DNA from: Zooshikella harenae | GTDB taxonomy: Bacteria > Pseudomonadota > Gammaproteobacteria > Pseudomonadales > Zooshikellaceae | DNA: 64,000 bases | Assembly: GCF_018837975.1 (NCBI RefSeq) | Contig: NZ_JAGSOY010000005.1 | Location: forward strand, 1 to 64,000 | Direction: 5' to 3' | In this document: positions 1 through 64,000 of the stretch, in pieces | How positions within the stretch are numbered: position 1 is the stretch's first letter | Layout of the letters: the number at the start of each line of letters is the position of its first letter | The notes under the pieces: model-generated | Databases searched by the model: none | What the model was told of the DNA's origin: nothing | What the model saw: the letters and a program-made list of their open reading frames with translations, nothing else | Translations under genes and position numbers: made by a program

Positions 1-1
1 T

Positions 2-1432
2 GCCAATGGCAGCAACCCCACGTTTACTGAGGGTGGTGCAGCTGGCAGTCTGTTTAATGGCACTAGTATTAGTACCGTGGAGGCAGGTCAAACCATCAAG
101 GGCTTCACCTTTACCATTTCTAATGTGGCCAATGGTATTAATGAAGCGATCAATATCGACGGTACCGCCATTGTGCTCACTCATGGCACCAGTGGCAGCA
201 CCGCCGGGAATAGCTTGAGTTACAGTGTCACTGTAGTGGGTACCACCGCGACGGTTGCGTTGACCGGGGGGACGATGTCCACAGCCACCACGCAAACCCT
301 GATTGATAACATGAGTTATCAGAACAACAGCAATACGCCCAGTACCAGTAACCGCGTTGTCACGTTAACCAGTGTTCAGGACAGCGGGGGTACGGCGAAT
401 GGCGGGGATGATACTGCTTCCATCTCTGTCGCTTCGACGGTAACTGTAGTGGGCGTCAATGATGAACCTACCTTAACCGCAAATGCTAGTAATCCAACCT
501 TTATTGAAGATGGGGCTGCGGCCAGTCTATTCAATGGTACGAGTATTTCTACTGTTGAAGCAGGGCAGAATATTTCTGGGCTTACACTGACGGTGACTAA
601 TGTTATTAATGGCGGAAGTGAAGTCTTGAATATTGATGGTACATCAATAGCGCTGTCCCATGGAACCAATGGTACTACGGTTGGAAATAGCTTTAACTAT
701 ACGGTTGTTGTCGTGGGTAATACGGCAACAGTCTCTCTTTCTGGTGGCAGTATTTCAGCTGCTTCAGCGCAATCACTGGTGGATAGTATTAGTTATCAAA
801 ATAACAGTAATACACCCGATACCAGTAACCGAGTAGTGACTTTAACCAGCATTCAGGATACAGGTGGTACTGCGAATGGTGGTGATAATACAGGCTCACT
901 GGCCATCGCTTCCACTGTGACCGTCGTTGGCAATAATGATGCTCCCACTTTAAGTGCTAATGCGAATAATCCTAATTTTGTTGAGGATGGTAGTGCAGTT
1001 AATGTGTTTAATGGCACAACGGTTAGCACAGTCGAATCGGGTCAAAATATCACTGGCTTGACATTGACGGTTACTAATATCACTAACATCTCACAAGAAA
1101 TAATTAATATTGATGGGGCTTCGGTTTTACTCGTGAATGGGACTTCCGGCTCCACCACCATTAATGGATTAAATTATGCTGTAAGTTTTTCTGGTTCTAC
1201 TGCGACTGTTGTATTAACAGGAGGTAATTTAACAGCTGCGCAAACGCAGACACTGGTTGATGGTATAACCTACCAAAATAACAGCCAGTCACCCAATACG
1301 ACACCTCGTGTAGTTACGTTGACACAAATTACCGATGATGGTGGAACAGCTAATGGTGGCAGTGACACGAAGAATTTATCTGTTGCCTCAACCATAGGTG
1401 TTACTTCAGTAAATGATGTGCCTACCGCCATG
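2..1432 (+). repeat. Three tandem 477-bp coding repeats
   Basis: Units begin at 2, 479 and 956, an exact 477-bp (159-codon) period without any indel. They have diverged at many codons, more so in unit 3, so they are old relative to a fresh duplication. The array probably continues upstream of the window. Confidence 0.9.
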
Positions 1433-2317
1433 AGCTTATCGAATGCTGATTTAAGGTTATCTTCGACAACGGGCATCGTTGGTTCATTATCCTCAACAGA
1501 TGCTGATATTGGAGACACACATACTTATGTGCTAGTCAGTGGTGTGGGTGGTGATCACAACGGCTTATTTGTGATTGAAAATAATGTGATAAAGGCTGCG
1601 AATACCGCTAACTTGTCTGGTGGTATTTACACTATTAGAGTGAAAACCATTGATGGTGCGGGTGGTTCTTATGAGAGACCTTTTACGATAACGGTTATTG
1701 ATGATGCTTCTCTCAACTATACCCAGCAAAATGGTAATGATATAGGTGCTGATAATCCCAGGACGAATAATGAGCCTCCAACCATAAATGTCGTATTACC
1801 AAGGGAGGCTGTCGCAGTTAATAATGTTATCGATGCTAATCAACGTACCTATAGTACGACACTCACAAATATCGCAATAAATACCCAGGTACCACCTCCA
1901 TTAGCATTCTCTCCGACATACAACTTTTATACTGCAATTGGTCGGGGATTTGGCATTAGTAGCTCAACACCATTTGGCTCTCCCAGTAACTTTGGTAACC
2001 CCCCTGGATTTAATCAAGATACAGGACCAGCAGATAGTAATGATGTAAGTAGTCCTGATGATAGTAATGACGGGGATGATGATACTCGTTTGGAGCCTAC
2101 AGATAGTGGATCTCCTGAAAATAGTGATACTCAGAATAGTAATCAGGGTGATTCCTCTCCAAGTCGTGGTGATACAAATAATTCGACATTTAGGCCCAGT
2201 TTTACAGAGCAGTTACAGCTCGCGAATAATACCATTAAAAAACAGGCTTTATTGGATGCATTAGTGGCTACACTACCAAGTGACAATGCTGAGAAAAGCG
2301 AACTAGTAGTGGATTAA
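2..2317 (+). CDS. C-terminal part of a giant cadherin-like/VCBS-type repeat protein (partial, 5' end outside window)
   Basis: The reading frame is open from the left edge, so this is the 3' end of a larger gene. Three consecutive repeats of exactly 159 residues share the pattern NPTF.EDGA...LFNGT..STVE.GQ, then SYQNNS, RVVTLT and GGTANGG. A cadherin-like module follows (about residues 478-565, with a DADIGD calcium-type motif), then an Asp/Ser/Asn-rich linker and a short helical tail. Such repeats build long extracellular beta-sandwich stalks in secreted adhesins. I see no LPxTG-like signal, no membrane anchor and no clear RTX nonapeptides in the visible part. A TolC-family gene lies 422 bp downstream on the same strand, so type I secretion is a reasonable inference, but no ABC transporter or adaptor is in view. 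The family assignment is firm; the adhesin role is inferred. Confidence 0.85.
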   Translation, partial: ANGSNPTFTEGGAAGSLFNGTSISTVEAGQTIKGFTFTISNVANGINEAINIDGTAIVLTHGTSGSTAGNSLSYSVTVVGTTATVALTGGTMSTATTQTLIDNMSYQNNSNTPSTSNRVVTLTSVQDSGGTANGGDDTASISVASTVTVVGVNDEPTLTANASNPTFIEDGAAASLFNGTSISTVEAGQNISGLTLTVTNVINGGSEVLNIDGTSIALSHGTNGTTVGNSFNYTVVVVGNTATVSLSGGSISAASAQSLVDSISYQNNSNTPDTSNRVVTLTSIQDTGGTANGGDNTGSLAIASTVTVVGNNDAPTLSANANNPNFVEDGSAVNVFNGTTVSTVESGQNITGLTLTVTNITNISQEIINIDGASVLLVNGTSGSTTINGLNYAVSFSGSTATVVLTGGNLTAAQTQTLVDGITYQNNSQSPNTTPRVVTLTQITDDGGTANGGSDTKNLSVASTIGVTSVNDVPTAMSLSNADLRLSSTTGIVGSLSSTDADIGDTHTYVLVSGVGGDHNGLFVIENNVIKAANTANLSGGIYTIRVKTIDGAGGSYERPFTITVIDDASLNYTQQNGNDIGADNPRTNNEPPTINVVLPREAVAVNNVIDANQRTYSTTLTNIAINTQVPPPLAFSPTYNFYTAIGRGFGISSSTPFGSPSNFGNPPGFNQDTGPADSNDVSSPDDSNDGDDDTRLEPTDSGSPENSDTQNSNQGDSSPSRGDTNNSTFRPSFTEQLQLANNTIKKQALLDALVATLPSDNAEKSELVVD

Positions 2318-2372
2318 AAAAACAGCTGAAAAAGTGAGTTAGAAAATCGTTACAAAAATAAATTATATTTCT

Positions 2373-2558
2373 ATCTAACTCGACTTTGGCCATCATTCAA
2401 TACACATGACAGCTAAAAATAAGCTATTAGAAACAACAGGTTAGAATTAATTCATATCATGGTTTTCATTAGACATGAGTTAATTCAGGTTATAAACACT
2501 AACTGTATTGCTTTACCTGCAATGCCTTAGCTTCTAAATGGCCAAAGTCGAGTATCTA
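2373..2558. mobile_element. MITE-like element: 176 bp with 16-bp perfect terminal inverted repeats and a 5-bp target duplication
   Basis: The element spans 2378-2553. Its left end ACTCGACTTTGGCCAT (2378-2393) is perfectly inverted at the right end (2538-2553). The pentamer ATCTA abuts both ends (2373-2377 and 2554-2558), as expected for a transposition target duplication. The interior has no reading frame but holds an imperfect inverted repeat (2444-2461 against 2474-2486). Size, ends and duplication are those of a non-autonomous miniature transposon. The parent family cannot be named from the ends alone. Confidence 0.8.
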
Positions 2559-2574
2559 AAAAAATGCAGTGAAT

Positions 2575-2646
2575 TAGCTATAGTTATATGTAAGTAATAA
2601 GGCTTAAGGGCCCTTATTACTTACATTCTTTGTACTACTATAGCTA
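2575..2646. repeat. 72-bp two-tier inverted repeat (cruciform/hairpin)
   Basis: Outer arms TAGCTATAGT (2575-2584) and ACTATAGCTA (2637-2646) are perfect. Inner arms ATGTAAGTAATAAGG (2588-2602) and its complement (2612-2626) are perfect over 15 bp with a 9-nt loop. It starts 16 bp beyond the MITE target duplication. It is more than 250 bp past the stop codon of the repeat protein and has no T-run, so a simple terminator is unlikely. Confidence 0.75.
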
Positions 2647-2739
2647 GCATGTAGTTCGGGGGGTCGTAAACTAGACCTTTGCTTAGAAAAATCAAAAAAC
2701 GTTTAATTAGGGTTTTATTTACGGGGTAACAGTTGCGCC

Positions 2740-4272
2740 ATGAAAATTATCCACGGATGGATGCTTTTTTTGGGATTATTAACATTGGGGGGGTGTGTAG
2801 TGACACCAGAACCCATTAATCCTGAAAAAACAGCACAGCGAGTGATGAATGACATTGATCAAATGTTTAAAGAACAAATACCTGTGTCGGGAGAAGTAAG
2901 CCTTTATGAGGCGATGGCTCGGGCGGTTAAATATAACATTGATCATCGACTGAAAATGCTTTCCCAAGTGGTCAAAAATAGAGAACTTGACCTATCTAAA
3001 TACGATCTACTACCAAGATTAGCGGCTTCTGCAGGCTATAAACATCGGGATAATGAGAATGCCTCAAATAGCTTTTCTGTGAGTAGAGGTGTGGAATCTT
3101 TGGAAACATCAACCTCCCAGGATAAAGAACTATGGACAGCCCAAGCTCAGGTTGTTTGGAATGTTTTGGATTTTGGTGTTAGCTATCTCAGACAACAGCA
3201 GCATGCAGATAAGGTGCTTATAGCAGAAGAACAACGTCGTAAAGTTGTTCAGAATATTGTTCAAGAGGTGCGGCAAGCTTATTGGCGTGTTGTAGCTGCG
3301 CAAGAGATTGAGCAGAATTTACATTCGGCCATCCGTGACATTGAAAATGCTCTTAATACCGCTAGGCGGATGAAGACTGATGGATTACAGAGACCAATAC
3401 AAACGCTTGAGTACCGGCGGGACTTATTAAAAACCTATCGTGGTTTGTTGAAGAAAAGCGATGAGCTAGCTTTGGCAAAAGCTGATTTAGCACGACTGAT
3501 GAACCTTTCTCCAGGAACTTATTATCGTGTCATGCCAATGCCTAGAAAAGAGAGTTCTTTTACTTTTAATGTACAACAATTGACTTCTTTGCAGCTAGCT
3601 GCACTGCGTTATCGGCCTGAATTAAGAGAGATGGACTATAATGCACGTATTGTCGAAAAAGAAGGTACGATAGCTAAGCTGGAGTTGTTGCCTGGATTAT
3701 CATTTACCCTAGGTGGCTACTATGACGACAATAGTTTCTTACTAAATCAAAGCTGGGCAGAAGCAGGTGTTCAGGTTTCTTATGATTTAGTTAAGCTTGC
3801 CACAATACCCGATGTAAATGCTTTACAAGACTCGCGTAATAAACTAGTTAATTTACAGCGTCGTGCATTAAGCTCTGCTATTTTAGCGCAAATGGAATTG
3901 GCAGTACGTAGTTATTTAATTGCGAAAAAAGACTATGAATTATCTTTGTCTGCTACAGATATTGAAAACCAGCGTTATCGTCAGTACCGTGCTCAAGGTG
4001 ATACCGGTATGACTGCCAGGTTGGAGCTTACCCAGGCAAAAGCAGATATGTTGCTTGCATCTTTAGATCAGCACTTTCAATATGCACAAATGCAAAGCCA
4101 GTTTGGTTTAATACTAAACTCAATAGGTATTGATCCATTACCACAAGTTGTTGCCAGTCATAACTTGCCTGCTTTAACGTCGACCATGAAAAGATATTTT
4201 CAAGAGCAATTACCAAAACAGTTACAAGAAGTACTCGTTGAAGCGAAAACAATGAACGTGGCCAGCAAATAA
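2740..4272 (+). CDS. TolC-family outer-membrane efflux lipoprotein
   Basis: The protein is an outer-membrane channel of the TolC/OEP superfamily, expected to connect to an inner-membrane exporter. The first 19 residues are a lipoprotein signal with lipobox LGGC (Cys19). Two alpha-helical OEP halves follow. The first half contains VVQNIVQEVRQAYW and the second contains SAILAQMELAVRSYLIA, each with the long coiled helices typical of the family. At 510 residues it is of usual length. The upstream neighbour is a giant repeat protein on the same strand, which favours a type I secretion role; no adaptor or ABC protein is visible here. The start is the ATG with the signal peptide directly after it. 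The family is secure and the substrate is inference. Confidence 0.85.
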   Translation: MKIIHGWMLFLGLLTLGGCVVTPEPINPEKTAQRVMNDIDQMFKEQIPVSGEVSLYEAMARAVKYNIDHRLKMLSQVVKNRELDLSKYDLLPRLAASAGYKHRDNENASNSFSVSRGVESLETSTSQDKELWTAQAQVVWNVLDFGVSYLRQQQHADKVLIAEEQRRKVVQNIVQEVRQAYWRVVAAQEIEQNLHSAIRDIENALNTARRMKTDGLQRPIQTLEYRRDLLKTYRGLLKKSDELALAKADLARLMNLSPGTYYRVMPMPRKESSFTFNVQQLTSLQLAALRYRPELREMDYNARIVEKEGTIAKLELLPGLSFTLGGYYDDNSFLLNQSWAEAGVQVSYDLVKLATIPDVNALQDSRNKLVNLQRRALSSAILAQMELAVRSYLIAKKDYELSLSATDIENQRYRQYRAQGDTGMTARLELTQAKADMLLASLDQHFQYAQMQSQFGLILNSIGIDPLPQVVASHNLPALTSTMKRYFQEQLPKQLQEVLVEAKTMNVASK

Positions 4273-4306
4273 GACTGATTTTATTTGTAGGCTTTAATGG
4301 AAAGAT

Positions 4307-4337
4307 AAAAAGGACCATGGCGCAGGTCCTTTTTTTG
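4307..4337. terminator. Bidirectional rho-independent terminator
   Basis: AAAAAGGACC, an 8-nt loop, then GGTCCTTTTTTT. It lies between the convergent TolC-like gene and rlmG and has A and T tracts on the two sides, so it can serve both strands. Confidence 0.85.
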
Positions 4338-4338
4338 T

Positions 4339-5478
4339 TTAAGGTGATTTTATTGTACGAAGCACAACAAATTTTCGGTCGCTGGCGATGAGTGTGCAAT
4401 TTCCAAAAAGTCGCTTAAGGATGACATGGTAATTTAAATGTCGGTTACCAATGACTGTCAAAGCCCCACCAAGTGCTAATTTCTGTTTTGCTTGTTTAAA
4501 CATCCTCCGCGCAATTTGATCACCAACAGCGTGCTGCTGATGAAATGGTGGATTACACAGAATCTCATCTGCTTCTTGTGTTATTCCTTGTAAGCAGTCA
4601 TTGACAATAAACTGTGCATTTTGCCTGTTTGGAAAAGTGTGCTGCCATGTTAATTTAGCCGAATTGACTGCCATAAATGACTCGTCAGTAAAAGTAATTT
4701 GGGCCTCAGGATTCATGATGCCTGCACATACACCAAGCGCACCGTTGCCGCAGCCTAAATCAACTATATGTTGAGCCTTTTCTAGTGGTAAGGATGATAA
4801 GTTTTGCAAAAGCAGTCGAGTGCCAATATCTAATTTTTGTCTTGCAAATACGTTGGCATGACCATAGGCAGTAAGCGTGTGATTGAGGAAGTTAAATGTA
4901 TAAGAGATTGGAAAAGACTTTTCTGTCGCCACATTAGTATTAATTGTACTGTGGAAAAGACGTGCTTTTTTTTGCGCTAAAGATGCTTGAGTTGGGCCAA
5001 TGTATCGTTCTAATGTTTGAATGAGCGTGGGAGGGAGGTGTTTTATCATTCCACCCGCAACAAATGTGGTATTGGAAGAAATATAGGGATGTAGACGAAT
5101 GAGTTGCTCAATAAGTAGCGCATTATTTTTGGGTACTTTCAGGATGACAAGATCATATTTACCAGAAAGTGCAGATAAGGGGGTGAGCAGTGAGAAGTCA
5201 TCACTTGCAATGTAGTTGGTTTGAGCATTGTGAATTATACCTTGATGACTGAGAAAAGAGTCACTGATAATAGTAGGGTGTGTTGGGTGAAGAGCAAGCG
5301 AGAGTGCACCCCACTGATCATTCAGGATGATGGGCTGTTGCCAGTTATTAGTTGATTTTGCGATAAATTCTATCAAGTACTCATCAGCAGCATCCCAAGC
5401 TTGCAAAGTGTCTTTGGTATTTATTGGGTAGCGAGTGAGCTTTAAGTCAGTTATGGCATTACTAAACGTTTTCATCAT
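4339..5478 (-). CDS. rlmG: 23S rRNA (guanine-N2)-methyltransferase RlmG
   Basis: The product methylates a guanine of 23S rRNA (G1835 in E. coli) using S-adenosylmethionine. The N-terminal half is the RlmG/RsmC-type pseudo-methyltransferase fold, beginning with the family's [10 protein letters not shown] segment. The C-terminal half is the active Rossmann domain, with the SAM loop [10 protein letters not shown] and the catalytic NPPFH motif. The length of about 380 residues is normal. Two adjacent ATGs (5478 and 5475) are the best starts because they place the N-terminus where the family begins. A TTG at 5490 would extend it by four residues without a better ribosome site. It is convergent with the TolC-like gene and divergent from gor. 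Confidence 0.88.
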
Positions 5479-5612
5479 GTTGCCGGTCAATAAACATATT
5501 TGAACAGATTCAGCTCATGCATATAGGGAGTTGCTGCATTTGGTGGCTGACCTATAATGGCCGCATTATACTGAAATTTGTTTTTATCTGCGCAATTAAA
5601 GAGATGCTATTC

Positions 5613-6980
5613 ATGGCGAACTCGAATTACGATTATGACTTGTTGGTTATAGGGGCAGGATCTGGTGGCGTTCGGGCCAGTCGTATGGCTGCGTCACAGG
5701 GCGCAAAAGTAGCTGTTGTTGAGTCTACTTTTTTGGGGGGAACCTGTGTCAACGTCGGTTGTGTACCCAAGAAGCTACTTTCTTATGCCGCGCACTTTGC
5801 TGAAGACTTTCGTGATGCCACCGGTTTTGGCTGGTCAATTGATGATACACAATTTGACTGGCCAGTATTAAGGCGTAATAAAGATAAGGAAATACAACGA
5901 CTAAATGGCATCTACCAGCGTTTGCTGGAAAGTGCTGGAGTAACCATTATTAATGGTCATGCACGGTTTATTGATGATCATACTGTCGAGGTAGATGGGG
6001 ATCATTACTCTGCTGAGCGAATTTTAATTGCGACAGGCGGGCAGCCTTTTGTTCCTGAGTTTCCTGGTCATGAGCATGCGATTACATCAAATGATGCCTT
6101 TTATTTAGACGCCTTACCAAAACGTGTAGTCGTTGTAGGAGGAGGTTATATAGCACTGGAGTTTGCGAGCATCTTCAATGGATTAGGCGTTGAAACAACG
6201 TTAATTTATAGAAGAGAGCTTTTTTTACGTGGGTTTGATGACGATGTACGTCACTTTATGCGTGATGAAATTGATAAAAAAGGAATTCAGTTACGTTTTA
6301 GTGAAGATATTTCTCGTTTAGATAAGCAGCAGGATGGCACGTTGCAATGTCAGTTAAAAACGGGAGGAGAGATAAACACTGATCTGGTGCTATACGCTAC
6401 AGGTCGTGTACCTAATACCTTAGGTTTAAATTTGGCCCAGGTAGGGATTGAAACAGATCAACATGGCGCAATTGTTGTCAATGAGCACTTTCAGACATCT
6501 GTACCTTCAATATATGCATTAGGTGATGTGATTAATCGAGTGCAATTAACGCCAGTGGCATTAGCTGAAGCAATGAGCCTAGTTCGTCATTGGTATCAGG
6601 AGAGTAATGAACCTATTGATTATTCATTGGTGCCTTCTGCAGTATTTTCTCACCCGAATATTGCCTCTGTAGGGTTAACAGAAGCTCAGGCAAGGGATCG
6701 ATACAGTAAGTTGGATATTTATCGAACCAGCTTTCGCCACTTAAAGCATACACTCAGTGGTAGTGAGGAAAAAACGCTGATGAAGCTTATTGTGGATAAG
6801 GTGACTGATAAAGTGATTGGCTGTCATATGGTGGGTGCTGAAGCAGGAGAAATAATGCAGGGACTGGCTGTAGCTGTTCAGGCTGGAGCAACAAAAGCGG
6901 TGTTCGATAGAACAATTGGTATACATCCCACGGCGGCAGAGGAATTTGTCACCATGCGCGAGCCAGTTGCTGAAAATTAA
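5613..6980 (+). CDS. gor: Glutathione-disulfide reductase
   Basis: A cytosolic flavoenzyme reducing glutathione disulfide with NADPH. It has the FAD-binding GAGSGG loop near residue 14, the redox pair Cys45/Cys50 in GGTCVNVGC, the NAD(P) loop GGGYIALEF followed by Arg residues in [12 protein letters not shown] (the NADPH-selecting arginines of the family), a second FAD motif YALGD, and the C-terminal HPTAAEE with the catalytic His-Glu. At 455 residues it is full length. ATG 5613 (MANSNYDYD) is preferred, with AAGAG about ten bases upstream. The in-frame ATG at 5604 and an earlier upstream start would add sequence not seen in the family. It is monocistronic, followed by its own terminator. Confidence 0.93.
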
Positions 6981-6986
6981 ACATTA

Positions 6987-7007
6987 GGGACTTTCTAGTC
7001 CCTTTTG
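6987..7007 (+). terminator. Rho-independent terminator of gor
   Basis: GGGACT, loop TTCT, AGTCCC, then TTTTG, starting 7 bp after the gor stop codon. Confidence 0.8.
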
Positions 7008-7234
7008 TATCCATTACGAATTATTTTTAGGTTAATTTTATATTACGCATTGAGCTTGGAGTGATTGAAGTAGACTACTATAGTATAAAGAGAACAAATT
7101 TTTCGGTTTACTCTATGTTTTGTTAATAACGTTAAGGTTTTATGTAGTTTTATTAGCTAACTAAAACTACAAAAGTAAATTTAGCAGGGAATAGTTGTTA
7201 TCTACCCATTGATAAGGGTGTACACATTAAGCAA

Positions 7235-10006
7235 ATGGACCTTATGCGAAATAGCTTGACAATTAAAGGGAAAGTATTTGCGCTATTTTTTTGCTTGTTA
7301 CTAACAATGGTTTTGTTGGTGGCAAATGGTTTGAAAAGTGTAAATAGTGTGAATGAGTTGTTTTATGAGATTAGGACAAGTGAATTAAGTAGAACAGAAT
7401 TACTGAATATTGTAGAGAAAATCAGTAAACTGCGATTTTTTCTACAGGGAAAAAACAAAAATACACTGGTTAGCATAGAACAGTTTAAAAGTATAGTTCT
7501 GGAGGTTAGGGATAGTTACGCAAATCTTGAAAAAATTAAATTAGTAAATCCGCCTTCTTTACCTGGTGAACTGACTGATCAATCTGAACTATTTAGCTTG
7601 TTCATCCAACACATCGATACATTACGAACTGAGAATCTTCGCTTTCAGCAATTTCACTCAAGGCTATTAATTGATGTTGATAGTATTATCACTCAATCAC
7701 TCCAGCCAGTATCAAATACTGAAGAAAACCAAATACTTGTAGATATAAAACAATGGTTACTGTCTACAAGCTTATTCGACCAATATAAAAATCTAAATAA
7801 TCAGTGGTTGGTCACTGCAGGGAAGTATAAGCAGGAATTAGCAATATTAAAGCAGAGGAAGGCATCAGCTAAACTGCAAATAACTGGGTTGGTGACTGAT
7901 TTAGATGCATTGATCCAAGCATACCTTAACACTCAGTCTCTTTGGGTCAAATTAACCACTGACCTTGTACATATAGAAAACCGCTACCAAGACTTTTTAA
8001 AGTATGCATTTCTTCAGGTTGAGCAATCGGATAAGGTTTTTGATAAAGAGTTTCAGGATATCGTAAAGAATAAGTGGTTGGTAGTCATTGTAGTAAGTCT
8101 GCTCAGCGTATTAATTGCAATATTCCTTATTTTGAGCACTGTTATCCCACTTAAGAAAATTACGAATGCATTTAGGTTGTTGTCAATTGGAGAGCTTGAT
8201 ATAGAAATTCCTGGCAAGCATCGTAAAGATGAGCTTGGAGAGTTAGCATTTACAGCAGGTATTCTTATAGAAAAAAGCCAACAAACTGCCACGTTGCTTG
8301 AAAACAGTAAACGATTAGTGACAGAGCAGGAAGCAACCAATAAAGCATTAAAGCAAGAAATAGAACAAAGACAGCAGGTAGAGTATGACTTGGTTAAAGC
8401 CAGAGAAGCTGCTGAGCTGGCAAATTATCAAAAGAGCTTATTTGTAACTAATGTCACACATGAACTTAAAACGCCCTTAAGTGGCATTCTTGGCATGCTG
8501 AGTTTATTGGATGCAACCAAGTTAACACCAGAGCAGAAAGAATATATTGATTATGCGTTGAAGTCTGGAGATGCTACCTTAGCGATGATTCACAATATGT
8601 TGGATTATACGACCCTTGAAGCAGGACGAATTTCTCTTCAACGTAAACCATTCTTACTATGCTCTCTTGTGGAAGAAGTGATTTTTTTAAGTGCCTTTCG
8701 CGCGGCGCAAAAGCAAATTGTTTTGCTCTATGATATTGCTAGTTATTTGCCAGAACAATTAGAGGGTGATGTTGCTCGAATTCGTCAAGTTTTACTTAAC
8801 CTCGTTAGTCATACTATTCAACACACAGACCAAGGATATATAGCCTTGGATGTGCAGGGGCACACGAGTATCGATGAAGCGGTGGTTAAATTTATTATTC
8901 ATGATAGTGGCCAATTAATAACGTGGGATCTATTTGATGAACGTTATACATCAGCGGCTCAGGAAAATGAAAGCGCTGATTCTATAGGTGTGGCTATTGC
9001 TCGGCAGTTAGCGGAGTTGATGTGGGGAAAACTCGAAAAATCAACACTGGATAATCCTGCTCGATTTACCTTAACGTTATCTTTACCAACTGTGTGTACT
9101 ACAGACCCATTGATGAATAAGCCTGCACTTAGTTCTCAAAGTTTATTAAAAGGGATTTGGTTGGGCGAAAGTTCTATCGTTTATAATTACCTTGCTTGTT
9201 TAGCGAAAAAAGTGAATTTACATTTAGTTCATTTATCTTCATTGACAGAGTTGGCGAATTGGGTAGGTAAAAACAGCTTACAGGAGTATCAATGCATACT
9301 TATTAGTAGTGAACTAATGAGTGAAAGTTATCCCAAATTGTTACAGCATATTCGTGCGGTTCATCCTGCTATACGTCAGTTAGCGATAATTTGGTATAGC
9401 TTATTCCCTCGTTGTGGAGAAGCTAATCAGTTTAAAGTGGTCGGTTTTAATGGCTATTTATCGCACCCCACAAAACACAAAGATTTTCTAACGCTCTGTC
9501 ATGCCTTGCTGAATAAATCACATGGGTTTATTACCCGTTATATTCAGCCAGATATAGAGTTGCCTGAAGTGTTTGATGTTAGTCAAATGGCTGATGAAAA
9601 TACTGGACAGCTTAAAGTATTGGTAGCTGAAGATAATCCAGTTAACCAAAAAGTAGCAGCCAGAATGTTGAGCAAATTACAATGTAAGGTGAGTGTTGCG
9701 AATAATGGGCAAGAAGCGGTTAATATGTGGCAGAGCCAGGGGTTTGATCTTATTGTTATGGATTGCAATATGCCGGTGATGGATGGCTATGATGCTACCC
9801 GGCAAATTCGTTCGTTAGAGCCTGAACGCTCACATATATATATTGTTGCTTTAACAGCCAATGCTTTGGAGGGAGAACGAGAGAAGTGTTTTCAAGCAGG
9901 CATGGATCATTACTTGACGAAGCCAGTTAAGTTAGTTGACTTTCAACAGCTTATTGATGAGGTACGTGATCACGCTTGCTCCTCTGACACTGCTGAAATG
10001 GTTTAA
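7235..10006 (+). CDS. Hybrid sensor histidine kinase with degenerate ATPase domain and C-terminal receiver
   Basis: A membrane-bound two-component sensor of BarA-like layout. Membrane segments at about residues 11-31 and 279-303 flank a mostly helical periplasmic region. A HAMP segment, a coiled coil (370-400), a dimerization domain with an intact H-box VTHELKTPLSG (His409) and an ATPase-like domain follow. After these come an atypical middle domain (about 640-770) and a receiver domain with VLVAEDN and phospho-acceptor Asp843 in VMDCNMPVMDG. The ATPase boxes are altered: NLVSHTIQHT replaces the usual NLVGNAIKFT, HDSGQLI replaces D.G.GI, and ADSIGVAI replaces GTGLGL. The middle domain resembles a receiver without its aspartate. 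ATP binding may therefore be weak or lost. A second possible start is ATG 7244. The partner and signal are unknown. Confidence 0.88.
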   Translation: MDLMRNSLTIKGKVFALFFCLLLTMVLLVANGLKSVNSVNELFYEIRTSELSRTELLNIVEKISKLRFFLQGKNKNTLVSIEQFKSIVLEVRDSYANLEKIKLVNPPSLPGELTDQSELFSLFIQHIDTLRTENLRFQQFHSRLLIDVDSIITQSLQPVSNTEENQILVDIKQWLLSTSLFDQYKNLNNQWLVTAGKYKQELAILKQRKASAKLQITGLVTDLDALIQAYLNTQSLWVKLTTDLVHIENRYQDFLKYAFLQVEQSDKVFDKEFQDIVKNKWLVVIVVSLLSVLIAIFLILSTVIPLKKITNAFRLLSIGELDIEIPGKHRKDELGELAFTAGILIEKSQQTATLLENSKRLVTEQEATNKALKQEIEQRQQVEYDLVKAREAAELANYQKSLFVTNVTHELKTPLSGILGMLSLLDATKLTPEQKEYIDYALKSGDATLAMIHNMLDYTTLEAGRISLQRKPFLLCSLVEEVIFLSAFRAAQKQIVLLYDIASYLPEQLEGDVARIRQVLLNLVSHTIQHTDQGYIALDVQGHTSIDEAVVKFIIHDSGQLITWDLFDERYTSAAQENESADSIGVAIARQLAELMWGKLEKSTLDNPARFTLTLSLPTVCTTDPLMNKPALSSQSLLKGIWLGESSIVYNYLACLAKKVNLHLVHLSSLTELANWVGKNSLQEYQCILISSELMSESYPKLLQHIRAVHPAIRQLAIIWYSLFPRCGEANQFKVVGFNGYLSHPTKHKDFLTLCHALLNKSHGFITRYIQPDIELPEVFDVSQMADENTGQLKVLVAEDNPVNQKVAARMLSKLQCKVSVANNGQEAVNMWQSQGFDLIVMDCNMPVMDGYDATRQIRSLEPERSHIYIVALTANALEGEREKCFQAGMDHYLTKPVKLVDFQQLIDEVRDHACSSDTAEMV

Positions 10007-10498
10007 GTGTTTGAGCCTCAACCAATCTAACATTTATTGTTCATTACTGTACTTAAAGAGGACCTTTAATGCTATCGGGTTAGTGATAATAGCTGGTTTA
10101 GCAGAACAAAAAAAACAGACAGTTGTATTTTCATACAAGCTGCCTGTATCCGGGGAGACTCAATGAAAACCAGATAACTCCATATCTGGTTGCATCATGG
10201 TAATTAATAAGACAAAGGTGTGGATTAAAAGTTTCCCGTAAAATGAAATTATTTGAAAAAAAATAATAGCTATAAGTAAAGTGCCAACTGTTTAACCTTT
10301 TTTGGGTTTATAAGGTTGGGGACTACGAATAGCGTGTATAGCGCTAATTAGAAAAGACTTTGTATACACATTTCATTTCTTGTTCAGAGATCAATAGTCA
10401 GGTTTTTAGCTGGTTTGCGGCCTTGGTGATCAAAAGCTGATCGGTTATGATCTTGTTCTTTTGAAAAACAACAGACTTAATGAAGTGGTTAACGAGCT
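10007..10498. other. Gene-free interval with several small dyads
   Basis: No convincing gene on either strand. Visible dyads are AACCAGATA/TATCTGGTT (10168-10191), AACCTT/AAGGTT (10294-10317) and GTGTATA/TATACAC (10334-10369), plus the terminator-like hairpin listed separately. The interval must hold the promoter of the transporter at 10499. Confidence 0.5.
10108..10147 (-). terminator. Terminator-like hairpin reading on the minus strand, with no gene upstream of it
   Basis: Read on the minus strand, a stem ACAGGCAGCTTGTAT pairs with ATACAACTGTCTGT (one bulge and one mismatch) and is followed by eight T (10115 down to 10108). On the plus strand the T-run is absent. The nearest minus-strand gene upstream starts at 12043, beyond the plus-strand transporter. 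Confidence 0.45.
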
Positions 10499-11824
10499 AT
10501 GAATTCAGTGGTGGTTGCAGTCTTGGTCATGTTAGTGCTCAGCTTATTGCGCACTAACGTGGTAATTTCACTTATAATTGGTGCTATTGCCGGGGGATTA
10601 GTAGGAGGGCTTGGCCTAGAAGAAACAATTAATGCCTTTAGTAAAGGGCTGGGTGGGGGAGCTCAAGTAGCATTGAGCTATGCGTTATTAGGAGCGTTTG
10701 CGGTTGCGATTGCCAAGTCGGGTCTACCTCACTTAATTGCAGATAAAGCTGTAACGATGTTGGGAAAGAATGGAGATCAACCACAAAAAGTAAAACAGTT
10801 GAAGTATGGGTTAATTGCTGTATTAGTATTGGTAGCCATTAGCTCTCAAAATATAATTCCCATCCACATTGCCTTTATTCCTTTGTTAATTCCACCACTG
10901 CTTATGGTTATGGCGAAATTGCATCTTGATCGTCGTTTAATTGCCTGTGTGCTGACATTCGGTTTGATTACCCCTTATATGTTTTTGCCTGTTGGGTTTG
11001 GCGGTATCTTTCTTAATGAAATATTGTTGGCAAACCTGGCTGATAATGGCCTGGCCACTGAAGGAATTAATGCTTCACAAGCCATGCTTATCCCTGCTTT
11101 GGGAATGTTGATGGGGTTATTAGTAGCTGTTTTTATCTCATACCGTGGTAAGCGTGAGTATGATCTTGAGAAAATTCAACAGGCTGAGAGTATCTCTGTC
11201 TCTTACTCAGCAAAAAGCTTAGGTATGTCCATTGTCGCCATTGTTGCAGCATTTATTGTTCAGTTATTGACTGACTCAATGATCTTAGGAGCAATGATTG
11301 GTTTTCTGGTGTTTTCTCTTAGTGGCGTCATTAACTGGAAAGCGTCAGATGGGGTGTTTGTCGATGGTATGAAGATGATGTCAATGGTGGGATTTATCAT
11401 GATCGCTGCCGCTGGCTTTGCTGAAGTACTGAGGCAGACAGGAGACATTGCTAACCTGGTAAATAATTCCGCAGCATTGATTGGCAGTAATAAGAGCTTA
11501 GCTGCACTGGTGATGTTGGCTGTAGGGTTGTTGATTACAATGGGGATTGGCTCGTCATTCTCAACGATTCCAATTATAAGCGCAATTTATGTACCTCTTG
11601 CTATGCAGTTAGGGTTTTCTCCATTGGCAATTGTTGCTTTAGTTGGAACAGCTGCTGCGCTTGGCGATGCTGGATCACCAACTTCTGACTCAACGTTAGG
11701 ACCAACTGCTGGCTTGAATATGGATGGGCAGCATAATCATATATGGGATACAGTGGTACCTACGTTTCTTCACTATAACTTGCCTTTACTTGTTTTTGGG
11801 TGGGTAGCTGCAATTATCTTGTAG
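10499..11824 (+). CDS. NhaC/YuiF-type inner-membrane antiporter or amino-acid permease
   Basis: A polytopic inner-membrane protein of about 11-12 hydrophobic segments over 441 residues. The segments [39 protein letters not shown] and the C-terminal [17 protein letters not shown] are hallmarks of the Na+/H+ antiporter-like family that includes Bacillus YuiF and Haemophilus HI1586. Members have been annotated either as sodium/proton antiporters or as amino-acid (histidine or arginine) transporters. The sequence does not decide between these. It stands alone, downstream of a long intergenic region, and its 3' end overlaps a small convergent gene by 39 bp. Family confidence is high and substrate confidence is low. 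Confidence 0.85.
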
Positions 11825-12043
11825 TCGTGTCTTATTATGAGAAGAAGTAATAATGGGGGTGGGGGAAGCTTTCATGAAATGATTTCCAAAAGCTTCTCTT
11901 ACCTGTTGCATTTGCTTGATAACCTCACTGCATTGGTAATAACTAAGCGCTAATGCAGCTTCCATCTGCTGCATTTCTGCGACAGCTTGTTGCAGTTGCT
12001 TTAATGATGAGTTTGTAAGACTCGACATAGTCAGTGTTCTCAT
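11786..12043 (-). CDS. Small hypothetical helical protein
   Basis: I do not recognise this 85-residue protein. The first 60 residues are rich in Gln, Ala, Met and Leu in a heptad-like pattern ([19 protein letters not shown]), suggesting an amphipathic helix or short coiled coil. The tail is basic and polar. It has no signal peptide and no membrane span. A second in-frame ATG lies at 12028. An AAGGA element is 12 bases before the first ATG. Its last codons overlap the 3' end of the convergent transporter. It could belong with the GIY-YIG-like gene upstream on the same strand, 245 bp away. Moderate confidence that it is a real gene. Confidence 0.5.
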
Positions 12044-12163
12044 AGCCCTGTAAATCCTTTGACTAAAAGATTAACCTAATAGTTCGTCAGAGATAGATGA
12101 AAGAAATGTAGTTCTGGCTAGAAATTATTCAAGTTAATGATAACTTAAAAAGATAAAGTGAAG

Positions 12164-12193
12164 TCCCAGAATAGGTGACACCTGATTCTGGGA
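12164..12193. other. Perfect two-tier hairpin downstream of the GIY-YIG-like gene
   Basis: TCCCAGAAT (12164-12172) pairs with ATTCTGGGA (12185-12193), and inside it AGGTG pairs with CACCT. There is no T-run immediately after it on either strand; on the minus strand a TTTTTAAG lies about 20 bases on. It may be a weak terminator or a 3' stabiliser of the minus-strand transcript. Confidence 0.55.
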
Positions 12194-12288
12194 AGGTCAT
12201 TAGCACGTATATAAATTTTAAGTGAAGGTAGGTAGCCAAATGATAACCGAGCAGGCCAAGAGCACTTAAAATAAATTTTTTATAAGGA

Positions 12289-13368
12289 TTAAGCTGTTTG
12301 CTTTAAGGTGTGCCAGCAGCTTTGAGGACGTAAATACTGAGCTTTGAGCTGTTCAGCCATCTCATTTAAATTTTCCAGTATTGCTAACAGAGATTGCTTT
12401 GAACTTTCCATTTCAGCAGGTGTTTTCTGCTTAGTTAAATCTCGCTGAGCCTCAATAGCAGCAACCATCTGTAACTCTTTTTCTGTTAATGGTTTTGGTT
12501 CAGGTGGACTAATGTCTTCAGCTTGATGCTGCTCTAAAGTTGCTAGCGAAGAAAGTTGAGTTTCTTTTGAGTTCTCTTGATTATCATCAGCTTTTGAGTG
12601 GTTGTTATAGGTTTTTGCCTGCTCAGTTAGCTGTTTAAGGATAGACCCTACTGTAGATGTTTGCTCTTCCTCTGCAGTGGGTTTGTTCTGAGTTTGGACA
12701 GAAGTTGTTTTTAATGGTTGTACAGCTGACTTCTTTGCTTTAGTGGTAGTGCGAGCTGCAGGAGCTGCTTCTGGTAATGGTGCTGGGCTACATGTAGCAG
12801 TGTTGTTTTTAGATGGTGGCACTGTTGTAGCTTCAGTAGTACTGCGACCATTATGATGAGTGTAAGCATCATAAGATTTAGCCTTTGCTGTAAGTCGTTG
12901 TAAAATAGAAGGCCCTTCATGAGCTTCTATTTTAGCCATTGTTTCTGCTGATGGTGATGGTGGTTTAGCAGGAACAGGAGCTTGCTGCTTGGCTGTTGCT
13001 GCTTGTTGAGCACCAGTGCTTGACGTGTCAGGGTTACTTGGTTTAGCTTTTGCTGGCGCTTTTCTACGTACAGGGCGACAAATAGTATTTGATGATGAAC
13101 CCAACTTGTAGCCTTTTAAGCTTAGAGCACTGTACGTGTTGATCGCTTCTTGCTCTAGCTCAGCAAGCTCGTCTCTACTTTCCGCATAATCCCACTCTTC
13201 AACACTAAACTCATCGGCGCCGTAGCGAAGAATCTCTTTGTATAGAGGGAAATCAAGATCCATTTCGGCTGCGGCAACAATTTTCGCCCATTGTACTTCA
13301 AGTTGGTTACGTGTCGTACCAACATAAACCTGACTAGTGATCTTGTTTGTTACCGTGAAGATTAACAA
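12289..13368 (-). CDS. GIY-YIG-like N-terminal domain fused to a Pro/Ala/Lys/Thr-rich repeat region
   Basis: Residues 1-90 match the GIY-YIG nuclease fold: LIF in place of GIY, NKITSQVYVGTT containing YVG at 15-17, W27, LRYGADEF, and LEQEAINTY with the family glutamate. The arginine usually found in the KRW position is replaced (VQW), so nuclease activity is doubtful. Residues 95-330 are low complexity. They contain two related segments, SILQRLTAKAKSYDAY (from 154) and SILKQLTEQAKTYNNH (from 242). A helical C-terminus with LLAILENLNEMAEQ resembles the same unit. The start is TTG at 13368 with GAAGG seven bases upstream; no better start exists. No partner gene is obvious. Function unknown, possibly nucleic-acid binding through the degenerate domain. 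Confidence 0.75.
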   Translation of the reverse strand: MLIFTVTNKITSQVYVGTTRNQLEVQWAKIVAAAEMDLDFPLYKEILRYGADEFSVEEWDYAESRDELAELEQEAINTYSALSLKGYKLGSSSNTICRPVRRKAPAKAKPSNPDTSSTGAQQAATAKQQAPVPAKPPSPSAETMAKIEAHEGPSILQRLTAKAKSYDAYTHHNGRSTTEATTVPPSKNNTATCSPAPLPEAAPAARTTTKAKKSAVQPLKTTSVQTQNKPTAEEEQTSTVGSILKQLTEQAKTYNNHSKADDNQENSKETQLSSLATLEQHQAEDISPPEPKPLTEKELQMVAAIEAQRDLTKQKTPAEMESSKQSLLAILENLNEMAEQLKAQYLRPQSCWHTLKQTA

Positions 13369-13378
13369 GGTGACACCT
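13368..13378. repeat. Palindromic 11-mer AGGTGACACCT, second copy at 12173-12183
   Basis: The same 11-mer occurs in the same orientation on both sides of the GIY-YIG-like gene. The 13368 copy covers the ribosome-binding region and start codon. The 12173 copy is the core of the downstream hairpin. It may be an operator, a recombination scar or coincidence. Confidence 0.5.
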
Positions 13379-13715
13379 TCGTTACTGAATAGACCCCAAA
13401 AAAAGAGCGAAATTATACAGAGGAAGTTTTATGTTGGTAGGGGTTGACAGTGCTCTTTTGAAAAAAAGTGATAAAAAGCAAAAGGATCAGAATAAATATA
13501 CGGAAACTGATGTTCAGTCATGTTTACTTTTCACGAAAAAGGAGATTGGTCTTACAAAAGTCTTAACTAGAAAATCTCACGTTTGATAATAAGTGATGGT
13601 GAGAAAGAGGCATTTTCGTTGACAGGACTTTTAATGTTTGTGCCTAGCTTATTAGGACGCAACCAGATTGTTGCCGCCATGACTAATAGGCGGCAATAGT
13701 ATTATGATACTGGTC
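13379..13715. other. Intergenic region between ispB and the GIY-YIG-like gene
   Basis: No gene seen. A hairpin TTGCCGCC/GGCGGCAA with a 10-nt loop (13671-13696) lies 20 bp past the ispB stop codon. It lacks a T-run on both strands but is the best candidate for ending the ispB transcript. The promoter of the minus-strand GIY-YIG-like gene should lie near 13400-13450. Confidence 0.45.
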
Positions 13716-14696
13716 TTAAAAGCTTCGTTTAATGGCAAACTCGGCTAAGTTAAGTAATGCTGTTTTATAGGTAGAAGGTGGCAGAATGGCTAATGCATCT
13801 GTAGCCAATTTTTGCTGCTCTGTGGCTTTCTTAAGGGTGTAGTCAAGGGAGCCACTTTGGGTGATGATTTCAATGATTTCTTTTATATTTACTAAGTTGG
13901 GTTTTTGAATGGCTTGTCTGACACGTTGAGCGGCTTCGGGTGAGCCTGTTTGAATAGTGTAAATCAGCGGCAGGGTAGGTTTGCCTTCAGCAAGATCATC
14001 ACCAATGTTTTTACCCATTGCTTCAGTGTCACCCTGATAATCAAGCACGTCATCAACTAGCTGAAATGCCATGCCAAGATGACAACCAAAACGGCGAAGA
14101 GATTCACACACTTCTTTGTTACTTTTTGCCAGCTGAGCTGCCGTATGTGTAGACGCCTCAAACAGCATGGCTGTTTTGCCATGAATGACTTTCAGGTAGT
14201 CAGCTTCTGATGTGTTGGCATCCCTTATGCGCATAAGCTGCATTACTTCACCTTCAGCAATGATATTGGTGGCTGAAGATAGAGTATTCATAATATCCAT
14301 ATGCCCTAATTGCACCATCATTTGAAATGCACGGGAATACAGAAAGTCACCTACTAACACGCTTGGGGCATTACCCCATTTGGCATTAGCAGTTGATTTA
14401 CCTCGTCTTAGATCTGAAGTATCTACAACATCATCATGCAAAAGGGTGGCTGTATGGAGAAACTCAATAATAGCGGCTAGTGAGATTTGCTGTTCTCCCT
14501 GGTAACCGCATGCACGGGCTGCAAGAAGTACGAGCAAAGGTCTGAGTCTTTTACCTCCAGCTTGAACAATATATTCAGCTATTTTAGTGACGAGAGGAAC
14601 TTGTGACGCTAGTTGGATGTTGATGCACTTATCAACAGCAGTAAAGTCATCAGCGACGACTGCGTAGATATCTTGAACAAGCTTGGATTCAGGCAT
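13716..14696 (-). CDS. ispB: Octaprenyl diphosphate synthase IspB
   Basis: A trans-polyprenyl diphosphate synthase that elongates farnesyl diphosphate with isopentenyl units to make the side chain of ubiquinone. Both aspartate-rich motifs are present: LLHDDVVDTSDLRRG, the first substrate/magnesium site, and QLVDDVLDY, the second. GGKRLRP near residue 48 binds the diphosphate. At 326 residues it is a normal length. It is divergent from rplU-rpmA, the arrangement known from E. coli and Pseudomonas, which supports the assignment. The start ATG is at 14696 (MPESKLV). Confidence 0.95.
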   Translation of the reverse strand: MPESKLVQDIYAVVADDFTAVDKCINIQLASQVPLVTKIAEYIVQAGGKRLRPLLVLLAARACGYQGEQQISLAAIIEFLHTATLLHDDVVDTSDLRRGKSTANAKWGNAPSVLVGDFLYSRAFQMMVQLGHMDIMNTLSSATNIIAEGEVMQLMRIRDANTSEADYLKVIHGKTAMLFEASTHTAAQLAKSNKEVCESLRRFGCHLGMAFQLVDDVLDYQGDTEAMGKNIGDDLAEGKPTLPLIYTIQTGSPEAAQRVRQAIQKPNLVNIKEIIEIITQSGSLDYTLKKATEQQKLATDALAILPPSTYKTALLNLAEFAIKRSF

Positions 14697-15258
14697 GAGA
14701 TTTTATGTGCACGATTAAAGAAAACCGCCCGCATGCTAGGGGGGTAGAAACGTTCTGTCAAGAATGATAACGCGGATGCTATGTCAGATATACCCACTGT
14801 GAATGATTTTTACTTGCAAAACACTTTATCTCATTTGTTTGCTCGAAGATTAGGGGGAATTGATAAATAGATTGGAAGTGAGTCAAAAGAGTATTTCTTG
14901 GTAGGTCACATTTTAGGGCTGGAGGCTGTGCTTTTGGACTATAAATAGGTGGTAACAGATATAGGCTAAAATGGAAGCAGGTAATGCTTGCTTGACTCAA
15001 GGGATTTCCGTAGAATTGCGCGCTCACGCGCGAAAATCCTGGATTTCTTCTTTTTGTTATAAACGCTATTAATATCAAGTTAAGACAGATATATAGCACT
15101 GTCATTATGATGTTGTAGGTGTTTATGGGAAGTAATCTTAGTATGCATTACGCCATTTTTAGTGTGCGTTGCGGATAGGTATTTTCGATTTTGTAAATTC
15201 CAGATCTGACTGGATGCCTTTAACAAAAAGGCGGCTGTGGATTTTCGGAGATAGATAC
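14697..15258. other. Divergent promoter region between ispB and rplU
   Basis: 562 bp without a convincing gene on either strand. It carries the rplU promoter candidate listed separately and an untranslated leader of about 235 bp before rplU. The ispB promoter must lie in the left part; I could not single out one hexamer pair. Confidence 0.5.
14988..15016 (+). promoter_or_regulatory. Putative sigma-70 promoter of rplU-rpmA with GC-rich discriminator
   Basis: TTGCTT (14988-14993), a 17-bp spacer and TAGAAT (15011-15016). It is followed at once by the GC palindrome GCGCG-CTCA-CGCGC, the kind of GC-rich start region found at ribosomal-protein promoters under stringent control. Confidence 0.55.
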
Positions 15259-15573
15259 ATGTATGCGGTAATCGTAAGTGGCGGCAAACAGTATAAAGTC
15301 GCTGAAGGGGAAACCCTAAAGTTAGAAAAGCTGGAAGTAGCAACAGGTGAAGCTGTCGAGTTCGATAAAGTACTGTTGGTTGCTAACGGTGAAGAGATCA
15401 AAATCGGTGCACCTCAAGTTGAAGGGGCCAAGGTTTCTGCTGAAGTGGTTGCGCATGGCCGCGGTAAAAAAGTGCAAATCGTCAAGTTTAGACGTCGGAA
15501 GCACCATCGCAAGCAAATGGGGCACCGTCAGTGGTACACCCAAGTTAAAATTACTGGCATTAATGCGGGCTAA
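15259..15573 (+). CDS. rplU: 50S ribosomal protein L21
   Basis: A structural protein of the large ribosomal subunit that contacts 23S rRNA and L20. The protein starts [14 protein letters not shown] and contains [16 protein letters not shown], the conserved basic loop. It is 104 residues long, as expected. The ATG at 15259 has GGAG eight bases upstream. Earlier in-frame ATGs would add residues not found in L21. It is followed after 21 bp by rpmA and shares its transcript. Confidence 0.97.
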
Positions 15574-15594
15574 TTTACGATAGGAGACTGAAGC

Positions 15595-15852
15595 ATGGCT
15601 CACAAGAAGGCAGGGGGTAGTACCCGTAACGGACGCGATTCCCAGAGTAAACGTTTAGGTGTTAAGCGCTTTGGTGGACAACTGGTACCCGCTGGCAGCA
15701 TTATCGTACGTCAACGTGGCACACGTTTTCATGCTGGTGAAAACGTAGGTATGGGCACAGACCATACATTGTTTGCTAAAGCTGAAGGCCGAGTGGTTTT
15801 CGAGGTTAAAGGCCCTAAAAACCGTAAATATGTACGGATTGAAGCGGCTTAA
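15595..15852 (+). CDS. rpmA: 50S ribosomal protein L27
   Basis: A large-subunit protein whose N-terminus reaches the peptidyl-transferase centre. It begins [16 protein letters not shown], the exact signature of bacterial L27, and lacks the N-terminal extension that some Firmicutes cleave. It is 85 residues, with GGAG seven bases upstream of the ATG. It is the second gene of the rplU-rpmA operon, which ends in the strong terminator that follows. Confidence 0.97.
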
Positions 15853-15873
15853 AATCGCCTTCCAGTTTTTATG

Positions 15874-15903
15874 AAAAGCCCCGCTTTGTCGGGGCTTTTT
15901 TAT
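15874..15903 (+). terminator. Rho-independent terminator of rplU-rpmA
   Basis: AAAAGCCCCG, loop CTTTGT, CGGGGC followed by seven T, 22 bp past the rpmA stop codon. Confidence 0.92.
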
Positions 15904-16003
15904 TTCAACACCTAAACTGAAATAGAAAACAAGCTGGCAATATTTTTTTGCGCGAGTAGGATGATTCTCTCCTGTTTGGGCTCGATCTGTGAAAGGTGGT
16001 TAA

Positions 16004-17203
<1,200 letters not shown>

Positions 17204-17253
17204 GTAGTAAAAGACTGTTTTCGTATTTGTTGATAAAGTAAAACTAATATTTT

Positions 17254-17306
17254 TTGGCTAATCAAATGGCTGATAAGCATCAATTTGTTAGCCAAGATTG
17301 GGCTAA
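17254..17306 (+). promoter_or_regulatory. Three-armed mutually exclusive hairpins upstream of proB
   Basis: Arm 1 TTGGCTAA (17254-17261) is complementary to arm 2 TTAGCCAA (17288-17295). Arm 2 also pairs with arm 3 GGGCTAA (17300-17306). The 1:2 and 2:3 pairings exclude each other. No T-run follows, so a role at the level of translation or RNA stability is as likely as attenuation. Confidence 0.35.
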
Positions 17307-17328
17307 CGTTCTCATGTAGTTAACTTTT

Positions 17329-18468
17329 ATGCAGCAAGATAATCAAAGAGAAAAACTGACCAAAGCAAAGCGTTGGGTTGTCAAAATTGGTAGTGCTTTA
17401 CTTACTGCGAATGGTAAAGGCTTAGCGACGGAAGCGATGCAGCAGTGGGTAGAGCAAATAGCTACTTTGCGTAGACAAGGCATCGAAGTGGTGCTGGTTT
17501 CATCGGGTTCTGTTGCCCAAGGAATGGTTAGGTTGGGCTGGGCATCTCGACCAAGAGCAATCCATGAGCTACAAGTTGCAGCGGCAGTAGGCCAGATGGG
17601 GCTGATTCAGGCATATGAGAGTTTTTTTCGGCAGCATAATATCTCTCCAGCTCAAGTACTCCTTACCCATGCTGATTTATCTAATCGACAGCGTTACTTA
17701 AATGCTCGAAGTGCTTTACGAACCATGTTGGAGTTAGGTGTTATTCCTATCATCAACGAAAATGATACGGTTGCCACAGATGAAATACGCTTTGGAGACA
17801 ACGACACTTTAGGTGCATTGGTAGCTAACCTGGTTGAGGCGGATCTTCTGGTTATTTTGACGGATCAACAAGGTTTGTATGATGCTGACCCTAGAATCCA
17901 TAAGACAGCCAAACTCGTAAGTACGGCACCTGCTTCCAGTAAAGCGCTAGATAAAATGGCTGCTGGTAGTGCTGGCACTTTAGGTCGTGGAGGAATGATG
18001 ACGAAAGTGCGTGCAGCCAGGTTGGCAGCACGGTCAGGGGCTCAAACTGTTATTGTTGGCGGCGCTCAACCTAGCGTCTTGACTAGAGTAGCGACTGGCG
18101 AGGAAATTGGCACATTGCTCACTCCTGAACAAGAACGATTAGCTGCTCGTAAGCAATGGCTGGCAGGACATCTTCAAACGCGAGGACGATTGGTTATTGA
18201 TGCTGGTGCTGTAAGAGTTTTGATGGAAGAAGGCAGAAGCTTATTACCAGTGGGGGTTTCTGTTATTGAAGGGCATTTTCAACGAGGGGAAATGGTGGCC
18301 TGTGTTGATATACAAGGCGAGCCTATAGCAAATGGCTTGGTGAACTACAGCGCTGATGAAGCAAAGCAGATTATCGGCAAGCCAAGTCATCAGATAGAGG
18401 GTGTTTTAGGTTATGTGGATGAACCAGAGTTGATTCATCGGGATAATCTTGTGCTGTTAAGAGATTGA
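17329..18468 (+). CDS. proB: Glutamate 5-kinase ProB
   Basis: It catalyses ATP-dependent phosphorylation of glutamate, the first and feedback-inhibited step of proline synthesis. The amino-acid kinase domain spans about residues 10-260, with [25 protein letters not shown] and the nucleotide segment [17 protein letters not shown]-terminal PUA domain spans about 285-375. At 379 residues it has the PUA-containing length. The start ATG 17329 fits the family N-terminus, but no clear Shine-Dalgarno precedes it. It is convergent with rpsT; proA is not adjacent. Confidence 0.95.
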
Positions 18469-18526
18469 TAGGGAGCGTTGAAAGTGAGACCTAGAAACGT
18501 CAAGGCATGTACAGGAAGCGTAGGCC

Positions 18527-18551
18527 AAAAAAAACCGGCGATAGCCGGCTT
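18527..18551 (-). terminator. Rho-independent terminator of rpsT
   Basis: Read on the minus strand, a short GCCGGC/GCCGG hairpin is followed by eight T (18534 to 18527). It lies 18 bp past the rpsT stop codon and may also slow transcription coming from proB. Confidence 0.75.
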
Positions 18552-18568
18552 TATCAGGCCATTTAGCC

Positions 18569-18838
18569 TTAAGCTTCAGCTAAAGCCTTGATCTTAGCAG
18601 ACAAGCGACTTTTATGACGCGCTGCTTTGTTTTTATGAATAATGCCTTTATCGGCCATTCGATCGATCACAGGCACTGCTGCAGTGAATGAAGCTTTAGC
18701 TTGTTCGATATCTTTGGCTTCAACCGCAGAAACAACTTTCTTGATTACTGTACGTACGTGAGAGCGCAGGCTGGCGTTATGCTTACGGCGCTTCTCATTC
18801 TGACGTGCACGTTTTTTGGCAGAGGGGGTATTTGCCAC
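18569..18838 (-). CDS. rpsT: 30S ribosomal protein S20
   Basis: A small-subunit primary binding protein of 16S rRNA. It begins [18 protein letters not shown] and is Lys/Arg/Ala-rich and helical throughout, with the conserved [18 protein letters not shown] segment. At 89 residues it is of usual length (E. coli S20 has 87). The ATG is preceded by AAGGAGC on the minus strand, a strong ribosome site. It is monocistronic and divergent from murJ across 360 bp, a typical gammaproteobacterial order. Confidence 0.97.
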
Positions 18839-19198
18839 CGTCTTGCTCCTTGAATGCTATCACCATACAAAATTAGACGCGCAACTATGCCCATTTGGCC
18901 TGTCATTGTCAATATTTGTCCAGTAAAACACGTGCTTTTATCACGTAGCTTAAGGTAGGGAACGTTGCAATTTTACTAAGCAGGATAGGCAGGTGGGTAG
19001 GTTAATGCAAATGGCTAGCGTAAAGTTAAACATTTTATGTGCTTATTATCGTGACAGATTGCGGTGTTAGATCTGGACAAAAGTAAAAGAAAAGTGGGTA
19101 TATCACTTTAGTTGTGTAAGAAAAAGTTATAATAAGTCCCTTTTTTAGCTTATACCCTTCGCTGTGGGTATAGATATTACCTGTTTGGATACCATGTA
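18839..19198. other. Divergent intergenic region between rpsT and murJ
   Basis: No gene seen. It should contain the rpsT promoter (left) and the murJ promoter (right). Near murJ lies the TATACCC palindrome listed separately. Confidence 0.5.
19151..19172 (+). repeat. TATACCC-N8-GGGTATA palindrome, copy A
   Basis: Perfect 7-bp arms with an 8-bp spacer TTCGCTGT, 27 bp upstream of murJ. Related intergenic copies occur at 45866-45887 and, inverted, at 63963-63984. Confidence 0.55.
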
Positions 19199-20779
19199 AT
19201 GAGTGAAACTGAACCTTCACGTCAGGAAAAACCGGCTAAACCTTCTAAATCATTTGGCCTGCTTCGTTCCAGTGCCATTGTTGGTGTGATGACCCTTTTG
19301 TCCAGAGTTTTGGGGTTGGCACGAGATAATGTTGTTGCCAACTATTTTGGTTCTACGGCAGCAGCAGATGCTTTTTTTGTGGCTTTCAAAATCCCTAATT
19401 TTTTTCGACGTTTATTTGCAGAGGGTGCTTTTTCACAAGCCTTTGTCCCTGTTCTGACTGAATATCACACAAAACGCTCATTTAGCGAGGTTCAGGAATT
19501 AGTCAAACGAACCATGGGAACGCTTGGGGTGAGCTTGCTACTCATTACCAGCGTTGGCGTTTTGGCAGCCCCTTTGATTATTACCATTTTTGCCCCTGGC
19601 TTTCGGCAAATGCCAGAGAAGCTTGCGCTGACAGCTGATATGTTGCAAATAACATTTCCGTATTTGATGTTGATTTCGCTGACTGCATTATGTGGAAGTG
19701 TGCTAAACAGCTTCAACCGTTTTGCCATTCCTGCCTTTACGCCTGTGTTACTTAATGTTGCATTGATTTTATCTACCTTACTTTTGACGCCGTGGTTTGA
19801 TCAGCCTGTTATGGCTCTAGCCTATGGTGTTATGTTGGCGGGAATTGCTCAACTGTGCTTTCAGTTACCCTTTCTTATTCGGCTAAAGCTGTTTTCTTGG
19901 CCGCTTTGGGGTTGGCATCATGAGGGTGTTCAGCGGATTATGAAATTGATGGTTCCTGCATTATTTGGCGCATCGGTTTATCAGTTAAGTGTGTTGTTTG
20001 ATACGGTGTTAGCTTCATTGTTGGAGAGTGGTAGTATTTCCTGGTTGTATTACTCCGAGCGATTGACTCAGCTTCCCCAAGGTATTTTTGGTATTGCCAT
20101 TGCTACAGTTATTTTGCCTAGCTTATCCCGCAAACACGCTGAGCAATCATCAGAAAGTTTTTCCCGAACCATAGATTGGGCTTTAAAGTTGGTGTGCCTT
20201 GTCGGTATTCCTTCAGCCTTGGCTTTATTTATTTTGGCAGAACCACTCATCGCTACCTTATTTCACTATGGAGCGATGCAAGACAGTGATGTCTTTAATG
20301 CCGCTAAAAGTCTACGTGCTTATACGCTGGGTTTGGTTGCTTTTATGCTGATTAAAGTTTTAGCTACAGGGTACTTTGCAAGGCATGACACCAAAACCCC
20401 TGTTCGTATAGCGATTAAAGCGATGTTTGTCAGTATGATCTTAAATGTCATTTTGGTCATTCCGCTTAAGCATGCAGGATTAGCGCTTGCAACCTCACTA
20501 TCCTCTTTATTAAATGCAGGTATGCTGTATTGGGGGTTACATCGTATTGGCGTATTTAAATTACAACCAGGCTGGCGGTTGTTGAGCTTGCGTATGCTGT
20601 TGGCCAACAGTCTGATGATATTGGTGGTTTACGAGCTAATGGCAGATGTATCTCTTTGGTTAAGCTGGGGGTGGATGGATCGTGCTTTACAGGTTGCTTT
20701 GTTGGTATCGGTAGGTGTAGTGACATATGTTGCTGCTTTATTTATTAGCGGGTTTAGGCCTCGGCATTTAGCTCACTAA
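19199..20779 (+). CDS. murJ: Lipid II flippase MurJ
   Basis: An inner-membrane MOP-superfamily protein that moves lipid II across the membrane for peptidoglycan synthesis. It has about 14 hydrophobic segments over 526 residues. Family signatures include LLSRVLGLARDNVVANYFG near residue 37, AADAFFVAFKIPNFFRRLFAEGAFSQAF, and YYSERLTQLPQGIFGIAIATVILP in the middle. The ATG at 19199 (MSETEPSR) gives a short cytoplasmic N-terminus before the first helix. It heads the group murJ-ribF-ileS-lspA-fkpB-ispH, an order conserved in Pseudomonas-like genomes. Confidence 0.95.
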   Translation: MSETEPSRQEKPAKPSKSFGLLRSSAIVGVMTLLSRVLGLARDNVVANYFGSTAAADAFFVAFKIPNFFRRLFAEGAFSQAFVPVLTEYHTKRSFSEVQELVKRTMGTLGVSLLLITSVGVLAAPLIITIFAPGFRQMPEKLALTADMLQITFPYLMLISLTALCGSVLNSFNRFAIPAFTPVLLNVALILSTLLLTPWFDQPVMALAYGVMLAGIAQLCFQLPFLIRLKLFSWPLWGWHHEGVQRIMKLMVPALFGASVYQLSVLFDTVLASLLESGSISWLYYSERLTQLPQGIFGIAIATVILPSLSRKHAEQSSESFSRTIDWALKLVCLVGIPSALALFILAEPLIATLFHYGAMQDSDVFNAAKSLRAYTLGLVAFMLIKVLATGYFARHDTKTPVRIAIKAMFVSMILNVILVIPLKHAGLALATSLSSLLNAGMLYWGLHRIGVFKLQPGWRLLSLRMLLANSLMILVVYELMADVSLWLSWGWMDRALQVALLVSVGVVTYVAALFISGFRPRHLAH

Positions 20780-20885
20780 AATGCAGCTGAATAAAATTCT
20801 AAGAGTCTAGCATCGTAATTCCCGGTGTTCAGCACAGAGGCCCTGCTATATAATGGCTGGCCCTGGAGTGTAAGTGGGTAAGGCA

Positions 20886-21809
20886 ATGGAACTCATCCGT
20901 GGTTTACATAACCTCAAACAGCAGTATGGCAGTGTTGTCACCATTGGTAACTTTGATGGTGTGCATCAAGGGCATCAGGCTATCTTAAGCCAGTTAAAAG
21001 AACAGGCAGAATTGCTTGGGTTACCCTCTGTTGTGGTGTTATTTGAGCCACAGCCCAGAGAGTTTTTTGATGGTGAAAATGCACCTGCTCGGCTGTGCTC
21101 GCTAACAGAAAAGCTTGATCTCTTAAAGCGATACAATGTCGATAAAGTACTGTGCTTGCACTTTAATCGTCAGCTCCGTGCTTTTACTGCAGATGAGTTT
21201 ATTCAGCGCATTTTATTGAATGGGTTGGCAGTGAAGTACCTTGTTGTAGGTGATGATTTTCGTTTTGGCTGTGATCGAAGAGGGGATTTTCAGCTGCTGA
21301 ATGAGTATGGTGAACAGCATGGTGTTAGCGTGACAAATACGCGTAGTGTGCTATTTCAGAACAAACGAATCAGCAGTACTTGGGTTAGACATGCATTACA
21401 GGAAGCGGATTTCGAGCTTGCCACACAGCTTTTAGGACGACCTTATGCGATTCAAGGTCGTGTTATTCGTGGCCAGCAACTGGGACGAACACTGGGTGTG
21501 CCTACCGCTAATATCGCACTGAAGCGCTGTCAATTGCCACTTCAAGGCGTGTATGCTGTTAAGGTCCATGGGCATGGTTTGCAACCCTTAAATGGAGTAG
21601 CAAATATTGGTTGGCGACCGACAGTTGTCAGTAAACAGCCCATGCTAGAAACACATTTATTAGATTTTTCTGGTGACTTGTATCGTAAGCGGCTTGCGGT
21701 AGAATTTGTCAGCAAACTGAGAGATGAACAAAAGTTCTCATCTATCAATGCCTTACGCGAGGCAATCGAAAAGGACATTGTGATGGCCAAACAATTGTTC
21801 CACCGATGA
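20886..21809 (+). CDS. ribF: Bifunctional riboflavin kinase/FAD synthetase
   Basis: It converts riboflavin to FMN and then FAD. The N-terminal FAD synthetase (nucleotidyltransferase) domain shows TIGNFDGVHQGHQAI with the GxHxGH-type motif and GDDFRFGCDRRGD. The C-terminal flavokinase domain begins with GRVIRGQQLGRTLGVPTANI and contains GVANIGWRPT. At 307 residues it is normal. ATG 20886 gives the common start MELIRGLHNLK. An in-frame GTG at 20874 has GGAG five bases upstream and may be the real start, adding MGKA. It sits between murJ and ileS as in other gammaproteobacteria. Confidence 0.94.
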   Translation: MELIRGLHNLKQQYGSVVTIGNFDGVHQGHQAILSQLKEQAELLGLPSVVVLFEPQPREFFDGENAPARLCSLTEKLDLLKRYNVDKVLCLHFNRQLRAFTADEFIQRILLNGLAVKYLVVGDDFRFGCDRRGDFQLLNEYGEQHGVSVTNTRSVLFQNKRISSTWVRHALQEADFELATQLLGRPYAIQGRVIRGQQLGRTLGVPTANIALKRCQLPLQGVYAVKVHGHGLQPLNGVANIGWRPTVVSKQPMLETHLLDFSGDLYRKRLAVEFVSKLRDEQKFSSINALREAIEKDIVMAKQLFHR

Positions 21810-21854
21810 TCATCAATAGGTAAAAGCAAACTTGAGTACTTGGTATAAACAATC

Positions 21855-24677
21855 ATGACTGACTATAAATCGACGCTGAACCTACCTAAAACGAGCTTCC
21901 CTATGAAGGCGAATCTGGCGCAACGTGAGCCTCAGATGCTTAAGCGCTGGTACCAAGAAGGGTTGTATCAAAAAATTCGTGAGGTCAGCAAAGGTCGGGA
22001 TAAATTTATTTTGCATGATGGCCCTCCGTATGCCAATGGTGATATTCACATTGGTCACTCAGTCAACAAGATACTCAAAGATATTATTATTAAGTCAAAA
22101 ACCCTATCTGGTTATGATGCTCCTTATATACCCGGTTGGGACTGTCATGGTTTACCCATTGAGCATAAGGTAGAAGGTAAAGTGGGTCGTGCTGGTACTA
22201 AGATCGACCACAAAGCATTCCGCCAAAAGTGTCGTGAATATGCTATGAAACAGGTGGAGGGGCAGCGCAAAGATTTTAAACGTCTTGGTGTGCTTGGTGA
22301 CTGGGATAATCCCTATTTAACAATGGATTACACCTTTGAAGCGAATATTATTCGTGCACTAGGACGTGTTGTTAAAAATGGTCACTTACATAAAGGTGAG
22401 AAGCCTGTTTATTGGAGTGTAGTGGGTGGTTCTGCGCTGGCTGAAGCGGAGGTTGAGTATCAGGATAAAACATCTTTTTCAATTGATGTTCGCTTTGCTC
22501 CTGAAAATGTAGAAGCATTTTTAGCCGCTTTTGACCTTAAACAGGCACCAAAAGGTAATATGTCTGTCGTCATTTGGACAACGACTCCATGGACACTCCC
22601 TTCAAACCAAGGTATTTCACTCAACCCTGAACTAACTTATGCATTGGTGCAAGCAGACTTTGGCATGGGTCAGGAAGTGATCATGCTGGCTGAGCCAATG
22701 GTTGAATCAGTGATGACTCGTTATGAAGTCAGTGATTACCAGGTAATTGGTACTGCAGAAGGGAATGCTCTGGATAAGCTACGCATTAAGCATCCTTTTT
22801 ATGATCGTGTTTCTATGCTGATGATGGCTGATCATGTCACCACTGATAGTGGTACAGGTTCAGTCCACACCGCGCCAGATCATGGCCCTGATGACTTTGT
22901 AGTTGGTCAGCGTTATGGCTTGGGTACACTTAAACTGGTGGATGACCATGGTGTATTTAGTGATAAGGCTGAGCAGTTTGCAGGTGAGCATGTTTATAAA
23001 GTGGATGAAAAAATTGTTGCTGAACTTGAGACTTGTGGAGCATTACTGCGTCAAAGTAAGTTACAGCACAGTTATCCACATTGCTGGCGGACTAAAACAC
23101 CATTGATTTATCGTACGACACCTCAGTGGTTTATCAGTATGCATAAAAATGGTTTGTTAGATAAGGCCAAAGCTGCGGTAAAACAGGTGAAATGGACACC
23201 TGCCTGGGGACAAAGTCGAATGGAAGTGATGCTGGAAAGCAGTCCTGACTGGTGTATTTCACGGCAGCGGACCTGGGGCGTACCGATTACTTTGTTCGTT
23301 CATAAAGAAACGCAGGAATTGCATCCCAATACAGAAGCATTAATTGAGCAAGTTGCCCTTAAAGTTGAACAGCAGGGTATGGATGCCTGGTTTGATCTGG
23401 ATTCCAAAGAATTGTTAGGCGATGAAGCAGGCCAATACACCAAAGTGACCGATACGTTGGATGTTTGGTTTGATTCTGGTGTTACGCATGCTGCTGTTTT
23501 AGAGCACAGAGATGAACTACGTTTTCCTGCTGATCTTTATCTAGAAGGGTCTGATCAACATCGTGGTTGGTTTCAATCATCACTGAAAACGGCTATTGCT
23601 ACCCGAAATGAGCCACCTTACCGTGCAGTATTAACCCATGGTTTTACCGTTGATGCGCATGGTCGCAAGATGTCCAAGTCATTGGGTAATGTGGTTGCAC
23701 CTCAACAGGTGATGAATACGTTAGGTGCCGATATTCTGCGATTATGGGTGGCAGCTACTGATTACAGTGGTGAAATGACGGTTTCTGATGAAATCTTAAA
23801 GCGTACAGCCGATGCCTATCGTCGTATTCGTAATACGGCACGCTTTTTACTTTCTAACCTAAATGGTTTTGATCCGGCTAAAGATTTACTACCCGTTGAT
23901 GAGTTGTTGGCGCTAGACCGCTGGGCCGTTGATCGTGCCTGGCAGCTTCAGCAAGAAGTGAAAGCGGCCTATGATAACTATCAGTTTATTGCGGTTTATC
24001 AGGCGATTCACCATTTCTGTAGCCTGGATTTAGGTAGCTTTTATCTGGATGTGATTAAAGATCGCCAATACACCACACAAGATGACAGTCTGCCCCGGCG
24101 CAGTTGCCAAACGGCGATGTATCATATTGCAGAAGCCTTTGTACGATGGGTTGCTCCAATCCTCAGCTTTACTGCCGAGGAAATCTGGGAAGCTTTGCCA
24201 GGAGAACATGCTGATTCAGTATTGCTTTCAACTTGGTACGAAGGGCTTCAACCTCTTCCAAAAAGTAGTGCAATGGGGGCGGCCTTTTGGCGCACGATCC
24301 AAAATGTGAAACAAGTTGTTAATAAAGCACTGGAAAATGCTCGGGTAGAAGGCAAAATTGGCGGTAGTTTAGCGGCTGAGGTTGAGCTGTATTGTTCGCC
24401 CGATCTTAAGGCTGAGTTGAGTAAACTGGGTGATGAGCTTCGTTTTGCACTGATTACTTCTGCTGCGACACTGTTGGATATCGGTCATGCACCTGCCGAT
24501 GCTGTTGCCACTGAGTTTGATGGCTTGTCTGTTAATGTTAAACCCTCAGCTCATAATAAGTGTGTGCGTTGCTGGCATCAGCGAGAAGATGTGGGTCAGC
24601 ATCATGAACATCCTGAGCTTTGTGGTCGATGTGTAGACAACGTCACAGGTAGTGGTGAACATCGCCAGTATTGTTGA
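21855..24677 (+). CDS. ileS: Isoleucyl-tRNA synthetase
   Basis: A class I synthetase that charges tRNA-Ile and edits valine. It carries [12 protein letters not shown] (HIGH motif), the editing domain with [12 protein letters not shown] and [12 protein letters not shown], the [13 protein letters not shown] segment, and KMSKS in [13 protein letters not shown]-terminal zinc module has two CxxC pairs (CVRCW, CGRC) and ends RQYC. At 940 residues it is the bacterial short form sensitive to mupirocin-type inhibitors (family knowledge). The upstream ribF is 45 bp away. A strong terminator follows the gene. Confidence 0.97.
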
Positions 24678-24726
24678 TCTCAGCATTGAGACGTGGTTTT
24701 TTGTATAAGTTGTTTCAGCATAAAAT

Positions 24727-24758
24727 GGGGCTTTCTCCTGAGGGAGAGCCCCTTTTTT
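24727..24758 (+). terminator. Strong rho-independent terminator between ileS and lspA
   Basis: GGGGCTTTCTCC, loop TGA, GGGAGAGCCCC, then six T. It falls inside what is usually a continuous ileS-lspA transcript, so lspA-fkpB-ispH may depend on read-through or on a promoter inside ileS. Confidence 0.9.
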
Positions 24759-24784
24759 ACTTAAGCACTATTGGGACTTAGCGA

Positions 24785-25294
24785 ATGGAGCAAGCATTGA
24801 ATCCAGATAAAGCAGAACAAGCAGAAAAAGGTATGCTGCACTGGTTGTGGTTATCCGTATTGGTCATTATTTTGGACCAAGCGTCAAAAGTGTTTGTACA
24901 GAGTCAGCTTGAAATGCATGAGTTTATTCCTGTGTTACCCGTTTTTGGGTTTACCTTGGCCTATAACACAGGGGCTGCGTTTAGTTTTTTGAGCGAGGCT
25001 TCAGGCTGGCAACGCTGGTTTTTTAGCTTGATAGCTTGTGGGGTGAGTGCATTATTAATTTTTTGGCTAAAACAGCTACCCAAAAATGATCGTTGGCAGG
25101 CTGCAGCTTTTGCTCTGTTACTCGGAGGTGCACTGGGTAATCTTTATGATCGTCTAGTACTTGGTCACGTAGTAGACTTTCTCCTGGTGCATTGGGAAAA
25201 CCATATGTTTCCTGCGTTTAATATTGCGGATAGTGCCATTACTATTGGTGCATTTATGTTGATTATTGATTTATTACGTAAACCCTCTCGCTAA
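24785..25294 (+). CDS. lspA: Lipoprotein signal peptidase (signal peptidase II)
   Basis: An inner-membrane aspartyl protease that removes signal peptides from diacylated prolipoproteins such as the TolC-like protein in this window. It has four membrane segments, a conserved ILDQASK near the first, NTGAAFSF, and the catalytic aspartates in NLYDRLVLGHVVDF and FNIADSAITIG. It is 169 residues long, as usual. The start ATG 24785 has GGGA about seven bases upstream. It is followed by fkpB after 17 bp. Confidence 0.95.
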   Translation: MEQALNPDKAEQAEKGMLHWLWLSVLVIILDQASKVFVQSQLEMHEFIPVLPVFGFTLAYNTGAAFSFLSEASGWQRWFFSLIACGVSALLIFWLKQLPKNDRWQAAAFALLLGGALGNLYDRLVLGHVVDFLLVHWENHMFPAFNIADSAITIGAFMLIIDLLRKPSR

Positions 25295-25311
25295 CTTAAG
25301 GAAATGTGTAG

Positions 25312-25815
25312 ATGCCAACGTCGAGTCGTGAAATGAGTGAAGAGGTTACGGCTAAAGATAGTATCGTAAATCGGATCAGTGCTCAGAGTATTGTTGAACT
25401 TCACTTTGCCCTTAAGCTGGATGATGGCTCGGTAGTGGATTCCACATTTGAAAAGCAGCCAGCGAAGTTTACGATGGGAGATGGTAGCTTACTGCCTGGT
25501 TTTGAGCAGGTATTAATAGGATTACCTGAGGGTGTCAGACAAGCGTTTTTGATAAAACCTGAGCAAGGTTTTGGCATGCCTAATCCTAATAATGTCCAAA
25601 AAGTAAAGCGCGAGCAGTTTGCACAAGACATAGAGTTAACTGAGGGCTTTATGGTGTCATTTGCTGATGCTAACAAAGCAGAATTACCTGGAATAATTAA
25701 GTCGTTTGATGAACAGTGGGTATGGGTTGATTTTAATCATCCGCTAGCAGGTAAAACGCTTACTTTCGATGTGCAGATTATTTCTGTGCGCCAACCAGAT
25801 CAGATGAGTGACTAG
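25312..25815 (+). CDS. fkpB: FKBP-type peptidyl-prolyl isomerase FkpB (SlpA)
   Basis: A cytosolic prolyl isomerase and chaperone of the SlyD/SlpA group. The FKBP half-sites [11 protein letters not shown] and [19 protein letters not shown] flank an insert-in-flap domain with [14 protein letters not shown]. The FKBP core closes with [17 protein letters not shown]. It lacks the His-rich metal tail of SlyD, which separates it from that paralogue. It is 167 residues long. An alternative ATG at 25354 would remove the unstructured N-terminus and is not preferred. It lies between lspA and ispH, 2 bp before the latter, as in E. coli and Pseudomonas. Confidence 0.93.
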
Positions 25816-25817
25816 CG

Positions 25818-26777
25818 ATGACTTTTTCAGTGAAATTAGCAAATCCTCGTGGTTTTTGTGCAGGCGTTGATCGGGCTATTGCTATAGTCAACAGAGCCTT
25901 AGAACTGTTTGAGCCACCTATCTACGTGCGTCATGAAGTTGTTCATAACAAATTTGTAGTGGATGATTTGCGGGCACGAGGTGCAGTATTTGTTGATGAA
26001 CTGGATGAAGTACCTAATGGTATGATTGTTATCTTTAGTGCTCATGGAGTGTCAAAAGCTGTTCAGCAACAGGCAAAAGAAAGAGGATTAAAAGTTTTTG
26101 ACGCAACCTGCCCACTAGTCACCAAAGTTCATATGGAAGTGGTTCGTTATAGCCAGGATGCTTACGAATGCATTTTGATTGGTCATAATGGACATCCTGA
26201 AGTTGAGGGGACAATGGGTCAGTTTGACCACAGTTTCGGTGGTCGTATTTACTTAGTTGAAAATGAAAGAGATGTTAAGAAATTACAAATCGATGACCCC
26301 GAAAAGCTCGCGTATGTAACTCAAACCACGCTTTCAATGGATGATACGGCAAAAGTCATTGATGCATTACGAGAGAGGTTTCCATTAATTAAAGGTCCCC
26401 GTAAAGATGATATTTGTTATGCCACGCAAAACCGCCAAGATGCAGTTAAAACACTCGCGAGTGACTGCGATTTAGTGCTAGTGGTAGGTTCACCCAATAG
26501 CTCTAACTCTAATCGGTTGAGAGAGCTGGCTGAACGTATGGGCGCTCAAGCGTATCTTATCGATACGGCTGATGAAATTAGTGAACATTGGTTGAAAGAT
26601 AAGTCAACAGTGGGTATTACGGCAGGCGCATCTGCACCTGAAGTGCTTGTAAAAAATGTTATTGAACGGTTGCAGGCACTTGGTGCAAAAGGAAATCCCA
26701 ATGAGCTACAAGGCAGAGAGGAAAATGTTGTATTTTCAATGCCTAGAGAGCTTAGAGTAAAAATGGTTGACGATTAA
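25818..26777 (+). CDS. ispH: 4-hydroxy-3-methylbut-2-enyl diphosphate reductase IspH
   Basis: The last enzyme of the MEP pathway, an iron-sulfur protein that makes isopentenyl and dimethylallyl diphosphate. Those products feed IspB, also encoded in this window. The three cluster cysteines are visible in [23 protein letters not shown] and [10 protein letters not shown]. The active-site segments [22 protein letters not shown] and TAGASAPE are intact. It is 319 residues, full length. It closes the lspA-fkpB-ispH group and is followed by a long palindromic terminator. Confidence 0.97.
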
Positions 26778-26794
26778 TTATTTTCCATTGTTAA

Positions 26795-26824
26795 GACCCT
26801 GTAAATATTTACAGGGTCTATTTA
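26795..26824 (+). terminator. Terminator after ispH
   Basis: A perfect palindrome AGACCCTGTAAAT/ATTTACAGGGTCT (26795-26820) followed by ATTT, 17 bp past the ispH stop codon. It probably works on both strands. Confidence 0.8.
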
Positions 26825-27341
26825 CCTTGCCCTTCAGTTCTAGTTCTTTACCGATCATTTTTTTGTCCCGCCATAATAAGAGTGAAAGCCATAGCTTTTG
26901 CTCAATGATCTCAAGAAAATAACTTATTTACTGTTAGTTAAGTTTTATCGGTTTGTAATTGTTGTTTTACTTCACACAAATACTATTTTTTGTGTTTATA
27001 TTAAATAAAAAAATAGTTCTCTTTAAACACTATTAAATAGGTTGGCCATTGATGATAAAAAAATTACCGTTTGTCTTTAAGGGGGATTTATTTAAGTGAC
27101 ACCGTTTGGTATTTTTTTTGCCCCGCTTATCGCTAGTTTTTCTGGTAACTCTATGATTTTAAATTGAATTTTAAATATTCTTTTTGGCTATTAAATGTTT
27201 GTTATATATATTCTATTTCCTTTTTTGTTAATTCAATCCTCTAAAATTGATTGATTATCGGTCGATAGCCTTTCTATTACATATTTCCTGCTTCAATCTA
27301 TACTGTGTGAATAATGATGTTCTGCAAAGAAGTAAGAATAT
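26825..27341. other. AT-rich regulatory interval upstream of minor-pilin operon A
   Basis: About 515 bp without a supportable gene. It is strikingly AT-rich compared with the core genes to its left and should contain the promoter of the minor-pilin operon. I could not identify a confident sigma-70 or sigma-54 site. Confidence 0.5.
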
Positions 27342-27830
27342 ATGTTCAAAAAAAATAATGGATTTACGCTGATTGAGTTGATGGTAACTATCGTAGTACT
27401 GGGAATTATCCTTGCTATTGCTGTCCCTTCTTTTGATTCTATGATTAAAAACTACCGATTACAGAGTGTTACTAATCAACTTATAGATAGCTTTAATTTA
27501 GCGAGAAATACTGCGCTTAGTCGAAATCAGGTAATAACAATTGAAGCTTCAGGGACTACAGAAAAAAAAGAATGGAATGGTGGCTGGGTTGTTAAAGTAG
27601 GAGCAGAAGAAATACGTGTTTTTGAAGGAGTGTCTGGTGTAGTTACTATAAATGCAACTAATACTGGTGCTGGTACCAATATTAAGGAAATAGCATTTTC
27701 TGGAAATGGCAGGCTAAGTGCACCTAATACGGGTGCTGAATTTACAGTAACAGATGATCGTTCAGGTGTAAAAAAACGTGTTGTGAATGTTAATTTATCT
27801 GGGCAAACCAGAATTACATTGAAAGATTGA
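27342..27830 (+). CDS. GspH/FimT-family minor pseudopilin, operon A
   Basis: A minor type IV pilin. The short basic leader MFKKNNG is followed by FTLIELMVTIVVLGIILAIA, giving prepilin peptidase cleavage after Gly7, Phe at +1 and Glu at +5. The rest is a GspH/FimT-like beta domain ending LSGQTRITLKD. At 162 residues it fits FimT/FimU. It is the first of five genes (fimT-like, pilV, pilW, pilX, pilY1) in the order known from Pseudomonas next to ispH. I cannot tell whether it corresponds to FimT or FimU. Confidence 0.88.
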   Translation: MFKKNNGFTLIELMVTIVVLGIILAIAVPSFDSMIKNYRLQSVTNQLIDSFNLARNTALSRNQVITIEASGTTEKKEWNGGWVVKVGAEEIRVFEGVSGVVTINATNTGAGTNIKEIAFSGNGRLSAPNTGAEFTVTDDRSGVKKRVVNVNLSGQTRITLKD

Positions 27831-27872
27831 GGATGCAAGCTGAAAGACTTACCGAATTTTGGGATAGGTAAA

Positions 27873-28499
27873 ATGAAAATGAAAAATAGAGGAATATCAT
27901 TAATCGAAGTTCTAATCACTATTTTAGTGATTGGCATTGGTTTGCTTGGGCTTGCAGGATTACAGTCAGTATCGATGAAAAATACCTATCAAGCATCACA
28001 ACGATCACAGGCTATGTGGTTAGCACAGGAGATAGCTGAAAGGATGCGTGCAAATCCGGCAGGAAAAGAAAAAGGCTATTATCTTACCGAAGGTAGTACA
28101 AGCAAATTTGCAGCTAGAACACCGAATAACTCTACAAAATGCGGAACAAAACCAACCAAGATATGCAGTGCATATTCTGATAGTGGAGATAAATTTGCTA
28201 CCGCTGATGCAGCATCAGATTGTACTACTGAAGAAATGGCGACGTTTGATGCATGGGAGATAATGTGTGGTCAGTCCTATGGAAATGCAGTGAAATCCTC
28301 TGTAATTGATACATTACCAGAACTATCAGCAGAGATTACTTGCTCTGATGGAGATACAGGGGATGGTGCGGATAAACCATGTTCTGCAGGCTCAGATATT
28401 GATATTGAACTAAGCTGGTCATCCACTGAAAGGCTTGGCGCAGATGCAGATACACCCGTTAAAGATAAGTCCACTGTTACTTTAAAAGTGAGAATTTAA
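27873..28499 (+). CDS. pilV: Minor pilin PilV, operon A
   Basis: A minor pilin that joins the priming complex of the type IV pilus. Leader MKMKNRG then ISLIEVLITILVIGIGLLGLAGLQ, with cleavage after Gly7. The LAQEIAERMRANPAG segment is diagnostic of PilV proteins. The globular part has cysteine pairs (CGTKPTKIC, CSDGDTGDGADKPC) that probably form disulfides in the periplasm. It is 208 residues. AGGTAAA lies just before the start codon. It ends one base before pilW. Confidence 0.88.
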   Translation: MKMKNRGISLIEVLITILVIGIGLLGLAGLQSVSMKNTYQASQRSQAMWLAQEIAERMRANPAGKEKGYYLTEGSTSKFAARTPNNSTKCGTKPTKICSAYSDSGDKFATADAASDCTTEEMATFDAWEIMCGQSYGNAVKSSVIDTLPELSAEITCSDGDTGDGADKPCSAGSDIDIELSWSSTERLGADADTPVKDKSTVTLKVRI

Positions 28500-28500
28500 T

Positions 28501-29286
28501 ATGTATTTAAATAAACAGAAAGGACTATCGCTTATTGAATTAATGATTGCGCTAGTTTTAGGGCTTTTTTTAGTAGCTGGAGTGATTCAAATATTTTTAG
28601 GGACATCGCAAACTTATCGATTAACAGGCGACATTGCTCGTGTCCAAGAAAATGCAAGATTCGCACTTGATATTCTAGCGCGTGATATTCGCATGGCGGG
28701 TTACAGTGATCCTGATAAAGGTGAAATTTTGCCTTTTTTTGCGGTGGCATCAGCTGATTGTCCTAATAGTGATGATAATAATTGTTCAACCAATGCTGTT
28801 GATGCAAATAACTCTGACATACTAGCAATAATGTTTGATCCAATAAATGATACAGACTGTATTGGAAACACAAGTGGTATTGATGAAGATGATGTAATTA
28901 TTAATCTCTATTATATTGACGAGGAAGACGGCATTGCGAGTTTATATTGTCGCGGTTGGAATAGAACAGATAATTCATGGGTCGGTGCTCAACAGCCACT
29001 TGTTGATGGTATAGAAAGAATGCAAATTCTTTATGGTGTAACTAATACATCAGGTGATGCTATACAAAAATATGTAAATAAAGACGATGTTGATGATTGG
29101 ACCAAAGTAAGAGCAGTACGTGTAGGCTTATTAGTTAGTGCTGGTTCTCCGTCAGGATCTGTAGAAAGAAAAACCAGAAGCTATACCGTTTTAGATAGTG
29201 GAAAGATTGATATCACGGATAATGTGAATCGATATATTTATACAACCACGATAGTTATAAATAACTCATCATCAGACTACATATAG
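28501..29286 (+). CDS. pilW: Minor pilin PilW, operon A
   Basis: A minor pilin of the priming complex. Leader MYLNKQKG then LSLIELMIALVLGLFLVAG, with Glu at +5. Family segments TYRLTGDIARVQENARFALDILARDIRMAGYS and the C-terminal RAVRVGLLVSAGS are clear. It is 261 residues. One base separates it from pilV and 12 from pilX, which implies translational coupling. Confidence 0.9.
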   Translation: MYLNKQKGLSLIELMIALVLGLFLVAGVIQIFLGTSQTYRLTGDIARVQENARFALDILARDIRMAGYSDPDKGEILPFFAVASADCPNSDDNNCSTNAVDANNSDILAIMFDPINDTDCIGNTSGIDEDDVIINLYYIDEEDGIASLYCRGWNRTDNSWVGAQQPLVDGIERMQILYGVTNTSGDAIQKYVNKDDVDDWTKVRAVRVGLLVSAGSPSGSVERKTRSYTVLDSGKIDITDNVNRYIYTTTIVINNSSSDYI

Positions 29287-29298
29287 GAGATATGAAAT

Positions 29299-29745
29299 AT
29301 GATGGAAAAGCAAAAAGGATCAGCATTAATTGTTAGTCTGATTATATTAATAGTGTTAACTGTTATTGGATTTTCTGCTTCAAGAACAACTGTTTTGGAA
29401 GAAAGAATGGCCTCTAACTCTCAAAATAAGCTTAAGGTCTACCAACTTGGTATTTCTGAATTAAATTCACAATTCGTTGATATGCGAAGTGATACCGATG
29501 AGCTAGTAAAAGCAATTAAACATAAAGGTGAGGCTCAAGACCAAACTGAAATTGTGAGTGATACTGGATCTACTGTTACTACACAATTAACCTATATGTC
29601 TGATGCAAGTATTCCTGATGGCGAAGACTTACCTGAAACAAAGGCTTACCGTTATCACCTTGATACAGATATCGTCGTCACCAATGCAAATGTGCAAACT
29701 AATCAAACTCTGGGTGTCCAGTACGAAATTCGAACTGGTGGATAG
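29299..29745 (+). CDS. pilX: Minor pilin assembly protein PilX, operon A
   Basis: A pilin-like protein required for type IV pilus assembly and adhesion, acting with PilY1. Leader MMEKQKG then SALIVSLIILIVLTVIGFSA. It lacks Glu at +5, as PilX/GspK-type tip proteins do. EERMASN after the helix is the family signature. At 148 residues it is typical. AGGAGATATGAAAT precedes the start ATG at 29299. pilY1 follows after 21 bp. Confidence 0.88.
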   Translation: MMEKQKGSALIVSLIILIVLTVIGFSASRTTVLEERMASNSQNKLKVYQLGISELNSQFVDMRSDTDELVKAIKHKGEAQDQTEIVSDTGSTVTTQLTYMSDASIPDGEDLPETKAYRYHLDTDIVVTNANVQTNQTLGVQYEIRTGG

Positions 29746-29766
29746 TAGTCATAAAGGATTTTAACA

Positions 29767-32976
<3,210 letters not shown>

Positions 32977-33020
32977 TACCTTGTAGTAAGAAAGAAGACA
33001 ATTTAAACCCTAACCAATAC

Positions 33021-33060
33021 AATAGCCACTTCATTAGCATGGAGTGGCTATTTTGTTTTT
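33021..33060 (+). terminator. Terminator of minor-pilin operon A, overlapping the mnmH start
   Basis: AATAGCCACT (33021-33030), a 12-nt loop, AGTGGCTATT (33043-33052), then TTGTTTTT. The right arm contains the GGAG and GTG of the downstream gene. Confidence 0.8.
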
Positions 33061-34144
33061 ACTGGATGAAGCACAGTGGCGAACACTGTTATTAAACGAT
33101 ACTCCCTTACTTGATGTGCGTGCTCCAATTGAATTTCGAAAAGGAAGCTTTCCCTCTTCAGTCAATCTTCCCTTGCTGAATAATGAGCAGCGAAAGTTGG
33201 TAGGTACTTGTTATAAAGAGAAAGGTCAAAATGCAGCCATTACCTTAGGTTTTCAGCTTGCAACGCCTGAGATTAAACAAACAAGGATAAATAGTTGGTT
33301 GCAGTTTATTCGGCAAAATCCACATGGTGCTTTGTATTGTGCACGGGGAGGATTACGCTCAACAATCACTCAACAGTGGCTAGTGGAGTCTGGTATTGAT
33401 TATCCTCGAGTTGTCGGTGGTTATAAAACACTTAGGAGCTATCTATTAACGTACCTGGAAAGAGAAGACAATTATCCATCTTTTATTATTCTCTCAGGTT
33501 TGAGCTGTGTGGGTAAAACATTATTTTTGCGACAATTTTCTGCTCATCTGGATTTAGAGGGAATAGCAAAACACAGAGGTTCAGCCTTTGGTACTTTGAA
33601 TGTAGAGCAACCATCACAGGCTAGCTTTGAAAATGCATTGGCAGTCAAGCTGATGCAACTTAAAGAAAAGTATCGTTGTCCTATATTACTAGAGGATGAA
33701 AGTCATTTAATAGGTCGTTGTGCGCTACCAAAAACCTTGCAACGTGTTATGTGGCAATCATCTTATATTGAGTTAACAGCATCGATTGAAGAGCGTATCG
33801 AAAATGCTTTTCAGGATTATATTGAAAACAGCCCTTATCCACTTGAATTAGTTGCACAACACTTAATGTCTGCTTTGACTAAAATAAAACGTCGCTTGGC
33901 TGGAGAACGTTATTCAACGTTAACTCAAATGGTGCAAGAAGGTATGGCAAAGTATCGAAGTATGAATGATGGATCTTTACTTCGTTGTGTCATAAAAATG
34001 ATGCTAATTGAGTATTATGATCCTATGTATTATTACCATCAGCAAAAATATAAAACACAGCCCTTGTTCAAAGGTAATGCTCAAGAGGTGAGTGATTGGG
34101 TGGTAGAAAAAGTGCAAAAAGAATCAAAGACTTTGACTTGTTAA
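33053..34144 (+). CDS. mnmH: tRNA 2-selenouridine synthase MnmH (SelU)
   Basis: It replaces the 2-thio group of wobble uridine in some tRNAs by selenium, using selenophosphate. The N-terminal rhodanese domain has LLDVRAPIEF and the active-site loop YCARGGLRS with catalytic Cys96. The C-terminal P-loop domain begins GLSCVGKT and contains the family segment LLEDESHLIGRCALP. It is about 363 residues, as usual. Start choice: TTG 33053 has GGAG eight bases upstream. GTG 33044, in frame, would have no room for a ribosome site. Either start lies inside the terminator hairpin of pilY1. It is followed directly by the SelD fusion, which supplies its selenium donor. Confidence 0.92.
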   Translation: MFLLDEAQWRTLLLNDTPLLDVRAPIEFRKGSFPSSVNLPLLNNEQRKLVGTCYKEKGQNAAITLGFQLATPEIKQTRINSWLQFIRQNPHGALYCARGGLRSTITQQWLVESGIDYPRVVGGYKTLRSYLLTYLEREDNYPSFIILSGLSCVGKTLFLRQFSAHLDLEGIAKHRGSAFGTLNVEQPSQASFENALAVKLMQLKEKYRCPILLEDESHLIGRCALPKTLQRVMWQSSYIELTASIEERIENAFQDYIENSPYPLELVAQHLMSALTKIKRRLAGERYSTLTQMVQEGMAKYRSMNDGSLLRCVIKMMLIEYYDPMYYYHQQKYKTQPLFKGNAQEVSDWVVEKVQKESKTLTC

Positions 34145-34164
34145 GGAAAGGAATTGTTATTAGT

Positions 34165-36360
34165 TTGAATACACCTCAAACAGTTTATGCAAAAGACATT
34201 GTATTAGTGGGTGGGGGACACAGTCATGTGTTGTTTATCCGACGCTGGAAAATGAAACCTCTACCTGATACCCGTTTGACCTTAATCTCACCACAGGTCT
34301 ATACCCCATATTCAGGCATGCTTCCTGGCCTTATTGCTGAACACTATACCTTTGAGCAAACGCATATAGATTTGCGGAGGTTGTGCCAGTGGGCAGGTGT
34401 GCGCTTTATTCAGGATCGAGTGGTAGACATAGAACCTGATACTCAACATTTATCTTTAAAAAATTATCCTCAGCTTAATTATGATGTTCTCTCGTTAGAT
34501 ATCGGCTTAACACCTGACTTGAGCATTCCTGGAGCAACTGAGCATACTATACCTGTAAAGCCTATAAGTGATTTTTTTGCTCAATGGCAGTCTTTAAAGC
34601 AGCGAGTTACAGAAGATAAGCAATCACACTACACTATCGGTATTGTTGGAGGAGGTGCTGGGAGTATAGAACTGGCTTTAGCTATTTCGTACAGTTTGAA
34701 GTCTGTAAATGCTCACTATACTATTCATCTTTTTACTGCAAGCGCGCATATTTTGCCTGACTATTTGCCTAAAACCAGGCAGCATGTGAGGCATAAATTA
34801 TTTCAGGCTCATGTCAACATCCATGAAAACTTCAAGGTGAGTAATGTATGTAGCCATGGGATTTATAATCAAAATAATGAAGAAGTGCTTCTGGACAAAA
34901 TTTTTTGGTGTACTCATGGTCAAGGTGCTGACTGGCTAAAAAACACGTTACTTGACATATCAGAACAAGGCTTTGTCCTTGTGAAAAATACATTGCAGGC
35001 GTTGAAGTTTGATAACATTTTTGCAGCAGGAGATATTGCACACTTAACACCCGAGGCAAATCCAAAAGCGGGCGTATATGCAGTACGCATGGCACCAATA
35101 CTGTTTCATAATATTTGTGCACTTTTAGCGAATAGATCATTAAAGTTATTTAAACCTCAAAAGCATTTCTTAAGCCTGCTAGCGTGTGGAGAGAAAGACG
35201 CTATTGGTGAACGAGTACCATTTTCCTTTCATGGTCCTTGGGTGTGGCGTTGGAAAGACTTCCTGGATCGTCAGTTTATAGAAGCGTTTCAGCAACTGTC
35301 TCTTGCTGAAATGTCAAGTCTGACCAAGTTCTATCGTTTTAAAAATTCTAGTCCTGTGATGCGTTGCGATGGCTGTGGTGCCAAAATTAGTCAGGATATA
35401 CTTGCAGAAACGCTAGAAACAATAGGCGTTAATTATCAAGCAGAAGATGCGGCAGTAATTCCTTGGCGAGAAGCGAAATTTTTACTGCAGACGGTTGATC
35501 AATTAAGAGCTTTTATTGATGATCCCTGGTTGTTTGGGCGAATAGCTATAGTACATGCATTAAGTGATATTTATGCGATGGGAGGCAAGCCCCATAGTGT
35601 ACAGGTAGCGATCACCTTACCCTATCAACAACAGAACTGTTTAAAGCGAGAGCTGCTATTACTCATGCAGGGCATTCAGTATGAATTAGATGAAGCCGAG
35701 TGCGCTTTGGTTGGAGGACATACAGCAGAAGGTGCAGAATTAAGTGTAGCGATCACGGCCAATGGACGACGAGGGCTGGGTAAATTATGGCAAAAAACAG
35801 GAGCCAAGCCAGGTGATGTATTAATCCTTACCAAACCCCTCAGCACTGGAGTGATACTTGCTGCTAACAAAGCAGCTCAAGCCAAGGGTAACTGGGTTGA
35901 AGAAATGTTAGCAATGATGCTCCTCAGTAATCGAGCAGCTGTGCCTATAGTTAAAAAATTCCAACCTCACGCTGTAACTGATATTACTGGCTTTGGGTTG
36001 CTAGGACATTTGTTAGAAATGCTGAAACCTGAGCAGTTAAGTGCTGAGTTGGATCTGGGGCAGTTACCTGTCTTAGAGGGGGCAACAGACTTATTTCGTC
36101 ATGGCTGGCAAAGCACTCTCCAAGCTGCGAATGAAAATAGCCGTCATTATTTACATAAAGCAAATCAATGGCTGAAAGAGGCTCACTATCCTTTATTATT
36201 TGACCCACAAACGTCTGGTGGGTTATTGGTTGCTGTTAGTGAGGATGTTGCTTATGACTGCCTTAATGGGCTGCAAATAGACTATCCACAAGCAGCGATT
36301 GTAGGGAAAATTCTTCCAAAGGAAGAACAAACGACAACAACAGTTTATCTAAAAAAATAG
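34165..36360 (+). CDS. selD: NADH-dehydrogenase-like domain fused to selenophosphate synthase SelD
   Basis: A two-domain protein. Residues 1-370 are a pyridine-nucleotide-disulfide oxidoreductase of the NDH-2 type, with FAD loop DIVLVGGGHSHV and NAD loop IGIVGGGAGSIELA. From about residue 400 onward it is selenide, water dikinase. Its active site MRCDGCGAKIS keeps the catalytic cysteine and lysine and has Ala where E. coli SelD has its second, dispensable cysteine. DAAVIPW and LVGGHTAEGAELS follow. There is no UGA codon at the active site, so it is a cysteine form. Start uncertain: TTG 34165 (MNTPQTVYAKD) is preferred, with AAGGAAAGGA upstream. Longer readings overlap mnmH. The redox domain presumably aids selenide supply (inference). 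Confidence 0.92.
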   Translation: MNTPQTVYAKDIVLVGGGHSHVLFIRRWKMKPLPDTRLTLISPQVYTPYSGMLPGLIAEHYTFEQTHIDLRRLCQWAGVRFIQDRVVDIEPDTQHLSLKNYPQLNYDVLSLDIGLTPDLSIPGATEHTIPVKPISDFFAQWQSLKQRVTEDKQSHYTIGIVGGGAGSIELALAISYSLKSVNAHYTIHLFTASAHILPDYLPKTRQHVRHKLFQAHVNIHENFKVSNVCSHGIYNQNNEEVLLDKIFWCTHGQGADWLKNTLLDISEQGFVLVKNTLQALKFDNIFAAGDIAHLTPEANPKAGVYAVRMAPILFHNICALLANRSLKLFKPQKHFLSLLACGEKDAIGERVPFSFHGPWVWRWKDFLDRQFIEAFQQLSLAEMSSLTKFYRFKNSSPVMRCDGCGAKISQDILAETLETIGVNYQAEDAAVIPWREAKFLLQTVDQLRAFIDDPWLFGRIAIVHALSDIYAMGGKPHSVQVAITLPYQQQNCLKRELLLLMQGIQYELDEAECALVGGHTAEGAELSVAITANGRRGLGKLWQKTGAKPGDVLILTKPLSTGVILAANKAAQAKGNWVEEMLAMMLLSNRAAVPIVKKFQPHAVTDITGFGLLGHLLEMLKPEQLSAELDLGQLPVLEGATDLFRHGWQSTLQAANENSRHYLHKANQWLKEAHYPLLFDPQTSGGLLVAVSEDVAYDCLNGLQIDYPQAAIVGKILPKEEQTTTTVYLKK

Positions 36361-36832
36361 ACAGCTTGTCCTTTGTTAATAATTTTTAAAGTATACATCC
36401 TACGAAGTGCAAATTGCTACAGACTAGAGCCTGACAGTTTATAGAGAATATGCTGTGAATTTATCGCTGGACGCTTGGCTGCTGAGATAGTGCTATAACT
36501 TTACCTTTATTAAAACAATTTCTGAAGTACCTTTGTCGAAAGTCTGCATAACGCCTCTCGAACACGCCGTTAATCCTTCCCTGGAGGCTTGGTTGCCGCT
36601 TCCTTGCGGCAAACAGTTCGACGAGCATTACCCAGCCTTTGTTCTCTCCATTTCGACCTACAGAATTTAATCTTTATAGCGTTGTAGATTGATTAGCACT
36701 GTTTATTCTTACAATTGAAGTGTCGTATCCCGTTTTATCAATACAAACCTCCCACCTGTCACGAATTCGTCACACGTAGCCAAAACCTGTTGTATAAAGC
36801 ATCATCAGTTATTGTACTGCAGTGGTTAAATA
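36361..36832. other. Intergenic region with structured, possibly repetitive DNA upstream of operon B
   Basis: No gene. GTCGAAA (36535-36541) and TTTCGAC (36651-36657) bracket about 120 bp that is less AT-rich than its surroundings and contains the hairpin TTGCCGC/GCGGCAA (36593-36612). It has the look of a dispersed intergenic repeat, but only one copy is in this window. The promoter of operon B should lie between 36700 and 36832, where a GTCACGAATTCGTCAC segment stands out. Confidence 0.4.
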
Positions 36833-37264
36833 ATGAGCAAAATTAAAGGGTTTACGTTAATAGAGTTGATGGTGACAGTAGCCATATTAGGAATTTTGGC
36901 GGCTATTGGAATGCCATCGATGGTGGACATGATGCGCCGTGAAAAGGCTGCAGAAGGCACCAATAGGATATTAAGCGCACTAAAAGAGCTTAAAACAGAA
37001 GCAATGACAAGACGCAGGGAGTATATAATTATAATAAGAAACAAGGAAATAAATATTGTTAATAATGGTAGTAGAAAAACAGTTGAGCTACCAAATGAAT
37101 TAACCTATCAGGTGACACCAAGCAGGGGATTTGGTTTTAATAAAGATGGATTTTTAACTCCCTCCAGTCTGAATAATGTTGAAATTAATATCAATTCAAC
37201 GCATTCAGGTATTGCTACAAGGACTATTTCAATTAATCGTTCTGGTCAAATAATTAAAAATTAA
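36833..37264 (+). CDS. GspH/FimT-family minor pseudopilin, operon B
   Basis: A second FimT/FimU-like minor pilin. Leader MSKIKG then FTLIELMVTVAILGILAAIGMPS, with Glu at +5 and cleavage after Gly6. It continues with a short GspH-type beta domain ending ISINRSGQIIKN. It is 143 residues. It shares order and position with its counterpart at 27342, but the globular parts differ considerably. It is the first of five tightly packed genes. Confidence 0.87.
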   Translation: MSKIKGFTLIELMVTVAILGILAAIGMPSMVDMMRREKAAEGTNRILSALKELKTEAMTRRREYIIIIRNKEINIVNNGSRKTVELPNELTYQVTPSRGFGFNKDGFLTPSSLNNVEININSTHSGIATRTISINRSGQIIKN

Positions 37265-37270
37265 TTAAGG

Positions 37271-37657
37271 ATGATGATGAAAACGAAAATTAAGAATCAA
37301 GCTGGTATGAGCATGATTGAGGTATTAGTTACTATTGTAATTACCAGTGTTGCATTATTGGGATTGGCCGCACTACTGACTAAATCTATGCAAAGTACTT
37401 TCGATGCATCTCAACGTACTACAGCAGTGTGGGCAGCAAATGACTTTGTTGAACGGTATAGAATAGGAATTAGTTCAGATAAAGATGTAATTAAAAGTCA
37501 AGTAGAAAGTGAACACGACTTAGTGAATAAATTAGCAGGCCAAAATGTAAGGGCAATAGGTCGTGAAGAATATATGCAAATAACGTGGAATTGTACTTCT
37601 TGTAAAAATAATGTAAATCAACAAAATGTTAGACTTCTTTTAAATAACAAAGAATGA
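37271..37657 (+). CDS. pilV: PilV-like minor pilin, operon B
   Basis: Leader MMMKTKIKNQAG then MSMIEVLVTIVITSVALLGLAALLTKSMQSTFDASQRT, which parallels the operon A PilV (LLGLAGLQSVSMKNTYQASQRS). It is only 128 residues against 208, so the globular domain is reduced. Two CxxC-type cysteines (CTSCK) remain near the C-terminus. Its stop overlaps the start region of pilW by 4 bp, indicating coupled translation. Confidence 0.82.
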   Translation: MMMKTKIKNQAGMSMIEVLVTIVITSVALLGLAALLTKSMQSTFDASQRTTAVWAANDFVERYRIGISSDKDVIKSQVESEHDLVNKLAGQNVRAIGREEYMQITWNCTSCKNNVNQQNVRLLLNNKE

Positions 37658-38511
37658 TGGAATTAATAATGAAATTTCAACGAGGAGTTACATTAATTGA
37701 GTTGATGATAGCATTAGCACTCAGTGTCATGCTATTAATGGGAATAACTAAAATATTTAGTTTAGGGAAGCAGACTTTAATGAGTGCAGAAGGCCAAATG
37801 CAACATGAAGAGGCTGGCCGACTTGGATTAAGCTATATTCGTCAAGCAATTCGTAATGCGCATTATGTTCCATTTGATGATAATAATGTTCCTATTGAAC
37901 TATCACAATTACCAGGATTTCCTCATAATCAAGCTGACTGTGAGGACAAAGATTTAAATCCTAATCATTGTAATACACTAAATCAAGACGCAAATGATAG
38001 CTTGACGGTAAGTTACATTTATCAAAATGAAGAACAATTTAGTTGTGCTCAAGAATTCAGAAACACTGATCCAATTAGAATAGCGGTGTCTTTTTTTATA
38101 GATAGTGATGAAGATGTCCTCAAGTGTAAGGCATATTATTATGACCAAAGTATAAATGGATACGTAGCTAGAGGTAATACAGTAGAACTGGTCAAAAATA
38201 TAATAGGATTAAAGCTGGCATATTACTATGAAGATGGCGTTAATACTGGATTAATTAACACCATTAATAAGGATAGTCCAGCTGGTATGGCTGTTGATAC
38301 ACGTTGGGAAAAGATAAACGGCGTAAAAATTGGTGTAGTGGTTACCTCATCAGATAGAGGATTAAACCCATCAGCTAGCGTTAATGTATTTGGCAATCGC
38401 TTAGCTGATGATAGTGATAAATTTAATATTCCTGATAGGTATAATAATAAAGTAAATAAAGTTTATATTACTACAGTTCAAGCAATAAATTATGGAGCTA
38501 AGCGACTATAA
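37654..38511 (+). CDS. pilW: PilW-like minor pilin, operon B
   Basis: Leader MMELIMKFQRG then VTLIELMIALALSVMLLMGITKIF. The following GQMQHEEAGRLGLSYIRQAIRNAHY matches the PilW pattern seen in operon A. The globular domain has several cysteines (DCEDKD, HCNT, SCAQ, LKCK) that may form disulfides. It is 285 residues. ATG 37669 (MKFQRG) would give the more usual leader length. The stop overlaps the pilX start by one base. Confidence 0.85.
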   Translation: MMELIMKFQRGVTLIELMIALALSVMLLMGITKIFSLGKQTLMSAEGQMQHEEAGRLGLSYIRQAIRNAHYVPFDDNNVPIELSQLPGFPHNQADCEDKDLNPNHCNTLNQDANDSLTVSYIYQNEEQFSCAQEFRNTDPIRIAVSFFIDSDEDVLKCKAYYYDQSINGYVARGNTVELVKNIIGLKLAYYYEDGVNTGLINTINKDSPAGMAVDTRWEKINGVKIGVVVTSSDRGLNPSASVNVFGNRLADDSDKFNIPDRYNNKVNKVYITTVQAINYGAKRL

Positions 38512-39065
38512 TGCTGAAATATTCTCTAGCGAAACAAGAAGGTGCATTGTTAGTAGTTGCCTTAATTATTATGTTTTTGCTAAGTGCAGCTGGAATGTCT
38601 GCGTTTTACTTTTCTCAGACTTCTGAAAAAGCAACAGCTTATAATTACTATAAAACAATCACGGAGCAAAATACTCTATCGGAAGTTTATGAGCAAAAGT
38701 ATTGGCTAGCAGATGATGATATAACAATGCAAAGGGTTAAAAAATTTATTCCAAGTTTTGATGTAAAGCAAGTAGATGGAATAAATTTTGTTAAAATAAA
38801 AGGTGTGGTACTTGATGAAAGTCTTTGTGAAGATTCAGGTGGCGGTCATATAAACTGCTTTCAAAATTATTTGCGTTATGAAAAGAAAGTGCCTGCTTTA
38901 AATACAGGTAATCAGATCAATGTTGGAGATGGCTCTTCTGACTCGTATCATATGTTTAGTTTAAGGGTAAGCGGATTCCTCGCTAGCAACACTAATCCTG
39001 ATAAAGTTGATATTTATGGCGAGGAAGAGCAACAAGCAGGATTTGTAATAAAAAGACTAGACTAA
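38511..39065 (+). CDS. pilX: PilX-like minor pilin, operon B
   Basis: Leader MLKYSLAKQEG then ALLVVALIIMFLLSAAGMSAFYFS, without Glu at +5, as in PilX. It is 184 residues, 36 longer than the operon A copy. One cysteine pair is visible (LCEDSGGGHINC). It lies immediately before the second pilY1, the same partner order as in operon A. Similarity to PilX is confined to the N-terminal helix, so the name rests on position and architecture. Confidence 0.75.
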   Translation: MLKYSLAKQEGALLVVALIIMFLLSAAGMSAFYFSQTSEKATAYNYYKTITEQNTLSEVYEQKYWLADDDITMQRVKKFIPSFDVKQVDGINFVKIKGVVLDESLCEDSGGGHINCFQNYLRYEKKVPALNTGNQINVGDGSSDSYHMFSLRVSGFLASNTNPDKVDIYGEEEQQAGFVIKRLD

Positions 39066-39083
39066 TTAGTGGTTTCTCAAAAA

Positions 39084-42000
39084 ATGAAAAATAAAATTGC
39101 GTTATTTGGAGCTAGCTTGCTTGCTTTGAGTGTTTCGTTTACTTCATACTCTGACGACTTAGAGCTATACAAGCCAATAAAGATATCTGGTGAAAGAAAG
39201 TCAAATATTCTTTTTGTGCTGGATGACTCAGGGAGTATGAAAGGTTATTTTATGCCTCAATTAAAAAGAGCTACAAAGAATCTTATAAATAAACAAAAAA
39301 ATGGTGAAATTAATATTGGTTTAATGAATTTTAATAATGGAAAACTCGTTGTTCCAGTGAGAAAGTTAACAGACAGTCATCGAAGAGATTTAATTAAGGG
39401 AGTTAATAGCTTAAATGCAGATGGCAGCACTCCTCTTTCGGAAACATTGTATGAAGCCTACTTATACTTTTATGGTGAAGAACCAAGGTTTGAAAATTAT
39501 CTAGACAAAGATGATGAAAATTATGAAGTAAGAAGAAGTTTTCTTGATGCAAGTGGAGAATATAAGTCGCCTATTTCAAAAGATGAAGCGCCTGCTTGTG
39601 GAGTAACAGATAGTATCATTCTATTTACTGATGGTGAACCAAGTGAGTCACAGCGGGCAGATAACTCTATTGATTCTTTAATTTCTGGAAAAACTTTACC
39701 TGATAGCTTGGATAATCCATGTAAAGATGGTTATAACTGTTTGGATGAGCTTGCTTGGTTTTTGGGCCATAATGACAGTAATCCGTACTTTGATGGTGAT
39801 CAGATTATTAAAGTATACACTGTTGGCTTTGACCTAGACAGTTTACCTAAATATCGCGCTGACAAGGCAATAAAACTATTGAAGAGTACGGCTGAAAACT
39901 CAAAAGGGATATATACTTCTGTAACTAATGAAGAAGAAATAGAGGTTGCTTTTACAAAAGCTGTTGAAGCGACAAATGAAAATACCTCTACAGTCTCTTC
40001 TTCATCAATTACTGTAAATCAGTTTTCAAAAGCTAGCCATGAGAATTATACATTTTACGCAATGTTTAAGCCTTCTACGAGCGGTCGATGGGAAGGTAAT
40101 ATAAAAAAATATCAGTTAGCTTCTCGGTTTGTAGATGATAGTGGTAATGTTATTCCTGATAGTGAACTAACAACATTTAAAGAGATGAAAGAGAGGAAGT
40201 ACAAGGTTAAGCTTTTCCTTGAAGATAAAAAAAATAAAAATATTCTTGATGCTACTAATACTGTAAAAGCTGAAACTTTAGATTTATGGAATCCCATCGA
40301 TGATAATTATGATGGAGGAAAAGTAAATGCTGGTGGCATAAGAAGTGCAATGAAAAATAACAAAAATAAAGAATGGAGTTTTCTTACCTATGATGAGAGT
40401 TCTGTAGAAAAAAACTTAACAGCTATTGATATAGATACTATCGAATGTACTCTGTTTGATGTTATTGAAGGGGAAAAATGTAATAAAATTAAAAGATTTT
40501 TAGTGGGTAAAGATGAAAGTGGTAATAGTTCTAATTGGTTAGGAGATATTATCCATAGTACCCCAACAGTAATAACGTATAGATCATCATACAGTGATAC
40601 TCCATCTTTGAAAGGTAATAAAAAAGAGGGTGATGCATATTTATTTGCAGGTAGTAATGATGGCTATGTGCACGCATTTGATGTGCAAACGGGTACGCAA
40701 AAATTCTCATTTATTCCTGAAGAATTTTATCGAAATATTCGTGGTTATGTAGAAAATAACCCAGGTGAAAAACTATATGGCTTTGATGGCCCGATCACCG
40801 CTGATTATGACTACGAATTAAAGTGTAAAGAAAAAGGTACTGATAAGGATTGCGATAAAGGTACTGATGTTAGTAATAGAGACTATGTGAAAACAATTAA
40901 GTATGCCAATTTATATGTTGGTATGCGAAGAGGAGGGACTTCCTATTACTCACTTGATGTTACTGATATTGATCATCCAAAATTTAGATGGGTTATCAGA
41001 GGAAGTGCTTTAGGGGTAAAAGAGCGTTATGGAAGAGAGATAGAAAAAAAAGATGAAGGTTACGTTTTTAAAGGAAAAGATACTGAAGTTGATAGTTTAT
41101 TGACATATAAAAATGATTTTTCTGAATTGGCGCAAACATGGTCTAAACCAATTGTAACATATATTAAAAGTGATGCTGGAAAGAAAATTAAAGTAATAAT
41201 TTTTTCAGGAGGATATGATCCTGTCAATGATGATCAAAATTACACTGAAAATTATGGCACAACTAGCAAAGGTAATGCTGTTTTTATTGTAAATGCAGAG
41301 ACAGGTGAATTAATAAAAAAAGCTACTGGTGAAACAGATGGTGGGGATATAAGTTTAATAGTAGATGGAATGAATTACAGTTTGCCTGGAGGTGTTGCCG
41401 TTGTTGATAAAAATGGTGATAACTTTGTAGATGATATATTCACTGCTGATGTACGTGGGAATATATTTCGTATTCATTTACCAGGGGGTAGTGTTAACAA
41501 AATAAAAGCAAAAAAAATAGCTAGTTTGGGTCACAAAGATAGACATACACGTTTTTTTACTGTACCACGAATAGCATTCGTAAAAGATCCTAATAAAATA
41601 CTAAAGTATTCTATTGCAATCGGATCAGGCAACAGAGCAAACCCACGTGACAAGTCGATGAATAATGGACTTTTTGTGATATTTCAGGATATTAACTACG
41701 ATTCAGTTAACGAAGTTAAATATGGTGACTTGAAAGATATATCTAGCTTTGGCGGTAAGCAAGTTATAAGTGATAAGTTAGAAAAAAAACTAGGTGATGC
41801 TAAAAGTAAAATTAGTACAGAAAAAACAAAAGTTGAAAGTGTTAAGCAAGCAAAAAAACGCTTCGATAAAAATGTGACGATATGGTTTGATGTTAAAAGA
41901 CAGCTTATGTCGATTGACGAAAAGACTTACTTGAAGTCAATTGAACAATATAAAAAACTTAAAGGTGATCACCTTGCTCTTATTGACTCGGAGATAACCA

Positions 42001-43586
42001 TTTTAAATAATAGAAATAAATTCATTGATAATGAAATCCCTAAGCTGAATGCTGAGATAGTTACAAAAAGGGAAGAGATTAAAAGTATGGGGGAGGGGAG
42101 AAAAAAAGAAGAGGGTGAAGAGTACATTAACGAGCGCAAAAATTTAATTGCTAAGTATGAAAATGAGCAAAAGGATATTCCCTCAAAACTTGCTATAAAA
42201 AATAAGAATCGTGTTGAAATTGAAACGGATTATAAGGGTAAGATAAGTAGTGCTAATTCAAAAATTTCCAGCTTAAAAAATAAAAAAGATAAGTTGTTAG
42301 CACTTAAGAGTCAAGTTGCTAAAATAAGCGTAATTAATCAAAACGTTGTTTTGGGTTCGGTGATCACTTCCGCTCATCAAGATAATATTAAAAAGCTAAT
42401 AGATGTTACAGGTAAAAAATTATCAGACTTATCGCTGGGTGAGATAGTCGATAAACTCGGTAAGGTTGCAAAAATAATTAAGGGGAAAAAAGCTTTTGAA
42501 AATGTTGACAAGGCTGTTGAGAGCTTACCAGATAACTTTGATAAAGATGACTTGAGTGGCTTATTACCTGATGAAGATGTCGAAAAACTTGCAAGTAATC
42601 TTAAGTTATCTGACGGCGTTAAATTGAAGAAAGATGTGCTTGAAAAGTATCTAAAAGATAATACCTCTGAAAAAGAGTCTTATAATAGTAAAATATCGAG
42701 CATTTCTGAATTGATGAGCGTAAAAGATGAAATAGAAATACGAAGTGAATATTGGAAACATCTTTTCAACCTAAGTACAAAGCTAGACTCGAATCAAAAA
42801 GAAATTGACTTTTCTGAATTCTCAAATGCTTTTATTGATAGAGGTTATTTTACTGACGTTGAATCTACGGCTCTTAAAACTGCAGGACTAATCGATCGTG
42901 TGAAGGAAGCATATTCCCAAGTTATCAAAAAGTATGAACAACAATACTCTAATGCTGAGAAGGAATATAATACGTTATACACAGATAATAAACTTAAGAT
43001 AAATAAGAACGAGGTGGCTGAAGTTCAAAAAGCAATCTTTGCTAGTGGTGGCTGGAAAAAGATGTTCGTTCAAGGTTGGAAAATTTTGTCTCCAGTGACT
43101 ATAAGAGATCATCAAGTTCGCTTCACAGCGTTTACTCCTTCAAATGATGACTCTATGGAAACTTTATGTGGTGCTGATTTAGGGCAATCTTTGGAGTATA
43201 GTTATGGTTTAAAAACGTTGACGACTAAAGATCCTATAAAGCTTGGAGCAGGTTTTTATGAAAGTCCTCAGCTATTTCGTACTTACTATGTTGTAGGTAA
43301 AAAGAATGAATTTTGGAAGCCTGTTGATTTAGATGGTGATGGTAAGATTAGCGAAAGAGAACGTAGGGCTATTAAGAAACCTATGGACTGCCTGTTTGGT
43401 GCAGCTGGTGCTGTTGAAGAATGTAAAGATATCGATGTAAGTATGAATATGGTCTATTGGAAAAACTGGTTAAAAACTGAAGGTAGCTATTCTAGAGTAT
43501 TTGAGGATGCTGATGACAGCGCTAGTAGTTCTGCTGATTCTGACTCTGATGCTGGTGGTAAGTCTTCAGATCCTTCTGGTAGCTAA
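39084..43586 (+). CDS. pilY1: PilY1-type tip adhesin with large coiled-coil insertion and EF-hand, operon B
   Basis: Signal peptide MKNKIALFGASLLALSVSF, then a VWA domain with FVLDDSGSM and LFTDGEPS. The beta-propeller has AGSNDGYVHAFD, LYGFDGPI, YYSLDVTDIDHP and calcium loop D775-KNGDNFV-D783. Between about residues 885 and 1320 lies a Lys/Glu/Asp/Ser-rich, largely helical insertion with long coiled-coil stretches. In operon A this place holds only about 85 residues. The propeller then resumes (GWKILSPVTIRDHQVRFTAFTPS). Near the C-terminus is a canonical EF-hand loop, D1415-LDGDGKISER-E1426, and the protein ends in a Ser/Asp tail. It is 1500 residues from ATG 39084; an in-frame GTG at 39069 is possible. 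Confidence 0.9.
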   Translation: MKNKIALFGASLLALSVSFTSYSDDLELYKPIKISGERKSNILFVLDDSGSMKGYFMPQLKRATKNLINKQKNGEINIGLMNFNNGKLVVPVRKLTDSHRRDLIKGVNSLNADGSTPLSETLYEAYLYFYGEEPRFENYLDKDDENYEVRRSFLDASGEYKSPISKDEAPACGVTDSIILFTDGEPSESQRADNSIDSLISGKTLPDSLDNPCKDGYNCLDELAWFLGHNDSNPYFDGDQIIKVYTVGFDLDSLPKYRADKAIKLLKSTAENSKGIYTSVTNEEEIEVAFTKAVEATNENTSTVSSSSITVNQFSKASHENYTFYAMFKPSTSGRWEGNIKKYQLASRFVDDSGNVIPDSELTTFKEMKERKYKVKLFLEDKKNKNILDATNTVKAETLDLWNPIDDNYDGGKVNAGGIRSAMKNNKNKEWSFLTYDESSVEKNLTAIDIDTIECTLFDVIEGEKCNKIKRFLVGKDESGNSSNWLGDIIHSTPTVITYRSSYSDTPSLKGNKKEGDAYLFAGSNDGYVHAFDVQTGTQKFSFIPEEFYRNIRGYVENNPGEKLYGFDGPITADYDYELKCKEKGTDKDCDKGTDVSNRDYVKTIKYANLYVGMRRGGTSYYSLDVTDIDHPKFRWVIRGSALGVKERYGREIEKKDEGYVFKGKDTEVDSLLTYKNDFSELAQTWSKPIVTYIKSDAGKKIKVIIFSGGYDPVNDDQNYTENYGTTSKGNAVFIVNAETGELIKKATGETDGGDISLIVDGMNYSLPGGVAVVDKNGDNFVDDIFTADVRGNIFRIHLPGGSVNKIKAKKIASLGHKDRHTRFFTVPRIAFVKDPNKILKYSIAIGSGNRANPRDKSMNNGLFVIFQDINYDSVNEVKYGDLKDISSFGGKQVISDKLEKKLGDAKSKISTEKTKVESVKQAKKRFDKNVTIWFDVKRQLMSIDEKTYLKSIEQYKKLKGDHLALIDSEITILNNRNKFIDNEIPKLNAEIVTKREEIKSMGEGRKKEEGEEYINERKNLIAKYENEQKDIPSKLAIKNKNRVEIETDYKGKISSANSKISSLKNKKDKLLALKSQVAKISVINQNVVLGSVITSAHQDNIKKLIDVTGKKLSDLSLGEIVDKLGKVAKIIKGKKAFENVDKAVESLPDNFDKDDLSGLLPDEDVEKLASNLKLSDGVKLKKDVLEKYLKDNTSEKESYNSKISSISELMSVKDEIEIRSEYWKHLFNLSTKLDSNQKEIDFSEFSNAFIDRGYFTDVESTALKTAGLIDRVKEAYSQVIKKYEQQYSNAEKEYNTLYTDNKLKINKNEVAEVQKAIFASGGWKKMFVQGWKILSPVTIRDHQVRFTAFTPSNDDSMETLCGADLGQSLEYSYGLKTLTTKDPIKLGAGFYESPQLFRTYYVVGKKNEFWKPVDLDGDGKISERERRAIKKPMDCLFGAAGAVEECKDIDVSMNMVYWKNWLKTEGSYSRVFEDADDSASSSADSDSDAGGKSSDPSGS

Positions 43587-43608
43587 CCTTTGAAAATATG
43601 TTTAAGAT

Positions 43609-43635
43609 AAAAAGCCCCTTTTAGGGGCTTTTTTT
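43609..43635. terminator. Bidirectional terminator between pilY1 (operon B) and pilE
   Basis: AAAAAGCCCC, loop TTTTA, GGGGCTTTTTTT. It lies between convergent genes with A and T tracts on either side. The right T-run touches the pilE stop codon. Confidence 0.9.
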
Positions 43636-44056
43636 AATTCCAGTTTGGACTTTTTGTGTCATCACTGCTTAATGAAATTTCATCATCTCCTGTTCCAAAG
43701 GTATTTTTTCCATCAGTAGGATCAGCAAAAATAGTAATAGTATTCCTATTTTTTCTAATTCCAATGCTATATTTATTATCAACTGTTAAAAAGTTATCTG
43801 GATAACAAAGGCTATTATTGCATTTGTCTGGGCCTGCGCCGTTGGGCTTTAGCCTTTCAGCATATCGCAGATGTTGTGTGAAATACTTTTGCTGTACTTG
43901 CATTAGCTCCATCAATTTAGATTTTGCTTCTGACTTATTGCCTCGTTGAATATATTCCCGGTAACTGGGTATAGCGATTGCCGCCAAAATAGCAATTATT
44001 GCTACTACAATCATAAGTTCTATAAGCGAAAAACCCGTTGTATTTTTTTTCATCAC
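43634..44056 (-). CDS. pilE: PilE-type pilin
   Basis: A type IV pilin-like protein with leader MMKKNTTG then [38 protein letters not shown], which is the PilE minor-pilin signature. The C-terminal half contains a cysteine pair (KCNNSLC). It is 140 residues. It is placed at the end of minor-pilin operon B but on the opposite strand. In Pseudomonas pilE lies in the same cluster. Because it has its own promoter it can be expressed independently of both operons. Other short type IV pilins look similar, so PilE against a generic minor pilin is a judgement from context. Confidence 0.85.
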
Positions 44057-44392
44057 TACAATTTTACCTATATTTTATCTCTAACCATTAGTACTTCAGT
44101 TGTAATCAAACAATGGTTGATTTTACTGATCTGGGGTGGGTATACCTTGGATGGTTTTTTTCAGATATTGCTTTTTGACAGATGGTGAGATTTAGATGAT
44201 GTTTGGTTACACAAGCTGGTTTCCATTTTGGCGAGGACTGTTTGAGCGGAGCGAGTTCCGCAAGCCAAGAATGGAAATCTGCTTGTGTGCAAGACCTTCA
44301 AATGAGTAAAAAAGAATTAGCAATTTTCCCGCTCAAAGAGAGCGGGATATGCAACTTCAAAACTTACGAAATAAGCTGTTTTTGAAGACGAA
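44057..44392. other. Intergenic region between pilE and the PIN-PhoH gene
   Basis: No supportable gene. It contains the long hairpin element listed next and a second hairpin CCCGCTC/GAGCGGG (44328-44346) without a T-run. CTTCAAAA pairs with TTTTTGAAG near 44356-44387. The pilE promoter should lie in 44060-44180. Confidence 0.5.
44209..44288. repeat. 80-bp structured inverted-repeat element
   Basis: ACACAAGC pairs with GCTTGTGT, TTTCCATT with AATGGAAA and TTGGC with GCCAA, separated by small bulges. Inside is a smaller hairpin GCGGA/TCCGC. It is more GC-rich than the DNA around it. Its identity is unknown: candidates are a mobile-element end, a dispersed repeat or a structured RNA. Confidence 0.55.
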
Positions 44393-45793
44393 TTATAAAT
44401 TAGCCTCCGCAAACTCAGCTAAGAGTGAGCGTGGTACGGCTTTTAACTGTATATTCCCTCCATGCTTAAAGCCTTTAAAGCGTTCTGTTAAATAGGTTAA
44501 GCCTGAGCTGGTGGCTGACAGGTAGGGTGTATCTATTTGCGCTAAGTTGCCCAAACAAATCACTTTACTGGCATTGCCTGCTCGAGTAATGATGGTTTTA
44601 ATTTGGTGTGGTGTCAGGTTCTGTGACTCATCAATAATGATTAGACTTTGTTGGAAGCTTCTACCACGGATATAATTAAGTGATTTAAAGTGGAGCGGGA
44701 CTTTTTCCATAATATAATCGACACTACTTGTTGTGCATTCATCATCACAGTGTAGTGCTTCCAAGTTATCTGTAATGGCCCCCAACCATGGCTCCATCTT
44801 TTCTTCTTCAGTACCGGGTAAAAAGCCTATATCCTCATCTAAGCCTTGAACGCTTCGAGTTGCGATTATACGACGGAAGCGTTTTGTTACTACCGTCATC
44901 TCAATTGCGGCAGCTAGCGCGAGTATTGTTTTACCTGAGCCGGCAGCACCCGTTAGATTCACCAGATGTACATCAGGATCAAGCAGTAAGTTGAGGGCCA
45001 TTGCCTGATAGATATCAAGTGGTTTAAGTCCCCACGCTTCTTGGTCAATGAGCTGATTATAATGCAAGTGTAAGAGGGTCACCTGCTCTTCTGTGACTTC
45101 AGTAATACGACCAATGATGCCTTGGGCATCAAGGATAAACATGTTGGGGTATACGTCTTGTAGAATGCCTTCGCGGGGTAGGTAATGGATGGTTTTACCT
45201 TCTAACTGAATAGTTTCTACCTGAGCGATGTTATCCCAAAAATTTCCTGCAATTTCGTAATAGCCTTTACTTAATTGAGCTATATCTGATACCAGCTGAT
45301 CGTTATGGTAATCCTCGGACTCAATACCACACCCTCTTGCCTTCAGACGCATATTGATGTCTTTTGTAACCAAGACAATACGATCATCAGGGCGATGTTG
45401 CTGCATTTGGCAGAGGGTATTAATAATGGTGTTATCGTTGATATGGTTGGGGAGGTATGAAACGTTGTTTGCGTGTTGTGGCATAAGAATAGTAAGTGAA
45501 CCATTCGGTGGGCTTCTATCCCCTCGTCGAATAGGGACGCCTTGCTCTATTTCTTGGGGAGACGCTGACCCCAGAATGGTATCAATAGCGCGAATAGCCT
45601 GACGACAGTCAGCTGCAATAGTGTGTTTACCCGTTTTTAATTTATCCAGTTCCTCCAGAACAGTCATAGGGATTATTACGCGATGTTCATCAAAGTTGAG
45701 TAACGCATTGGGGTCATGAATTAAAACATTAGTGTCGAGGACATAGTTGATGGGTAGAGACAAATCGGGTTTTGCTTGAATCAGGTTGTCCAT
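44393..45793 (-). CDS. PIN domain-PhoH ATPase fusion protein
   Basis: A PhoH2-type protein coupling a ribonuclease-like PIN domain to a PhoH helicase-like ATPase. The PIN domain (residues 1-140) shows YVLDTNVLIHDP, LEELDKLK, AADCRQA and VTKDINMRLKA, which supply the acidic metal site. The C-terminal ATPase has Walker A LTGAAGSGKTILALA and Walker B LIIIDESQNLTP. It has 466 residues from ATG 45793 (MDNLIQ), with AAGG about eleven bases upstream. A longer reading from 45877 adds residues without family support. Such proteins are reported to unwind and cleave RNA. No adjacent toxin-antitoxin partner is visible. Confidence 0.9.
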   Translation of the reverse strand: MDNLIQAKPDLSLPINYVLDTNVLIHDPNALLNFDEHRVIIPMTVLEELDKLKTGKHTIAADCRQAIRAIDTILGSASPQEIEQGVPIRRGDRSPPNGSLTILMPQHANNVSYLPNHINDNTIINTLCQMQQHRPDDRIVLVTKDINMRLKARGCGIESEDYHNDQLVSDIAQLSKGYYEIAGNFWDNIAQVETIQLEGKTIHYLPREGILQDVYPNMFILDAQGIIGRITEVTEEQVTLLHLHYNQLIDQEAWGLKPLDIYQAMALNLLLDPDVHLVNLTGAAGSGKTILALAAAIEMTVVTKRFRRIIATRSVQGLDEDIGFLPGTEEEKMEPWLGAITDNLEALHCDDECTTSSVDYIMEKVPLHFKSLNYIRGRSFQQSLIIIDESQNLTPHQIKTIITRAGNASKVICLGNLAQIDTPYLSATSSGLTYLTERFKGFKHGGNIQLKAVPRSLLAEFAEANL

Positions 45794-46370
45794 AGTGATG
45801 GTTACCTTGTTAGGGCTAATGATAAAAGTAACAATCCTTTCTACCAGTTTATACCTTGTTTGATGTATACCCTTCATTGTGGTTATATGCCCTTAGTTTT
45901 TGGGCACACCATTCGTTACGGGTATAAGATATTCGCACTAACTATTAAGAACAACTATTCAATTTTAAACGCTTTATTTATCCCCCTTTTTATAATTCGT
46001 CGCACAATGATTCGGATTGTTAAAATAAAAATAACTAAGATATAAACTGATTGCTAATACCAATCCTTACTATAAATATTAACTAAGAATTCGTGACTGG
46101 CAAGGTTAAGAAAATATTAAATTATTATGAAAATACAACCCATTTGGGGTTGTGATACATGATGTATTATAAATAGTTTGTTGATCAGAAAGAAAAGGTG
46201 TACGTCATTTGTAACGCAATAGACATACTTGAGGGTTAGAAAAATTAGACCATGAAGTAAAGGCGGAGTTATAGAAATGATTCACAATGGAGAAAGGGTG
46301 TTAAGCATAGTGCTAACAACTGTAGTTTTTAATTAATTATATTTTTTACAGTCGCTAGCAGAGTTTCGTT
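45794..46370. other. AT-rich intergenic region with nested palindromes
   Basis: 577 bp without a convincing gene. From 45866 to 45936, TATACCC and GGGTATA arms enclose an inner TGCCC/GGGCA hairpin. A separate hairpin ACAACCC/GGGTTGT sits at 46134-46151. It should hold the promoter of the PIN-PhoH gene on its left side. Confidence 0.5.
45866..45887 (+). repeat. TATACCC-N8-GGTTATA motif, copy B
   Basis: Same layout as the palindrome at 19151: arms of seven, spacer TTCATTGT against TTCGCTGT. The right arm has one mismatch. A second, fully matching GGGTATA follows at 45930-45936. Confidence 0.5.
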
Positions 46371-47837
46371 TTAACGGTGATGTTTTTTATAGTGCTTGCG
46401 AGGACGTCGTTGGATCTTTTGAGGAGTAATGTCTAAAGGTCTAAAAGCATTTTCAGGTGGTTGCTGGTAGTCCAGTTTTTTGCCTAAGAGTTCTTCTATG
46501 GCAGGAATTGCAAAGGCATCATTTTCACCTGCAAAGCTAATTGACATACCATGCTTGCCTGCACGACCGGTTCTACCTATACGATGAACATAATCTTCAG
46601 GATCTTCAGGAAGTGCATAATTAATGACTAGATTAACGTCGTCTATATGTATACCACGACCAGCAACATCCGTTGCAACCATCACATTAATAATACCAAG
46701 TTTGAAGTTTTCCAGTGTTTTAATACGCTTTTGCTGATGTACTTCACCGGATAATAGTGCAGATTTAAATCCTTGCTCTTTGAGTTTGTCTGCAATGTGG
46801 CGAGTTTCATCTCTTCTGTTGGCAAATACAATAGTGCGACATTCCTCTTGTCCCCGTCCCCAAAGTATATTGCATAAAACAGTGAATTTATCCTGCTCCG
46901 TCACTAAATATAGTTTTTGTTCAACGGTATTGGTTGCCACTGTTTCTGGTTCAATTTCAACCTTAGTCGGTTTATAGGTCCACTGTTCCGATAAATTTAA
47001 AATATCTTGGGTAAAAGTTGCACTAAATAGCAACGTCTGACGATCCCCACAACGAGGTGTTGCTCGGACAATACGACGGACTTGTGGAATAAAACCCATG
47101 TCAAGCATACGATCAGCTTCGTCTATTATCAGGATCTCAACCAGATCAAGGAATAAATCCCTGCGCTGTATAAAATCCAGTAAGCGACCAGGTGTTGCCA
47201 CAACGATATCATAGTAGTCTGAATTTAGTTGACGAAGCTGCTTCTCATAGTCCATGCCGCCGACTAAGTTAATGACATTTAAGGCGGTGTATTTGGTCAG
47301 TACTTCAGCATCTTTACAGATTTGCAGTGCCAGTTCTCGCGTGGGTGCTAAGATTAGCACTCGAGGTTCTCCTGTGTAACGAGGCTCGGGTGGAGGGACT
47401 TCTAACAACTGTTTAATGGTTGATATCAAAAATGCGGCAGTTTTACCTGTACCTGTTTGTGCTTTCCCAATGGCATCACATCCTTCCAGGGTAATTCCCA
47501 AAACTTCAGCCTGAATGGGCGTACAGTAATGAAAGCCTTGGTCTTGAATGGCATGCATAAGAGGAGAGGGCAAGTTAAAATCGTGAAAGCGGGTCTTACC
47601 TGGTTCAGGATGAACGACAAATTGGCTTATATCCCAATTTGTTTGGCGTTTAGCTTTGACTACTTGATTATCGGGCTTGCGCTTTTTTGGCTGTTGACGA
47701 GTTGATTTATGTTGATCGTGAACAGTTTTCTTGTGATCGCCTGCTTGATTTTGATTGGGCTTGCTAGCGTGATTCGTTGTGTTCTCTGGCGCACTGTCGG
47801 TGCGCTTTTTTAGAATATGTTTGATGCGTTTTAACAA
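46371..47837 (-). CDS. rhlB: DEAD-box ATP-dependent RNA helicase, RhlB-like
   Basis: An RNA helicase expected to act in mRNA turnover with RNase E. Residues 1-75 form a basic, Gln/Lys/Asn-rich disordered extension. The helicase core follows: Q-motif FHYCTPIQ, motif I AQTGTGKT, Ia [45 protein letters not shown] and [12 protein letters not shown]. The C-terminus is short and basic ([12 protein letters not shown]). At 488 residues it is slightly longer than E. coli RhlB, as in Pseudomonas homologues with N-terminal extensions. It is monocistronic on the minus strand. RhlB against RhlE-type is decided by the core segments; I am fairly sure. Confidence 0.88.
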
Positions 47838-48172
47838 AATTCACCTTTCTATTGAATTGAATGATGTGCTTAGTTTACCTCAGTGGAGGAAATTGCAAAG
47901 TCTGGACGCTATTTTTGTATAGTCATTGTGAATCATCAAGAATGACTATTTTTAGAGGTGCCCTTATATAACCTTCACAGCAAGCACATGCTTTTCATTC
48001 GGTCAGTTAGTCACTTCTATCACCTCTGCAAAATTAAGTATACAGCTTAATTTTGGCCTTGAATGCACATTAGTCCTTTTAACAATATATAAGACCAACA
48101 AGGGAGGTGCGAGTGCTCAGGCATCAAAGCATAAATGCTTTAGTGTCTAAGCACTCAAGTGTAGGGTAGGCA
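47838..48172. other. Intergenic region upstream of rhlB with a long hairpin
   Basis: No gene seen. The rhlB promoter should lie at 47840-48000. Between 48111 and 48156, GAGTGCT and AGCACTC enclose AAAGCAT/ATGCTTT with a middle section that pairs with G-U wobbles, giving a stem of about 22 bp. It has no T-run. It is 17 bp beyond the stop codon of the minus-strand gene at 48173. Confidence 0.5.
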
Positions 48173-48616
48173 CTAGGCTAGACAGCGAAGAGAGCTATTG
48201 CTTAGCTGGCCAGCAAGGTGAAAAAAGTTAGAGCGAGCAGGTGTAATCACCTGGCCTGCACTATTTAAAGCTCCTGTTTGATAAGAAGACAGTAACTGAA
48301 TCTTGCCTAGTAACTGTTTATTTAAGCTATCAATCTGTATAACTGGAATTCTGTATTCTGTATGTTCGGGACCACCAATACGCTTCACTTCAAACTGCTC
48401 AAGATAATGAGAATTAATATCAAAGCTGACAATATGGGCAGCACCAAATTGTGGAAGATACCACTCGAGAGCAAGTCTGCGAGCGAATGATTCATGAAGC
48501 AATGGGTAGAAGAACTTTTGTTGCATCTCCTCACCCGGAAAAGCAGCAAAGTCCCGTTGCTTCAGGTGTGCCAGTTGTTCTGGACCAATTGGGCGGTAAA
48601 GCGTTGTTGTTTTCAT
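48173..48616 (-). CDS. Conserved hypothetical protein (YRP.G...L small family)
   Basis: A 147-residue cytosolic protein with no signal peptide or membrane span. The N-terminus TTTLYRPIGPEQLAHL and the following AFPGE, FFYPLLHESFARRLALEW and VSFDINSHYLEQFEVKRIGGPEHTEYRIP match a widespread small family. That family is often loosely annotated as ADP-ribosylation/crystallin-related; I regard this label as unproven. The last 40 residues, after GKIQLLSSYQ, are a poorly conserved extension. The gene stands between the sortase gene and rhlB on the same strand, separated by 59 bp from the sortase stop codon side. No function can be assigned. Confidence 0.7.
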   Translation of the reverse strand: MKTTTLYRPIGPEQLAHLKQRDFAAFPGEEMQQKFFYPLLHESFARRLALEWYLPQFGAAHIVSFDINSHYLEQFEVKRIGGPEHTEYRIPVIQIDSLNKQLLGKIQLLSSYQTGALNSAGQVITPARSNFFHLAGQLSNSSLRCLA

Positions 48617-48675
48617 GGGTCGTCAAGCTGCAAAAGAAAATTTAATTGCCTGCCTTATGTAATGCAGTATAGAGA

Positions 48676-49290
48676 TTAAATGGTAAAGTGCTGTGCGTTT
48701 GTTAATGTTTTTAGTTGCTGTTTTGTTTTTTTCTGTATTGCTTGCACTATATAACGATAAGGTCCACCAGCCTCTACGGCATCAAAGGGATAGCAGGTTA
48801 CTAAAATAAGTTGATTAAAGCTATTATCAAGCACTAATTTTTCGGTACGGGTATCAGCAATTTTAGTTTTTATGACTTGATAATGAATTTTTTGCTGGCG
48901 AGCTTCAAGTGTTAATACGTCTCCTGTAGTTAGTTCTGCCAGCGGGCTAAAGTGAGTGTCACGATGACCACTAATCACCACAGTACCAGGATTTCCAGGT
49001 AAAACTGAGGCGGAAAGATGTCCTGGCGCAAAGGCCAACTCTCGCCCAGTAGCGCCAGATAAGACAATCATGGGTTTTTGGTGTGGCAAATAGAGTCGTG
49101 CTATAGGCCATGTATCCGCCCACTGCCATGGTTTTTGAACCTGTTTACCTTGTTCGCTGTTTTGCCAGGCTTGCTCAAGAAGAAATTGAGCGAGTGTTGC
49201 TTTTCCATATATGTAGCCAGCATGCAGTGTATGCCACCCAGAGCCTAACAACAGAATAAGACCTAAGTACTTGAAAAATTTATATTTCAT
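48676..49290 (-). CDS. Class GN (marine proteobacterial) sortase
   Basis: A membrane-anchored transpeptidase that cleaves a C-terminal sorting signal. An N-terminal membrane segment (about 5-23) is followed by the sortase fold with the catalytic triad His109 (SGHRDTHF), Cys166 (LVTCYPF) and Arg179 (PYRY). It is 204 residues. Its start overlaps the end of the VIT/VWA substrate gene by 11 bp, so the two are co-translated. This is the usual pair in the proteobacterial dedicated sortase system, where one sortase serves one target. The matching two-component genes are at 57.7-60.6 kb. Confidence 0.93.
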   Translation of the reverse strand: MKYKFFKYLGLILLLGSGWHTLHAGYIYGKATLAQFLLEQAWQNSEQGKQVQKPWQWADTWPIARLYLPHQKPMIVLSGATGRELAFAPGHLSASVLPGNPGTVVISGHRDTHFSPLAELTTGDVLTLEARQQKIHYQVIKTKIADTRTEKLVLDNSFNQLILVTCYPFDAVEAGGPYRYIVQAIQKKTKQQLKTLTNAQHFTI

Positions 49291-51334
49291 GATGTTTCCT
49301 CATCGTACTCCAGCATAAACAAAGCAAACCGAGTAATGCTGAGATAAAAGCCATTAGCAGATGCCATGGCGCAGTGGTGGCTGTTTGAGGAAAACCTGTT
49401 GTTTGATAGGCATTACCATGGGGCAGTGCATTAGAAATGTTAGTGGATTGAGTTTGTTGATGAGCCGGCTTTACAATTTGCTCTGCAACAGCAACGAAGC
49501 TGGTATAGCGTGAGGCAAGTTGGTGTGTTAGCGCAATTTGCGTAATCTGTTCTGGTAGTTCGCTGTTATTTGTTTGAATATACTCATCTTGAAGCATTTC
49601 AATTTGTTGTCTTGCCCATAATTTACCAATACCGTTTGCAGGCTGATGAAGCTGTGTTTGTGGAATGACTTGCTCCCAAGGCTGCCTACCCATTTTGGCT
49701 TTAATCACTAGCGAAGATTTAAGTGACTCTAGTTTCTTTGTGATAATTAATGGCTGACCTTGGTATAAATCTGAGATTGTTTGTTGTTGACCATCTGGCC
49801 AGGTTACAGTGATTCCGGAGGCAATTGGGTTTTGAATTTGATTAAATAAATGCGTGATACGTTGTTCAACTGTATTCATATGAGGAACGTATGTAAATGT
49901 ACCTCGTCCAAACTCAGCTGATTTACGCATAAAATAGCTATTAGGCGCAGACCCAATGCCTATAGTAAATAAGCGGCGTGGGGCTAAATTTTGATGTATA
50001 AATTGAAGTATTTCTACTTCGTTCCCTACGCTACCATCGGTTATAAAAATAATTTGACTGAGTTCGACGTCTGTAAGTGGCAATGTGACAGCTGCTTGTA
50101 AAGCAGGCAGAATTTCTGTTCCTCCATTTGCGGCTAAGTCATCAATAAACTTAATTGCATCAGCCATACTTAACATGGATACTCGCTGAGAGCGTTCAAA
50201 AAGGGTTCTTGTTGTTGAATCAAACGCAATAATATTAAACCGATCATTCGGGTTTAATTGTCGTAATGCAAATTGTAAGGCGGTTTTTGCTTGTACTATG
50301 GAGCTTCCAGCCATTGAACCAGAAGTATCAATGATAAAAATTTGTTCTTTGCTTAGCGGCGTTTTATTTTTTTTCATTTTAGGTGGTGCAACCATTAACA
50401 GGCCGTAGGTTTCATTATGAACCTCTTCAGTGAAAAAGGTTGCCTGAGGTTGGAAGGCCGTTTGTGGTTGCCATGTTAACTCTAAATCTCGGTCAAAGAT
50501 AACCGCATCATTTTTCAGTTGGACTATGTATTGATGGTCATTCTTATTGATTTTGAGTTTATGAGTTGAGCTGTTCAAACTGACTAATGGTAAACCTGCA
50601 TTTATATTAATAGTTAAGTCTACTTTTAAAGGTGTTTGAGGGGCAGGGCGTTGTGGTAATGGTGGTAGTGATGATGTCTGTGGCGAGGAGAGAAAGTTTG
50701 TATCTGTCTTAGTGGTTTGCGCGCTTTTGTATCTTGGTGTGATCGTCATTGGAAATCGCAACTGGTACTGATTACTAATGTACGGCACTGATTGCATATA
50801 AGAAATTTTAACTTCTATGGTTTCTTCGGGGGCAATATTGGCGACTTGTGTTGTGAACAAATTGGGTCGATCTTGTGATAAGAGTGAGGCTTGTTGACCA
50901 GCAGCTTTTGCTGTCGTGTAAATGTGTTTTGCTTCCTCTTTGCGCTTAATTAAGCCTTTGATCGTTCGGTTACCAATGGTCATTTCCATAGCATAAACTG
51001 CAGCATTTTCGGGTAAAGGAAAAGCATAAACACCTTCTGCCCATTCTGAACCACTGTTTTTAAAGCGCTGAGTGACAGTGACAGCAGCAATTATACCGTT
51101 TACATCAATGTTTACATGATTGTCTAAGCGTAGTGCATTGATGTAGGTGGTTTTATTTTTGAGAAGCAAACTGCCAGAAGTGACTTCCTCTGGACTTTGG
51201 TATATCTCGTGGTAATGATTGGTGGTACTGGCTTTAGCAGCACTAAAGCCTAACAGGCTTAAAAAGCAAAATAGCCACAGACCAATGGCCAACCACCCTA
51301 GATATTGATTAAGTGCTGCGAAATCGTCTTTCAT
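49280..51334 (-). CDS. Marine proteobacterial sortase target protein (VIT and VWA domains)
   Basis: The dedicated substrate of the adjacent sortase. An N-terminal membrane or signal segment (about residues 13-33) is followed by a VIT domain (65-190, with VTVTQRFKNSGSEWAEGVYAFPLPENAAV). A VWA domain has the metal site IIDTSGSM near 338. The C-terminal sorting signal consists of FPQTAT (648-653), a hydrophobic helix and the basic tail MRKHHEI. The typical motif in this family is LPQTA, so Phe replaces Leu here. It is 684 residues. The start ATG has GAAGGAG upstream. The architecture resembles inter-alpha-trypsin inhibitor heavy chains; a role in surface binding is likely but unproven. Confidence 0.93.
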   Translation of the reverse strand: MKDDFAALNQYLGWLAIGLWLFCFLSLLGFSAAKASTTNHYHEIYQSPEEVTSGSLLLKNKTTYINALRLDNHVNIDVNGIIAAVTVTQRFKNSGSEWAEGVYAFPLPENAAVYAMEMTIGNRTIKGLIKRKEEAKHIYTTAKAAGQQASLLSQDRPNLFTTQVANIAPEETIEVKISYMQSVPYISNQYQLRFPMTITPRYKSAQTTKTDTNFLSSPQTSSLPPLPQRPAPQTPLKVDLTININAGLPLVSLNSSTHKLKINKNDHQYIVQLKNDAVIFDRDLELTWQPQTAFQPQATFFTEEVHNETYGLLMVAPPKMKKNKTPLSKEQIFIIDTSGSMAGSSIVQAKTALQFALRQLNPNDRFNIIAFDSTTRTLFERSQRVSMLSMADAIKFIDDLAANGGTEILPALQAAVTLPLTDVELSQIIFITDGSVGNEVEILQFIHQNLAPRRLFTIGIGSAPNSYFMRKSAEFGRGTFTYVPHMNTVEQRITHLFNQIQNPIASGITVTWPDGQQQTISDLYQGQPLIITKKLESLKSSLVIKAKMGRQPWEQVIPQTQLHQPANGIGKLWARQQIEMLQDEYIQTNNSELPEQITQIALTHQLASRYTSFVAVAEQIVKPAHQQTQSTNISNALPHGNAYQTTGFPQTATTAPWHLLMAFISALLGLLCLCWSTMRKHHEI

Positions 51335-51520
51335 TCTAAATGCTCCTTCCTCGTTATTGTTTATTTAACAAGGTAAAAGCGCCATTGTTGTTGGTCTAAT
51401 ATGATAATTTTGGGAGCAATTGTGGCGAAATATGGCACAAATGACAGACTTGGCATTTTAAAAGACATAAGTTGCTTTTTAACCCATCATTTATCTAAAT
51501 AATATGAAAATATTTAGTTT

Positions 51521-51937
51521 ATGATCCTAAAGGTGACTGATTTCATGTTCAGATACATTCCCGTTGTTGCTTTTTTTGGTTTTATTTGTTGGGTAATAGT
51601 GAGTGCGGACAGTGGTCAGCAAATCATTTTTATGAAAATGATGGCTGGTGTACCTTATGGTGACAAATTAGGTCATGTGTTTTTATATGGGGTATTAACT
51701 TGGTTGTTAAATAGTGCCCTTAACTACAAGTTAATACAACTAAGAGGAAAATCTATATTATTAGGTGCGGTGATTGTTTTTAGTTTTGCGTTACTGGAAG
51801 AAATAACCCAGCTTTACTTTCCTCAAAGAACCTTTGAGTTGATCGATTTGACTGCAGATGTTGTTGGTATAACTATTTTTTCATGGGTGCCCTATATTTT
51901 TTATCGAAGAAAACAACTCAATATGCTTATTGATTAG
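51521..51937 (+). CDS. VanZ-family membrane protein
   Basis: A 138-residue inner-membrane protein with four hydrophobic segments and the VanZ-like signatures PYGDKLGHVFLYGVL and LLEEITQLYFPQRTFELIDLTADVVGI, whose acidic and histidine residues are conserved in the family. Despite the name, family members outside vancomycin clusters have no established role in resistance. It sits between the divergent sortase-target gene and the convergent RND permease. VanZ-like genes near sortase or exopolysaccharide loci suggest a cell-envelope role, which is inference. The ATG at 51521 is used; ATG 51545 is an alternative. Confidence 0.85.
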   Translation: MILKVTDFMFRYIPVVAFFGFICWVIVSADSGQQIIFMKMMAGVPYGDKLGHVFLYGVLTWLLNSALNYKLIQLRGKSILLGAVIVFSFALLEEITQLYFPQRTFELIDLTADVVGITIFSWVPYIFYRRKQLNMLID

Positions 51938-51982
51938 CAATAAAATTCATTTTTTTATCGATTTTTGCTTTGTCTGTGCTTA

Positions 51983-52021
51983 TTCCCCCCCCCTTTGGCG
52001 AAAGTTACTAAAGGGGAGGAA
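51983..52021. terminator. Possible bidirectional terminator between vanZ-like and RND genes
   Basis: TTCC-N-CCCC...TTT pairs with AAAGGGG-A-GGAA around a 13-nt loop. A nine-C homopolymer (51985-51993) sits in the left arm. Only a short T-run follows at 52024-52028. Confidence 0.45.
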
Positions 52022-52040
52022 ATATTTTGTTTTAGCTGTT

Positions 52041-55000
52041 CTACGCGGCTTGTTTTTTCGATACGTAAATACGTACTTTTTTCTTTAACTGGCTAATATC
52101 TTCTACAACGCCATAAAGTGATGGAATCAGGAACAATGTTATTACTGTAGCAAAGAGAATACCGAAACCTAGGGCTATTGCCATTGGAATAACAATTTTG
52201 GCTTGAAGACTTTTTTCCAAAATGATGGGTGCTAGTCCTAAAAAGGTTGTCAGTGAAGTTAGCAGGATAGCGCGAAAACGTTCTTTACCAGATGCTTGAA
52301 TGGCTTCGCTAACACTTGTTCCTCGTTCTTTAACTTCTCTGTTGATAAAATCTACCAAGATGAGACTATCGTTGACTAAGACCCCTGCAAGTGCGATGAG
52401 TCCATAAATCGACATCATGCTAATAGGGACATTGAAAAACCAATGACCTGCAACAGCACCGATTAGACCAAATGGAATAATAGCCATAATGATTAAAGGT
52501 TGGCTATAAGATTTTAAGGGGATTGCTATCAGGGCATAAATGAGCAATAGTCCAAAAATAGCCGCTTGAATCATTTTCTGGATGGTTTTTTGCTGCTCTA
52601 AACTAGCACCTTCCAAGTCGGTTTTAAGCGATGGAAACTGGCTTTTCAGCGATGGAATAAAGTTATCCTCTAAGTCACTGATGACTTCTTGTGGCTCTAC
52701 TTTACTAGGATCAATATCTGCGCTGATTGTTACTACATTGGTACTATTTATTCGTCGTATTTCACTGGGTGCTGGTTCCTGTCGCCAACTAACAGCCTGA
52801 TTGAGTGGCATAGTGTTTTCACCATCAACCCGTACTTTAAAATTAGCTAAATCACCTAAATCAGAACGCTCACCTTTAGGATAACGCAGCATTACTTTTA
52901 CTTCGCTGGTACCCCGTTGGAAGGTCTGGATTTCATCACCATGAACACCTTGTCTCAACTGATTTCCTATATCGGCCAAGCGCAGCTGATAAGCAATAGC
53001 TTCGGGCATAAGAGACAGTACAAAGTCTGGGCGAGGTGCACTGTAACTGCTTTCAATATCAAAAACGCCATCATAAGTTGTCAGTTGCTTTTTAAACTCT
53101 GCGGCGGCTTGAATAAGCACATCCTGATCCCGACTGGAAAACTGGAAGAAGATAGGTGAACCACCACCTGCATTAGTGCTGGAATCGAAGCTTAGCTTTT
53201 TTACACCGGGTAACGTGCCCACTGCTTTACGCCAGCGATCACTGATAGTATTTGCATCCCACTGTCGTTGTTCAGACTTGGTTAGTTCAACAACGAGTTC
53301 ACCACCTGTTTCATCAGTCGTAAATGTGAGAAGGTGTTTTAAAAATCCATTATCTTCAGGATACTGTTTCTTATAGCCTTCATTCATGTCGACTACCTTT
53401 TGCTCAATAAGTTTGAGCGTATTATTACGACTGGTGTCGGATGTACCATCATTCATGGTCAGATTAACTTGAATAAAGTCTGATGGCACATTGGGGAAAA
53501 ATACAAAGCGTACGATACCACTTTGCAAAACACCTATGGTAAGCATGAGTAAGCCAGTAAACAGAGCAATTGTGGTATAACGCTGTTTATAGGAGCTAGC
53601 TAATAATGGTTGGTAGACTCCCTGAATTAATGACTGCAGTTTTGCATCAAAACGATCTTGTAACTTGGTGAGCCAGGTTTTTTTATCTGGCTGATATTTC
53701 ATGCTTACAAGGTGAGCTGGCAAAATGAGTTTTGACTCAACCAGTGAAAACAGCAGACACAAAATGACAACCATTGCAATGGATTCAAAGAAGGGTGCAG
53801 CATTTCCCCCAACATTAAGAATGGGACCAAATGCAGCCATGGTTGTCAGTACACCAAAGGTTGCAGGGACCACTACGCGCTTAACGCCAGAAATCACACT
53901 TTGATGGCTATGGCCATATTTAACAATATGAGTGTAGGCGCTTTCTCCAATAATAATGGCATCATCAACAATAATGCCGAGCACTAAAATAAATGCAAAA
54001 AGGCTGACTACATTGACAAATACAGGGAAAGGTCCATGAGGCATTAACCATAATGCACCAAGAAAACTGATAGGAATACCTAACACGACCCAGAAGGCAA
54101 CACGAATTCTTAGGAATATACTTAAGACGATAAAAACCAGTAATGCCCCAATGCCCATATTTTCGAGCATCATATTTAGCCGGCCTTTAAGATAAAAAGA
54201 TATGTCGCCCCAATAGGAAATTTGCAGAGAGGGAGGCAGCTGTTTTTGCTTATCTGCGATGTATTTTTTTACTGCATCTGCTGTAGCTATTTCGTCATCA
54301 CCCGCAGCCTCAACATATAAGCCAACGGATAATTTTTGATTAAAACGAGAAAAGTCACCAGTGTCTGCAAAACCATCAGTTATTTTAGCAATATCTCCCA
54401 GTAGCAGCTGGGTACCATCTTGATTCGCACGGATGACAATTCGGGAAAATTCTGCAACGGTTTTGGCCTGACCTTCAGCACGTAGTTGAATGCGCCCGCT
54501 TTTAGCTTTAATCACACCACTGGCGATATCAATTGAGCTACGCTTAAGTGCATTGGCTATTTCATCAAATGTCAGGTTGTAGGCTTGTAAGTCCTGCTCT
54601 GAAACTTCAATGGCTATTTCAGCTTCGCGAATACCGTAGAGCTCTGCTTTACTCACTTCTGGTAGGGCTTGAACTTCATCTCGAATTTCCTCTCCGACGC
54701 GATGTAATGTTGCATAATCGACATCACCGAATAACGATGCCCAAATTATCCGGGTTTTTCGCTCACTTTTGCTGATGTGAGGTTTTTCCACAGCATCGGG
54801 AAATGAAGTAATACTATCAACTGCAGTTCTCACTTCATCCATAATGTCATCAACACTATAGCCATTGGTCACTTCCAATGTAATGTTGGTATAACCCTCT
54901 ATGGCAAAGGACTCAACTTTTTTAATGCCTGCGATCGTTCGGATAGCTGACTCAACTCTTAAAGTAACGCTTTGGGATACTTCAGTAGGTGATGCGCCAG

Positions 55001-55175
55001 GATAGCTGATAGAAACAACAACGCTATCAAGGGTGAAATCAGGGAACATTTGTTTTTTGATGTTAATTGCTGAAGATATGCCTACAGCGAGTAAAAACAT
55101 CATAAGCAAATTTGCTGCAACAGGATTGGCAGCAAACCAAGCAATGATACCTGACGATGACTTAGTCGTTTGCAT
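52041..55175 (-). CDS. RND-family efflux permease (HAE-1/AcrB-like)
   Basis: A proton-driven inner-membrane pump of 1044 residues with 12 membrane helices in two homologous halves. The N-terminal ANPVAANLLMMFLLAVGI, PDFTLDSVVVSISYPGASPTEVSQSV and the helix-4 motif VLGIIVDDAIIIGE with its two adjacent aspartates are characteristic. The second half repeats the layout (YGLIALAGVLVNDSLILVDFIN). It is probably encoded in one transcript with the adaptor gene upstream at 55277, 101 bp away. No outer-membrane channel gene is adjacent; a TolC-type protein elsewhere would complete the pump. The substrate is unknown. Confidence 0.93.
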   Translation of the reverse strand: MQTTKSSSGIIAWFAANPVAANLLMMFLLAVGISSAINIKKQMFPDFTLDSVVVSISYPGASPTEVSQSVTLRVESAIRTIAGIKKVESFAIEGYTNITLEVTNGYSVDDIMDEVRTAVDSITSFPDAVEKPHISKSERKTRIIWASLFGDVDYATLHRVGEEIRDEVQALPEVSKAELYGIREAEIAIEVSEQDLQAYNLTFDEIANALKRSSIDIASGVIKAKSGRIQLRAEGQAKTVAEFSRIVIRANQDGTQLLLGDIAKITDGFADTGDFSRFNQKLSVGLYVEAAGDDEIATADAVKKYIADKQKQLPPSLQISYWGDISFYLKGRLNMMLENMGIGALLVFIVLSIFLRIRVAFWVVLGIPISFLGALWLMPHGPFPVFVNVVSLFAFILVLGIIVDDAIIIGESAYTHIVKYGHSHQSVISGVKRVVVPATFGVLTTMAAFGPILNVGGNAAPFFESIAMVVILCLLFSLVESKLILPAHLVSMKYQPDKKTWLTKLQDRFDAKLQSLIQGVYQPLLASSYKQRYTTIALFTGLLMLTIGVLQSGIVRFVFFPNVPSDFIQVNLTMNDGTSDTSRNNTLKLIEQKVVDMNEGYKKQYPEDNGFLKHLLTFTTDETGGELVVELTKSEQRQWDANTISDRWRKAVGTLPGVKKLSFDSSTNAGGGSPIFFQFSSRDQDVLIQAAAEFKKQLTTYDGVFDIESSYSAPRPDFVLSLMPEAIAYQLRLADIGNQLRQGVHGDEIQTFQRGTSEVKVMLRYPKGERSDLGDLANFKVRVDGENTMPLNQAVSWRQEPAPSEIRRINSTNVVTISADIDPSKVEPQEVISDLEDNFIPSLKSQFPSLKTDLEGASLEQQKTIQKMIQAAIFGLLLIYALIAIPLKSYSQPLIIMAIIPFGLIGAVAGHWFFNVPISMMSIYGLIALAGVLVNDSLILVDFINREVKERGTSVSEAIQASGKERFRAILLTSLTTFLGLAPIILEKSLQAKIVIPMAIALGFGILFATVITLFLIPSLYGVVEDISQLKKKVRIYVSKKQAA

Positions 55176-55207
55176 ATTTATTAGCCTAAAACTTTCTCTT
55201 GCTTAGA

Positions 55208-55242
55208 AACTCCGTGCTTAAGCACATAAGCCGCATGGAGTT
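55208..55242. other. Hairpin in the 101-bp gap between adaptor and permease genes
   Basis: AACTCCGTG and CATGGAGTT pair with one mismatch around the palindrome GTGCTTAAGCAC. No T-run. It may set the ratio of adaptor to pump by stabilising the upstream message. Confidence 0.45.
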
Positions 55243-55276
55243 GAGCTTTGCATGCTCGGTTTTTACGCTGTCCACT

Positions 55277-56524
55277 TTAGCCTTCACTTGAATGTGTTGC
55301 GCTGGATGTAGCTTTTTTACTGGATGCTGCTGGTGTTGATTTAATGGCGACTGCTGATTGCTGTTCTGTTTTAGTGATATTCACTTGCAAGCCAGGAATA
55401 GGGTTTGGAATAGCTGTGAGGCATAGTCTGTCACCATCACTAAAGTTATTCTTTATAAACGCACTGGCACGTTGCTCTCGAATAAGTTTTACTGGATGTA
55501 TACGCAGAGTGTCGTTTTTATCAATGACGAGTAATTGTTGACGGTTAATTAACAGGTGACGTGGAATTTTAATGACACTTTCTGCTGCTATACCAGCAAT
55601 GGTGGCTTTGACAAATGAGCCAATTGGTAGTGGTGCCTGTGCTTTTTGTTTTGCTGAAGTGAGTGAGTAAGGATCTTTGATGCGTGCAACTAAATAGTGC
55701 ATACGGGTTTTAGTGTCAACGACAGCTTCTTGGCGTGTAATAATGGCTTGCCATTGATGGTCAGGATTATGGTTTGAAGTCAGTGTTACCTTTGGTCCTT
55801 GGAATTCGCTTTGCCCAAAGTCAGGTAGATCAAGATAAGGCATGTCACTGCGTTTGATGGGTAAGCGTACTTCTGCATAATCTGTAGCAAAAGTATCTCC
55901 AAGTTGTGCTCCTGTTGTTACATACTGTCCAACATCAACCTGACGAGCTTTTGTCATACCATCATAAGGAGCACGAATTTTTGTACGAGCAAGATACTGT
56001 TGTGCTTTATGTAAATCAGCTTTGGCTGCATGGACGGCAGCTTTGGTTTCTTGTACATAAGGTTTGCGTAATACCAGGTCATTAGCTTGCTTTAATGAGC
56101 GTCCTCGCTGGGTCCAATCTGTACGAGCGGCTTCGGCTTTACCTTGTTCCTCCATCAGTTTGGCTTCTGCCTGAGCAAGCTGGGCTTTGGCTTGCTCAAC
56201 AGCTACCTGATAGTCAATGGGGTCGATACGAAGGAGTATATCTCCCTTTGTAAATGTGCCGCCACTGACGAACGCCGGAGAAATTTCCAGAACTGTGCCT
56301 GCCACTTGTGAAATCAGCGTTGTTTCGGTGCGAGGGTTGATAGTACCCTGACTTGCAACATGAAACTGTACAGTCTCTTCTGTTAACGGTTTAGTTTCTA
56401 CAACAAGTGGAGTAACAGGTTTTTCAGATTTGGCTGGTTCAGGTTTCATATTACTTAACTGCCAGGTAGCGGCAGACGCCAATGCTAATAAACCAATGGG
56501 GGTGATAACCTTAAGCCACCTCAT
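55277..56524 (-). CDS. RND efflux periplasmic adaptor (membrane fusion protein)
   Basis: The adaptor that links the RND permease to an outer-membrane channel. An N-terminal membrane anchor (MRWLKVITPIGLLALASAA) is followed by the barrel-sandwich segment SQGTINPRTETTLISQVAGTV, an alpha hairpin (about 95-165, AKAQLAQAEAKLMEEQGKAEA), the second lipoyl half TKIRAPYDGMTKARQVDVGQYV and a beta-barrel domain. The tail is Ser/Thr/Ala-rich and low complexity. It is 415 residues from ATG 56524, with AGGAG about 12 bases upstream. A TTG at 56554 would only add residues ahead of the anchor. It is the first gene of the efflux operon. Confidence 0.92.
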   Translation of the reverse strand: MRWLKVITPIGLLALASAATWQLSNMKPEPAKSEKPVTPLVVETKPLTEETVQFHVASQGTINPRTETTLISQVAGTVLEISPAFVSGGTFTKGDILLRIDPIDYQVAVEQAKAQLAQAEAKLMEEQGKAEAARTDWTQRGRSLKQANDLVLRKPYVQETKAAVHAAKADLHKAQQYLARTKIRAPYDGMTKARQVDVGQYVTTGAQLGDTFATDYAEVRLPIKRSDMPYLDLPDFGQSEFQGPKVTLTSNHNPDHQWQAIITRQEAVVDTKTRMHYLVARIKDPYSLTSAKQKAQAPLPIGSFVKATIAGIAAESVIKIPRHLLINRQQLLVIDKNDTLRIHPVKLIREQRASAFIKNNFSDGDRLCLTAIPNPIPGLQVNITKTEQQSAVAIKSTPAASSKKATSSATHSSEG

Positions 56525-56980
56525 GAATGAAAGTACTCCTAGATGCCAAATCAAACTGACAGGGTCATTTTATAAGGGCGAATACCATAGCAAGAACAAG
56601 AGTCTCTGCCAAAGAACATTTCACTTTATTAAGAAAGTCTTAATAAGAGTTTCACTGACTGATTTGACCTCTTTCTCCCAGCCTGTATAACAGCCCTCAA
56701 ACTAAGACAGAAGAGTATGAAAAATGATCCTAAGTTATGTGAATATTATTTGTTTTTTGTGTGAAGGGTGTTTTTCTTTGTATTTTGTAGTAGTGGTACT
56801 TTCAAAGGAGGGGAGGTTTATCTCAAACTTTTTTAATTTTTTTCTAAATTAAATGTTTATTTGGAGAAAAATAAAAGTACAGTGATGAATGAAATCTGCA
56901 AAAATTAAAATATATTTACTGAAAAATATACTCGTGTGAGCAAGAGTTTTCTAACTCACACAGAGCATTGATTAAGGAAA
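56525..56980. other. Intergenic region upstream of the efflux operon
   Basis: 456 bp, AT-rich, no gene. It carries a perfect dyad TTATTAAGA-AAG-TCTTAATAA (56626-56646), about 100 bp before the adaptor start, which could be a repressor operator. The hairpin GTGTGAG/CTCACAC (56934-56961) is 20 bp past the stop codon of the IS1595-type gene. The dyad type and position suit a local regulator, but no TetR or MarR-type gene is present here. Confidence 0.45.
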
Positions 56981-57430
56981 TCACAAAGGTGTTGTGATAA
57001 TAGGTAATTGGTTAACACGATGTGTGGTTTTGGACTTTTCAGTAGTTGATTGGTGTTGTTTAAGAAGTTTTCGTTTTACTCTGCGGGCAGTGTCGTAAGA
57101 AACATTGAGTTCATGCATAAGTGATAATGCAGACAGTTTCTTTTGATGAGCAAGAAGATAAGCAGCTCTAAACCAGTCTTTAAGGGGAAGTTTAGTGCCT
57201 TGGAATATTGTACCACTGATAAGTGATTGCTGACGGTGACAGTGGTTACATTGGTATAGCGGACGTGTTTTAAGGGTACAATGCTTAGCGCAACCACAGC
57301 TTGGACAACGGAAACCTTCAGGCCAGCGGAGTTGAAATAACAACTCGTGACATTGACTTTCTGTGCCAAATTTATCTGTGAAGTGTTCAAACCCCTGAGC
57401 TTTGACGAGCGATACTAAATCAATTTCCAT
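56981..57430 (-). CDS. IS1595-type zinc-ribbon/HTH protein lacking the transposase catalytic domain
   Basis: A 149-residue protein matching the N-terminal part of IS1595-family transposases. The first 40 residues include FGTESQCHELLFQLRWPEGFRCPSC. The zinc ribbon uses Cys42, Cys45, Cys61 and Cys64. A helical DNA-binding region follows (LPLKDWFRAAYLLAHQKKLSALSLMHELNVSYDTARRVKRKL). The usual DDE/N catalytic domain is absent, and the last 25 residues look unrelated to a transposase. ATG 57430 has an excellent AAGGGA six bases upstream. It may be a decayed insertion sequence or a domesticated DNA-binding protein. It lies between the efflux operon and the sortase-system regulator genes. Confidence 0.8.
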   Translation of the reverse strand: MEIDLVSLVKAQGFEHFTDKFGTESQCHELLFQLRWPEGFRCPSCGCAKHCTLKTRPLYQCNHCHRQQSLISGTIFQGTKLPLKDWFRAAYLLAHQKKLSALSLMHELNVSYDTARRVKRKLLKQHQSTTEKSKTTHRVNQLPIITTPL

Positions 57431-57736
57431 GATGAATCCCTTCTGCAATGATGAATGTATTGCGGATTTGTCCATTGTATTAGTCGTCAATATACGTATA
57501 TTGATCTCTATCAGGGTTTTTCGGCTGAGTTAGATGGGTAATTTATAACTCATACAAAATGATTGTTACTCATTTTACTTGAGAGCTCTGTTCTTGAATT
57601 TCTGTTAATCCTTTCCTGTCTTAGCTTTAAGTGGTTCATTGTTGATCTTGATTACTTACTCTTGATCGTCGTAGTAGTTGTCATTGGGTTTATCGCGCCG
57701 CATAATTGGCGACTGTTTGTTCTGGTGGAGGCTTAG
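57431..57736. other. Divergent promoter region of the IS1595-type gene and the sortase-system regulator
   Basis: 306 bp without a gene. No inverted terminal repeats of an insertion sequence could be found here. It must hold both divergent promoters. Confidence 0.45.
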
Positions 57737-58438
57737 ATGCAGCGTTATATCGCCATCGTAGAAGATGAAGTGGCCATTCGTGAGAACTATCGGGCAGTAC
57801 TCACTCGATATGGTTATCATGTCAGCATGTATAGTAACCGCCGAGAAGCGATGGCGGCATTCAATAAGCAGCTTCCTGAGCTGGCCATCATTGATGTTGG
57901 CTTGGAAGATGAAATTGAAGGAGGCTTTGATCTTTGTCGAGAGCTTCGGGCTATTGCCCCACAGTTACCCATCATTTTCTTGACGGCTAGAGACAGTGAG
58001 TTGGATGCTATTTCTGGCTTGAGATTAGGTGCTGATGATTACCTGACGAAAGACATCAGTTTAGAACATATGGTTGCACGAATTGTTGCATTGTTTCGTC
58101 GTGTTGATGCACTTCAGTCAAAATCACCTGCTGAGCAAGGTCAACAATTATGCTGTGGTGATTTAGTGATGGACCTTGATCGAATGACTGCAAACTGGCA
58201 AGCGCAGTTAGTACCTTTGACGTTAACTGAGTTTTGGCTGGTATACGCATTGGCTAGGCACCCAGGCCATGTTAAAAACCGTCAGCAATTGATGGATGCG
58301 GCAAATGTCGTGCTTGATGATAATACCATTACCTCGCACATTAAGCGTATTCGTAAAAAATTTTCGAAGCTGGATACTAATTTTCAATCTATTGAAACAG
58401 TATATGGGTTTGGCTATCGCTGGCATCCACAAAAATAG
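57737..58438 (+). CDS. pdsR: Proteobacterial dedicated sortase system response regulator
   Basis: A DNA-binding response regulator with receiver domain (IAIVEDEVAIRENY, phospho-acceptor Asp53 in IIDVGLEDEIEGG, switch residues FLTARD and conserved Lys in YLTKD). A C-terminal OmpR-type winged helix has LTLTEFWLVYALARHPGHVKNRQQLM and the recognition helix TITSHIKRIRKKF. It is 233 residues. The extended DVGLEDEIEGGFDLC loop and the partner kinase match the dedicated regulator family that accompanies class GN sortases. Its likely targets are the sortase and substrate genes 6-8 kb to the left. Confidence 0.88.
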   Translation: MQRYIAIVEDEVAIRENYRAVLTRYGYHVSMYSNRREAMAAFNKQLPELAIIDVGLEDEIEGGFDLCRELRAIAPQLPIIFLTARDSELDAISGLRLGADDYLTKDISLEHMVARIVALFRRVDALQSKSPAEQGQQLCCGDLVMDLDRMTANWQAQLVPLTLTEFWLVYALARHPGHVKNRQQLMDAANVVLDDNTITSHIKRIRKKFSKLDTNFQSIETVYGFGYRWHPQK

Positions 58439-58446
58439 CAGTCTGT

Positions 58447-60552
58447 ATGCGACTTCATATCCAATTATTTATTATTAGTCTCATTACCCTGGCGTTACCC
58501 TGGGCGGGTTGTCAGTACGTAAAAGAGACAGAAATTGCGCTACGTAGTGGCCAGGAGCAAGCGGTACAAGCAACAGCAAATGCAATTGCCAGTACACTGA
58601 CCACAGTGACCTGGCCCAGTGTGGTGGGGGAGCAAGTGCTGTATGCACACCCGTTGAATATGCCTCTGGTGATTGATGGCTATCATGAAGATTGGCCGTT
58701 TTTTAATCAACAAATTAATAACTTTCTTAGTTTAAAAAAAGAACCAATGGTGATGCGTTTGGGGGCAGGTGGGGACCAAGCACTCTACTTGCATATTACT
58801 TATCAGGATGATCGCGTCATCTACCAAACACCTATGCAGCGCTCGATATTTGCATCTGATGCGTTGTTAATTCGAGTCCAAAAAGGCAATGAGCATCAAG
58901 CTTATTTAGTGCGTACACCTGCACCAGGTAAAGTCATTGCAGAACAAATTCTTATTGAAGAAAAACAAATTATCCTTATACCCGAGCCGAATATTCAGGG
59001 GCAGTGGCAAGAGACAGCTCAGGGCATCAATATAGAGTTACGTATTGCTCATCAGCAGGTGGGGGATCGGGTCGCTGTGGGTATGGTTGACTATGACTTT
59101 ATTAACCAAGTGCAAACAGTGGGGGCACTTTTTAGTGAGACGGTGATTGGTGAAGATAGTCTAATTGCTGCACTGGCCCAGCCAGAATCCATACCTTACC
59201 TACTTGTTACGCCAGCGCCACATCTACAGGCCCTGTTATCACCCTTTGCGTCATTAGGGCAAGAAGTGGTGCTGGTAACACCGCAAGGGTGGGTGCTTGC
59301 CTTAGCAAAACCTAAAAATTCGGCATTGGATGAAGATATCGCGCAACAGCATGTGGTAGTACCTTATTGGCAAAGGACTTTGTTACACTGGATTTTGTCC
59401 TCGTCAACGCCTCTACCAGAATGGTCTTTGCAATCGGGCCGAGTGAATTCTGAATTTATGCAGCATGTTTTGCAGAATAGTTTAGCTTCTCAATGGTTTC
59501 AGGGAAGTAAGCGATATACCAATAAAGTTGTAGCGGGGACACCTGTCGTACAAAGTGACAAGGTCATTGGTGCAGTGTTTGTTGTGAATGCTTCTGATGA
59601 AATTGTCTCGCTGACAGATAAAGCCTGGCTGGGAATGATAGGCGTAACTTTTTGGGTTATTACGCTTGTTGTCGTTGTGCTTGTGGGGTATGCGATTCTA
59701 TTATCAAGCCGTATACGACGATTGAGTCGTCTTGCTGAGCAGGTATTAACGGCAGAAGGGCAGTTAGCGCAAGTATTTCCAGCATCAAAGCAAAGGGATG
59801 AAATAGGGGATTTATCCAGAAGCTTTAAAGTGTTGCATCAACGTCTTTGGGACTATATGCATTATTTACAGAGTTTATCGAGTAAATTGGCTCATGAACT
59901 TAGGACTCCATTAGCGGTTATGCGTTCTTCACTTGAAAACCTGGAAATGGAAAGTTCACTTTCTGATAGTGCGAAAGACTATGTATTAAGGGCTAAAGAT
60001 GGGGCAGATCGGTTACGGCATTTAATTGATGCTATGAGTGAAGCGAAACGTGTAGAACAAAGCTTAGCACAGGCAGAACCCGAGTGTTTCCCGCTTGATC
60101 AAGTGGTCAATGGTATGGTTCTAGCGTATCAAGATGTATATCCTGAACATCGCTTGCAGGCAAACATACAGCCAGGATCTTACCCTTTATGGGGAGAAGC
60201 TGATTTTATAGTACAGTTGTTGGATAAATTGGTGGATAACGCGGTTGATTTTACCCCTGCTCAAGGATTAATTCGAATAGCACTTAAACAAGAACAAGAA
60301 AACTATTATTTAACGGTATTTAATCAAGGCTCATCTTTACCAGATTCAATGCGTGATCAACTATTTGATTCTTTGGTATCTGTTCGCAAAGAAACCTCTT
60401 CTAAACAGCACTTAGGGTTTGGTTTACATATTGCCAAATTAATTGTTGACTGGTTCCAGGGGCGTATTATGGCAGAAAATGCAGAAGAAGAGCATGGTGT
60501 GATATTTACTGTAGTGTTGCCCATAGTTAATCGCTATACACCAGTGAAATAA
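58447..60552 (+). CDS. pdsS: Proteobacterial dedicated sortase system histidine kinase
   Basis: The membrane sensor partner of the preceding regulator, 8 bp downstream of it. A membrane segment (about 7-22) is followed by a large periplasmic region of nearly 370 residues. That region includes a carbohydrate-binding-like stretch, PLVIDGYHEDWPFFNQQINNF. A second membrane segment (about 397-421), HAMP, H-box KLAHELRTPLAVM (His483), N-box LLDKLVDNAVDFT and GFGLHIAKLIVDW follow. The G1 box FNQGSSLPDSM lacks the usual aspartate pattern, as is common in this family. It is 701 residues, the family's usual length. The DGYHEDW motif resembles CBM9-type sensors, suggesting a saccharide or cell-wall signal (inference). 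Confidence 0.9.
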   Translation: MRLHIQLFIISLITLALPWAGCQYVKETEIALRSGQEQAVQATANAIASTLTTVTWPSVVGEQVLYAHPLNMPLVIDGYHEDWPFFNQQINNFLSLKKEPMVMRLGAGGDQALYLHITYQDDRVIYQTPMQRSIFASDALLIRVQKGNEHQAYLVRTPAPGKVIAEQILIEEKQIILIPEPNIQGQWQETAQGINIELRIAHQQVGDRVAVGMVDYDFINQVQTVGALFSETVIGEDSLIAALAQPESIPYLLVTPAPHLQALLSPFASLGQEVVLVTPQGWVLALAKPKNSALDEDIAQQHVVVPYWQRTLLHWILSSSTPLPEWSLQSGRVNSEFMQHVLQNSLASQWFQGSKRYTNKVVAGTPVVQSDKVIGAVFVVNASDEIVSLTDKAWLGMIGVTFWVITLVVVVLVGYAILLSSRIRRLSRLAEQVLTAEGQLAQVFPASKQRDEIGDLSRSFKVLHQRLWDYMHYLQSLSSKLAHELRTPLAVMRSSLENLEMESSLSDSAKDYVLRAKDGADRLRHLIDAMSEAKRVEQSLAQAEPECFPLDQVVNGMVLAYQDVYPEHRLQANIQPGSYPLWGEADFIVQLLDKLVDNAVDFTPAQGLIRIALKQEQENYYLTVFNQGSSLPDSMRDQLFDSLVSVRKETSSKQHLGFGLHIAKLIVDWFQGRIMAENAEEEHGVIFTVVLPIVNRYTPVK

Positions 60553-60631
60553 ATTGAGCTTTGCTGTGCAAATGATTCATCATTAATATCAAACTAAATT
60601 GTAAACGCGACAGAGTTTAGTAGGATCAGCT

Positions 60632-63600
60632 GTGAATTTTCTTAGATATCAAGATATAGAAGATAATATTTCCAGTACTTTTTTAAGAAGAGGAAAGGAT
60701 TATTTTCGACATGGGCATGTTGATAAAGTCTATTGGGATAGTGATGACGGTGTTATCAGATCAGTAGTGAGTGGTCGAAACCGCTATACGCAGGAAATTC
60801 ATGTAAGTAAATACCATGCTGAAGTAGATATTGACGGTTATTGTTCATGCCCCGTTGATTATAATTGTAAACACGTTGCTGCTGCTTTATTAAAGTATTT
60901 GGACCAGCGAGGTAAGAGTGCAGAAAAAACGTTACCTGAATCTCAATTGAGTTTTAGCTTATGGCAACAACAATTTGAATCTGTAATAGCGCAAGAAAAA
61001 CACACGACATCACCTTTTAGGTATGACGCTACTCCTGGTAAGGAGTTTGTTGTTTATATTTTACAGCTGAATAATGATGATCTGAGCATTGACTGTTACT
61101 CTACTAAAAAGTACAAAAAAGGTGGATTTTCAGCACTTCAAGATGTTTATCGTGGTTGGTATGGTAATCATGTATGGTCAAATGCAGATGAGATTATTAA
61201 AAACTTAACTGGTAATGCTGATCACTTATCTGAAACCCGTAACCCCTACCAATTACTTACTCATTTAGCTAATAGTGGTCGTGCTTATGTTGGTGAGTTT
61301 GAACCTAATAATATGTTAACCGAAGGACGCTTACTTGCTATCCAGTTTAATTGGCAAGCACAAGATAACTTAAAGCAACTCAAGTTATGTTTAGCCAATG
61401 TAAGTGATGATGATTGGGTGGTATTAGCAACCCAGCCAGTATGCTACTTTAATAAAATAACAAAACAATTTGGTCGTATTAATACCCAACTAAATTATGA
61501 TGTACTGTTAATGCTGCAAAGGTTGCCAGCATTGGATGTTGATCAGCAGTTTGAAGTCGCAGCTCTTATTAGATCTGGGCTAGGCAGTTATGACATACCA
61601 TTACCAGTGGAGTGGAAAGTAACAGAGGTTAATGAGCAACCTATACCCAAGTTGTTGATAAGTAAGAGTGCTGGTGGTCAAAAATACTTGGGGGAGCTGA
61701 TTTTTATTTATGGCGAACACGAACTTCCCTATTCAAAAGAGCAGCCAGCAAACCCACAGACTGTGTTTAAAAATAATGTTGAATACTCGGTGAGACTGCA
61801 CCCTGATCAAGAGCTGTTAGCTGTCAAACAGCTAGTTGAAAGTAATTATCTGCCAGAAGATAATGATTACACTGGTTTTCCTTGGCAAGATGAAAAGCTG
61901 CTTTTTAATATTGCACATAACCCAAGTGATTATTATCAGTTTAAGACTGAAGTTCTTCCAGTGTTGCAGGAGCAAGGGTGGAAGTTTGACGAAACGGCCA
62001 TATCTGAGCAGTTTAAAACAGCGAAGAGCTGGGATATAACGACTCATGATGAAGGTTCTAACTGGTTTTCTTTTGCATTAGATATTGATATTGATGGTAC
62101 TAAAGTTGCGGCGTTACCCCTTATTATCCAGTGGTTAACATCTGCTTCGGGAGATAAAATAGCACGTGCAGAAAAACCTGTTTGCTTAGCGTGTGAGGGC
62201 ATTGGGTGGATTGTAGTGCCTGCAGAAACTATTAATTCTATCTTGGATATCTTGGTTGAGCTTTATGATCGTCCAACGTTATCTGAAGATGGTAAATTAA
62301 AAGTAAATAATGCTAGTGCTGTTAGACTAGAAGCGCTTGCTGAAGCATTACAACAGGTGAGGTGGTTCGGTGATAAGTCAATAAAAAAACTTGGTAAGGA
62401 ATTGGTTAACTTTAAAGGAATAAAAAAACTTAAACCGCCAAGGGGCTTAAAAGCAACACTTCGCGACTATCAACAAGAAGGAGTTGAGTGGTTGCAGTTT
62501 TTGAGAAAGTACAGGTTTGGTGGTGTGCTTGCGGACGATATGGGGTTAGGCAAAACGATCCAAATTTTGTCACACATTCAGTTAGAAAAAGAGCGGGGTC
62601 GGTTAAAACAACCCGTTATGGTAGTAGTGCCGACCAGTGTTCTAGGAAACTGGCAAAAGGAAGCGGCTAAGTTTACCCCTGGCTTGAATACCTTTGTCTG
62701 GTATGGGACTAATCGTAATGAATATTTTGAGCAACTGCCAGAAAACCAGTTAATCATTACCAGTTATGGCACCTTTCAGCGTGATGCTGAGCGACTAGCT
62801 GAATATGAGTATCACATGCTTATATTAGATGAAGCTCAGTATATAAAAAATAGTAAATCAAAAATATCAGTATCTGTTAGGTTGATTAAAGCGAACCATC
62901 ATCTCTGTATGACCGGCACTCCGCTTGAAAACCACCTTGGTGAGCTATGGAGTTTATATGACTTTTTAATGCCAGGTTTTTTGGGTAATGAGCGTAGTTT
63001 TAATCGTTTATTTCGTAAACCGATTGAAATTGAGGGGCATCAGCAGCGACATCAAGCATTGTCACAGCAGGTTGGACCTTTTTTACTAAGAAGGACAAAA
63101 GACGCTGTTGCTGATGAATTGCCTGAAAAGACAGAAATGATACGAAGTGTAGAGTTAAGTGCTGGTCAGCAGAAACTGTATGAAAGTATTCGCCTCAGCA
63201 TGGAAAAGAAAGTTCGGAGTTTGCTTAAAACCAAAGGCTTAAACCGGAGCCGAATAGAAATTCTTGATGCATTAATGAAGCTACGCCAAGCTTGTTGTGA
63301 TCCAAGACTTGTTAAATTGGACAAAGCGAAAAAAGTAAAGCAATCTGCTAAGTTAACTTTACTAAAAGAACTGTTGGTAGAGTTGTTAGATGAAAACAGA
63401 AAAATCTTACTCTTTTCTCAGTTTACCAGTATGTTGACCCTTATCGAAAAAGAAATAAATGAGTTGAAAATTCCCTATGTTAAGCTAACAGGACAAACTC
63501 GTAAGCGAGAAGAAGTTATCAGTAAGTTTCAAAGTGGTGATGTACCACTATTTTTAATTAGTTTAAAAGCTGGTGGCGTTGGACTGAATTTAACTCAAGC

Positions 63601-63877
63601 AGACACGGTGATTCACTATGATCCTTGGTGGAACCCCGCAGTTGAACAGCAAGCTACTGACCGTGCTTATCGCATAGGACAGGATAAACCCGTATTTGTT
63701 TATCGATTAATTTGTACAGGAACAGTTGAAGAAAAAATCTTAGCGATGCAGGAAAGGAAACAGTCGTTAGCGGATGGTATTTATAATAATAAAGCAGGTG
63801 AACAACTCGCATTAACAAGTGAGGAAATATTAGACTTCTTTACACCTGGGGGGGAAACTAAAAATGATATTTTCTAG
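60632..63877 (+). CDS. SWIM zinc-finger SNF2-family helicase
   Basis: A DNA-dependent ATPase related to HepA/RapA-like remodelers. An N-terminal SWIM zinc finger uses Cys71, Cys73, Cys79 and His81 (CSCPVDYNCKH). A long middle region (about 100-590) has no recognised motif. The SNF2 core follows with LADDMGLGKTIQ (motif I), PTSVLGNWQKE (Ia), ILDEAQYIKN (II), MTGTPLENHLGELWSLYDFL (III), LLFSQFTSM (IV) and HYDPWWNPAVEQQATDRAYRIGQ (V-VI). It is 1081 residues. The start is GTG 60632 with AGGA seven bases upstream. It stands 79 bp after the sortase kinase on the same strand and is followed by its own terminator. Proteins of this kind are thought to act in recombination or transcription recycling. 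Confidence 0.92.
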   Translation: MNFLRYQDIEDNISSTFLRRGKDYFRHGHVDKVYWDSDDGVIRSVVSGRNRYTQEIHVSKYHAEVDIDGYCSCPVDYNCKHVAAALLKYLDQRGKSAEKTLPESQLSFSLWQQQFESVIAQEKHTTSPFRYDATPGKEFVVYILQLNNDDLSIDCYSTKKYKKGGFSALQDVYRGWYGNHVWSNADEIIKNLTGNADHLSETRNPYQLLTHLANSGRAYVGEFEPNNMLTEGRLLAIQFNWQAQDNLKQLKLCLANVSDDDWVVLATQPVCYFNKITKQFGRINTQLNYDVLLMLQRLPALDVDQQFEVAALIRSGLGSYDIPLPVEWKVTEVNEQPIPKLLISKSAGGQKYLGELIFIYGEHELPYSKEQPANPQTVFKNNVEYSVRLHPDQELLAVKQLVESNYLPEDNDYTGFPWQDEKLLFNIAHNPSDYYQFKTEVLPVLQEQGWKFDETAISEQFKTAKSWDITTHDEGSNWFSFALDIDIDGTKVAALPLIIQWLTSASGDKIARAEKPVCLACEGIGWIVVPAETINSILDILVELYDRPTLSEDGKLKVNNASAVRLEALAEALQQVRWFGDKSIKKLGKELVNFKGIKKLKPPRGLKATLRDYQQEGVEWLQFLRKYRFGGVLADDMGLGKTIQILSHIQLEKERGRLKQPVMVVVPTSVLGNWQKEAAKFTPGLNTFVWYGTNRNEYFEQLPENQLIITSYGTFQRDAERLAEYEYHMLILDEAQYIKNSKSKISVSVRLIKANHHLCMTGTPLENHLGELWSLYDFLMPGFLGNERSFNRLFRKPIEIEGHQQRHQALSQQVGPFLLRRTKDAVADELPEKTEMIRSVELSAGQQKLYESIRLSMEKKVRSLLKTKGLNRSRIEILDALMKLRQACCDPRLVKLDKAKKVKQSAKLTLLKELLVELLDENRKILLFSQFTSMLTLIEKEINELKIPYVKLTGQTRKREEVISKFQSGDVPLFLISLKAGGVGLNLTQADTVIHYDPWWNPAVEQQATDRAYRIGQDKPVFVYRLICTGTVEEKILAMQERKQSLADGIYNNKAGEQLALTSEEILDFFTPGGETKNDIF

Positions 63878-63879
63878 GA

Positions 63880-63906
63880 AAGAGCGGTCATACTCGCTCT
63901 TGTTTG
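63880..63906 (+). terminator. Terminator after the SNF2 gene
   Basis: AAGAGCG, an 8-nt loop, CGCTCTT, then GTTTG, starting 2 bp after the stop codon. The T-run is weak. Confidence 0.6.
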
Positions 63907-63962
63907 TAAAGCTATAAATGCAACCACTAATTTGTGTCTAGCTTGTACAGATGGTTTTTAGG

Positions 63963-63984
63963 ATATGCCATTGTAAAGGGTATA
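63963..63984 (-). repeat. TATACCC-N8-GGCATAT motif, copy C (inverted)
   Basis: Read on the minus strand it has the TATACCC arm, an 8-bp spacer TTTACAAT and GGCATAT. It is the least perfect of the three intergenic copies and lies at the window edge. Confidence 0.35.
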
Positions 63985-64000
63985 TTTACTAAGAGTTGTT

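What the first reader, a model, noticed from the sequence alone, without database searches (positions are those of the whole stretch)
27342..44056. Two complete minor-pilin operons with the same gene order around mnmH-selD
Both operons encode FimT-like, PilV, PilW, PilX and PilY1 in the same order. Apart from leader helices and domain plans they have diverged strongly, including cluster B genes that overlap by one to four bases. Only one pilE is present, on the other strand. Two priming/tip complexes for one pilus fibre would allow alternative tip adhesins in the same cell. This is the strongest candidate here for a system not well described.
Basis: partly seen in the sequence, partly recalled or inferred. 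Interest (0 to 1): 0.7.

Follow-up and report, generated by a model that had tools for sequence, protein, structure and literature searches.

The report
Swapped second pilus-tip operon in Zooshikella
This marine bacterium carries several complete gene sets for the tip of its type IV pili, a known arrangement, but one of them sits in a chromosomal slot where a sister species holds an unrelated tip set behind almost the same start sequence.

Summary
In detail: 27342-32976 (A) and 36833-43586 (B) are two intact fimT-pilV-pilW-pilX-pilY1 operons around mnmH-selD, with a pilE on the other strand. The window is from a Zooshikella species. 'Two' is an undercount: the genome has a third full operon (contig C179, canonical PilY1, own PilE), yet only one PilB over its cut-off and one full-length PilM. 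Several tip sets sharing one machine is the best reading. That idea is established (Myxococcus xanthus, Xylella), and 21 of 56 genomes examined, own included, hold two or more PilY1 places. Less ordinary: in Z. ganghwensis operon A is orthologous, but the selD-phoH slot that holds B carries a non-orthologous cassette with another PilY1 class. Repeat, leader and fimT start are 309/320 identical between the species, then homology is lost. PilY1-B is nearest to Zooshikella A (100/98), though the alternative tested is not rejected (AU p 0.09). It has a 435-residue helix-rich stretch in the propeller region where A has about 50-60. Whole-cassette replacement of pilus-tip genes is known from Acinetobacter baumannii. 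I rate this a new variant of a known kind, resting on two genomes.

The parts
27342..27830 (+). operon A FimT/FimU-like minor pilin (GspH + N_methyl)
   Evidence: orthologue in Z. ganghwensis
27873..28499 (+). operon A PilV
   Evidence: TIGR02523 78.7 bits
28501..29286 (+). operon A PilW
   Evidence: PF16074 82.9 bits
29299..29745 (+). operon A PilX
   Evidence: PF14341 48.4 bits
29767..32976 (+). operon A PilY1, 1069 aa: VWA with MIDAS-like start (D44), calcium-loop-like DIDGDTYAD at 720, propeller region, Gly-Thr tail
32874..32964 (+). 15 perfect copies of a hexamer coding (Gly-Thr)n at the C terminus of PilY1-A
   Evidence: 83% identical protein in Z. ganghwensis
   Evidence: 83% identical protein in Z. 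ganghwensis
36541..36644 (.). about 104-bp imperfect palindromic repeat, dispersed in both Zooshikella genomes
   Evidence: ends set by eye
36645..36879 (+). leader of operon B plus the first 47 bases of fimT: 228/235 identical to Z. ganghwensis, last 135 bases (36745-36879) without a change; homology then fades
36833..37264 (+). operon B FimT-like minor pilin
37271..37657 (+). operon B PilV
   Evidence: TIGR02523 57.0 bits
37654..38511 (+). operon B PilW-like (below PF16074 cut-off)
38511..39065 (+). operon B PilX-like (no family match; by position and an intermediate PilX)
39069..43586 (+). operon B PilY1, 1505 aa: VWA with MIDAS-like start (D52), calcium-loop-like DKNGDNFVD at 780, propeller region, weak EF-hand-like loop near the C terminus (9.7 bits, below cut-off)
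41742..43046 (+). 435-residue Lys/Glu-rich, Pro-poor, helix-rich stretch of PilY1-B (residues 892-1326) in the propeller region, where A has about 50-60 residues
   Evidence: helices in a very low-confidence model; borders set by eye from the alignment
43634..44056 (-). PilE-like pilin (PF16732 ComP_DUS 45.8 bits + N_methyl)
36880..44218 (.). the exchanged cassette: colinear homology with Z. ganghwensis stops at about 36880-36918 and resumes at about 44205-44222

Best explanation
A and B are two of three minor-pilin/PilY1 tip-complex operons of one Zooshikella type IVa pilus machine. Each set (FimT, PilV, PilW, PilX, PilY1) would prime fibre assembly and stay at the tip, with PilY1 as the calcium-dependent adhesin or sensor, so that the cell can cap its fibres with different tips. 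A is the ispH-adjacent operon seen across the order. B most likely began as a copy of the A lineage and diverged fast. The selD-phoH slot that holds B is an exchangeable site: Z. ganghwensis has a different tip cassette there, joined to nearly the same leader and fimT start. Shown: gene content, one PilB and one full-length PilM, slot contents, break points. Inferred: function at the tip, alternative use, direction and mechanism of the exchange (homologous recombination in the shared leader/fimT start on the left and the phoH flank on the right).
For: Operon order and domains. MIDAS-like and calcium-loop-like motifs in all three PilY1; weak sequence match of PilY1-A and PilY1-B to the P. aeruginosa PilY1 structure 3hx6 (E 7e-4; 4e-4). 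Third operon on C179; one PilB over cut-off (856.7 vs 675.65 bits, 1 of 11 rows) and one full-length PilM. A-type operons beside ispH in 10 of the 13 genomes whose loci I read, own included. PilY1 tree of 44 rows: B with the Zooshikella A pair 100/98, the ispH-operon PilY1 of G002-G004 next 98/95; Z. ganghwensis slot PilY1 in the other main clade with G003/G004 (100/98). Slot comparison: 60-base blocks 0.60-1.00 identical from 33019 to 36558, 309/320 identical over repeat+leader+fimT start, then 0.15-0.45 inside the cassette, 0.72-0.93 again from 44222. Both slot cassettes AT-rich (GC 0.336, 0.346) against A 0.369/0.378, C 0.424 and the murJ-ispH genes 0.439.
Against: Only two Zooshikella genomes, so one exchange seen once. 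The leader's identity is not unique: 634 of 23,874 windows of 240 bases are at least as identical, the leader's own neighbours among them; the rest of those in the printed list lie in two other tracts (about 21.6-22.0 and 48.3-48.9 kb), so it may be general interspecies recombination or constraint. The best tree that holds Zooshikella A with the three ispH PilY1 of G002-G004 and leaves B outside is not rejected (AU p 0.093). PilW-B has a branch of 3.57 and joins the ispH PilW of G002-G004 without starred support. Neither window PilY1 passes PF05567. Three further PilA-like pilins exist. No expression data.
Confidence: 0.7

Rival explanations
1. Functional partition by pilin: the sets serve different fibres (for example the ispH operon for the pilBC-linked PilA, the others for the PilA-like pilins on C363 or C362) assembled by one machine, rather than alternative tips of one fibre.
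For: Three PilA-like pilins outside the operons: C323:159092 beside pilB/pilC, C363:8568, C362:11541 (names by eye).
Against: Only one PilB over cut-off and one full-length PilM; in the 7-14 kb read around each, none of the three pilins lies beside a minor-pilin operon.
Confidence: 0.2
2. B is a relic: an old duplicate under relaxed constraint, no longer used.
For: Long PilY1-B branch (1.47) and PilW-B branch (3.57), low GC, missing or weak family matches for B FimT, PilW and PilX, no sigma-70-like promoter match in 36360-36900 (0 found, 1.4 expected in shuffles).
Against: All five frames open and closely packed, pilin leaders in FimT, PilV and PilW, MIDAS-like and calcium-loop-like motifs kept; the sister species keeps an operon in the same slot behind nearly the same leader.
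Confidence: 0.15
3. The near-identical leader is conserved by selection (a regulatory region that fits any cassette), not by recent exchange.
For: Bases 27263-27322 before fimT-A are also conserved (0.97); so are the stretch before and the start of ileS and the start of mnmH.
Against: The conserved tract includes the dispersed repeat and 47 coding bases without any base change, and fades abruptly after them; no Rfam match in the leader at E<=1 (the only match in 26700-44500 is a sub-threshold one at 43581-43657, E 0.43) and folding no better than shuffles (z 0.71).
Confidence: 0.35

Closest known systems
Myxococcus xanthus minor-pilin/PilY1 clusters 1-3 (PMC7541494, passages; PMC9109919, abstract and section list; PMC13190605, abstract and sections 2.1, 2.3, 2.6)
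   Same: Three complete FimU/PilV/PilW/PilX/PilY1 clusters with one T4aP machine; PilY1 of different classes and origins; differential use of the PilY1 proteins.
   Different: M. [quoted passage not shown] no slot exchange between sister species in what I read. In Zooshikella A and B are related and both have VWA.
Acinetobacter baumannii FimU-PilV-ComB-PilX-ComC-ComE-ComF evolutionary cassette (PMC10374093, passages incl. part of the abstract)
   Same: Whole tip cassette replaced with flanks kept; inserts in the PilY1 homologue ComC tied to function.
   Different: There the exchange is at one orthologous locus; here a second, accessory slot differs while operon A at ispH stays orthologous, and the cassettes differ in PilY1 class. 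The insert here is in the propeller region, not in the VWA.
Xylella fastidiosa paralogous pilEVWX/fimT/pilY1 sets (PMC9956873, passages)
   Same: Paralogous tip operons in one genome with different mutant phenotypes.
   Different: No cassette swap between species in the passages seen.
Pseudomonas aeruginosa fimU-pilVWXY1Y2E beside ispH/lytB (position recalled, no call)
   Same: Gene order and chromosomal neighbour of operon A.
   Different: One set only (recalled); its PilY1 was not compared here beyond the weak 3hx6 matches.

Membership tests
T4aP minor pilin/PilY1 operon | FimU/T, PilV, PilW, PilX, PilY1 in order, class III leaders | tested here: met
   PilX-B without family match, PilW-B below cut-off
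PilY1 (PF05567 propeller) | C-terminal propeller profile above cut-off | tested here: inconclusive
   A and B not over cut-off; Z. ganghwensis A orthologue 28.8 bits with neighbours, over 28.1; 3hx6 matches E<1e-3
PilY1 | calcium loop and VWA MIDAS (motifs recalled; both named in PMC13190605 section 2.1) | tested here: met
   by pattern; VWA
PilY1 | tip location, adhesion | not testable with these tools
   no experiment
Several tip complexes on one machine (M. xanthus kind) | two or more complete clusters, one T4aP machine | tested here: met
   (machine judged by PilB and PilM only)
Several tip complexes on one machine (M. xanthus kind) | single major pilin | tested here: inconclusive
   three PilA-like pilins outside the operons
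Several tip complexes on one machine (M. xanthus kind) | a cluster alone suffices for pili | not testable with these tools
   needs deletions
Exchanged tip cassette (A. baumannii kind) | orthologous flanks, non-orthologous cassette at one site | tested here: met
   (two genomes)
Exchanged tip cassette (A. baumannii kind) | repeated exchange in a population | not tested
   one other genome of the genus in the relatives searched and one in the named scan, the same one

The most novel reading that the evidence does not exclude
Zooshikella keeps one fixed tip operon (A) and one exchange slot between selD and phoH, where whole tip cassettes of unrelated PilY1 classes are swapped behind a constant repeat, leader and fimT start, so that any incoming cassette falls under the same expression signals and signal peptide. 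This would be a plug-in site for pilus tips drawing on a genus-wide pool.
Probability: 0.3. Interest if true: 0.6.

Novelty: new variant of a known kind. Interest (0 to 1): 0.38.

Why it matters
If the slot is a real exchange site, it gives a natural set of swaps in one machine: the same PilB and PilM with different tip sets, which would let one ask what the tip alone decides (surface choice, motility, DNA uptake, phage entry). It would also extend the cassette replacement seen in A. baumannii to an accessory slot in an environmental genus. If it is not, the locus is one more genome with several tip operons.

Tried and rejected
A relative of PilY1-B in plasmids: 7 of 72,556 records match, none covering 80%, best 26% identity. 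A scan of genome contigs with PilY1-B: 33 pattern matches, none a relative. PilY1-B in 390 genomes of the order (own included): 4 with a match at E<=1e-60, the nearest after B itself being the A genes of the two Zooshikella genomes, then G004 and G067; in 369 genomes of the class (own included) at E<=1e-55: only its own genome. The genome rows shown say that at most two candidates per genome were scored in these two searches, and the cut-offs were strict, so weaker kin may be missed. No donor of B was found.

A structured RNA in the leader: not supported. Promoter scan: none found at B.

Leader as a unique anchor: weakened by my own control.

Silent cassettes sharing the leader: the full leader matched once in each Zooshikella genome; the other listed matches there are to the dispersed repeat. 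Only 40 of 114 and 40 of 95 candidates were scored, so not all copies were listed. In G002-G004 only short matches of E 3e-4 or worse were listed, none to the whole repeat.

Structure of the PilY1-B part: mean pLDDT 35.9 from a 3-row alignment, so no fold search was run.

PilW tree (25 rows, quick method): B not reliably placed.

PilY1 tree: 48 rows collected after removing near-copies, 4 short rows (578-808 aa) dropped before the tree of 44. Many rows lack parts because loci carried 1,500 bases of flank, and of the PF05567 rows only the ten best had loci; the Z. ganghwensis C22 PilY1 is not in the tree.

Count of PilY1 places: starts over 2,700 bases apart, from the rows, weak and partial rows included; G011 counts 3 there but four PilY1 ORFs are seen.

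Paper searches that led nowhere: (no paper with all four words). PMC6024842 (passages) was not used.

Full report
What is there. The window holds two intact minor-pilin operons in the order fimT, pilV, pilW, pilX, pilY1 (A 27342-32976, B 36833-43586) on either side of mnmH-selD, and a pilE-like gene on the other strand at 43634-44056. Family scans support the four minor pilins of A; its PilY1 shows only VWA over cut-off. They support B more weakly: N_methyl in FimT, PilV and PilW, TIGR02523 for PilV, a sub-threshold PilW match, nothing for PilX, VWA for PilY1. PilX-B is placed by position and by a third PilX (G002, L075) that hits both. All three PilY1 of the genome carry a DxSGS MIDAS-like start, a TDG and a calcium-loop-like motif (motif definitions recalled, both motifs named in PMC13190605 section 2.1).

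Whose genome. The sister genome G001 is Zooshikella ganghwensis DSM 15267: its 80,654-base contig is NZ_AUAF01000011.1. The window's genome is in the same genus by the tool's kinship; the species was not determined.

Not two but three. A search of the own genome with PF05567 finds a canonical PilY1 on C179 (E 6e-51), and the stretch holds a full operon: fimT, pilV, pilW, pilX, pilY1, a PilY2-like gene (by position), pilE (names by eye and by BLAST kinship to A and B). A lone C-type PilW gene lies at C46:752-1753; I saw no pilin partner among the ORFs of the first 2.6 kb. Two sets with T2SS gene order are on C223 and C246 (by eye). One of 11 PilB rows passes the curated cut-off (C323:157072), and one PilM is full length; a second PilM row (C323:144223) is partial and passes only with its neighbours. 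So the tip sets appear to share one T4aP machine, with three PilA-like pilins to choose from. In 56 genomes, own included, the number of PilY1 places was 0 in 14, 1 in 21, 2 in 10, 3 in 6, 4 in 1, 5 in 2, 6 in 1 and 8 in 1, so 21 of 56 have two or more.

Ancestry. Of the 22 genomes with an A-like PilY1 I read loci of 13; 10 of these have an A-type operon next to ispH (own, G001-G004, G011, G025, G029, G041, G046; not seen in the loci of G022, G052, G054). A is thus the positional operon. In a tree of 44 PilY1, B joins the Zooshikella A pair (bootstrap 100, SH-aLRT 98), with the ispH-adjacent PilY1 of G002-G004 next (98/95); B's branch is long (1.47 against 0.28 and 0.33 for the A pair). Holding A with those neighbours and B outside costs 15.7 log units, AU p 0.093, so a duplication inside the Zooshikella lineage is favoured, not proved. 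PilW-B joins the ispH PilW of G002-G004 without starred support on a branch of 3.57. G011 has four minor-pilin/PilY1 sets of two PilY1 classes in about 29 kb, one ORF away from ispH, so arrays at this place are not confined to Zooshikella.

The slot. In Z. ganghwensis the flanks are the same (murJ to ispH, A, mnmH, selD on the left, phoH and a helicase gene on the right, names by eye; 81-95% protein identity for the non-pilin flanks, 63-85% for the A proteins). Between selD and phoH it has fimT, pilV, pilW, pilX, a 1660-residue PilY1 of the PF05567 class (E 1e-63) and pilE on the + strand. This PilY1 falls in the other main clade of the tree, with G003 and G004. Searches with PilY1-A (E<=1e-10) and PilY1-B (E<=1e-60) matched only operon A in that genome, and the own genome has no PF05567 match at E<=0.001 beyond C179 and the weak one in B. 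At the DNA level homology runs through the leader and the first 47 bases of fimT (309/320 identical from 36560; 135 bases without a change up to 36879), fades in the following 40 bases, and resumes at 44205-44222. The two FimT proteins share their first 17 residues.

How far to trust the anchor. Control: of 23,874 windows of 240 bases in the alignment, 634 are at least as identical as the leader (0.9625), the leader's own neighbours included; in the printed list the others lie at about 21.6-22.0 and 48.3-48.9 kb. Short near-identical tracts are thus a feature of this species pair, as interspecies recombination would give. The leader shows no Rfam match at E<=1 and no unusual folding. The repeat at its left end is dispersed in both genomes. 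Both slot cassettes are AT-rich.

PilY1-B. Between conserved propeller segments it has a 435-residue stretch (892-1326), 17% Lys, 9% Glu, under 1% Pro, no Cys, where A has about 50-60 residues. The model shows helices there but at very low confidence. One paper search for PilY1, coiled coil, beta-propeller and insertion together found none, which is weak evidence of anything.

Known background. Several tip complexes on one machine: M. xanthus (PMC7541494, passages; PMC9109919, abstract and section list; PMC13190605, abstract and sections 2.1, 2.3, 2.6) and X. fastidiosa (PMC9956873, passages). Whole-cassette replacement at a PilY1 locus: A. baumannii (PMC10374093, passages; found through). Searches for further accounts of cassette exchange at minor-pilin loci (6 of 6 listed, 12 of 251, 15 of 72, 12 of 95) listed nothing closer by title and start of abstract; they cover openly licensed PMC papers only. 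One search for Zooshikella with pili gave four papers, seen as a listing only, none of them about Zooshikella pili by title or start of abstract.

Verdict. Interest 0.38.

Noticed in passing
32874-32964; Z. ganghwensis L072 near 12800: The C terminus of PilY1-A ends in a hexamer microsatellite in both species but with different units (15 x GGCACA here, about 5 x AGTTCA there), giving Gly-Thr or Ser-rich tails; length could vary by slippage without a frameshift.
   Followed up: partly
L092 9218-9781: The Z. ganghwensis slot PilE also has an in-frame repeat (Ala-Ala-Gly-Gly units) near its C terminus.
   Followed up: no
48328-48827: A largely intergenic tract nearly identical to Z. ganghwensis (runs of 151, 107 and 92 identical bases), the most identical of the compared stretch; cause unknown.
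   Followed up: no
36541-36644: About 104-bp imperfect palindrome dispersed in the two Zooshikella genomes: 41 and 43 matches listed, some partial, one each being the leader itself; a copy lies upstream of operon A in Z. ganghwensis but no other was found in this window.
   Followed up: partly
L041 752-1753 (C46): Lone C-type PilW gene without neighbouring pilins, possibly a cassette remnant near a contig end.
   Followed up: partly
L093, L080, L081 (G011 C277): Four minor-pilin/PilY1 sets of two PilY1 classes in an array one ORF away from ispH.
   Followed up: partly
L040 3136-3621 (C362), L039 8568-8987 (C363): Extra PilA-like pilins: one beside a short PilC/GspF-like ORF, one beside a membrane protein that looks like an O-antigen-ligase-type glycosyltransferase (by eye).
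   Followed up: no

Follow-up and report, generated by a model that had tools for sequence, protein, structure and literature searches.

A PilY1-type pilus tip adhesin of Zooshikella harenae with a long, predicted helical insertion in its beta-propeller

Type IVa pili carry PilY1 as their tip adhesin, and the protein has also been proposed to sense surfaces. The stretch of Zooshikella harenae DNA analyzed here (the window, 64,000 nucleotides) contains two operons of minor pilins and PilY1, operon A (27342-32976) and operon B (36833-43586), and the PilY1 of operon B (PilY1-B) has a very long insertion within its beta-propeller. In current descriptions of the family, the N-terminal half is where lineages differ, and the propeller counts as conserved (PMC13190605, PMC10374093). 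The locus raises the question of whether the interrupted protein is still a PilY1, how unusual such an insertion is, and what it may do.

The pilY1-B gene (39084..43586, + strand) is an intact open reading frame (ORF) of 1500 aa, with an ATG at 39084 and a stop codon that ends at 43586; a GTG at 39069 is another possible start. The protein begins with a signal sequence, followed by the core of a vWA domain (residues 41-125; 39204..39458, +; PF00092, E 4.7e-9) with a MIDAS that reads DDSGSM (47-52). The MIDAS positions, DxSxS plus T116 and D183, are all conserved with the operon A paralogue, PilY1-A, and the N-terminal vWA with MIDAS places PilY1-B in the vWA-bearing subgroup of PilY1 proteins. 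The first part of the propeller (residues 487-869, up to the strand FVIFQD; 40542..41690, +) was delimited by alignment and by the strands of an AlphaFold2 (AF2) model, in which pLDDT is mostly 85-98 from residue ~690 on. It includes a loop of the Ca2+-binding type, DKNGDNFVD (775-783; 41406..41432, +), whose Asp residues align with positions that are invariant among PilY1 homologues and which is a putative Ca2+ site; the Ca2+ role of such a propeller loop comes from published work on P. aeruginosa PilY1. The second part (residues 1322-1464; 43047..43475, +) was delimited by aligned columns and extends from GGWKKM to the C-terminal strand VYWKNW, with G-W, Cys and Trp columns that align in >90% of homologues. 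The PilY1 propeller family PF05567 was not reported in a scan of the whole protein; residues 470-869 scanned alone scored 34.9 bits, against a cut-off of 28.1. The top Foldseek match of the model was the P. aeruginosa PilY1 propeller (3HX6, E 5e-14). Having a C-terminal beta-propeller, a Ca2+-type loop and a minor-pilin operon (PilX by position only), PilY1-B belongs to the PilY1/PilC type IVa pilus tip adhesins, and the initial annotation had named it correctly. The P. aeruginosa protein shares with it the Ca2+ loop, the vWA N-terminus and the minor-pilin operon; 3HX6, however, lacks a long insertion in this linker of the blade and matches only the propeller part of PilY1-B. The gene is AT-rich, with 34% GC outside and 32% inside the insert, and PilY1-B sits on a long branch in the tree.

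The insert was measured as the linker between the propeller strand ending in FVIFQD and the one starting with GGWKKM. Between these landmarks lie 452 residues (870-1321; 41691..43046, +), predicted to be helical. In ordinary PilY1 proteins the linker is a short stretch (e.g., DLYDATANLVQ...GW), and in PilY1-A it has 74 residues, for a net excess of ~380 in PilY1-B. The insert is composed of 16.6% Lys, 9.3% Glu and 0.9% Pro, without Cys. This agrees with the long Lys/Glu-rich region inside the propeller that had been annotated initially; the figure of about 85 residues given then for operon A was too high.

We searched the insert for coiled coils with a re-implementation of COILS (MTK matrix); GCN4 served as the positive control and PilY1-A as the negative one. 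The probability exceeded 0.5 at residues 895-926, 970-1035, 1048-1080 and 1267-1313, and nowhere in PilY1-A; residues ~1085-1260 were not coiled-coil-like. Within the insert, 177 residues were above 0.5; shuffles that preserved composition averaged 29.6, and 0 of 200 reached 177, ruling out a mere effect of composition. The heptads are regular, and together with the helices of the model the four segments correspond to what is expected of a coiled-coil protein. In the AF2 model, built from a 62-row alignment, the insert is all-helical, with main helices of 49, 59, 75, 39 and 34 residues, and the propeller is confident on both sides and undisturbed. A putative outgoing arm (41760..42338, +) is formed by the predicted helices 893-941, 946-1004 and 1011-1085 assigned by DSSP, which overlap the first three coiled-coil segments. 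It leads to a middle or tip region (residues 1086-1196; 42339..42671, +) of short helices with pLDDT ~30-65, not coiled-coil-like and with no sequence match in Pfam or PDB. A putative return arm (42672..43022, +) comprises the predicted helices 1197-1235 and 1269-1302 and the last coiled-coil segment, and around residues 1269-1300 its pLDDT is 85-89.

Since the base of the insert is well modelled (pLDDT ~84-93 in the helices near the propeller) and its distal part poorly (~30-70), a rod or arm projecting from the propeller is likely rather than proven; it would probably be an antiparallel hairpin whose distal part is less ordered. By strand order the insert would correspond to the C-D loop of the blade following the Ca2+ blade, and would probably share a face with the Ca2+ loop. 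The initial annotation had envisaged a coiled-coil-like rod emerging from the tip adhesin. The coiled-coil character was borne out by the scan, and the model predicted helices; of the rod itself, the helices beside both propeller strands are confidently predicted, but its distal length and tip are not.

The two operons differ in their genomic position. Operon A follows murJ-ribF-ileS-lspA-fkpB-ispH, the canonical location (murJ was named by Pfam, and ribF, ileS, lspA, fkpB and ispH by size, position and order only), and its pilY1-A (29767..32976, +), which lacks the insert, occupies the canonical ileS-lspA-fkpB-ispH-pil locus. Between operon A and operon B lie two genes, one rhodanese-like (selU-type) and one encoding a SelD fusion. 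There, upstream of pilY1-B and on the same strand, are a FimU/FimT-like minor pilin (36833..37264; N_methyl in Pfam and a GspH-like NCBIfam match), a PilV-like one (37271..37657; TIGR02523 above cut-off), a PilW-like one (37654..38511; N_methyl and a weak PF16074) and a minor pilin assigned to PilX by position, with no family match (38511..39065), which has 184 aa, versus 148 aa in operon A. Convergent with pilY1-B is a gene for a PilE-like pilin (43634..44056, - strand), recognized from its translation, that is 39% identical to the pilE found at the corresponding place in a sister species (G001). In that species the genes bounding the operon B slot are 83-97% identical to those of the window, and the slot itself, between selD and phoH, contains fimU, pilV, pilW, pilX, a gene for a 1661-residue PilY1 of another class, without vWA match, and pilE. 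With a different cassette between conserved borders, the operon B slot behaves as an exchange site for tip cassettes, in agreement with the cassette replacement reported for Acinetobacter (PMC10374093). Between the two species PilY1-A is only 60% identical, and IleS 94%. PilY1-B may or may not have arisen from PilY1-A by a local duplication: PilY1-A was the nearest protein to PilY1-B in the full-length comparison; grouping of their C-terminal halves was marginally disfavoured (p-AU 0.07). A third, more distant PilY1 is encoded on another contig of the genome (C179).

We then asked how common such inserts are among PilY1 proteins. For the order, 392 genomes were scanned with a profile built on the flanks, and the C-terminal halves were fetched and measured. 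Among the matches listed, 100 of the 105 PilY1 proteins with both flanks had a linker of 18-74 residues. The five exceptions were PilY1-B (454 residues by the survey measure), two Pseudomonas proteins (383 each), and one protein each from genomes G073 (137) and G053 (106 at this site). A second profile, run over samples of the class and the phylum with the window's own proteins excluded, gave 88 measurable proteins among the matches listed, besides 9 matches without a measurable right flank; 87 had linkers of 31-73 residues, and the 88th was a Pseudomonas carrier already known from the order, with a linker of 385 residues by this measure. ORFs of ~1570-1660 aa in relatives had normal linkers, and their extra length lies elsewhere, probably at the N-terminus. 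The initial annotation knew of no standard PilY1 with such an insert, and had proposed a homologue search; rarity is upheld by both surveys, and complete absence is contradicted by the two Pseudomonas proteins, with their 383 residues at the same site. For the insert of PilY1-B itself, searches that covered the order's 392 genomes as well as plasmids, phages, PDB and Pfam returned no homologues or only weak, chance coiled-coil matches, and a scan of the whole protein against GTDB contigs gave no confirmed relative.

The two Pseudomonas carriers, P. nicosulfuronedens LAM1902 and P. citronellolis LMG 18378, have a predicted helical insert of 383 residues at exactly the same propeller site. They were the only two among 84,980 named species in a pattern-based scan, which could miss distant carriers; within their genus, 2 of 25 genomes have the insert. 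Judged on titles and abstracts, we found no paper that describes their insert. Between the two species it is 73% identical over 383 residues without gaps, compared to 86-88% in the propeller parts and to 77% over the first 500 residues, where an unaligned N-terminal ORF extension accounts for part of the 59 gap columns. Our estimates of dN/dS, rough since synonymous sites are near saturation, put the insert at 0.14, the vWA half at 0.12 and the propeller at 0.08. The low ratio of the insert and its lack of indels indicate that purifying selection can act on insertions at this position. Its model is helical, with pLDDT mostly 70-94 and poor regions near model residues 475-512 and 626-644. The Pseudomonas insert thus resembles that of PilY1-B in its site and in being predicted helical; nonetheless, it is rich in Ala, Gln, Ser and Thr rather than in Lys and Glu, shows no blastp similarity to it, and belongs to a PilY1 encoded at the canonical pil locus (ileS-lspA-fkpB-ispH), in contrast to PilY1-B, encoded in a second set. 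As to a common descent of the window and Pseudomonas inserts, a single clade of carrier propellers was not rejected (p-AU 0.34, with a long branch).

Among the other exceptions, the 137-aa linker of G073 is helical and at the same site. G053 also has a separate coiled coil of 275 residues with a Trp-rich middle, in another loop of the propeller, flanked by FSGGYD and GRAVFVV. On the tree, four changes are needed to account for the five proteins with an insert, at least three of them required by branches with strong support. We tentatively suggest that the propeller may be a docking platform on which long helical arms have been acquired more than once, at two loops, as a so far unrecognised class of pilus-tip "whiskers" that would set reach, specificity or force response, although we regard this wider view as rather doubtful.

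For the window, the explanation that we favour, with moderate confidence, is that PilY1-B is the adhesin of an alternative type IVa tip complex, in which a propeller loop normally of 30-75 residues has been expanded into a helical, coiled-coil-like arm. The products of operon B (FimU, PilV, PilW, PilX and PilY1-B) would form a second tip complex on the same machine, beside the standard one. PilY1/minor-pilin complexes prime pilus extension and remain at the tip (PMC7541494), and the PilY1-B complex would likewise prime and cap pili. An sfGFP fusion to PilY1.3 of M. xanthus obstructs function (PMC7541494); a slim helical arm, unlike such a bulky fusion, could pass through the secretin, and would be tolerated with the propeller left intact. 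The arm would extend the reach of the adhesin or offer a further contact surface, serving adhesion specific to the lineage. PilY1-B is a rare and probably functional variant within a known family of adhesins. The M. xanthus model places the propeller pilus-proximally, near the minor pilins, with the vWA domain at the very tip (PMC7541494), so that the arm of PilY1-B may not be the first to reach a surface. The poorly modelled distal part, the lack of homologues of the insert in the sets searched and its dissimilarity to the Pseudomonas insert were counted against this explanation.

The first two of these observations, together with the AT-rich gene and its long branch, would fit a loop that tolerates expansion and has grown into something flexible or without function, or else an accessory gene in decay, with a Lys-rich low-complexity sequence scoring as helical. 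We consider this unlikely: the ORF is intact through 1500 codons, the coiled-coil content is far above that of shuffled sequences, with regular heptads and scarce Pro, and the analogous Pseudomonas insert appears to be constrained. The initial annotation had suggested that the rod could extend a binding site or sense force. In the latter sense, the arm might be a mechanical element, a lever or spring that transmits or senses tip tension or modulates the neighbouring Ca2+ blade. Coiled-coil-like helices would suit this role, as would the inferred position in a loop of the blade after the Ca2+ blade, probably on the face of the Ca2+ loop, given that the mechanics of the PilY1 propeller are Ca2+-dependent (PMC11891296). 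Yet the force-sensing elements of PilY1, measured or proposed, are the N-terminal vWA and integrin-binding regions and not the blade of the insert (PMC11891296, PMC9210963), and nearly all surveyed PilY1 proteins lack such an arm; a mechanical role seems improbable. About equally improbable is a role in assembly, in which the helical arm would direct PilY1-B to its cognate minor pilins or to the secretin/alignment complex and so keep the two tip complexes separate. It would make sense of two complete minor-pilin sets in one genome, of the different PilX-position proteins, and of a propeller that adjoins the minor pilins in M. xanthus (PMC7541494); in the Pseudomonas carriers, however, the insert is in the PilY1 of the canonical locus, not in an added second set.

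The preferred reading, a functional arm, has its precedents in concept in the vWA "finger" of A. baumannii ComC, and in position in the two Pseudomonas proteins. Deletion of the finger impairs adhesion, twitching and DNA uptake, and its gene lies in an exchangeable cassette for which replacement has been reported (PMC10374093). Like the arm of PilY1-B, it is a lineage-specific insertion in a PilY1-family tip adhesin encoded in an exchangeable cassette. It differs in being of ~90 residues, within the vWA domain, with a Tyr-rich motif and not reported as a coiled coil. PilY1-B has its insertion in the propeller rather than in the vWA domain, and the likeness is by analogy only: the arm could add contact surface, much as has been proposed for the finger. 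M. xanthus, with PilY1.1-1.3, resembles the window in having several minor-pilin/PilY1 clusters per genome and alternative tip complexes; the variation reported there, in contrast to PilY1-B, is in the N-terminal domains, and the propeller is called conserved (PMC7541494, PMC13190605). Certain loops of the propeller can thus hold long helical inserts, and one such insert is common to two Pseudomonas species in the canonical locus; this indicates that the propeller is customised too.

The selD-phoH slot is a site of tip-cassette exchange, since the minor-pilin/PilY1/pilE cassette that occupies it in the sister species (locus L134; G001:C11, about 51.7-59.8 kb) has a PilY1 of a different class from that of the window. 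The corresponding pilE of the sister species shares the strand of pilY1 and is located downstream of it, whereas the PilE-like pilin gene of the window (43634-44056, minus strand) is convergent with pilY1-B (39084-43586), which encodes the PilY1 with the 452-residue insert predicted to be helical. The propeller of PilY1-B sits on a very long branch of the tree (2.86 changes per site), and is much more diverged than that of PilY1-A, the operon A paralogue. Another PilY1 (L132:6180-10130, minus strand) has a coiled-coil insert of 275 residues with a Trp-rich middle (WANWETHWRASRRAKYAEWK), located in a propeller loop other than that used in PilY1-B.

Between the two pil operons (33044-36360) we found a rhodanese-like gene (selU-type) and an oxidoreductase-SelD fusion; a search for full-length matches to the fusion in three further genomes of the family (G002-G004) returned none. 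The VIT-VWA protein encoded at 48676-51334 (minus strand) is similar in domain make-up to marine proteobacterial sortase targets, and the small gene adjoining it may, judging only from its position, encode its sortase.

The 3' end of pilY1-A contains 15 perfect copies of the hexamer AGGCAC (32874-32964), which encode a (Gly-Thr)n tail; this array likely varies in length in frame.
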